NCBI GenBank assembly: GCA_028697885.1
Contig: JAQVER010000042.1
Coordinates: forward strand, 1 to 33,566
Length of the DNA: 33,566 nucleotides
Source: Desulfocapsaceae bacterium
GTDB lineage: Bacteria > Desulfobacterota > Desulfobulbia > Desulfobulbales > Desulfocapsaceae
Direction: 5' to 3'
Positions 1 to 33,566 of this stretch are shown here, in pieces (within the stretch, counting starts at the first letter, position 1; every line of letters begins with the position of its first letter). The notes beneath the pieces are model-generated. The model had not been told where the DNA came from. It searched no databases and saw only the letters and a program-made list of their open reading frames with translations. The translations under genes and the position numbers were made by a program.

Positions 1-2
1 TG

Positions 3-2402
3 GAAGGTGTTGATCTGGCGGCGGTCAATCTGGCAGCGGAGAGCATGGAACTGGTTTGGGATGACAGTGTTGTTACTTTTGATTTGATTGCCGCCCGGGT
101 GAAAGAACTGGGTTTTGAGCTTGAACAGGAGGTTGAAAGTGAGGAGCTGACCCTTGATCTGGCTATAACTGGCATGCATTGTGCCTCCTGTTCCACCCGT
201 ATTGAAAAGGTCCTCTCCGGGATGGCAGGTGTGGTGTCGGTTGCGATCAATCTGGTGACCGAGACGGGAACAGTGGTCTACCGTCAAGGGCTGACCAATC
301 AGCGGCAGATTCGTGAGGCCATCGCCAGGTTGGGATTTGAGGCCCGTCCGGTAAGTGCCAGGCTTGATCAGTTCGCCCGTAAACGTCAGGAGACCTTGCA
401 GCGCCTTGCAGCCATGAAGATGCGCCTTTTCTGGTCACTGGGGATGGCCGCGATTCTCTTGCTTGTCTCCATGGGAGAGATGCTGGGGCTTCCCCTGCCG
501 TCCGTTATTAACCCCCATCATTATCCCCTGCGCTTTGCCCTGCTCCAGTTTTGTCTGGTGGTGCCCATCATGGTATTGGGCCGGAATTTTTATCTCGTTG
601 GAATCCCGGCACTCCTGCGGCGGGTTCCCAATATGGATTCTCTCATCGCCATGGGTACGGGTGCCGCCTTCATCTATTCCACGTGGAATCTGGTGGAAAT
701 CATGCTGGGCGGGGATGCGCATATGTTGGTCATGGATCTCTATTTTGAATCGGCAGGGGTGCTGATTGCCTTGGTCTCGCTGGGGAAATATATGGAGACC
801 CGTTCCAAGTCGCACACCTCCGACGCCATTGCCAAGTTGATGCAACTGACCCCGGATAAGGCCATTCTGCTCAAGGGTGAGGAACAGTCAGAGATCCTGG
901 TGGAGGAGATTGAATCTGGAGACCTGTTGTTGGTGCGGCCAGGGGAGCGTGTTCCCGTGGATGGATTGATTGTCAAAGGGCGGACGGCTGTCGATGAATC
1001 CATGCTCACCGGTGAAAGTCTGCCGGTGTCCAAGGGAGAGGGAGACAAGGTTACCTGTGGTACCCTGAATAAAAACGGGGTGTTGCAGATACGCACAGAG
1101 CAGGTGGGGCAGGACACCCTGCTGGCCAGGATTGTCAAGATGGTGCAGACGGCACAGGGCTCCAAGGCCCCCATTGCCGGCATGGCGGATCGGATCAGTC
1201 TTTATTTTGTGCCGGTGGTCATGGCCGTGGCGGTGCTGACAGGACTTGCCTGGTATTTTCTGGGGGGAGCTGAGTTCACCGTGGCCCTCCGCTTTTTTAT
1301 TGCGGTGATGGTCATTGCCTGTCCTTGTGCCATGGGTCTTGCAACTCCAACCTCAATCATGGTGGGAACCGGCCGCGGCGCGCAGCTGGGGGTTTTGATT
1401 AAAAGCGGTGAGGCCTTGGAGATGGCGGAAAAGATCCAAGTGCTGGTCTTTGACAAGACAGGCACCCTGACCTATGGCCGTCCTGAACTTACTGATCTGA
1501 TCAATGTGACAAGTGATGAGAGTGATGAACGGCTGCTTTTTCTGGTCGCTTCTGCAGAGCAGTCTTCAGAGCATCCCCTGGCCGAGGCTTTGGTGGCAGC
1601 CGCAAAGGTTAAGGGAAGCGTACTGAAACAGCCGGAAAGTTTTGAGGCCCTGGTTGGCCAGGGGATTACCGGCCGGGTGGATGGCCGGCAGATCCTTCTT
1701 GGCAATCGGCAGCTGCTAGAAGAAAGAGAGATTGGCGTGGAGGGAGTGGACACTGAGGTTGCCAAGCTGTCGGGGCAGGGGAAGACGGTTTTGTTTCTGG
1801 CAGTTGATGGTCGGTTTGCGGCTCTACTGGCCATTGCCGATAAGCTTAAGCCTGAGGTGCCGGCGGCGGTTGCCAGGATGCGGAAGATGGGGTTGCGCCT
1901 GATCATGCTTACCGGTGACCAGGAGGCTACGGCTCATGCCATTGCCGCCCAGGCTGGGATTGAAGAGGTGATTGCCCAGGTAATGCCTGATAAAAAGGCG
2001 GATAAAATTGTTGCCTTGCAGCAGCAGGGATTGCGAACGGCCATGGTCGGGGACGGGATTAATGATGCCCCGGCGTTGGCTATGGCGGATGTGGGGATTG
2101 CCATGGGAACAGGGAACGATATTGCCATCGAATCTGGTGATATTGTCCTGATGAAAGGTGATCTGGAAGGAGTGATTATTGCTTTACGTCTTTCTCGGGC
2201 AGTAATGAGCAATATCCGGCAGAATCTTTTCTGGGCCTTTGCCTACAACGTCATTGGAATTCCGGTGGCAGCAGGGCTGCTCGTTCTCTTCGGGGGGCCC
2301 AGTTTGAACCCGATGATTGCCGGGGCGGCCATGGCTATGAGTTCGGTGTCGGTTGTTGGTAATGCGTTACGATTGAGGAGATTTGAGAGGAAGCAGGGAT
2401 GA
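3..2402 (+). CDS. copA: Copper-translocating P1B-type ATPase, 5' end outside window
   Basis: This is an inner-membrane P1B ATPase that most likely exports Cu(I) from the cytoplasm. The reading frame is open from the window's first bases, and the residues before the Met at 45 look like the end of a first heavy-metal-binding (HMA) domain, so the real start lies upstream. A second HMA domain follows with the GMHCASC metal-binding motif (about residues 43-49 after that Met). Next come membrane helices, the TGES actuator loop, the intramembrane CPC motif, the phosphorylated Asp in DKTGT, the SEHP motif and the GDGIND hinge. The CPC motif is followed by AMGLATP rather than the common ALGLATP, a minor variant. 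Cu(I) is inferred from CPC plus the HMA motif; Ag(I) is the usual alternative. The family is certain; the missing N-terminus cannot be judged here. Confidence 0.95.
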   Translation, partial: EGVDLAAVNLAAESMELVWDDSVVTFDLIAARVKELGFELEQEVESEELTLDLAITGMHCASCSTRIEKVLSGMAGVVSVAINLVTETGTVVYRQGLTNQRQIREAIARLGFEARPVSARLDQFARKRQETLQRLAAMKMRLFWSLGMAAILLLVSMGEMLGLPLPSVINPHHYPLRFALLQFCLVVPIMVLGRNFYLVGIPALLRRVPNMDSLIAMGTGAAFIYSTWNLVEIMLGGDAHMLVMDLYFESAGVLIALVSLGKYMETRSKSHTSDAIAKLMQLTPDKAILLKGEEQSEILVEEIESGDLLLVRPGERVPVDGLIVKGRTAVDESMLTGESLPVSKGEGDKVTCGTLNKNGVLQIRTEQVGQDTLLARIVKMVQTAQGSKAPIAGMADRISLYFVPVVMAVAVLTGLAWYFLGGAEFTVALRFFIAVMVIACPCAMGLATPTSIMVGTGRGAQLGVLIKSGEALEMAEKIQVLVFDKTGTLTYGRPELTDLINVTSDESDERLLFLVASAEQSSEHPLAEALVAAAKVKGSVLKQPESFEALVGQGITGRVDGRQILLGNRQLLEEREIGVEGVDTEVAKLSGQGKTVLFLAVDGRFAALLAIADKLKPEVPAAVARMRKMGLRLIMLTGDQEATAHAIAAQAGIEEVIAQVMPDKKADKIVALQQQGLRTAMVGDGINDAPALAMADVGIAMGTGNDIAIESGDIVLMKGDLEGVIIALRLSRAVMSNIRQNLFWAFAYNVIGIPVAAGLLVLFGGPSLNPMIAGAAMAMSSVSVVGNALRLRRFERKQG

Positions 2403-2436
2403 GAGGAAAAGGTACTGGCGATTCCCTTTTTTCTTC

Positions 2437-2466
2437 TTGACTTTTCCATAAACAGCTTTATATATT
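2437..2466 (+). promoter_or_regulatory. Sigma70-type promoter for sat
   Basis: A TTGACT -35 box (2437-2442) and a TATATT -10 box (2461-2466) are separated by 18 bp, both close to consensus. Transcription would begin near 2473 and leave an untranslated leader of about 90 nt before sat. It lies between the ATPase stop and sat, so sat is probably transcribed on its own, as suits a highly expressed catabolic gene. Confidence 0.6.
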
Positions 2467-2564
2467 GAAATGCTTTAGTGAATGGTTGTTCATTAAATTG
2501 CCCACTTCAAGGTTGGGGTTGGCGTTATTATTCATGAAAAAAAATCAACAAAAGAGGGAGTCCT

Positions 2565-3845
2565 ATGTTCTCAAAATTGGTTGCACCACATGGCGGAAGA
2601 GGTTTGGTTTGTGCATTGCTCGAAGATGGTGAGCGCGAGGCAGAACTGAAAGTAGCTGCAGGCTTGAAGCAGGTTGAGATTTCTGCCCGTACCAAAGGCG
2701 ATCTCATCATGATGGGAATTGGTGGTTTCAGTCCTCTTGATGGCTTCATGACCAAAGCTGACTGGAAAGGCGTTTGTGAGAATTTTCAGATGGCAGATGG
2801 CACCTTCTGGCCAGTACCCATCACCCTGGATGTATCTGCCGCTGATGCCGCTGAAATTAATCCAGGAGATCATATCGCCCTGGTAAAAGATGGCGAGACT
2901 TTCGCCACCATGAAGGTTGCAGAAAAATATGAGATGACCGAGGCTGACAAGCGTTGGGAGTGTGAGAAGGTCTTTATCGGTGAGGGCGAGGAGTCTGTCG
3001 GTGGTAAATTCTGGGAGATCGCTCCTAATGATCATCCAGGTGTTATCATGGTTATGGCTCAGAAAGAGTTCAACCTTGCCGGTCCTGTAAAGGTTCTTTC
3101 TCAGGGTGAGTATCCAGTAGAGTATCCTGGCGTATTCTTGACCCCTGCCCAGACCCGTCGTATGTTTGACGAGCGCGGTTGGGCCAACGTTGCCGCCTTG
3201 CAACTGCGTAACCCAATGCATCGCTCCCATGAGTATCTGGCCAAGATCGCTGTCGAGGTATGTGACGGTGTTCTGATCCACTCCCTTATCGGTAATTTGA
3301 AAGCCGGTGATATTCCTGCCGCTACCCGTGTGAAAGCCATCGATATCCTTATCGATAAATATTTTGTAAAAGAGAACGTTATCAACGCTGGTTATCCTCT
3401 GGATATGCGTTATGCCGGTCCTCGTGAAGCACTGCTTCATGCCACCTTCCGTCAGAACTATGGCGTTAACAACATGCTGATCGGTCGCGATCATGCTGGT
3501 GTTGGTGATTTCTACGGCCTGTTCGAGGCTCAGGAGATTTTTGATCGTATTCCTAAGACCGGTGACAACAGCAAAGATCTTCAGTGTAAACCAATGAAGA
3601 TCGACTGGACCTTCTACTGTAAAGAGTGTGATGGTATGGCTTCTCTGCGTACCTGCCCACATGACAAATCTTCCCGCGTAATCCTTTCCGGTACCAAACT
3701 GCGTAAGGCCCTTTCCGCTGGCGAGGAGATTGTTGACCACTTTGGTCGTGAGGAAGTTCTTGTTCATCTCAAAAAATACTATGCAGGCCTGACCGAGAAG
3801 GTTGAGGTTAAAATGCAGGGTGCTGCCTCTGGCGCTTCCATGTAA
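2565..3845 (+). CDS. sat: Sulfate adenylyltransferase (ATP sulfurylase)
   Basis: The cytoplasmic enzyme converts sulfate and ATP to adenosine 5'-phosphosulfate and pyrophosphate. This is the activation step of dissimilatory sulfate reduction, and it runs in reverse in sulfur oxidisers and disproportionators. The 426-residue length fits the homomeric Sat family. Visible motifs are QLRNP followed by HRSHE (nucleotide binding, about residues 217-227) and GRDHAG (about 307-312). A cluster C-x2-C...C-x-H near residue 350 matches the metal-binding insert seen in sulfate reducers. The ATG follows an AGAGGGAG ribosome site at good spacing. It has its own promoter and a strong terminator. AprBA and Qmo genes, the usual functional partners, are not in this window. 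A 398-codon open frame on the opposite strand is a codon-bias shadow. Confidence 0.97.
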
Positions 3846-3877
3846 TAGTAGTCAAGACTAGTTTTTTTGAGTCTGTA

Positions 3878-3917
3878 AAAGGAGATACTGCCCATTGGGT
3901 GGTATCTCCTTTTTTTA
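3878..3917 (+). terminator. Rho-independent terminator after sat
   Basis: AAAGGAGATAC (3878-3888) pairs perfectly with GTATCTCCTTT (3902-3912), and the inner bases GCCC/GGGT can extend the stem. A T-rich run follows. It begins about 30 bp after the sat stop and ends sat transcription before aroB. Confidence 0.9.
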
Positions 3918-3945
3918 TTTATGTCCTTCTTCCCCGTAATCTATC

Positions 3946-5028
3946 ATGACACATACTCTTGATGTTGGACTTGGTGACCGAACCTATCCTATCTTTATTG
4001 AAGATGGCATTATGGCCACTGTTGGCGTGGATCTGGCAAAACGTAAGATTGCCAAACGTTTTGCGGTGATTGCCGATGACAATGTGGCCCGTCTCTATGG
4101 CAGTACTTTGATGAAATCCCTCAAAGATGCCGGGATTGCGGCAGAATTGCTCACCTTTCCGCAAGGTGAGGCCAGCAAGAATCTACAGGTCTTTGCAGAT
4201 CTTGCCAGCCGCCTGGCACAATTGGGTATTGACCGAAAGGACGGCTTGATTGCCTTGGGTGGCGGGGTCACCGGTGACCTGACCGGGTTTCTGGCATCCT
4301 CCTATCTGCGGGGCATCCCTTTTGTCCAGGTGCCGACGACTCTGCTCTCTCAGGTGGACAGCTCGGTAGGGGGCAAGACCGGGGTTGATATCCCGGAGGG
4401 GAAAAATCTGGTGGGGGCCTTTTATCAACCTAAAGCCGTTTATATAGATACAGCGGTGCTGACCACCCTTCCACTGGTGGAGTTGCTTGGTGGTCTGGCC
4501 GAGGTCATCAAATATGGGGTGATCAGGGACTTCGATTTCTTTGTCTTTCTGGAGCGTCATTTGGATCGCATCCTCTGTCTTGATCAGGAGAGTATCCAGG
4601 AGATGATCTTTACCTGTTGCCGGATTAAGGCGGAGGTGGTCGCTGAGGATGAGCGGGAGTCTGACCTGCGGCGAATCTTGAATTTCGGTCATACCATTGG
4701 GCATGCCGTGGAAGCCGCCTCTGACTTTTCCATTATTCATGGCCTGGCCGTGGCCATCGGCATGGTTGCCGCTCTGCGACTGGCGGTGGCATGCGAGCTC
4801 TGTAAAAGAAGTGATGCCGGCCGGGTTGCGGCCCTGATCAATGCCTATGGACTGCCAACGGAGATTCCTCCGGACCTTGACCGGGAGCGCATAAAAAAAT
4901 ACCTGCTGACCGACAAGAAGACGGTGGGCGGCTCAGTTTTTTATGTCCTGCCAACAGCCATCGGCAGCGTGGTAATCACCAATGAAGTGAGCAATGCGCA
5001 GGTGGATGCAGTTTTGTCCAGGAGGTGA
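3946..5028 (+). CDS. aroB: 3-dehydroquinate synthase
   Basis: This is the second enzyme of the shikimate pathway. It cyclises DAHP to 3-dehydroquinate using NAD and a divalent metal in the cytoplasm. The 360-residue length is standard. The glycine-rich NAD-binding stretch GGGVTGDLTGF (about residues 103-113) is followed by PTTLLSQVDSSVGGK. The metal-ligand region contains GHTIGHAVE and a later IHG. The ATG at 3946 gives a typical N-terminus, although no strong ribosome site precedes it. It sits directly after the sat terminator, so it needs its own promoter, which I could not identify. It converges with the minus-strand NTase gene, with only 34 bp between their stops. Confidence 0.97.
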   Translation: MTHTLDVGLGDRTYPIFIEDGIMATVGVDLAKRKIAKRFAVIADDNVARLYGSTLMKSLKDAGIAAELLTFPQGEASKNLQVFADLASRLAQLGIDRKDGLIALGGGVTGDLTGFLASSYLRGIPFVQVPTTLLSQVDSSVGGKTGVDIPEGKNLVGAFYQPKAVYIDTAVLTTLPLVELLGGLAEVIKYGVIRDFDFFVFLERHLDRILCLDQESIQEMIFTCCRIKAEVVAEDERESDLRRILNFGHTIGHAVEAASDFSIIHGLAVAIGMVAALRLAVACELCKRSDAGRVAALINAYGLPTEIPPDLDRERIKKYLLTDKKTVGGSVFYVLPTAIGSVVITNEVSNAQVDAVLSRR

Positions 5029-5062
5029 AAAAGGACAAGAAGCAGTGATTGCGGGATGACTT

Positions 5063-6106
5063 TTAATCCGGAAAAGTGGCGATAATCTGGTCAGTGACAT
5101 CTTGCATTTCTGCAAGCAGGACGTGAGCAAGTTGGGTACGTTCACGGATATCTTCAGCAGAGGTAAGCCCTATGGCCTGCAGGAGTTCGTGAGCATAGCC
5201 AAGGTATTTAGCCTGTTGCTCAGGGGGGGCATCGGCTTTGATGGCAGCGCATGAAATCATCATGAAAAGGGTGATCCAGAAGACAGATTCGCGGTGTCCG
5301 TCTTCATTGAACATTTCCAGGGTGCCCTCAACGAGGTATGGGCGGATGCAGGATTTGAGTTTATGATCGTAAGGAACAGGGCTCTTGTGGATGGTAAGGG
5401 CGTAGTCAAAGGCCTCAGTCGTTTTTGTAAGGAAATTTTCAACGTCGACAGGAATAATATTTTGTGAGCCGAGGAAATGGTGAAGTTTTTCGAAGATCTC
5501 TTTTTCCTGATCAGTTTGAATGATGTTTCGTAGTTGCAGCATGTTACGCCGATGCGTGAGGGGCGTGAGACGCACGGTAGTGAGTGTGGCGATGAGATTC
5601 ATGTTCAGCTCGCCAACAGCGAAGATGGCCTGAGTTATATCTTGAGCTCCGCGGAGAGCTTCAAACGCTTTGTGGGCATCGGCCAGCATTTCGTCACGTC
5701 TGGCTGTGACCCATTTTTTCTTCGGATATTCTTTTTTGATAATTGCGGCCAACTTGGTCAGTTTCCCCTCAGGATCCAGCAGGATACTGTGATCAGCAGC
5801 AAAAATGGATGCGTTACTGGCATCTGCGAGAAGTCTCTCGGCAGATTCGTAGCGTTGGACAGGAACAACAATGGCCTCTATGATGAGACCATCGTGGTTG
5901 CAATCGTCGATACCCTGATCCGTGATAGAATTGAGAATAATGCCAAGATCAACATCACGGTAGGCCGGAAAGGGGGCATCCAGCGGCATGTGATGCAATG
6001 AACCAACAAGATGGGCTCCGACAAAATCCTGACGATCTCCATATTTGTCCTCAATCCATTGACGTGCAATGTTGATTACCTGTGCAACGGTACGTTCAGT
6101 TGTCAT
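5063..6106 (-). CDS. Nucleotidyltransferase-fold protein B (paralogue of A)
   Basis: This 347-residue protein has what looks like a DNA polymerase beta-type nucleotidyltransferase core at its N-terminus: G35-S36, then D51-V-D53, with a possible third carboxylate at E77 in a strand-like LIIEAIV. The substrate is unknown. The C-terminal two thirds share long motifs with protein A (7649-8701), such as THRR..xxQLRNI and PYxxKLxxxIRPYLxEGT...RESxFWI, so the two are paralogues over their full length. The start is the ATG at 6106, preceded by AGGAGAA; a longer frame to 6211 has no support. The ATG overlaps the MFS stop as ATGA, which suggests translational coupling. It could adenylylate a small molecule, as aminoglycoside NTases do, but that is inference from the fold alone. 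A non-catalytic role is also possible. Confidence 0.7.
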   Translation of the reverse strand: MTTERTVAQVINIARQWIEDKYGDRQDFVGAHLVGSLHHMPLDAPFPAYRDVDLGIILNSITDQGIDDCNHDGLIIEAIVVPVQRYESAERLLADASNASIFAADHSILLDPEGKLTKLAAIIKKEYPKKKWVTARRDEMLADAHKAFEALRGAQDITQAIFAVGELNMNLIATLTTVRLTPLTHRRNMLQLRNIIQTDQEKEIFEKLHHFLGSQNIIPVDVENFLTKTTEAFDYALTIHKSPVPYDHKLKSCIRPYLVEGTLEMFNEDGHRESVFWITLFMMISCAAIKADAPPEQQAKYLGYAHELLQAIGLTSAEDIRERTQLAHVLLAEMQDVTDQIIATFPD

Positions 6107-7608
6107 GACAATTCTCCTGATAAATTTGTAATGGGTACAGTGGTCTCGCGGCGTATCGTGGCATAAAGGGTGAGTATGATGAGCCATACCGTACATGTGC
6201 CAAAAAGCCATGCAAATGCATGTGGTGGAAAGACCAGACTGGTCGTTTGTGCTGCTGCGTCTTTGATATGTTTGACACCACCGATGAGATTAAAAAACTC
6301 ACCGGCAAGAGTTGTTCCTATTGCGGAACCGGCCATGAGGTTAACGGAAAGCAGTCCGGCGATGGATGCTTGATGGTCGCGGGTTATGCTGTGGAGAGAG
6401 CTGTTGGTGTTGGCTGCGCTGAAGAAGGTACTGCCGCAACCAATGAGTACCTGAAGGACAATGATCCCGATAATGTAGCGAGTGTATATGGCTGGATTTT
6501 CTATGCTTGACGGGAGAACAATGAAGCCGGCGATTCCGAGGGTCATGAGAACAAGACCAAGGGCAATGGTTTTTTGCATACCACGACGGTCAGACATCGC
6601 GCCGGCGAAAGGACCGATGATTCCCATGCTGATGGCTCCGGCTGCGAGCACAAGGCCCGCTTTTGCGGGCGTAAGCATAAGTACCGTCTGCAGGTAGAAT
6701 GGAATGATGAAGTTGGTGATGCCCATGAGAACGCGCACCGAAAAACCGTTCATAAAGTTGTAACCCAGGGGGCTAATGCGCAGTAGTCGCAGGTGGAGAA
6801 AGCTCTCTTCGTGGCAGAATTCATGGCGCAGCCATCCGACAATCATGATCATACCGATGAGAGTGGTGGAGAGTGACAGGAATAGCGAATTATTGGACTT
6901 GCTGAGCCAGTGGTTCACGATCCAGACGAGAGCACCGAAGCCGGCAGCCATCCATAGCATGCCCTGCCAATCAAAAGCGAGGGCAATATTAGCGTCGCGT
7001 TGAATTCCTGAACGTTTGGTCATGATAAAGTTCCAGGGCAGTGCGATGAGACCGATGGGAAAGCTGATAAGGAAAATGGAACGCCAACTCCAGAGATGGA
7101 TAAGAATACCACCGGCGCCGAGTCCGCAAAGGATACCAAGGGCGAAGGTGGTTCCGGCGACCCCAAGTGCGCGTCCGTGCATAGAGCGTGGGAAGACTCG
7201 CAGTACAATCACTTTGTTCAGGGACAGAATGAGCGATGCGCCCATTGCTGCAGCAATGCGCAGGGCGATGAGGGATGGAAGATTCCAGGAGAGGCCGCAT
7301 GAACCTGAGGCAAGAGTGAAAAGGGCAACCCCGAACAGGAACATGCGTCGTATACCGAAGCGTCGACCCAACCAGGCGGATACCGGCAAGGTAAGTGCCG
7401 CTGTGGCCGTGTAGCAGATGGCCACCCATTTGACCTCGGCCAGGGTCAGATGAAGTTGTTTGCGGATTACAGGCAGGGCAAGATTGACCACGCCGCTGTC
7501 GAACGTGCACATGAAGACGCAAAGCTGCATGCCGATAAGCATGCTCCAGTAGAATGAATCGGGGAGTTTTTGCTCTAGGTTCGTCACTGAATCTTGTCCT
7601 GTTGTCAT
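6103..7608 (-). CDS. MFS multidrug-type exporter, DHA2-like
   Basis: This is an integral membrane protein of 501 residues with about 14 hydrophobic helices, the size and pattern of the 14-helix DHA2 drug:proton antiporters (EmrB/QacA relatives). The first helix region carries the D-x-G-V-V-N-x-A-L-P signature. The loop between helices 2 and 3 has the basic GRRFGIRR motif, and there is a GxLxGPxxGG-like antiporter motif C region around residues 155-170. It lies between two paralogous NTase-like genes. It starts 40 bp after the stop of A and its stop overlaps the start of B by 4 bp. That placement suggests it exports, or gives self-protection against, whatever the block makes. The substrate cannot be read from sequence. 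The ribosome site (ACAGG) is weak. Confidence 0.85.
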   Translation of the reverse strand: MTTGQDSVTNLEQKLPDSFYWSMLIGMQLCVFMCTFDSGVVNLALPVIRKQLHLTLAEVKWVAICYTATAALTLPVSAWLGRRFGIRRMFLFGVALFTLASGSCGLSWNLPSLIALRIAAAMGASLILSLNKVIVLRVFPRSMHGRALGVAGTTFALGILCGLGAGGILIHLWSWRSIFLISFPIGLIALPWNFIMTKRSGIQRDANIALAFDWQGMLWMAAGFGALVWIVNHWLSKSNNSLFLSLSTTLIGMIMIVGWLRHEFCHEESFLHLRLLRISPLGYNFMNGFSVRVLMGITNFIIPFYLQTVLMLTPAKAGLVLAAGAISMGIIGPFAGAMSDRRGMQKTIALGLVLMTLGIAGFIVLPSSIENPAIYTRYIIGIIVLQVLIGCGSTFFSAANTNSSLHSITRDHQASIAGLLSVNLMAGSAIGTTLAGEFFNLIGGVKHIKDAAAQTTSLVFPPHAFAWLFGTCTVWLIILTLYATIRRETTVPITNLSGELS

Positions 7609-7648
7609 TGGTGTTGACCTGTTACGTTAAAGACAAAGCGGAGCTGGG

Positions 7649-8701
7649 TCAGTCTGTGATGTCTGGTGATGTCATCAATGTTTTTTTGACGTAGTCACAG
7701 AGCTGAGGATAAAATACTTCGCATGCCTTCGTGCGTTCTGTTCGCCCCTGTTCGCTATCGATGCCTAAGGCATGGAGAAACTGACCCATCTTTGCCATGG
7801 CTGCCGGCTTTTCGGCTTCTGTCCCGTCGGTCTGGATAACCATGGAAGCTATAACAAAAAATCGTGCTATCCAGAAGATGGACTCCCGATAGCCGCCCTC
7901 ATGGAATATTTCTTTGGTGCCTTCAAGCAGATAGGGACGAATAAATGGTTCAAGTTTATAGGCGTAGGGAATAGGAGTTTTAAAAATTTCCACTGCCCGG
8001 TCAAATGCGCAAACAGCATCAGCAAGAAACTGTTCCGCCTGAGTCTGTGTGATGTCATGGCTACCGACGGTTCTCAAGTAGCTTTCAAACAGCTCATCTT
8101 CTCCGGCAGTGTGGAGAATGTTGCGTAACTGGATGTCACCGCGTCTGTGGGTGGGTGGAAATTGGTGAATGGCGGTCAGTGTGCCGGCGGTGAACATGGT
8201 ATAGCGCCCGAAGTTGAACATGTAATCTCCGATGCCCTTAGCCTCTTTCATCCCGTTGAGATTCTCAAAAACGTATTTCATCTCCTGTTCACAACGGGCT
8301 TGTACCCACTTACGTCGTGAGAATTCAGCCTTTACTTTTTGGTGAAGTTCATTAAGAAAGCCATAGGGGTCGAGAAGGATACTGTCAGCGGCAATGTTGT
8401 CGGCGTGCATGCAATTGGATAGAATTTTTTCTGCGTCGCTGAATAGACTGGGATTGGAGCGGATCACTTCCACGATGTAGCCATTGACGTTTTTTTCTGT
8501 GTTCTGGCGCTCTTCAACGCTGTCGGTGATGACACCGATATCAATATCGCGGTATTCGGGAAATGGAGCGTCGGGTGACATAGAGTTGATAGAGCCGATG
8601 ATGAATGCACCCTTGAATCCAGGATCATCGGTGAATGTCTCCTGAATATAGTGGCGGGCCATCTCAACGATCTGGCGAACGCTTTTTGCTTCTGATACCA
8701 T
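7649..8701 (-). CDS. Nucleotidyltransferase-fold protein A
   Basis: This 350-residue protein shows the same apparent nucleotidyltransferase core as protein B: G36-S37, D52-I-D54 and a possible third acidic residue at E78. The gap between GS and DxD (about 14 residues) is slightly longer than in many NTases. The rest is mostly helical and carries the shared THRR, QLRNI, IRPYLLEGT and RESIFWI motifs. The start at 8701 is chosen because AAAGGAGC precedes it, and it begins 2 bp after the stop of the hydrolase gene; the extra 12 residues up to 8737 lack a ribosome site. The ribosome site lies inside the hydrolase coding end, so the genes are probably coupled. I do not recognise a named family; function is inferred only at fold level. 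Confidence 0.7.
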   Translation of the reverse strand: MVSEAKSVRQIVEMARHYIQETFTDDPGFKGAFIIGSINSMSPDAPFPEYRDIDIGVITDSVEERQNTEKNVNGYIVEVIRSNPSLFSDAEKILSNCMHADNIAADSILLDPYGFLNELHQKVKAEFSRRKWVQARCEQEMKYVFENLNGMKEAKGIGDYMFNFGRYTMFTAGTLTAIHQFPPTHRRGDIQLRNILHTAGEDELFESYLRTVGSHDITQTQAEQFLADAVCAFDRAVEIFKTPIPYAYKLEPFIRPYLLEGTKEIFHEGGYRESIFWIARFFVIASMVIQTDGTEAEKPAAMAKMGQFLHALGIDSEQGRTERTKACEVFYPQLCDYVKKTLMTSPDITD

Positions 8702-8703
8702 TG

Positions 8704-9816
8704 TCAAGCTCCTTTGGTCGGTGATGTATTGTAGCATTTGTAATCATAATATGTGCTGTCTGGTTGGTCAAATGTACCTTTGAGGAGAGCAATGACCAAG
8801 TCAATGGCATAGATACGATCAAAATCAGTAAAGATGTTGTGAGCTGAGTTTTCAAAACGGAAACGCTGGAATGGTAAGCCGAGGGAGTTGATAAAAGTTT
8901 CTATGACCGGATTGTCAACGGTGATGTCGTGAGCGCCATACAGGAGGGTGAGGCGTTGACAGGTCATTTCTTCCAGTTTGATATTCATCTGGGCTTGCAG
9001 CATGGCAAAAAGCAGGCGAATTGGCGCGACGAGGTACTGGAAATAGCAATAAGTGGTCTCGGTGTCCAAGGTGTCGGCAGGGCCTGATCTGCCACTCCGT
9101 GAGGGCTTCGGAATCATGGGGATCAGCCAGGATACAAAATTAGTGGCAAATCTGTTTTTTACAATCTTGGAATAAAATCCATGTTGCTTCTGGGGAAAAA
9201 GTGCAGGTGCGGATACGACCAGTTCATGAACTGGCCGTATTTGGGCGAGATAACAAGCAAGCATACCACCCATGGAGTGGCCAATAATAGAGATTTTTTC
9301 ATAATGCCCAGCAAACAGGTCATAGATATCGACGACTTGCCGGAACCAGTCTGATTTGTGGATAGCGAGTATCTGATCGGGGTTGACTTGGCCAAAGCCG
9401 TGGATGAGTGGCGCGTGGAAATCGATATTTTCCTCACAGAGACGTTCTGCCAAGAGGTCCCACTCCATGGGTGATGTGGTGAACCCGTGCAGAAGCAGTA
9501 CGATATGATCACGTTTTTTACCGGAACTGTGGCTGATTGGTTTACACTCAAAATAGCGGTTGAATTGAGCTTCTGGTGTAAAATTCCGTGCTGTATGTGC
9601 AACGACCCAGCGTCCAAAAAAGAAAATTAGGGCTCGAATGAGATGGGCAGTAGCATATAGTAGAAGAATCGCAAGAATGATGTGTACCAAGTGGATATTT
9701 TTAAAATCTTCGATATCCACCGCGATAATTGTAATGACTGCGACGAGCAGCAGATAAAGAGGTACGATGATTGTCACTTTGTGCAGAAATTTAATTCTCC
9801 GCATGATTGGTGGCAT
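8704..9816 (-). CDS. Membrane-anchored alpha/beta hydrolase
   Basis: This 370-residue serine hydrolase resembles monoglyceride lipases and carboxylesterases. Two N-terminal hydrophobic helices (about residues 12-33 and 43-66) tether it to the membrane. The hydrolase core follows: the oxyanion-hole HGF (110-112), the nucleophile elbow GHSMGG with Ser181, the acid Asp297 in GAHD, and His326 in the NSAHN segment. The complete triad suggests an active enzyme; an ester or thioester substrate is likely but unknown. It is the first gene of the tightly spaced subset hydrolase, NTase A, MFS, NTase B. It is separated by 171 bp from the nitrilase gene upstream, where a second promoter could sit. The start at 9816 has only a weak ribosome site, and Met5 is an alternative. 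Confidence 0.85.
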   Translation of the reverse strand: MPPIMRRIKFLHKVTIIVPLYLLLVAVITIIAVDIEDFKNIHLVHIILAILLLYATAHLIRALIFFFGRWVVAHTARNFTPEAQFNRYFECKPISHSSGKKRDHIVLLLHGFTTSPMEWDLLAERLCEENIDFHAPLIHGFGQVNPDQILAIHKSDWFRQVVDIYDLFAGHYEKISIIGHSMGGMLACYLAQIRPVHELVVSAPALFPQKQHGFYSKIVKNRFATNFVSWLIPMIPKPSRSGRSGPADTLDTETTYCYFQYLVAPIRLLFAMLQAQMNIKLEEMTCQRLTLLYGAHDITVDNPVIETFINSLGLPFQRFRFENSAHNIFTDFDRIYAIDLVIALLKGTFDQPDSTYYDYKCYNTSPTKGA

Positions 9817-9987
9817 ATTTATTATATCCAGTCTTTAAAGTTGTCTGTAGCGGCTTGAGGTGTTTACTGCCAGGTTTTTCAAGATCTTTTTTTAATCATC
9901 TCTCGGATTGATTTTTGAATAACTACAGCTAAACTAGTGTCTGCAAAAATGGGCCAAGGCCAAGGTCACTTTCAGGACATTTTTTTC
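9817..9987. other. Intergenic gap within the decarboxylase-NTase block
   Basis: These 171 bp separate the nitrilase stop from the hydrolase start on the minus strand. I see no convincing terminator and no clear promoter. A GGCC direct repeat near 9955 is too short to interpret. Whether the two halves of the block share one transcript cannot be decided by eye. Confidence 0.4.
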
Positions 9988-10935
9988 TCAGTTGACTATC
10001 TTGACCAGGTCCTTGTACAATCCGGCCCGTCTGTCCACTAGGTAATTTGTATCCTCTGGATGTGTTGGGCCGTAATCCGAAGGAATACAGTCTGCCAGAA
10101 GGAGGGTGACTTCATTTTTCGCGGCCACCATGAGTTCGCCATGGGAATTTGCGACCATGCTGTTACCAAGGTACCTCCCGACAATTCTGCCGTCCAGCGT
10201 CTCATCCAGGCACCTGTTGCTGTAAGAGATAAACATATTATTTTCATATGCATGGGCGGGGATCAGGGTTTTAGAAACATCAGGATAGGGCTTTACTGTC
10301 CATTTGCCAGTGGACAGAAGGGTCGATTCATCCGCTGCCGTCGGAATGACTACGAGTTTGGCTCCCTTGAGGGCCAGTATCCGTGCAAGTTCCGAAAACT
10401 CTGCTTCATAGCAGTTCAGCACCCCTACCGGAAAACCATTGACCCTAAAAACCGTATAGGCTTCACCTTCTTCTTCAAGCTCATACCCTGCATTCCATAT
10501 TTTCTTCTCATCCGGTCCCCAGAGATGGGTTTTTCTGTAGTTTTTAAGCAGAGAACCATCTGCACCGAATACTGCAATGGAGTCGTAGTATCTGATTTCC
10601 CCACCAATTGACGCTTTTTCAGGATAAGGACAGATTATACCTATCTTATGTCTATGTGCAATTGATGCCACCTTCTCAAGATGTCGACCAGTCACCTCCA
10701 TTGCCAATTCATGTGCCGTTTCCGGGGTGATTGCATATCCACTTAAATAGAGTTCAGGAAAGCTTACCAGCTGAGCATCAAATTTTCTCGCTGCAGTGAC
10801 AACCTGCTCAAGCTGAGCAATGTTGTGGCTGATGGCCTCAGTGTTTCCGGCAGGACCTTTTCCCTGATATACGGCTAGTCGTATTCCTTTTCCTTCTTCA
10901 GGAGCAGCCTCTTTGATGTAGGCATTGATGATCAT
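9988..10935 (-). CDS. Nitrilase-superfamily C-N hydrolase (amidase)
   Basis: This 315-residue cytoplasmic enzyme hydrolyses a carbon-nitrogen bond. The Glu-Lys-Cys triad of the superfamily is complete: Glu61 in FPEL, Lys135 in YRKTHLW and Cys175 in LNCYEAEF. The CYE context points to an amidase or carbamoylase branch rather than a true nitrilase. Carbamoylputrescine amidase-like or omega-amidase-like activity is possible. It starts 27 bp after the gadB-like stop, with AAGGA ahead of the ATG, so both are almost certainly co-transcribed. With a decarboxylase next to it, the substrate may be an amide or carbamoyl form of the amine that enzyme makes; this is inference. Confidence 0.85.
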   Translation of the reverse strand: MIINAYIKEAAPEEGKGIRLAVYQGKGPAGNTEAISHNIAQLEQVVTAARKFDAQLVSFPELYLSGYAITPETAHELAMEVTGRHLEKVASIAHRHKIGIICPYPEKASIGGEIRYYDSIAVFGADGSLLKNYRKTHLWGPDEKKIWNAGYELEEEGEAYTVFRVNGFPVGVLNCYEAEFSELARILALKGAKLVVIPTAADESTLLSTGKWTVKPYPDVSKTLIPAHAYENNMFISYSNRCLDETLDGRIVGRYLGNSMVANSHGELMVAAKNEVTLLLADCIPSDYGPTHPEDTNYLVDRRAGLYKDLVKIVN

Positions 10936-10962
10936 CTGCTTTGTCCTTGGATATGAATGGAA

Positions 10963-12360
10963 TTAATGGGAGAATTGTTTGGCGTCTATTGTCTTGGTAA
11001 AACCGGGATGTTTGGAAAACCATTGTATGTGCTTTTTTATATCACCAAGCAAGGCTCCCGCCATATCGTGACTGAACCCTTCTTTGACAACAACGCGCTG
11101 GACAATAATATCCTTTCTGTTTTCCGGCATTCTGTAGGCTGGAACCAGCCAGCCGTTATATCGGAGCCTTTCGGCAAGATCAAACAAGGTATAGTTGGTC
11201 GAGGCCGCGATTTCGTCTTTTAATTTCCAGGCAAATACCGGAATGGTGTCTCCTCTGCTTATCAGTTCAAATGGTCCCATTTCCTCGATGTTTGCTGAAA
11301 GGAAGAGTGCAATGTCACGGCAGGTTTCCTGAATGGCAGTGTATCCTTCTCTGCCGAGCCGCAAAAAATTATAATACTGGGCAATCACTTGGTTTCCCGG
11401 CCTTGAAAAATTAAGTGCAAAGTTGGGGAGGTCGCCACCCAAGTAGTAACAATGAAAAATCAGTTCCTCGGGAAGTTCTTTTTTGTCACGCCAGATAGCC
11501 CACCCCACTCCCGGATAGACAAGGCCATATTTGTGACCGGACACATTGATCGATTTAACCCGTGGTACCCGGAAATCCCATTCAAGATCAGGTTGCAGAA
11601 ACGGGGCAATAAACCCGCCGCTTGCCGCATCAACATGGATAGGGATATCCAGACCGCTTTCGGCGGCAAGATGATTCAGAGCATCATCCAATTGCTTAAC
11701 CGGTTCATAGCTGCCGTCAAAGGTGCTGCCCATGATGGCTAGAACACCGATGGTGTTTTCATCACAGAGTTTGACGGCGTCTTCAGGGCGCAGAGAAAAG
11801 CTGTCTCCCTCTGCCATGACAAACCGCGGCTCTACCTCCCAATAATTACAGAATTTCTCCCAACAGACTTGCACGTTTCTTCCCATGACGAAATTGAGTT
11901 TATCAACAGGTCTGCCGGCAGCCTCCCGTCTCTTTTTCCAATTGCGTTTCAGCGCCATTCCGGCCAGCATTGCGGCTTCACTTGATCCTATGGTTGAGCA
12001 GCCAACGGCCTCCTCTCCTTCAGGCGAATTCCAAAGACGGGAAAGAATATTAACACAGCGCATTTCTATTTCAGCAGTCTGTGGATATTCATCCTTGTCA
12101 ATCATGTTCTTGTCAAAGGTGTCCATCATTAACTGACGGGCTTCGGGTTCCATCCAGGTGGTGACAAAGGTGGCAAGGTTCAGCCTTGAGTTACCGTCAA
12201 GGGCAAGTTCATCATGGATAATATTATATGCTACTGATGGTGGCAGGCCTTCACTTGCAATCTGGTATTTGGGTATCTCTCCTCTCATAATTCTCGAACC
12301 ATACGTCGGTTGGATAAGGGAGTCTTTTTTCAGATACTTTGAACTCTTTTTTGCAAACAT
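10963..12360 (-). CDS. gadB: Glutamate decarboxylase-like PLP enzyme
   Basis: This is a 465-residue group II PLP-dependent decarboxylase, nearly the same length as E. coli GadB (466). It should convert L-glutamate to GABA and CO2 in the cytoplasm. PLP-binding features are HVDAASGGF (242-250, with Asp244) and SGHKYG with the Schiff-base Lys277. The protein ends in FSH; GadB of E. coli has a C-terminal His465 that gates activity by pH, and a His falls at the same place here. The start at 12360 follows GAGAGG; the frame up to 12375 adds 5 residues without support. No GadC antiporter is visible, so a standard acid-resistance system is not evident. It opens the block with the nitrilase gene. A related acidic amino acid substrate is possible. 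Confidence 0.88.
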   Translation of the reverse strand: MFAKKSSKYLKKDSLIQPTYGSRIMRGEIPKYQIASEGLPPSVAYNIIHDELALDGNSRLNLATFVTTWMEPEARQLMMDTFDKNMIDKDEYPQTAEIEMRCVNILSRLWNSPEGEEAVGCSTIGSSEAAMLAGMALKRNWKKRREAAGRPVDKLNFVMGRNVQVCWEKFCNYWEVEPRFVMAEGDSFSLRPEDAVKLCDENTIGVLAIMGSTFDGSYEPVKQLDDALNHLAAESGLDIPIHVDAASGGFIAPFLQPDLEWDFRVPRVKSINVSGHKYGLVYPGVGWAIWRDKKELPEELIFHCYYLGGDLPNFALNFSRPGNQVIAQYYNFLRLGREGYTAIQETCRDIALFLSANIEEMGPFELISRGDTIPVFAWKLKDEIAASTNYTLFDLAERLRYNGWLVPAYRMPENRKDIIVQRVVVKEGFSHDMAGALLGDIKKHIQWFSKHPGFTKTIDAKQFSH

Positions 12361-12393
12361 ACTGTTTCCTCTCACTTGAACAGAAATGCAAAA

Positions 12394-12531
12394 TCATCCT
12401 AGCTGACGGCCGGAATATACGGGCATAACCTGAGTTGGATAGGCCATGGAGGTGATCTGTTTCTTTCGATAAATACAAACATCCCCCGGCTTTGGCAAGA
12501 CTTTATGAAGCAAATTGACGTCTTCGGTCAT
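12394..12531 (-). CDS. Possible 45-residue leader ORF upstream of gadB
   Basis: An ATG frame of 45 codons starting MTEDVNLLHK ends 33 bp before the gadB start on the same strand. It has a balanced composition, but there is no clear ribosome site and I recognise no homologue. Its start codon lies in the right arm (in transcript order) of a long-range inverted repeat that could hide it in RNA. It may be a leader peptide, a gene relic or chance. Confidence 0.25.
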   Translation of the reverse strand: MTEDVNLLHKVLPKPGDVCIYRKKQITSMAYPTQVMPVYSGRQLG

Positions 12532-12598
12532 TCTGCAGGAACAATAGACTCCCGCTCAATCCTTACCTCGGTCAACATGCAGTGACTCTGCAGAATGA
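12528..12598 (-). repeat. Inverted repeat in the gadB leader
   Basis: TCATTCTGCAG (12528-12538) is matched exactly by CTGCAGAATGA (12588-12598), an 11-bp inverted repeat with 49 bp between the arms. A second, direct, similarity exists: TCGGTCA-N3-TGCAG occurs at 12524-12538 and 12568-12582. On the gadB transcript the arms could pair and cover the ATG at 12531. The rest of the 12361-12880 gap shows no other gene I can support. Confidence 0.4.
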
Positions 12599-12834
12599 AA
12601 GCTATCACGATCTACGTCCAGCCACTCGTGCATCTGCAACTAAAGGGGCTGTGGCAAGAAAACGCATCAGCTTGAGGGGGTACTGGACATGTTTTCGTTC
12701 GTAACTCACACTTGTCCTTTTGTTTTTGTTAATATGGAAACTTTTCATAAACGTGGGGAAACTAGCTGCTATAAGAGATGCTTTCTCTAATTATTATCAG
12801 GATAAAGATTCAATGGCGGGGAGAACGCGGTGAC

Positions 12835-12869
12835 GCATCTACCAGCGGTGTGTCACTGCTGGTAGATGC
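12835..12869 (-). terminator. Strong hairpin after the rubrerythrin gene
   Basis: GCATCTACCAGC (12835-12846) and GCTGGTAGATGC (12858-12869) form a perfect 12-bp stem with an 11-nt loop, starting 11 bp after the rubrerythrin stop. No T-run follows on the minus strand, so it may be a 3'-end stabiliser or a Rho-assisted terminator rather than a classical intrinsic one. Confidence 0.6.
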
Positions 12870-12880
12870 TGTATGAGAAG

Positions 12881-13525
12881 TTAGTTGATGAGTTTATAAG
12901 CCTTTGCCGGTGTGGCGCAAACAGGACAACTGGTAAATGCGGGTGTCCCTTCAACTGTGTAGCCGCAGACAGGGCAGACACTAAATCCTGCATCTGCAAC
13001 TTTCCAATTATCTAAGTTGCTTAAAGCTTTTTTATACAGCTTTGCATGCTCCCCTTCAGCAGCTTTGGCATAGGTGAATGTTTGGATTGCGTCATTATTT
13101 TTTTCTTTTTCAGCCTGCACAAGAAACTCTGGATACATCACTGTTTCTTCATAGGTCTCACCTTTGATAGCATCTGCAAGATTTTCCTTGGTTGATTTAA
13201 TCTCAGGCAGTTTTATTTCGGCTTTTGGGATAGCTCCCATACTTTTGATCACTCTTGCATGGTTATTGAAATGAATTTCTTCGGCGGCTGAGGCTGCACG
13301 GAATAACGCAGCCACCTTAAGATAGCCTTCTTCCTCGGCCTTTTTAGAGTAAGCCAGATATTTGGCATGAGCATTACTCTCACCATTGAATGCCGCTTGC
13401 AGGTTTTCCAGAGTTTTACTGTCTTTGGCTGCACTAGCGCTCGACAACGCTGGACTCATCATTGTCATGACGAACATGATAGCAGTGAATAAAGAAAAAT
13501 GTAATTTGCTGATATTACGAACCAT
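12881..13525 (-). CDS. Exported rubrerythrin
   Basis: This 214-residue diiron protein should reduce hydrogen peroxide and so protect an anaerobe from oxygen. The ferritin-like domain (about residues 38-165) shows the expected ligand motifs GESNAH, AAEEIH, KGETYEE and AAEGEH. A C-terminal rubredoxin-like domain binds iron through CPVCG and CPVC (about 184-203). The first ~33 residues form a clear signal peptide: basic start, hydrophobic core, then SSASAA before KDSK. Export to the periplasm is uncommon, since most rubrerythrins are cytoplasmic. The ATG has a strong GGAGGAA site. It is probably monocistronic, with its own promoter and a 3' hairpin. Family assignment is firm; location is inferred from the signal sequence. 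Confidence 0.93.
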   Translation of the reverse strand: MVRNISKLHFSLFTAIMFVMTMMSPALSSASAAKDSKTLENLQAAFNGESNAHAKYLAYSKKAEEEGYLKVAALFRAASAAEEIHFNNHARVIKSMGAIPKAEIKLPEIKSTKENLADAIKGETYEETVMYPEFLVQAEKEKNNDAIQTFTYAKAAEGEHAKLYKKALSNLDNWKVADAGFSVCPVCGYTVEGTPAFTSCPVCATPAKAYKLIN

Positions 13526-13616
13526 CTTGATTCCTCCTTGTTGAATGAATGACTAATTACTCTTTGGTTGTCGACTCGTTTTGTCAGCGGCCCGGTCAAT
13601 CAAGGCCAACCAACAT

Positions 13617-13652
13617 ATTATAATTAAATATTGAATCACTTGCTCTTGTCAA
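13617..13652 (-). promoter_or_regulatory. Promoter for the rubrerythrin gene
   Basis: On the minus strand a perfect TTGACA -35 box (13652-13647) is followed after 18 bp by TTTAAT (13628-13623). A perfect TATAAT lies 6 bp further (13622-13617) but is too far from this -35. The A+T-rich stretch and its position about 95 bp upstream of the start support it. Confidence 0.55.
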
Positions 13653-13800
13653 GATAAATAGCGGCAATGATGGCATCGATATGTTGACGTGGCGTAACAG
13701 CGAGTGCCTGGACAGCCATCACTGAGCCGAACAGGTATTATTGCTGCCCCAATGCCAGCTGTAGGAGAGTGAAATGCTGCCCCCTGTAAGAGGATGAACT

Positions 13801-13929
13801 TTATCTGTCGGATGAGGAAGATCGGGATATCGGCTTGATGAATTTATCGTATACCACTTTGGTGCAACCTGCTTCAATAAGTGTCGTGGGTGACAAGAAC
13901 AGCCTTAACCTGACTTTTTGCGAGACCAT
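13801..13929 (-). CDS. Possible 42-residue ORF coupled to the MBOAT gene
   Basis: The MBOAT stop TGA and an ATG overlap as TGATG at 13927-13931, opening a 42-codon frame (MVSQKVRLRL...) that ends at 13801. The predicted peptide is basic and has no signal or membrane helix. I recognise nothing in it. The same DNA carries a 28-bp near-match to the methyltransferase gene at 18586 in another frame, so this may be a relic. The remainder of 13653-13800 shows nothing I can support. Confidence 0.25.
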   Translation of the reverse strand: MVSQKVRLRLFLSPTTLIEAGCTKVVYDKFIKPISRSSSSDR

Positions 13930-15353
13930 CAAAATTGGAAATATATAAAAGGTTCTGCTGTCTCCATTGCCGCAAACAATATGACGTAGGATAGGCAGGC
14001 ATAGAAACCGCCTCTTATGATCGGTGGCCAGGTAGTGATTCCCCCATTTCTCGCAATTCGTTCATGGAGAAAATGAAATACCCAGAAAAAAGCTATCACC
14101 GCGAAACCGATGAGGACATAATTCTCATTGAATCCGGCAATTGTCGGATGAATGCAAAGGCGATCATAAAAGATAATGGCATAGTGCAGGTTCGGAGAGA
14201 AAAATAAAATGGAAAGTAAGATCCGGATAAGCATACTGAAAACCCATGAGAAAAATAACCAGGGGTTACTTGTTAAGAATACTGCCTTTCTATGTTTTCG
14301 TAATATATGTAGAGAAAAAATATGATAACTGAAAAGGCATACGCCATTTAAAAGTCCCCAAAGGACAAAGGTCCACTGGGCTCCATGCCAAAGACCGACC
14401 AATCCCATGGTAAGCAGTATCACCCTGCTGTATTGTAAAGGATTGCGGATCCGGAATCCACCCAGGGGTTTGAACAGATAGTCCAAAACCCATCTGGATA
14501 ATGTGATATGCCAGCGACGCCAGTATTCGGCAATATTGGTGGCGGTGTGAGGGAAATTGAAATTACGACTTAAACGGATACCAAAAAGAGAAGCGGTGCC
14601 CCGAGCAATTTCTGAATAGGCGGAAAAGTCAAGGTAAACAACCACAAACATGGCTACAGCAGCGAAAGCAAGAGTGCCTGTGTTCTGCGCTTGAGGATCC
14701 AAATAGGCTCCGTATGCGGCACACGTTAGTCGGTCTCCGACAACTATTTTTTTTAACAGTCCCCAACAAATGAGTCTTATCCCCGTTTCTAAGTCAGTGA
14801 ATGAAAAGTGTTGTTTTATGCGAAGTTGCGGCATGAGATCTTTTGCTCTTTCGATAGGGCCGGCAACCAGTTGTGGAAAAAAACTGACATACAGCGCTAC
14901 TAAAATAAAATCTTTTTCCGCCTTTTTTACCCCTCTGTATACATCAATAGTGTAGCTCATTGTTTGGAAAGTATAGAAAGAAATTCCTACTGGAAGAATT
15001 AAATTCAGTGGATGGGGAAGATGTTGGCCCATTGGTCCCAGAAGAGTCTTTAAGCTCTCCAGGGCAAAATCTGTGTATTTGAAGTAGGATAGTATCCCGA
15101 GATTACCAATAACGCTGATAAGGAGGCTCAGTTGTTGGTAACGCTTTGACGTTGATATGGAAATAACAAGAGCCATACCATAATCGAGAACCGTCGAAGC
15201 AAAAATGAGAAGCCCGTAAATAGGGTCCCAGTAACAGTAAAAAATATAACTTACCGTGAGTAGAAGGTACATCCTGGATCGTTGCGGAAGAAAATAATAC
15301 AACGAGAAGGAGAAAAAAAGAAGGGTTGCGAATTCAAGAGATGCGAAGGTCAT
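13929..15353 (-). CDS. MBOAT-family O-acyltransferase (AlgI/DltB-like), copy 1
   Basis: This 474-residue polytopic inner-membrane protein moves acyl groups, usually acetyl, across the membrane for transfer to a polysaccharide. AlgI-type landmarks are YFKYTDF, EYWRRWHITLSRW and the catalytic-His segment GLWHGAQWTF, followed by several helices. It is the partner of the SGNH gene upstream. Its ATG overlaps that gene's stop by 4 bp (15350-15353), so the two should be made together. The target glycan is unknown. It is more similar in layout than in sequence to the second MBOAT at 21832. Confidence 0.9.
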   Translation of the reverse strand: MTFASLEFATLLFFSFSLYYFLPQRSRMYLLLTVSYIFYCYWDPIYGLLIFASTVLDYGMALVISISTSKRYQQLSLLISVIGNLGILSYFKYTDFALESLKTLLGPMGQHLPHPLNLILPVGISFYTFQTMSYTIDVYRGVKKAEKDFILVALYVSFFPQLVAGPIERAKDLMPQLRIKQHFSFTDLETGIRLICWGLLKKIVVGDRLTCAAYGAYLDPQAQNTGTLAFAAVAMFVVVYLDFSAYSEIARGTASLFGIRLSRNFNFPHTATNIAEYWRRWHITLSRWVLDYLFKPLGGFRIRNPLQYSRVILLTMGLVGLWHGAQWTFVLWGLLNGVCLFSYHIFSLHILRKHRKAVFLTSNPWLFFSWVFSMLIRILLSILFFSPNLHYAIIFYDRLCIHPTIAGFNENYVLIGFAVIAFFWVFHFLHERIARNGGITTWPPIIRGGFYACLSYVILFAAMETAEPFIYFQF

Positions 15354-16477
15354 TTGGCCAGAAGATCTACGAACAGGTGGGCCATGGTGGCGTGTCCTGC
15401 TGCATTGAAATGGGTGAGGGTCAGATACTGATTATCGGGTACCTTATTACTTAAGTCGACAACTTTAAAGCCTTTGGCGGCAGATCTTATTGTAAATTCG
15501 TTCAGGAGCAGACTGTTCTTTTTTTGGATTGAAGAATGAAGGGGCATGAATACAAAATATTTTTCACCTTTCATGTCTTGAGTTGTATCCAGAAAATAAC
15601 TCAGTAACTCAAGGGAAATGGAACTAATGTTAATGGGCCGTGTTGTTGTTTGTGCCTTTGTGCTTGCTGCTCGCAGATGGTCCACATACCATTGCCTTGG
15701 GACTGCTGTTTGAAAAAACCATTTTTCTGATTTTCCGGATTTGTCAAATGGTCTGAGCTCCTCTATCTGCATCAGTCGGGAGGTGAAAATATCCCGGTAT
15801 CTCCAGGGGGCAAAAATATGAGCAAAAAATATGTCGAGGTAATCAATGGGACGAATAAAATGTGCCAGGAAGGCAGAGGGGATAGACTTGCGGATATTGG
15901 AAAACCAGAGCAGGAAGTGACAGTCAGAGATGAAATTTTTGCGAAGGCCTTTCTTGGGGTCAAGTTCCATTCGATTGTTAGAAAAATCTGCGGGGCTGTC
16001 AACAAAAATGAGAATATCCGGGGCGAGACGCTTGGCGGCGGCAGCTAAAATGGTAAAATCCGGCACTTGGCCTCCAGGTATTGACCAGTTGAGAACTCGC
16101 ACATTTTCTTTCTGTCGTAGGATAAGATATTTTTCCAGAAGGGCAGGGTAGGTTTCCCGGTCAGATAATTCACGTCCATAGCCCTGGGAATTACTGATTA
16201 TTACTATAAGCTTGTCAGGCCGTTTAATCTTATCTGCTGAAAGCACATGCTTGACCCAGCCGCGTCGAAAAAAGATATTTCGTTTTTCTGGATTATGCTG
16301 ATCTTCCCATTTTCCGGTAAAGACCCCAAAAATTACGGTGAGCATGAGAAAAAAGAATATACCCCATATGATAGAACGGGCCGAATGCAATTCGGCTTTT
16401 GCCGTATGCTTTTTACGCAATGAAGCAAGAAGCATAAGCAGCTTCTTTGCGTATGTTTTACAGGTTGCAAGCAGCAT
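15350..16477 (-). CDS. SGNH/DltD-like membrane-anchored acyltransferase partner
   Basis: This 375-residue protein has one N-terminal membrane helix (about 34-54) and a periplasmic SGNH-type domain. Possible catalytic features are the SNSQG strand end (Ser95 or Ser97), a GGQVPD turn and a C-terminal THFNAAGH segment that would supply the His. It most likely accepts the acyl group delivered by the MBOAT protein and passes it to a surface glycan. The 4-bp overlap with the MBOAT gene supports a pair. The upstream ribosome site is weak. The Ser and His roles are inferred from position, since overall similarity to DltD or AlgJ is faint by eye. Confidence 0.7.
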   Translation of the reverse strand: MLLATCKTYAKKLLMLLASLRKKHTAKAELHSARSIIWGIFFFLMLTVIFGVFTGKWEDQHNPEKRNIFFRRGWVKHVLSADKIKRPDKLIVIISNSQGYGRELSDRETYPALLEKYLILRQKENVRVLNWSIPGGQVPDFTILAAAAKRLAPDILIFVDSPADFSNNRMELDPKKGLRKNFISDCHFLLWFSNIRKSIPSAFLAHFIRPIDYLDIFFAHIFAPWRYRDIFTSRLMQIEELRPFDKSGKSEKWFFQTAVPRQWYVDHLRAASTKAQTTTRPINISSISLELLSYFLDTTQDMKGEKYFVFMPLHSSIQKKNSLLLNEFTIRSAAKGFKVVDLSNKVPDNQYLTLTHFNAAGHATMAHLFVDLLAK

Positions 16478-16542
16478 GAGATCTTTTAATTCCTGGCCTT
16501 GAAACGTTTGTCAGTTGTAGAGGAAATTGTTAAACTAATGAT

Positions 16543-17223
16543 TTATTGTTTCCGATCGAGGAAGGATTCCGCCGGTACCCCCGTGATTATGGGAATACTA
16601 AGCAAGAAATCGCGAGCGGATGGATATGTTTTATGAAGTGCTATCTCCTCTTTTTGCAAGATGTCGAACCCTGCATCAGTAAGGTCTTTGATTACAGCAT
16701 CGATACTTAAAAGCTGAATCGATGCTAGCTTCCAGGAAGTCACTCGTTGACGAGCTTCATGCAGTTCTGCTAACGTTCCTTTGATCATAAGTGCACAAAC
16801 CGGAGAACCTTTGGGTTGCAAGAGTCATAGCAGGCTCTCAAAGCATATTGCTAGAGGAGTAGCCCTTTGCAGCGAAGAACAGTTCAAAATCAAGTCACAG
16901 CGATTGAGGCTACTGAAATTGCGAGCATCTGCTACTATGAAATTCATCTTTTCTTTATTGGCAAAATTCTTGCGGACGTCTTGCGTCATTGCATCCGAGA
17001 TATTTATTGCATCAAGAACAGTATCGGAAAATATTTTATGTGTCAATCCGGTCAGGTGACCCCTGCCGCAGCCAACCTCAAGTATTCTCTGGTGGTTATT
17101 GTGAGATGAGAGGTAGGTTTATAGTAGAGAGGCGACTTGTTTCTGCACCGAAGAATAGGAATTCTATTTGGCTGCAGCAGCAGAGAATCGTTGCGAAACT
17201 GTGAGTAAAAGTGAGTCTGTCAT
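16543..17223 (-). pseudogene. bioC: bioC-like methyltransferase pseudogene with three in-frame stops
   Basis: Read in one continuous frame from an ATG at 17223, this encodes a 226-residue BioC-type malonyl-ACP O-methyltransferase. That enzyme primes biotin synthesis. Visible parts are a FSAAAA...SYSSVQ start typical of BioC, motif I ILEVGCGRGH, a DARNF acidic segment, and KGTLAELHEA near the expected GTL-ELH motif. The frame is interrupted by TAG at codon 20 (17166-17164), TAA at codon 35 (17121-17119) and TGA at codon 133 (16827-16825). There is no frameshift. Three different stops argue against recoding and for decay, or for sequencing error only if the read were very poor. No bio genes neighbour it and no ribosome site precedes the ATG. 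Confidence 0.8.
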
Positions 17224-17257
17224 AGAGATGGTTGTGCAGGAAGGATAGAATCTGTGC

Positions 17258-18154
17258 TCAGGTAGACTGGTTGTTTGTGCCGGGATTTACCTTCTTGGAT
17301 TGCATCGCTGCGTACTCTTCTGGGTAGTGTTGCTTTAAGCACGCAGGGCAGATGCCATGGCTGAAATCTGCCTCGGATCGCTCTTTTACATACACTTCAA
17401 TTTGATGCCAGGAATCATCATCGGCACGAATCTTTTTGCAGAATGAACATATCGGGAGTATCCCCCTCAGAGTTTTTACCTCTGCTAAAGCTTTTTCCAG
17501 CTTGGCAACTGTATCGTAGAGTCCTTTTAAAAGAGGATCGGTAATTTTAAAGAACAGGCCAACCCCTAATCCAATTGTAACAACTGCCAATAAGCTACTT
17601 ATGAAGGCGGCCTTAACAAATGGTGCTCTGATTTCTGAAAGATCAATTTTGGCGACGATGCCCAGATTGAGCTCCGTCACCGGTTCATACGCTGCCAGTA
17701 CTTTCTCCCCCCTGTAGTCAATGCCGATAATTGTCCCTGATTTTCCCGAAAGAGCCAGTCTCATAGGCTCTGCTAATCCAGAATCCCATGGCACAGATTT
17801 GGGATTGTTGAGGTCATAGTGCCGATGGTTTAACAGAAAAACAATTTGATTGTTTTCCCTGGTTGACAGTGTGAACTCCCCTGTTTTACCAAAACCACGA
17901 TATTGAGAATGCGCATCTTTTATTTGATCGATGGTTGCCTGTCTAGCCCCAGAAGGGTAATCGTTACTGTAAACCTTGTCGAAACGGGCGACTGCTTCAA
18001 TCAAACGTGCCTGACTTTGGGCTGTCTCTTCAAGACGTGAAATCTCTTCTGTAATTGCCGTATGGTAAAGGATGCTTATGGTGATTGCCTCGATTATCAG
18101 GACGATAGAGGCCATTATCACAATTAATAAGAGAATTCTTTTACGTGGGCTCAT
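17258..18154 (-). CDS. Cache-domain membrane sensor with C-terminal Cys motif
   Basis: This 298-residue protein has two membrane helices (about 7-29 and 182-203) flanking a periplasmic Cache-like ligand-binding region. A short coiled coil (about 210-228) follows, then the recurring LRGILPICSFCKKIR module. Cys236, Cys239, Cys269 and Cys272 could bind a metal. This tail is common at the end of deltaproteobacterial sensors and response regulators; its role is not established to my knowledge. No kinase, GGDEF or methyl-accepting domain is present, so how a signal leaves the protein is unclear. It starts 219 bp after the ICMT-like gene's stop and ends 35 bp before the bioC relic. The start lacks a clear ribosome site. 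Confidence 0.8.
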   Translation of the reverse strand: MSPRKRILLLIVIMASIVLIIEAITISILYHTAITEEISRLEETAQSQARLIEAVARFDKVYSNDYPSGARQATIDQIKDAHSQYRGFGKTGEFTLSTRENNQIVFLLNHRHYDLNNPKSVPWDSGLAEPMRLALSGKSGTIIGIDYRGEKVLAAYEPVTELNLGIVAKIDLSEIRAPFVKAAFISSLLAVVTIGLGVGLFFKITDPLLKGLYDTVAKLEKALAEVKTLRGILPICSFCKKIRADDDSWHQIEVYVKERSEADFSHGICPACLKQHYPEEYAAMQSKKVNPGTNNQST

Positions 18155-18372
18155 GTGTACACTTTATATATTCAAAGATAAGTCACAGCACAATGGTGTA
18201 TTAGGTATTATGAGCTCTACTTGGTCAGGAAGGATTTGCCGATGAATACTATTTCTTTCTGGTCGATTTTTGGCCGGTTGGGGGGGGGCGGCTTTCTGCC
18301 GATCAGTATCTGAAATATATCGAAGAATACTCGATATGCAGGACAAAAACAAAAAGAAAAAGGAGGGAAAGG
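18155..18372. repeat. Intergenic region with dyad and poly-G run
   Basis: This gap between the sensor start and the ICMT-like stop has no supported gene. It holds a perfect dyad ATATCGA-N7-TCGATAT (18317-18337) that could be an operator or a weak terminator, and a run of nine G (18280-18288). The T-rich tract on the minus strand just after the ICMT-like stop has no stem ahead of it. Confidence 0.4.
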
Positions 18373-18807
18373 TTAGAGCCGGGGGAACAGCATACGAGAG
18401 CGCTTTTGATAGAGAGAATAGTCGGGAAAATGGTCAGCCAGCAGCTTTTCTTCGATCCTGACCTTGAGATAGAGGACTAACCACAAGGCAAAGAAGCCAG
18501 CCAGGCGCAGCCAGCTGCAGGAGATAAGGAGCAGGCCCACTCCCCCAAGCAGCAGACTGGCATACATGGGATGGCGGATGTAGCGATAAGGGCCGTGGGT
18601 GACAAGAACAGCCCCATCCCTGATAGTTGGGAGGATATTGAAATGCCCCAGGCGCATGACCTTGATGGCCCAGCCGGCGAGCAGGAGGGCGGCGATGAAT
18701 AACAGCAGGGCCGGAATGTGGATCTTGCTCCAATGCGTAGTTGCTGCCAACAGGAGAATCAGAATGAATTGACAGGCGACAAGAAACCCTCCATACTCAC
18801 TTTTCAC
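18373..18807 (-). CDS. ICMT/PEMT-like membrane methyltransferase
   Basis: This 144-residue integral membrane protein belongs to the isoprenylcysteine carboxyl methyltransferase-like group, whose bacterial members have mostly unknown substrates. It has about four hydrophobic helices. The SAM-binding signature GPYRYIRHPMY (about residues 72-82) is followed by a C-terminal EEKLLADHFPDY segment and RMLFP, all diagnostic. The start is GTG at 18807, preceded by AGGTG. It begins 41 bp after the stop of the small hypothetical gene, so the two are probably one unit. Part of its coding sequence (18586-18613) recurs with two mismatches at 13877-13904. Confidence 0.85.
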   Translation of the reverse strand: MKSEYGGFLVACQFILILLLAATTHWSKIHIPALLLFIAALLLAGWAIKVMRLGHFNILPTIRDGAVLVTHGPYRYIRHPMYASLLLGGVGLLLISCSWLRLAGFFALWLVLYLKVRIEEKLLADHFPDYSLYQKRSRMLFPRL

Positions 18808-18848
18808 AATCTTTCACCTGTGGTCGCGGCGGTTTTCATCTTTTTTGA

Positions 18849-19196
18849 TCACTGCACCTTGTGGGTTTCGGCCTCGTCGATGAAGTGGGGCATCTTGTGC
18901 TCTTCCTGTTTCCTGGCAATGATTTCTTTTGCCTCTTTCTCGCTGATCTGCAGTGATTTGGCTATCTCGGCGACATTATAACAGGGCTGGCCGTCGGGTG
19001 CATAACCTGTCGCCTTGAGTTCCGGGAAGCACTGGCTGGTGGCAGCTCCGGATGATTGGAGGAGCAGGTCACGAACCTCTTCAGGGCCAAAGAGGATCAG
19101 CCATTCAACGGCCTCGGCCCAGAGTTTTGAGTCAACGGTCTTGTGTTGGAGGACCTCCATAGCGGTTTCCACGGTCCATTCGTCTTTGATGTCCAT
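18849..19196 (-). CDS. Small conserved-looking hypothetical protein with HTH-like tail
   Basis: This 115-residue soluble, acidic protein is one I do not recognise. The N-terminal half is helical, with WAEAVEWLILFGPEEVR. The middle has a GYAPDGQPCYN turn. The segment YNVAEIAKSLQISEKEAKEI (about 78-97) reads like a helix-turn-helix and ends in charged residues. An AGGAG site lies upstream of the ATG, and the frame is not a shadow of another gene. It precedes the ICMT-like gene by 41 bp on the same strand and is transcribed divergently from the SPFH gene. A DNA-binding role is possible but not shown. Confidence 0.7.
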   Translation of the reverse strand: MDIKDEWTVETAMEVLQHKTVDSKLWAEAVEWLILFGPEEVRDLLLQSSGAATSQCFPELKATGYAPDGQPCYNVAEIAKSLQISEKEAKEIIARKQEEHKMPHFIDEAETHKVQ

Positions 19197-19326
19197 TTTC
19201 TTAGATCTCCTGGAGTTTTGTCTGGAGTAAGGGTCTGCAGTATACTATAATCCATCCTGTCAGCTCTGCAAGGCGGAAGCCGGAAGATGCACATGGTCAG
19301 AATAACCTGTTGAGATGAGGAGTGTT

Positions 19327-20457
19327 ATGAATACCTTTGATAGCGCCATTTTTCTTGAAAACATTGAGTGGTTTGATGAGACGGGCCAGGAGCTGGTCCA
19401 TCGCTTGCCGGAAGAGGGGTCGGGTGAGATCAAGTGGGGAGCACAACTCACCGTGCGTGACAGTCAGGCCGGAGTCCTCTTTTATCAGGGCAAGGCGTGT
19501 GATGCCTTCGGGCCGGGGCGTCATACCCTGAAAACGTCCAATCTCCCTCTGCTCACCAAGATCCTCTCGGTGCCGTGGCGCGGCAACAGTCCCTTGCGGG
19601 CCGAAGTCTATATGGTCAACATGAAACATTTCACCAACCTGAAGTGGGGGACGATGAGTCCGGTGGCCTTCAGGGATAGTGAACTGGGGCTGATTCGACT
19701 GCGGGCGCACGGCGTCTTTAATATTCAGATTGTGCAGCCGGTCCTCTTTATCAACTCCCTGGTGGGCACTATGGGGCGCTTCAGTACCGAGTCCATTGCC
19801 AATTATCTCAAAGAAGTGATTGTCTCCCGCTTTAATGATTATCTGGGCGAGGTCCTGGATACCATCCTCAATCTGCCCGGCCGCTTTGATGAGTTGTCCC
19901 TGCAGTTGCAGAAGCGGTTGATTGGCGATTTCGGCCATTTTGGACTGCAGCTCAGCCAGCTCTATATAACCTCGATTACTCCGCCGGAAGAGGTGCAAAA
20001 GGCCATCGATGACAAGGGTCGTCTCAACGTGATCCATGATATTGATAAGTTTGTGAAGATGAAGGCGGCCATGGCCATGGAAAAGGCCGCAGAAAATCAG
20101 GGGGAGGCGGGGACCGGGATCGGGCTCGGTATGGGCATGATGATGCCTGCCATGTTTGCCCATAGTCTGGGTGGATCCGGCGTTCAAGAAAAGCCGGGAA
20201 GTGAGACCACCTCGTGTCCTGAATGCCAGAATGTGATCCCGGCAGACGCCCGTTTCTGTCCTTTGTGCGGGCATCAACAGGTTGTTTTGAGTCACTGTGC
20301 TCATTGCGGGAAGAATCTGGCCTTAAATGCCAAATTCTGTTCCCGGTGCGGCCATCCTGCCACGGAACAGCCGCAGGTTGTTTTATGTCCCTATTGCAAG
20401 GCCGAAAATCTTCCTGGCGCCATGTTCTGTAATCAATGCGGGCAGCGTGTTGATTAG
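19327..20457 (+). CDS. SPFH/Band-7 protein with three zinc ribbons (YdjI-like)
   Basis: This 376-residue protein resembles the virion-core/SPFH family that includes Bacillus YdjI. The N-terminal SPFH domain (about 10-235) contains the usual FGPGRHTL turn and the KWGT segment. A small-residue linker follows. The tail carries three zinc ribbons, with Cys pairs at 297/300 and 311/314, 324/327 and 338/341, and 354/357 and 368/371. SPFH proteins form membrane-associated scaffolds; family members are often linked to phage-shock (PspA) envelope stress responses. The ATG at 19327 follows GAGGAG; the earlier ATG at 19315 has no ribosome site. It is followed 14 bp later by another zinc-ribbon protein, as in a two-gene module. 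No pspA lies nearby. Confidence 0.85.
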   Translation: MNTFDSAIFLENIEWFDETGQELVHRLPEEGSGEIKWGAQLTVRDSQAGVLFYQGKACDAFGPGRHTLKTSNLPLLTKILSVPWRGNSPLRAEVYMVNMKHFTNLKWGTMSPVAFRDSELGLIRLRAHGVFNIQIVQPVLFINSLVGTMGRFSTESIANYLKEVIVSRFNDYLGEVLDTILNLPGRFDELSLQLQKRLIGDFGHFGLQLSQLYITSITPPEEVQKAIDDKGRLNVIHDIDKFVKMKAAMAMEKAAENQGEAGTGIGLGMGMMMPAMFAHSLGGSGVQEKPGSETTSCPECQNVIPADARFCPLCGHQQVVLSHCAHCGKNLALNAKFCSRCGHPATEQPQVVLCPYCKAENLPGAMFCNQCGQRVD

Positions 20458-20471
20458 GATCAGAAAGGTAG

Positions 20472-21719
20472 ATGGATCTAACCGTTGAACAGAACTGCCC
20501 GTCCTGCGGGGCGGCCATTGAATTGCATGAAGCAGACAGGTTGTTGCAGTGTGCCTTCTGTGGAGTGCGGAATTACCGGATCAGCCGTGGTTTGACCCGA
20601 TTTGTCCTGCCGGACAAGGCCCCGGAGCATATTCCCCGGGAAGAACTTTTTTATGCACCGTATCTCCGTTTTAAGGGGAGTGTCTTTTACTGTAAAGGGA
20701 AAGAGGTGCAGCACCGGATCGTTGATATCACCCATCTGGGGGTAAAGTCCACGGCCCTGCCGCTGACGCTTGGATTGAGACCGCAGGCCATGAAGGTTTC
20801 GCTGCTCGGAGAGGAGAATGCCGGCTATTTTTTCCGTCAGTCAGTGAAGGCCGTATCCATTGTCGAGATGGCGGCCCAGCTGACAGTTCTTGATTCGGAA
20901 CAGAATAAGGAACCTTTTTATCACCGTGCCTATATCGGCGAGACGATCAGTTATATTTATCTGCCTCTCTATGTTCATGACAATATCCTTTATGACGCGG
21001 TGACCAATAGTAGATTGGCGCGAAGTGGCCCCAGCGAAGAGCTGAAGAAAAAGAGCCGCCGTTTTCAGAACCAGTGGATACCTCATTTTCTGGCCACCTT
21101 GTGTCCATCTTGTGGTGAGGCGTTGGAAGGAGAGCGGGACAGTCTGGTTCTTTCCTGTCACAACTGTGACAGCTCCTGGGAGGAGGCAGACGGGCAGTTT
21201 CGCCCTCTTCCCTGGCGGCGGGTTCCTTCCCAGCACAAGGATGTGAGCTATCTGCCGTTTTGGAAGATAGAGGTCAAGGTGAGCGGTGTGGTGATGGAAA
21301 ACTTTGGGGATTTTCTGAGGTTGACCAATCAGCCTCTGGTGGTGCGGCCAGAACATGATCGTATGGCCCTCTGTTTCTGGATTCCGGCGTTCAAAATCCG
21401 GCCTCATATCTTTTTGAATCTGGCCAAAAATATGACCGTGACCCAAAAACGTCTGCCGCCAGGGGAGGCCACCATGGCCAGAGGTCTGCATCCGGTAACC
21501 CTCTCCCGAACAGAGGCGGTGCAGGCGTTAAAAACAGTTCTGGCGGAAGCAGCCTTGAATAAAAGGGATGTCCTGCCCCTTCTGCCTGCTCTCTCTTTTC
21601 ATCCCTTGGCCACCGACCTTGTCTATCTGCCTTTTATCGACAATGGACATGATCTGGTTCAGGAACAGACCATGCTGGCGCTTGCCGGGGCTGTGCTTCG
21701 TTCCGGTCGCAGTTTGTGA
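20472..21719 (+). CDS. Zinc-ribbon protein paired with the SPFH protein
   Basis: This 415-residue protein is predicted to be soluble. Two TFIIB-like zinc ribbons are visible: C9-x2-C12 with C27-x2-C30, and C211-x2-C214 with C229-x2-C232. The regions between are beta-rich and contain repeated YLPF or YLPL-type stretches (about 163, 254 and 398). No membrane helix is evident. It begins 14 bp after the SPFH stop with AAAGG ahead of the ATG. Its position recalls YdjG, the zinc-ribbon partner of YdjI in Bacillus. A role in membrane stress or as an adaptor for the SPFH scaffold is inferred from the neighbour only. Confidence 0.75.
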   Translation: MDLTVEQNCPSCGAAIELHEADRLLQCAFCGVRNYRISRGLTRFVLPDKAPEHIPREELFYAPYLRFKGSVFYCKGKEVQHRIVDITHLGVKSTALPLTLGLRPQAMKVSLLGEENAGYFFRQSVKAVSIVEMAAQLTVLDSEQNKEPFYHRAYIGETISYIYLPLYVHDNILYDAVTNSRLARSGPSEELKKKSRRFQNQWIPHFLATLCPSCGEALEGERDSLVLSCHNCDSSWEEADGQFRPLPWRRVPSQHKDVSYLPFWKIEVKVSGVVMENFGDFLRLTNQPLVVRPEHDRMALCFWIPAFKIRPHIFLNLAKNMTVTQKRLPPGEATMARGLHPVTLSRTEAVQALKTVLAEAALNKRDVLPLLPALSFHPLATDLVYLPFIDNGHDLVQEQTMLALAGAVLRSGRSL

Positions 21720-21831
21720 GGATAAAGCTGAAAGAGCCTGATCGGCTTGCATTAGGTGAGACGGATGTAAATCCCATTGGACTACGTTACAAACAATGCC
21801 CAACGACAATATCTACAACATTTAACTGACA

Positions 21832-23280
21832 ATGATTTTTTCATCTATCACCTTCCTTTTTTTCTTCCTGCCAGGTGTACTCCTCCTTGTCTTCTTGGCC
21901 CCTTGGCGCTGGCGGAACTTTCTCCTTCTTTTTGCCAGCCTGCTCTTTTATATTTGGGGAGAAGGCATTTATGTTCTGATGCTCCTTGTTTCCATCATCA
22001 TTAACTCCATCTGCGGACAGATGATCGATAGCAACAAAGATGGCCGTTTTTCTCGGGTCATTCTCATTCTCGGAGTATCTCTCAATGTCATCATGCTGGC
22101 TTTTTTTAAGTATGCAAATTTTTTTATAGAGACTGTCAATCCCTTTTTGATGCTTCTTCATTTTCCTTCGCTGGCCTTAGATCCTGTTCACCGACCAATC
22201 GGTATCTCTTTTTTTACTTTTCAGGCCATTTCATATTTAATTGATATCTACCGGCAGCAGGTGAAGCCTGCCAAAAATCCACTGAATTTTGCCCTTTATC
22301 TCTCTTTCTTTCCAGTGTGTCTTGCCGGACCCATTCTCCGCTATCCACATTTTGCCGAGGAACTTCGTTCTGGTCATGGCAACATCCGTGATTTTGTGGA
22401 CGGCAGTCAGCGTTTTACTATGGGACTAGCTAAAAAGGTGTTGTTAGCGAACCCCCTCGCCCTGATTGCCGATCAGATCTTTGCTCTGCCAGCTCGGGAC
22501 CTCTCACCCTCTCTGGTCTGGCTTGCTGTCCTTTGTTATACCCTCCAGATCTACTTTGATTTTTCCGGCTATTCTGATATGGCTATCGGTATTGCCAGAT
22601 TTTTTGGCCTTCATATTCCAGAAAACTTCAACTATCCCTATATCTCTCGCTCGATTCGGGAGTTCTGGCGACGATGGCATATTTCCCTGTCGACTTGGCT
22701 TCGTGACTACCTTTACATCCCGCTTGGCGGTAACCGGAAAGGAACGATAAGGACCTTTTTGAATCTCCTCATTGTCTTTTTTCTTTGCGGGCTTTGGCAT
22801 GGGGCCAGTTGGACTTTTATTCTCTGGGGCCTCTATCACGGATTTTTTCTTGTTTTGGAACGCTCCAGGCTTGAACAATGGCGGAAGAAACTATGGGCCC
22901 CCCTCCAACATGTGCAGACGGTACTTATTATTATGGTGGGCTGGGTACTGTTCCGTAGCGAGACCATGGCAGACGCCCTGCGATTTTTCTCCCTTATGGC
23001 CGGAGTGGATAATCTGCCCGGTGGTCATTCTTCGCTGGCCCAATTTCTGGATAAAAAGGCCCAACTGGAACTGGTTATAGCCCTGCTTTTTTCTCTGCCG
23101 ATCATGCCGCTCTTAGGGCGATGGCGGGACACACTTATCGCCAGGTCTGGTCGGTTTCAGGTCTGCGTTGATGGTGTTGTTCAGCTAACTCAGTTGGCAG
23201 TCCTTGCGGCCTTGTTTTACTTTGCCATTATCAGCATAGCTGCTGGTGTCTATAGCCCATTTATTTACCTAAAATTCTAA
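21832..23280 (+). CDS. algI: MBOAT-family O-acyltransferase (AlgI-like), copy 2
   Basis: This 482-residue polytopic membrane protein is closer to alginate O-acetylase AlgI than copy 1. Landmarks are FFKYANFF, EFWRRWHISLSTWLRDY with the PLGGNRKG loop, and GLWHGASWTF with the conserved His. It should pass acetyl groups from a cytoplasmic donor to the periplasmic partner encoded 6 bp downstream. No alginate polymerase (Alg8/Alg44) is visible, so the glycan may be something else. The start at 21832 has only a weak ribosome site. The gap from 21720 shows no clear promoter, so read-through from the SPFH module is possible. Confidence 0.92.
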   Translation: MIFSSITFLFFFLPGVLLLVFLAPWRWRNFLLLFASLLFYIWGEGIYVLMLLVSIIINSICGQMIDSNKDGRFSRVILILGVSLNVIMLAFFKYANFFIETVNPFLMLLHFPSLALDPVHRPIGISFFTFQAISYLIDIYRQQVKPAKNPLNFALYLSFFPVCLAGPILRYPHFAEELRSGHGNIRDFVDGSQRFTMGLAKKVLLANPLALIADQIFALPARDLSPSLVWLAVLCYTLQIYFDFSGYSDMAIGIARFFGLHIPENFNYPYISRSIREFWRRWHISLSTWLRDYLYIPLGGNRKGTIRTFLNLLIVFFLCGLWHGASWTFILWGLYHGFFLVLERSRLEQWRKKLWAPLQHVQTVLIIMVGWVLFRSETMADALRFFSLMAGVDNLPGGHSSLAQFLDKKAQLELVIALLFSLPIMPLLGRWRDTLIARSGRFQVCVDGVVQLTQLAVLAALFYFAIISIAAGVYSPFIYLKF

Positions 23281-23286
23281 GAAAAA

Positions 23287-24468
23287 ATGGAATCTCCTTT
23301 CTCCTTCCGACCCATTTATAACTGGATTGTAATTATCATGGTTCTGGGGGCTCTTTTCATTCCTCCCCTCAAGATGCTTATATCTCCCGAGGAACACTGG
23401 TCTGCCACTGAACAGCGGTTGTTGACGGTGTTACCGACCCTGCCTGTAACTGTCAAAGGATTAGATACTTTTTTCTCCCAAGTTGATAATTATCTCAAAG
23501 ATCACTTTGGCTTCCGTGACAATTTTATCCATCGTTATCAGCGTGAGATGGAAAAACGATTCGGTCAGATTGGAGTCAATGCTCCAGTTATTAAAGGGCT
23601 GGACAACTGGTATTTTTACACGGCCGAGAATATCCTTGAAGATTTTCAGGGAAGGACTCCGCTCAGTCAAGCGCAATTGGAGCAGTGGTTGAGTGCCCAA
23701 GACAAAAAGGTTAACTGGCTGCGACAACAGGGTATTGCATATATCTTGGCTGTGGGGCCAGATAAGCAGTCCATTTATCCTGAATATTTGCTTGAAAATG
23801 CGATGGCGATCAAAGGAATCAGCCGATTTGAGCAGATGAAGGCCGCCCTGGGTCAACAGCCTCCGCCTTATTTTGTTAACCTCCATGATGTCCTTCGTCA
23901 GTCCAAGGGAACTAAAAATCTATATTTTAAAAACGACACCCATTGGAATATGCTGGGTGCCTATGTTGCCTTCCAAACTATCTTCAAACGAATAGCTGAG
24001 ATTTTCCCTGGCAAGACCTTTAGGACCAATTTTACCTTTACTGACGATGTGCCTGGTATTCATGACAGTACCGGGCATCAAGGGGATCTGGCTCGAATGA
24101 TACTGAAGGAGAAAGACCTGAATGAATCATTCCCGAAACTCCAAAATTTCATTCCCTGCGGCCACACCCTGCCGTTCAACTACGGTATCAGTAATATCAA
24201 CAAGGATTCAGACAAAGTCTCTTTTGCCAAGGGTTGCGATCAGGCTGAACTGACGGCTGTTGTCTTTCGCGACTCTTTTACGGTCGCCTTAGAGCCATTC
24301 TTCTCAGAGAATTTCAAGAAGGTGATTTATCTGTGGAAAGGGTATGATCAGAAAAACATGGAGGAAATCATGGCTTCCTTTAAACCTGATATCGTCCTTG
24401 AAATTACGGTTGAGCGGTATGTGTTCGATTCGGTAGCCCCACGTTATAAGAGCGACCAAGGGAAATAA
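23287..24468 (+). CDS. AlgJ/AlgX-like SGNH O-acetyltransferase
   Basis: This 393-residue protein has an N-terminal membrane anchor (about 12-31) and a periplasmic SGNH-like domain. The AlgX/AlgJ catalytic set is readable: Asp217 and His219 in NDTHW, and Ser330 in FRDSF. A KGLDNWYFY segment near 103-111 is also typical. In alginate systems this protein places acetyl groups on the polymer; here the polymer is unknown. It follows the AlgI-like gene by 6 bp, and a probable terminator follows it, so the pair forms the end of a transcript. Confidence 0.88.
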   Translation: MESPFSFRPIYNWIVIIMVLGALFIPPLKMLISPEEHWSATEQRLLTVLPTLPVTVKGLDTFFSQVDNYLKDHFGFRDNFIHRYQREMEKRFGQIGVNAPVIKGLDNWYFYTAENILEDFQGRTPLSQAQLEQWLSAQDKKVNWLRQQGIAYILAVGPDKQSIYPEYLLENAMAIKGISRFEQMKAALGQQPPPYFVNLHDVLRQSKGTKNLYFKNDTHWNMLGAYVAFQTIFKRIAEIFPGKTFRTNFTFTDDVPGIHDSTGHQGDLARMILKEKDLNESFPKLQNFIPCGHTLPFNYGISNINKDSDKVSFAKGCDQAELTAVVFRDSFTVALEPFFSENFKKVIYLWKGYDQKNMEEIMASFKPDIVLEITVERYVFDSVAPRYKSDQGK

Positions 24469-24474
24469 TGCGTC

Positions 24475-24507
24475 CTGACCGCTGAGTTGCTGTCAGTATT
24501 TTTTTTA
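24475..24507 (+). terminator. Probable terminator after the AlgJ-like gene
   Basis: CTGAC (24475-24479) pairs with GTCAG (24492-24496), with two further inner G-C pairs past a mismatch. It is followed at once by TATTTTTTTT. The stem is short but the T-run is good, and it starts 7 bp after the stop. Confidence 0.55.
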
Positions 24508-24584
24508 TTGATTACCGCTGGTGATGGTGAAATAATGCTGCTATGTTACATTATGATTTGGTGAATTTTTTTGGTGTGGCGTGA

Positions 24585-25100
24585 ATGCGAGAAGATGAAG
24601 GATTGATGAAGTTGGCATTGGCCCAGGCCGAGGAGGCTCTCAAACAGGGAGAATTTCCTGTGGGTTGTGTGCTGACACATAAGGGGGCTGTCATTGCCTC
24701 AGGGCAAAGGGCGCATTCCTGTAGCCGAGGGAATGGCCAAGTCAACGAGATGGATCATGCCGAGATGCTGGCTCTGCGAGCCTTTCTGGATATGAAACTG
24801 GCCATCGTGCCTGAGGAGGTGGTGGTTTATGCCACCATGGAGCCCTGTCTCATGTGTTTTTCGACCATGATTCTTAATGGCATTAGAAAGATCGTCTATG
24901 CCTATGAAGATGTGATGGGCGGCGGTACCAATCTGCCCTTGACCGTGCTGAATCCCCTCTATGCGACGATGGAGGTCAAGGTTGTGCCCTCGGTACTCAG
25001 GCAGGAGAGTCTGGCCCTTTTTCAGCAATTTTTCCGTAATCCGGACAACCCTTACTGGAAAGGTTCGCTGCTGGCCAACTATACCCTGAAGCAAAAGTAA
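24585..25100 (+). CDS. Zinc-dependent nucleoside/tRNA adenosine deaminase-like protein
   Basis: This 171-residue enzyme of the cytidine-deaminase-like superfamily has the zinc and proton-shuttle residues in place: His58 and Glu60 in HAE, and Cys88 and Cys91 in PCLMC. It has FPVGCVL near the N-terminus, like TadA, which makes inosine at the tRNA wobble position. It lacks the usual DPTAH context before HAE (here NEMDHAE), so a free-base or nucleoside deaminase, such as a guanine deaminase, is an alternative. It is a lone gene between two terminator or promoter-like gaps. The ATG at 24585 is not preceded by a clear ribosome site. Confidence 0.8.
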   Translation: MREDEGLMKLALAQAEEALKQGEFPVGCVLTHKGAVIASGQRAHSCSRGNGQVNEMDHAEMLALRAFLDMKLAIVPEEVVVYATMEPCLMCFSTMILNGIRKIVYAYEDVMGGGTNLPLTVLNPLYATMEVKVVPSVLRQESLALFQQFFRNPDNPYWKGSLLANYTLKQK

Positions 25101-25129
25101 AACTTTAGGTGTTGCTGACCGTAATATCG

Positions 25130-25135
25130 TATAAT
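25130..25135 (+). promoter_or_regulatory. Possible -10 box upstream of the radical SAM gene
   Basis: A perfect TATAAT hexamer lies 50 bp before the start of the radical SAM gene. No -35 box at proper distance is convincing (the nearest, TTGCTG, is only 12 bp away), so this remains a weak call. Confidence 0.3.
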
Positions 25136-25185
25136 GCCTAAGCAATTAATCTCAACACATTACAGAAACTTTCATTTGGAATTCC

Positions 25186-26220
25186 ATGATCCCAACAGCC
25201 AGAACGGTCGGTTTTGTCCCCGGCGAAAGAAACGTCTTTTTTCATATCCTCACGGCCTGCAATCTCTCCTGTCGCCACTGTTACATCAATCCTGAGCAGC
25301 ATGGCCGAGTGACGCTGCCGCGTCTGACCATGGAGCGCTGGATTGAACTCTTTGTCCGTCCTGACCAGAAATCAAACATGATCTTCCTGGGCGGCGAACC
25401 CACCCTCCATCCGGATCTGGTGCATGGTATTGCCAAGGCTAAGGCCTGTGGCTTTGCTGTAACCGTGGACTCCAACGGCTATCTCTTCCATGACCTCCTT
25501 GATCACACCACCCCTGAGCTTCTCGATTATCTGAGTTTCAGCCTGGACGGCCCCGATGCCGCGGTCAATGATCCCATCCGGGGGCAGGGCGTCTTTGCGA
25601 TGTGTACTGCCAATCTCCGCAAGGCGGTGGCCCGCGGATTTTCCGTCAGTGTGATCTATACCGTCTCCAGCCTTAATATTGATCATCTGCCCCGGATGGT
25701 GGCCCTGCTTGGAGAACTGGGAGTGAAACGATTTTTTATTCAGGTGATCGGACTGCGGGGTAAACCAGCGCAGGAGGGTGGCCTCGTCAATCAGGGTACT
25801 GGTAAAACGGAATGGCAGGTGAGCCCTGAGCAGTGGCTGCGGGTGGTGCCGGAGGTGGCTAGGCAGGCGGCGATGCAGGGCATCCATGTCACCTATCCCA
25901 AGGTCTTTCTCGAGGAGAGCGAAACCTTTGAGTGCGCCGGGGTGGTGGCGGATAATTTTTTCATCTTTCCCAATGGCCGGGTCTATCGCTGTCCCCTGTG
26001 TGAGGACTATCCCATCCATGCCTGGCGAATTGAAAACGACACCCTGCTGCACAATGATGGGCTGAACGAAGATCGTTTCTTTGCCCTGAATATTGCTGAA
26101 GGGTGCGTGATGAACAAACTGCTCCAACCGGATACGATCCGCTATGATGCCTCGGGCAGGCCGGAACATCGAATCTCCTGCTGCCTGTTGAAACAGGAGA
26201 TGAAGCCTGCTGCAACATAA
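25186..26220 (+). CDS. Radical SAM protein with SPASM-like C-terminus
   Basis: This 344-residue enzyme carries the [4Fe-4S] cluster motif C25-x3-C29-x2-C32 (CNLSCRHC), which cleaves S-adenosylmethionine to a 5'-deoxyadenosyl radical. A GGEPTL segment follows (about residues 70-75). Later cysteines in GRVYRCPLC, GCVMN and the SCC near the end suggest one auxiliary cluster, as in SPASM or twitch proteins that modify peptides or other substrates. No small precursor-peptide gene is visible next to it. The substrate is unknown. Overall shape is also compatible with heme- or cofactor-related family members. Confidence 0.85.
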   Translation: MIPTARTVGFVPGERNVFFHILTACNLSCRHCYINPEQHGRVTLPRLTMERWIELFVRPDQKSNMIFLGGEPTLHPDLVHGIAKAKACGFAVTVDSNGYLFHDLLDHTTPELLDYLSFSLDGPDAAVNDPIRGQGVFAMCTANLRKAVARGFSVSVIYTVSSLNIDHLPRMVALLGELGVKRFFIQVIGLRGKPAQEGGLVNQGTGKTEWQVSPEQWLRVVPEVARQAAMQGIHVTYPKVFLEESETFECAGVVADNFFIFPNGRVYRCPLCEDYPIHAWRIENDTLLHNDGLNEDRFFALNIAEGCVMNKLLQPDTIRYDASGRPEHRISCCLLKQEMKPAAT

Positions 26221-26458
26221 AATTATAGGATGCTAGCTCTCGTTATTATATGGCATTGAAGGATTTTATGTTGAAAAAGTGTTCCTTATTAAAATCTGGC
26301 GGGCTCCTTTAATCCTTGTGTGGATTTGATTGCAATGCTGACGAGTTGTTGTCTAGTAGATGTGGTTATGCCTTATTGGGCTGCGGGCTTTTCTGGTTGA
26401 TCTTCTGAAAGATACTTGATTCATTTTTTTCCCGTTTCTTTCTGATATAAAATTCTAC
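26221..26458. other. Intergenic region before the GGDEF-EAL gene
   Basis: These 238 bp hold no ORF I can support and no strong hairpin. A TGATATAAAAT stretch (26443-26453) just before the next start resembles a -10 region, but it would lie only a few bases from the start codon. No matching -35 was found at normal spacing. Confidence 0.35.
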
Positions 26459-28144
26459 GTGAGCGTAACTATGGACAGGCTGGGAGAGGCGCTTCTCAAA
26501 AATGTTTCAGTAATGAAGTCGCGTGTGACCAAACATGCTGTCTATGGGACCTTTATTGCCGTTAGTACCATCATCCTGGCCACTTTGTTATCCGCTCAAT
26601 ATCAATATGGCGGCATCAACGTTGAGAATATCATAGCAGCCCAGAAAAATAATTTCACTTTGTGGATTATTGACGGTATGCCGTTCATTTTCGCTTTCTG
26701 GGGGCAGTATGTCAGTTCTACCATGGCCCTGCAGGCGAGCACCATGGTACTTGATCAGACAAATGACCTGCGTAACCAGACGGTGGCGCTTGAGTATCAG
26801 GTTATGCATGATGCCACCCACGATTCCCTGACCGGTCTCCCGAACAGAGTCCTTTTGTTGGATCGATTGGATCAGGCTATCCATACCGCATTTCGGGAGC
26901 AGCAAGGCCTTGCTCTTCTTATCCTCGATCTGGATCATTTCAAAGACATAAATGATACACTTGGTCATCATAGCGGAGATCAGGTTTTGAAACATGTGGC
27001 ACTCCGTTTACAGGGAGTGGTGCGGGAATCAGACACCTTGGCCCGTCTTGGTGGTGATGAATTTGCCATTATGCTTCCCTTGGTCAAAGAAAGGAACTAT
27101 GTCCATATTGTTATTGAAAAAATTCAGAACGCTTTTCTCTCTCCCTTTATTGTCGGAGGTTTGAATTTGGATGTGCAGGCCAGTATTGGCATTGCCATAT
27201 TCCCAATGCATGGCAAGGATGTCGACACGATTATGCAGCGGGCTGATGTCGCCATGTATGTTGCCAAACAGAATAATGACGGTTTTGCGATTTATTCCCC
27301 AAAGCTTGATAAACACAATCCGAAACGTCTGACCCTGATGGGTGAATTACGTCAGGCTATTGACAATGGTGATCTTGTTCTTCATTACCAGCCAAAAATC
27401 AATATCAGCGGCAACTCAACTATTGGTGTTGAGGCCTTGGTGCGCTGGCAGCATGCAGAGCACGGACTTATTCCACCGGACGATTTTATCCCGCTGGCGG
27501 AGCGAACCGGGTTAATCAAACAGCTTTTTTTCTGGGTTGTTAAAACGGCCCTGGCACAGGCAGAACAATGGCATAAAGATCAACTCAAAATAGGTATTGC
27601 CATTAACCTGAGTCCCGCAACGCTTCTTGACGCTGATTTGCCGGACATAATTACGGGCCTGCTAGCATCCAGTAATGTTCCTGCCCGCTACATCACCTTT
27701 GAAATCACCGAAGGATCGGTTATCAAGGATCCCGAGCGAGCCCTGAAGATCCTTGTCCATCTGGCAAAAATGGGTATCAATATTTCTATTGATGATTTTG
27801 GTACCGGGTATTCCTCTCTGGCGTATCTCAAGAAAATGCCGATTTCTGAATTAAAGATTGATCAATCTTTTGTTCAGGATATGCTGAAAAATGAAAATGA
27901 TGCAGTGATTGTTCGTTCGACCATTGATCTTGCCCATAATATGGGACTCAAAGTCGTTGCCGAAGGTGTAGAAAGAAAAGAGATAGCTGCTCGTTTGAAA
28001 TTGCTTAGCTGTGATATTATCCAAGGATATTATTATAGTGTACCACTGGATAATAATGATTGTACAGAATGGCTGCGCTCTCATGTCTTGGAATTTATAG
28101 ATAATCCTACGATAGAGTCATCCTGGAAAAAAGACTTGGAATGA
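26459..28144 (+). CDS. Membrane GGDEF-EAL protein (c-di-GMP turnover)
   Basis: This 561-residue protein has two N-terminal membrane helices (about 26-46 and 66-86) and little between them. A diguanylate cyclase domain follows with intact GGDEF (198-202) and an RESD inhibitory site (189-192). A phosphodiesterase domain has intact EAL (325-327), EITEGS, IDDFGTGYSS and AEGVE. Both halves look active by motif, so the net direction on cyclic di-GMP cannot be told. The signal input is unclear because the N-terminal loop is short. The start may be GTG at 26459 or ATG at 26471; neither has a good ribosome site. Cyclic di-GMP often controls exopolysaccharide acetylation and synthesis, the theme of nearby genes. 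Confidence 0.92.
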   Translation: MSVTMDRLGEALLKNVSVMKSRVTKHAVYGTFIAVSTIILATLLSAQYQYGGINVENIIAAQKNNFTLWIIDGMPFIFAFWGQYVSSTMALQASTMVLDQTNDLRNQTVALEYQVMHDATHDSLTGLPNRVLLLDRLDQAIHTAFREQQGLALLILDLDHFKDINDTLGHHSGDQVLKHVALRLQGVVRESDTLARLGGDEFAIMLPLVKERNYVHIVIEKIQNAFLSPFIVGGLNLDVQASIGIAIFPMHGKDVDTIMQRADVAMYVAKQNNDGFAIYSPKLDKHNPKRLTLMGELRQAIDNGDLVLHYQPKINISGNSTIGVEALVRWQHAEHGLIPPDDFIPLAERTGLIKQLFFWVVKTALAQAEQWHKDQLKIGIAINLSPATLLDADLPDIITGLLASSNVPARYITFEITEGSVIKDPERALKILVHLAKMGINISIDDFGTGYSSLAYLKKMPISELKIDQSFVQDMLKNENDAVIVRSTIDLAHNMGLKVVAEGVERKEIAARLKLLSCDIIQGYYYSVPLDNNDCTEWLRSHVLEFIDNPTIESSWKKDLE

Positions 28145-28223
28145 ATGGTAGGCTTGTTAGCTCGATATTCAAGAAACCTGTCGACGGAAATTTGTATATT
28201 ACACGCCGAATCAATATGTTTTA

Positions 28224-28245
28224 AAATCCACTCACGAATGGATTT
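28224..28245. repeat. Short hairpin in the gap after GGDEF-EAL
   Basis: AAATCCA and TGGATTT form a perfect 7-bp stem with an 8-nt loop between two converging genes. T-rich bases follow on the minus strand and less so on the plus strand. It could be a weak bidirectional terminator. The rest of 28145-28376 shows nothing I can support. Confidence 0.35.
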
Positions 28246-28376
28246 GGTTCTCCATGTAGCGACATAAGCAGATTAAGATGAATTCTTTACGAGCTTATGG
28301 GTGGCATAGCCGAGAGTCGATGGTCTGGTGGAAATCGTTCTTAAGGATTTTGCCGATAAGCTGTTAGCACCATGAA

Positions 28377-29687
28377 TTATGCTTTAACGACATTCTCTGC
28401 CGGATCCTGGTAAACTCCGCGAGTGTCTACGATGAGCCGAGCGTTTTTCTGAAGCATATCGTAATCGAACAAATCATGGTTAGTTACCAGCAGAATTAGA
28501 TCATAGCCAGCTACGACCTCGGGGCTGAGGGTGACGCTGGAAAGATCAAAGTGATACTGCCGCATCTTTGGAAATTGTGGGAAATATGGATCTGAATAGT
28601 CAATCTCAGCGCCTTTTTCCTGCAACATTTCCATAAGTTCCACCGCTGGGGATTCCCGCATATCAGCCACATTCTTTTTATAAGCGATACCGAGAACCAG
28701 GACGCGGCTACCTTTGAGGGCCAACCCCTGTCCGTTTAATGCCTCAATGACCTTGCCGATAACCCAGCGAGGCATATTGGTATTCACTTCTCCGGCCAGT
28801 TCAATAAATCGGGTTGTGACCCCGTATTCCCGAGCCTTCCATGTAAGATAAAAGGGGTCAATAGGGATGCAATGCCCCCCCAAGCCAGGGCCTGGATAGT
28901 AAGGCGTAAAACCGAATGGCTTGGTAGCCGCCGAGCGGATGACTTCATAAATGTCAATTCCCATTCGATCGCAGACGATCTTCATCTCGTTAACCAAACC
29001 AATATTGACAGCACGATGGATATTCTCCAGCAACTTGCTCATCTCGGCAACCCGGGTGGAACTGACTGGAACTATAACATCAATGGCTGACTTGTAGAGG
29101 GCGATACCGGCTTGGAGACAGTCGGTTGTGTGTCCGCCAATGACTTTCGGAATGGTCTGCGTCGTAAAGTTGGGATTGCCTGGATCTTCCCGCTCCGGTG
29201 AATAAACCAGGAAAATATCTTGCCCCACTTTTAGGCCGTTTGCTTCAATGCGCGGTAATAATTCTTCTTCGGTCGTTCCTGGATATGTTGTGCTTTCCAG
29301 GGAAACAATCTGCCTGTTATGCAAATAGGGTAACAGTGAATTTACTGTCCGGATTATAAAGGATATGTCCGGCTCCCGGTGGTTGTTGAGGGGGGTTGGC
29401 ACACAGATGATTAGAGCGTCTGCTTCCTGCGAACGACTGAAATCATTTGTCGCTTCAAAACCACGTTGGCCGGCCGCTCTGATGTTTTCTGAAGGAATAT
29501 GCTCAATGTAGGTTTCACCCGCATTCAGTTTATCTACTTTGTTCTGATCAATATCTATTCCCACAACTCGAAAGCCGGCAGAGCTGAAACGGAGCATGAG
29601 AGGAAGGCCAACGTAGCCTAAACCGATAATGCCGATAGTTGCCTGCCGGGACTTAAAACGGTCAATTAAGAAAGAAAGATTGTTCAT
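28377..29687 (-). CDS. wbpA: UDP-sugar 6-dehydrogenase (WbpA/WecC-like)
   Basis: This 436-residue NAD-dependent enzyme oxidises a UDP-hexose(-amine) to its uronic acid. By look it belongs to the UDP-GlcNAc or UDP-ManNAc branch (WbpA, WecC, TviB). The Rossmann motif GLGYVG is at 22-27. The catalytic Cys273 sits in [13 protein letters not shown], and [10 protein letters not shown] marks the C-terminal binding domain. AAGGAG precedes the ATG. It should supply an acidic sugar for surface polysaccharide. It is divergent from the GT2 gene across a 326-bp region. UDP-glucose dehydrogenase is less likely, given the PGPGLGGHC context. Confidence 0.92.
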
Positions 29688-30013
29688 TCTAAAAGGCTCC
29701 TTGCCATCTCAGATGCGCATGCTGGTAGGGGGAATTGCTATTGTTACATGGAGTACAGCTAGCATGCCTTGGTGAAGCTGTCAAGGTCAAGCTCTTCGTG
29801 TAATTCGCCTCAGTCTGCCTGCAGCAGCTTGTGATAAGTCCTATTTCCCCCCAAGCTTGTAAAGGATTGTAATTTCCTGTACACTTTATTTTTAGAAGGT
29901 CACTTCTGTCATGTTGTTTATCATGGTAGAACCAGACGATCTATACAACATTGGTGGCTTTTTTGTCTGCTGTAATTCAGAAACGCGGCCAACCCTGATG
30001 CGGCTTATATAAA
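29688..30013. other. Divergent promoter region between wbpA-like and GT2 genes
   Basis: These 326 bp must hold promoters for both directions. For the GT2 gene, TTGTAA (29857-29862) and TACACT (29880-29885) are 17 bp apart, a modest match. For the minus strand, TTGACA (29784-29779) has a weak partner near 29761-29756. GCATGCT (29717-29723) and AGCATGC (29761-29767) form an inverted repeat close to that site, possibly an operator. No gene is seen. Confidence 0.35.
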
Positions 30014-30898
30014 ATGAGGAATACAGATTTGGATCAGAAAAACAGATGTGAGGTAACCATTCTTTTGCCCGCCTATAACGAAGAAGGTGTTATTGGTACT
30101 ACCATCCAAACGCTCAGAGAGCTGTATCCTGATTTCGAAATTCTGGTGGTGGATGACGGCTCAACCGATAACACTATGAAAGAGGCGATGGATGCCGGGG
30201 CCAATGTCTGGCCGCACCCCTATAATATCGGCAACGGGGCAGCCATCAAGTCCGGTCTGCGTTGTGCCCAGGGGGAGTGGGTGGTGATGATGGATGCAGA
30301 CGGCCAGCATCAACCAGAGGATGTAGCCAGGCTCCTTGAACATAAGAATAGATATGATATGGTTGTAGGCGCAAGAGGTAGAGAGTCGGAAACAAGTCTG
30401 CATAGAGATTTTGCCAACTGCATTTATAACTGGTTTGCCAGTTATGTGACCATGTTCAAGGTAGAAGATTTGACTTCCGGCTTCCGATTGGTACGGGCAG
30501 AGGTTGCGAGAAAATTTATTTATCTGTTGCCAAATACTTTTTCCTATCCTTCGACGATTACCATGGCCTATTTAAGAAGCGGGAGGACTGTGAAATATGT
30601 TCAGATTGCCACTAAGAAAAGAGTTGGGAAAAGTAAAATTCGACTGTTACAGGATGGCGCGAAATTTTTATTGATCATTACTAAGGTGGCAACACTTTTT
30701 GCGCCGATGCGGGTTTTTTTGCCTTTGAGCGGTCTCCTTATGCTGAGTGGTCTATTTTGGTATATCTATACTTATATAACAACGCAACGATTCACCAATA
30801 TGTCGGCCCTGCTTTTTTCGACCTCAGTGATTGTTTTTATGATGGGACTGGTTTCTGAACAGATTTCTCAAATGAGATATGATCGAGTTCAGGAGTAA
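30014..30898 (+). CDS. Glycosyltransferase family 2 (polyprenyl-phosphate type)
   Basis: This 294-residue protein has an N-terminal GT-A domain with the PAYNEE start, VVDDGSTD and the metal-binding DAD (94-96) before GQHQPED. Two C-terminal hydrophobic helices (about 237-257 and 266-284) follow. This layout matches dolichol- or undecaprenyl-phosphate sugar transferases (DPM1/ArnC-like), which load a sugar on a lipid carrier at the inner membrane face. Its 3' end overlaps the flippase-like gene on the other strand by 10 bp (30889-30898). The neighbourhood suggests lipid-linked glycan assembly. The sugar donor is not readable from sequence. Confidence 0.9.
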   Translation: MRNTDLDQKNRCEVTILLPAYNEEGVIGTTIQTLRELYPDFEILVVDDGSTDNTMKEAMDAGANVWPHPYNIGNGAAIKSGLRCAQGEWVVMMDADGQHQPEDVARLLEHKNRYDMVVGARGRESETSLHRDFANCIYNWFASYVTMFKVEDLTSGFRLVRAEVARKFIYLLPNTFSYPSTITMAYLRSGRTVKYVQIATKKRVGKSKIRLLQDGAKFLLIITKVATLFAPMRVFLPLSGLLMLSGLFWYIYTYITTQRFTNMSALLFSTSVIVFMMGLVSEQISQMRYDRVQE

Positions 30899-31800
30899 TG
30901 TGAAGTTTTGGCGTACGGCTTAATGAAAAGACCAATGACTCCAAGGATGGTTACGTAAAGAATAAGAGCGACATGTGAGGCAAGGGCAAAACCAAGGCCC
31001 GTCTCAGGTGCTATCCCCAAGATCACGAAACCAGCTACCCATCCTGCTTCGTGATTGCCGGCATTTGCTATTCCTTGGATAGGAAACAGTTGCAGTGGAA
31101 GCTGGATGGCGGTCAAAAACCAGATATCTAAAAAAGAAAGAGGGATGGATAAGGAAACGACAACCGAAAAAAGGGTGCAGCCAACAAAAAACCAGATGAG
31201 AAATGATAGAAATATTTCTGTCACGGTGTATTGCTTGAGCTGGAAATCCTGGGGTAAATTTTTGAAAAAATTTAATGATGTGATTTTTTGTAGTCGTAAC
31301 AGGAAAACCATTGAGTAGGGAACAATAATGAGACAGAAACTGCAAATCGCAAATAAGAGTAAATGGTATGATTTAATATGATTATATGAAAACGATGTCG
31401 ATATTGCTAAAAAAAAACCCAGTGACAGCATGTCGAGCAGTCTCGATTTTATAAGGATGGCACTGCCGATAGAGAGAGAAATGCCGGATTCTTTCTTTAA
31501 TAATAAAGGCAGAGAGATGTCACCGGATCGCAGGGGGAGAAAATAGGAAAAAAAACCATGTAGACAGGAAATTCTTAAGATGGAGCTAAAAGGTCTTTCA
31601 TGAAAACCTGTTAGTATCCTTAGGCGATAGGATCGTAGGAGATAGTTACATATGTAGCTGACGAACCCAGCAGCCAGCCATACCAAATTAGCATTTTGTA
31701 TGAGAGAAAGGAGAGCCATTCTCTCCGCATAGCAGATGACGACAACAATCAGTAAGAGGATAAAGGAGAAAGTTTGAAAAAGAATGGGGGACTTGCGCAT
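30889..31800 (-). CDS. Flippase-like membrane protein (LPG-synthase TM family)
   Basis: This 303-residue protein has about eight hydrophobic helices. It resembles the UPF0104/lysylphosphatidylglycerol-synthase transmembrane family, often annotated as a flippase-like domain protein. Visible family features are LLRSYRLRIL, FFSYFLPLRSGD (about 88-99) and a late QGIANAGNHEAGW segment. It may move a lipid-linked sugar or act with the GT2 enzyme encoded opposite. Its ATG follows directly on the methyltransferase stop (TAG-ATG), so they are co-transcribed. The DNA is visibly A+T-rich compared with the rest of the window. Confidence 0.8.
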   Translation of the reverse strand: MRKSPILFQTFSFILLLIVVVICYAERMALLSLIQNANLVWLAAGFVSYICNYLLRSYRLRILTGFHERPFSSILRISCLHGFFSYFLPLRSGDISLPLLLKKESGISLSIGSAILIKSRLLDMLSLGFFLAISTSFSYNHIKSYHLLLFAICSFCLIIVPYSMVFLLRLQKITSLNFFKNLPQDFQLKQYTVTEIFLSFLIWFFVGCTLFSVVVSLSIPLSFLDIWFLTAIQLPLQLFPIQGIANAGNHEAGWVAGFVILGIAPETGLGFALASHVALILYVTILGVIGLFIKPYAKTSHYS

Positions 31801-32427
31801 CTACTTATTCCTGCAAAGGTAAAGTAGCCAAGGGAAGGTAGCGAAGGAAAATTCTTTTTCTATTTTTAAAAATGGACTAAGTAGCGCTTTTACTTCGTTT
31901 CGATTCCAAAAATGGAGATGGGATGGTGTCTTTCCTCCACGGTGGAGATGTTTTCCGCGGCAGATATTGCCGATATGAAAAAAAGGTTCGTAAGGGACAG
32001 AAATAACAACAAAAGCTTCTTTTTTTGCCACTCTACAAATTTCAGCTAGTGCCTTTTCTGGATGTTGTAGATGTTCGAGAACTTCAGTTGCCAAAACGTA
32101 ATCAAAAGTCTCTGTTTGTAGACCAATGCAAGAGGCGTCGCCTTGCACGAAGAAACACTCAGATCTGTTGAGCACCGAAGAAACGATTTTACTATATTCC
32201 AGCTCGACGGTGATTATTTTTTTAATAATTCCGTTGTCTTTTAAATCAGCCAGCAGATGTCCCTCGGCACAACCAATGTCAAGCCCGATGAGCTGGTCAG
32301 CTTTAACTTCTTGAAGTATCCTTTTAATATTTTTTGTTAATCTTCCCGCTATCTTTTTTATAACTATATTGCTTGTTATATAGACTTCGCCAGTTTCCTG
32401 TTTGGGGGGTGCCTCTGATTGTCCCAT
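31801..32427 (-). CDS. Class I SAM-dependent methyltransferase
   Basis: This 208-residue protein has a Rossmann methyltransferase fold. Motif I is LDIGCAEGH (49-57), a Glu (VELEYS) follows at the expected strand 2 end, and TEVLEHLQHPEKAL is typical of the methyltransf_11 group. The C-terminal SHLHFWNRNEV segment is common in methyltransferases of glycan and lipid-linked sugar clusters. It is coupled to the flippase-like gene. No ribosome site is evident before the ATG. The substrate, perhaps a sugar or lipid precursor, is inferred from neighbours only. Confidence 0.85.
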   Translation of the reverse strand: MGQSEAPPKQETGEVYITSNIVIKKIAGRLTKNIKRILQEVKADQLIGLDIGCAEGHLLADLKDNGIIKKIITVELEYSKIVSSVLNRSECFFVQGDASCIGLQTETFDYVLATEVLEHLQHPEKALAEICRVAKKEAFVVISVPYEPFFHIGNICRGKHLHRGGKTPSHLHFWNRNEVKALLSPFLKIEKEFSFATFPWLLYLCRNK

Positions 32428-32645
32428 TTATTTTTTTTCAGTATTTTTTAATTGTTGATGTGTTGAGTCTTAGATAGGACACTTAAAACAAGTTGATATA
32501 TCAAAGATATGTGAAACTGTTGATCATGCATACTCTGGTCGTGCCTGAGCATAGGAGAAATATGATCTAAACAGGAACAATATATTTACGTCAAGGTGTG
32601 ATTTGCGAAAAGTAAACTGTTCATGACTTTTACAAAAGTCTCATT
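32428..32645 (-). other. Intergenic region with small hairpin after radical SAM gene
   Basis: This A+T-rich 218-bp gap follows the radical SAM gene in its direction of transcription. GACTTTT (32625-32631) and AAAAGTC (32634-32640) form a short dyad 5 bp after the stop, but no T-run follows on the minus strand. I see no other gene or clear promoter for the methyltransferase. Confidence 0.4.
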
Positions 32646-33566
32646 TTAACTGAATTTACTCTTAATTAAAACAATGGCACCATTCAGGAGTTTTTTGAGA
32701 TCGTATATTGAAGTCACGGAAATCAAGAAGCGGACAATTATTTTTGGCCTGAAATAAAATTTTCGCATGGCTAATTTTTGAAGTTCAATTAATTCCTTAA
32801 TTGTTCTTCCTTTAGGGATATATGGTATTGTAGTTCTTCCTTGCCATCCTGACCATGTATTGTAATTGTCCCAATCAAAATTATTAATTTCCCCATTCTG
32901 GCGCAATTCTTCGAACATCATTGTGCCTGGGTAGGGTGTTGTCAGGGTAAATTGCGCCCATAATGGGTCTATTTTTTTTGCGAATTCGATAGTTGCAAGA
33001 CTTTCCTCTTTTGTCTCTTCCGGTAGGCCGAGCATAAAGAATCCCCTGATAGATATTCCTATTTCTTTCGTTATTCTGAAAACTTCTTCAATCTGTTGAA
33101 GAGTGGTTCCTTTATTGATTTTATCGAGTAAACGTTGTGAACCTGTTTCTACTCCGTAGCTGATTTGCCAGCATCCGGCCTCTTTCATCAAGCGAAGCGA
33201 TTCTTCATCAACCGTGTCCACTCTGCTTTCGCAGGTCCATTTAATTTGTTTATTAATTCCTGAATCAATTAACCCTCTACAGAGTTGGGTTAGGAATTTT
33301 TTGCTGGCTGTTAGCGTGTCCGCCTCAATGTTCAATTGATTAATATGATATATTGAAATCAGTGAGTTAATTTCAGAGAGAATCCTTTCGATGGAGTGAA
33401 AACGCAGTGATTTACCAAAAATGCGTGAGCAGTAAGTGCAGGAAAAAGGACAACCTCTGGCAACTATGATGGTAGGGCAATAGGAACCTCCAGAGACTCT
33501 GGAGGCAGTGAGATGATATTTATCCATAGGAAGGAGATGCCTTGCAGGTGGCGGAATCGTGTCGAG
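32646..33566 (-). CDS. B12-binding-type radical SAM protein, 5' end outside window
   Basis: The frame is open to the window edge. The residues just before the Met at 33527 read DTIPPPARHLLPMDKY, typical of the linker between a cobalamin-binding domain and the radical SAM core, so the start lies outside. The cluster motif is C-x3-C-x2-C in GCPFSCTYC (residues 26-33 after that Met). Later landmarks are GVETGSQRLLDKINKG, GFFMLGLPEET and the FTLTTPYPGT turn. This class (BchE, HpnJ and relatives) methylates or rearranges unactivated carbons. With a methyltransferase, GT2 and flippase-like gene nearby it may act on a lipid carrier or sugar. The substrate is unknown. Confidence 0.88.
   Translation of the reverse strand, partial: LDTIPPPARHLLPMDKYHLTASRVSGGSYCPTIIVARGCPFSCTYCSRIFGKSLRFHSIERILSEINSLISIYHINQLNIEADTLTASKKFLTQLCRGLIDSGINKQIKWTCESRVDTVDEESLRLMKEAGCWQISYGVETGSQRLLDKINKGTTLQQIEEVFRITKEIGISIRGFFMLGLPEETKEESLATIEFAKKIDPLWAQFTLTTPYPGTMMFEELRQNGEINNFDWDNYNTWSGWQGRTTIPYIPKGRTIKELIELQKLAMRKFYFRPKIIVRFLISVTSIYDLKKLLNGAIVLIKSKFS

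Follow-up and report, generated by a model that had tools for sequence, protein, structure and literature searches.

Four tightly packed minus-strand genes at positions 5063-9816 of the window, by which we mean the whole 33,566-nucleotide stretch of the Desulfocapsaceae contig JAQVER010000042.1 that was analysed, may well constitute a module that acts at the cytoplasmic membrane, on its inner face, by modifying and expelling a small molecule, an interpretation that we favour tentatively. The genes encode a membrane-tethered serine hydrolase (HYD), two nucleotidyltransferase-like paralogues (NTases A and B) and an MFS exporter. In the proposed mechanism, the two NTases would act like ANT(4'), LinB and AadA and attach a nucleotidyl group, probably AMP, to a substrate hydroxyl; HYD would break an ester bond, or one like it, in this substrate or a related one; and the exporter would expel the substrate or the product. 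The most likely use would be protection from a xenobiotic such as a toxic natural product, comparable to antibiotic self-protection. If this reading is true, sulfur bacteria possess a testable resistance/export module with an NTase family covered by no curated model; it could then be asked which compound the module faces, and loci that have a sensing arm could be compared with those that lack one.

Gene arrangement and division into two units

The six minus-strand genes of the initial annotation are all present as open reading frames, and their gaps and single overlap have been confirmed. The labels decarboxylase, C-N hydrolase, hydrolase and MFS are likewise upheld by the scores for TIGR01788, CN_hydrolase, Hydrolase_4 and MFS_1 given here:

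10963..12360, minus strand: glutamate decarboxylase (GAD; TIGR01788, 673.6 bits, above the cutoff of 380.4), unit 2
9988..10935, minus strand: C-N hydrolase of the nitrilase superfamily (PF00795 CN_hydrolase, 147.9 bits, cutoff 23.2; adjacent to GAD in relatives), unit 2
8704..9816, minus strand: HYD, serine hydrolase tethered to the membrane and resembling Est30 and monoacylglycerol lipases (Pfam Hydrolase_4, 54.5 bits, above the cutoff of 27; structure-profile matches), unit 1
7649..8701, minus strand: NTase A, full-length KNTase-fold protein (motif and predicted fold), unit 1
6103..7608, minus strand: MFS exporter of probable DHA2 (EmrB-like) type (MFS_1, PF07690, 176 bits, cutoff 33.4; TIGR00711, 179.7 bits, under the cutoff of 230.2), unit 1
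5063..6106, minus strand: NTase B, paralogue of A (identity to A and motif columns), unit 1

The six genes are two units, unit 1 (5063-9816) and unit 2 (9988-12360). GAD and the C-N hydrolase gene are 27 bp apart, and 171 bp separate the latter from HYD; within unit 1, the spacing is 2 bp between HYD and NTase A and 40 bp between NTase A and MFS, followed by a 4-bp overlap of MFS and NTase B. Direct reading of the two tight junctions shows a GGAG ahead of each start codon, within the end of the preceding gene. In comparisons of the window with two relatives, all four unit-1 genes show dN/dS values of 0.06-0.13, that is, purifying selection, and since their order also recurs in other genomes, the four-gene set is not due to chance. 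The four regions upstream of HYD that were compared share no conserved promoter block, and promoter and terminator scans gave counts close to the shuffle level (13 vs 9.8 +/- 2.9 and 7 vs 6.9 +/- 2.6, respectively).

GAD and the C-N hydrolase are a separate pair, located next to unit 1 here by happenstance. Among 97 relatives the pair is kept in 4/4 genomes carrying that C-N hydrolase, and it is also found in Thiorhodococcus drewsii; in the genomes read, it adjoins unit 1 in the window only. The three other genomes in which both pair and module were seen (G048, G056 and T. drewsii) have them on different contigs, and in G037 only the pair occurs. The single six-gene block initially annotated is thus not supported and, because the pair is separate from the module elsewhere, linkage lends no support to an amine-derived substrate. 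A single six-gene pathway for an amine-derived compound is rejected as the best reading and appears very improbable, even though the genes share one strand with a gap of merely 171 bp between the units, GAD occurs in 4/4 module-bearing genomes against 7/97 relatives overall (hypergeometric 1e-5, kinship ignored) and in T. drewsii too, and the GAD of Desulfogranum mediterraneum lies 7.6 kb from the module. Besides the separate location of the pair, GAD was not found at E 1e-10 in T. minor or in the genomes of loci L017 and L018, all of which bear the module. As regards the C-N hydrolase itself, which has relatives of solved structure, its nearest kinds are N-carbamoylputrescine amidase and aliphatic amidase; identification as N-carbamoylputrescine amidase (AguB) was rejected, the TIGR03381 score (102.2 bits) being far under the cutoff of 410.25, and the protein is filed only as CN_hydrolase.

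Proteins of the four-gene unit

NTases A and B are 37% identical over 343 columns and are the sole two copies in the window's genome, in agreement with the earlier description of two full-length paralogous NTase-fold proteins. In the tree, the A clade and the B clade are supported by 100/100 each and the A+B group by 96/98. Neither protein matches a Pfam family, so the NTase label rests on the motif and the predicted fold. The fold comparison that the initial annotation had proposed places the AlphaFold model of NTase A (pLDDT 90.7) in the predicted fold of the kanamycin, lincosamide and aminoglycoside nucleotidyltransferases, with an N-terminal nucleotidyltransferase domain and a C-terminal helical bundle matched over the full length. 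The top full-length structural matches include ANT(4'), LinB, ANT(6) and AadA; ANT(4') is matched over 232 residues with 12% identity and a large rmsd (6.1 A). Sequence searches of solved structures gave no match for either NTase, nor for NTase A as a profile, and the proteins fall below every curated antibiotic-NTase cutoff, the best scores being those of ANT_4p_I (E 0.024, 1/10 rows) and AadS (E 0.075, 1/10 rows).

The residues S37, D52, D54 and E78 are invariant in 10/10 NTase rows, including one from Nonomuraea, and both A and B keep them together with G36, which forms the GS motif with S37. Their equivalence to residues of known NTases was set by motif order and strand position. The roles of the serine, the two metal carboxylates and the third glutamate in KNTase, LinB and AadA are taken from PMC4631478 and PMC6361787, the third glutamate corresponding to LinB Glu89, AadA Glu87 and KNTase Glu76 (PMC4631478). 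The alignment yielded no established counterpart of the catalytic Glu145 of ANT(4'), which counts against the favoured reading: position 166 is R in NTase A and E in NTase B, and position 138 is acidic in 8/10 rows. NTases A and B share with the kanamycin nucleotidyltransferase ANT(4') and with the other enzymes of the KNTase/LinB/ANT group the two-domain plan, GS, DxD and the third glutamate, but are about 100 residues longer, are linked to a hydrolase and an exporter, and are duplicated. ANT(4') acts as a dimer, and the substrates joined in its reaction are held by different subunits. Duplication into A and B may therefore have produced a heterodimer or two specificities.

In profile searches, HYD hit esterase structures, with 6nkg as the best match (E 2.7e-15), along with the Est30-type structures 1tqh, 1r1d and 8hea (E 8e-14 to 4e-13), and its solved relatives include monoacylglycerol lipases. 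The columns of S181, D297 and H326 are invariant in 7/7 rows, or 9/9 with the MATE-type relatives described below, and by analogy with the fold family these residues presumably form the catalytic triad. HYD has the serine hydrolase core of Est30 carboxylesterase and the bacterial monoacylglycerol lipases but differs from them in an extra N-terminal pair of hydrophobic segments, predicted by hydropathy to be transmembrane (residues 14-32 and 46-64), and in having an exporter gene and an NTase-type gene as neighbours at 9/9 readable loci (the window, L016, L017, L018, L020, L021, L022, L051 and L052). Its AlphaFold model is poor (pLDDT 63.7). As to the exporter, TIGR00711 is the best NCBIfam model both for the window's MFS and for three MFS proteins from loci with a single NTase, which places them near the DHA2-family (EmrB-like) exporters, although all four stay under its cutoff (164-202 vs 230.2 bits).

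Occurrence of the module and its genomic context

The module is rare (4/97 relatives). The four-gene set proposed earlier is conserved: the order HYD-NTA-MFS-NTB is found in the window and in L016, L017 and L018, intact in two of those three, and L019 keeps it in the part visible on the contig. Decay is apparent in L018, where NTA is broken, and in L019; the hydrolase relative of G893 ends after residue 117. A form with a single NTase, in the order MFS-HYD-NT, occurs in D. mediterraneum and the two Thiorhodococcus species (L020, L021 and L022). Furthermore, two other gammaproteobacteria (G777 and G992) carry the HYD family in an overlapping gene row HYD-MATE-NTase-like, in which exporter and NTase differ from those of the window and the architecture is the same; this NTase-like protein scores 15.9 bits, under the Pfam cutoff of 21, and its profile comparison with the NTase A/B family is not significant. 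This recurrence in unrelated sulfur bacteria suggests a shared job in chemical defence or export. In the papers searched, no description of the gene combination was found, each part being of a known kind.

Some candidates were discarded. G162 showed 21% identity over about 143 residues (E 2.9e-4), and its region has no tblastn match to the window genes (E 1e-4). A viral origin was dismissed, none of 22 pattern matches in viral contigs being a relative. NTase A matches one of 72,556 plasmid records, a Nonomuraea entry of chromosome size that carries the plasmid label (25.7% identity), and plasmid records gave no match for HYD or the MATE-type HYD (E 1e-15), nor for the MATE-type NTase (E 0.01).

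At 3/3 single-NTase loci a same-strand SpoIIE/HATPase/STAS partner-switching set is present, with a chance expectation of about 0.6-1.3% each. As in the RsbU-RsbW-RsbV system, it comprises a Cache-HAMP-SpoIIE phosphatase, HATPase_c_2 and STAS domains. Scans of the whole set in T. drewsii and D. mediterraneum, and of SpoIIE in T. minor, gave scores over the Pfam cutoffs; STAS and HATPase of T. minor were identified by tblastn. The sensor would probably gate expression or activity of the module in these relatives. The window locus, in contrast, is without such a set, and the single SpoIIE match of its genome lies elsewhere and is low (29.3 bits, cutoff 25). A broader and rather speculative view is that these loci form a class of three-part modules (tethered hydrolase, multidrug-type exporter and KNTase-like NTase), in which the exporter (MFS or MATE) and the NTase vary by lineage while the architecture persists; it would be sensor-gated in the single-NTase form, would rely on an obligate A/B heterodimer in the window's lineage, and its target for detoxification and export would be an antibiotic-like compound from sulfur-cycling communities.

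Alternative roles of the module

Of the two activities initially envisaged, modification with expulsion remains the preferred explanation for the four-gene unit, while biosynthesis with export stands as a rival. In the latter, HYD and the NTases would produce a small molecule, such as a signal or natural product, by nucleotidylation or hydrolysis; MFS or MATE would secrete it, and partner switching would control its production. This is conceivable, if doubtful: enzymes and exporter lie in a single tight gene row, sensor-phosphatase sets adjoin all the single-NTase loci and MATE replaces MFS in the G777/G992 version, yet a comparison of the window's neighbours with relatives and of the ORFs read revealed no scaffold-building gene common to the loci. 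Far less plausible is a function in conflict or defence, with NTases that target nucleic acids such as tRNA, or else a partner protein, for which HalB, MntA and MenT are models, and with the hydrolase or transporter as effector. NTase A is matched better, and over more residues, by ANT(4') than by HalB (182 residues), the four unit-1 proteins have 0 PADLOC matches to E 0.1, viral contigs hold no relative, and the purifying selection is long-term. GAD also gave 0 PADLOC matches to E 0.1, and the C-N hydrolase only one at E 0.0077, to a nitrilase domain.

Envelope or lipid remodelling, in which HYD would remove acyl groups from a lipid or glycolipid of the membrane, the NTases would decorate the head group and MFS or MATE would move the product across the membrane, is regarded as unlikely. 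It would suit the two N-terminal transmembrane segments of HYD, the monoacylglycerol lipases among its solved relatives and the LD-transpeptidase gene located after the module in the two Thiorhodococcus loci; the exporters, however, score best with efflux models. Moreover, the LD-transpeptidase/aminotransferase pair is also present in G630, with no MFS or hydrolase in the 20 kb read, and is therefore probably a feature of the chromosomal neighbourhood.

Two adjacent gene units

All six minus-strand genes proposed in the initial annotation are present where it had placed them, and they are divided into a four-gene module and a separate neighbouring pair. All distances are based on conserved starts, and the 2-bp and 4-bp junctions were also read directly.

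Genes of the two units, in the direction of transcription
9988-12360, minus strand: GAD (glutamate decarboxylase; TIGR01788, 673.6 bits); 27-bp gap; C-N hydrolase (PF00795, 147.9 bits); then a 171-bp gap to the module
5063-9816, minus strand: hydrolase (membrane-tethered, Est30-like; PF12146, 54.5 bits); 2-bp gap; NTase A; 40-bp gap; MFS (DHA2-type exporter; PF07690, 176 bits); 4-bp overlap (ATGA); NTase B

The two paralogues of predicted KNTase fold, NTase A and NTase B, share 37% identity and neither is matched by Pfam models; a third copy was not found in the genome of the window. The four-gene unit with its enzyme pair is real, conserved and rare. Modification and expulsion of a compound, one of the uses originally suggested, is its best-supported use, a reading to which we give slightly less than even weight. 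Literature searches of open-licence papers found neither the module nor the GAD-C-N hydrolase pair in any listed title or abstract opening.

Distribution and gene order of the module, and duplication of its NTase

At E 1e-3, an NTase is found in 4 of 97 relatives, counting the genome of the window (G000, G048, G056 and G089). Matches were also obtained in 3 of 395 genomes sampled across the phylum, G162 among them weakly, and in 3 of 195 from the order of Thiorhodococcus (T. drewsii, T. minor and G630). A pattern scan of a species-level genome collection revealed at least 7 NTase loci, a lower bound since diverged NTases may be overlooked by such a scan.

NTase loci from the pattern scan
L016, Desulfocapsa sp. 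MAG (G048): two-NTase (A/B) form
L017, 'Proteobacteria bacterium' MAG: A/B form
L018, Desulfocapsa sp. MAG: A/B form; NTase A broken, contig end inside NTase B
L019, 'Proteobacteria bacterium' MAG (G056, family of the window): A/B form; MFS shortened, NTase B with an internal deletion
L020, Desulfogranum mediterraneum (G089): single form (MFS-hydrolase-NTase)
L021, Thiorhodococcus drewsii: single form
L022, Thiorhodococcus minor: single form

With the window, these make 8 genomes with a clear relative, five of the A/B form and three of the single form. An adjacent MFS is present in 8/8 and an adjacent hydrolase in 7/8, the exception being L019, whose contig starts inside NTase A. For all four module genes, dN/dS between the window and L016 or L017 is 0.06-0.13, with dS near saturation (0.94-2.34). 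In an NTase tree of 14 rows, where the position of long rows is unsure, the A clade (100/100) and the B clade (100/100) group together (96/98), which makes it likely that one NTase was duplicated into A and B within the lineage of the window. The lone, more distant NTase of G630 (32-33% identity), with no MFS or hydrolase match within the 20 kb read around it, is possibly a remnant of the module. A distant member of the NTase family is present in the actinobacterium Nonomuraea (L013 7989-8996; 24% identity), with the GS, DxD, E78 and R-E-x-x-F-W residues retained.

Partner-switching genes and an exporter variant

In 3/3 single-NTase loci, a partner-switching set (SpoIIE/HATPase/STAS genes) adjoins the module on the same strand.

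Partner-switching sets
T. drewsii: STAS 2454-2786, HATPase 2798-3241, Cache-HAMP-SpoIIE 3242-5179, followed by the MFS at 5373
T. minor: NTase end 9047, STAS from ~9155, HATPase from ~9520, SpoIIE 9935-11902
D. mediterraneum: STAS followed by a Cache-HAMP-SpoIIE-HATPase fusion, 72 bp ahead of the MFS

Because these genomes hold 6, 7 and 3 SpoIIE matches, respectively, chance placement within 5 kb is expected at ~1.1%, ~1.3% (calculated with 8 matches rather than the 7 counted) and ~0.6%. The two Thiorhodococcus loci are related, but they differ in the side of the module on which the set is placed. Among the A/B loci, the window, L016, L017 and L018 gave no partner-switching set in the sequence available around the module; L018 offers no downstream sequence and L019 no upstream sequence. 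A SpoIIE gene shares the contig of the module in 1/5 A/B genomes (G056), ~10 kb off, and the genome of the window has one low match (29.3 bits, cutoff 25), away from the module. Downstream of the module, both Thiorhodococcus genomes carry genes for an LD-transpeptidase and a class-V aminotransferase, and the same two genes lie downstream of the lone NTase of G630 (L032 9472-13516).

Of 369 genomes representing the class to which Thiorhodococcus belongs, the hydrolase profile matches 3 at E 1e-20 (T. drewsii, G777 and G992). The G777 hydrolase gene shares 8 bp with that of a MATE exporter (PF01554, 98.3 bits; TIGR00797, 133.3 bits against a cutoff of 147.4). The exporter gene in turn shares 14 bp with the gene for a protein of 378 residues carrying the NTase signature GGS...SDLDIFVV (PF01909, 15.9 bits, below the cutoff of 21). 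The MFS and NTases of the window have no match in this locus at E 1e-5, and the profile comparison of the 378-residue protein with the NTase family of the window is not significant, yet both motifs line up. G992 has the same gene order, with MATE and NTase split over two frames each. We read these loci as one architecture in which the exporter has been replaced and the NTase probably likewise. The profile matches all three genomes available from the taxonomic order of G777 and G992; in the third, G893, only over the first 117 residues (L058 1-667), and the 316 bases from the break to the contig end have no counterpart in the G777 and G992 loci. By eye, this contig end looks like a transposase start.

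The GAD-C-N hydrolase pair

At E 1e-30, GAD is found in 7 of 97 relatives and the C-N hydrolase in 4 (G000, G037, G048 and G056), adjoining GAD on the same strand in 4/4. The pair is a separate neighbour of the module: G037 carries it without the module, and G048, G056 and T. drewsii (pair at L053 789-3102; 58% and 68% identity) have the two on separate contigs. At E 1e-10, T. minor and the L017 and L018 genomes yielded no GAD; D. mediterraneum has a GAD 7.6 kb from the module, with no C-N hydrolase found at E 1e-30. Module and GAD co-occur among the 97 relatives above chance, but G037, G048 and G056 belong to one genus. The pair occurs across phyla, as seen in T. drewsii. A rubrerythrin gene lies near GAD in the window (12881-13525) and in D. 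mediterraneum (L011 3744-4346), with 37% identity.

Elsewhere in the window, two overlapping minus-strand genes (13929-16477) resemble, by eye only, an MBOAT O-acyltransferase and its partner, and genes for a UDP-glucose/GDP-mannose dehydrogenase, a family-2 glycosyltransferase and an LPG_synthase_TM-type membrane protein are consecutive at 28377-31800.
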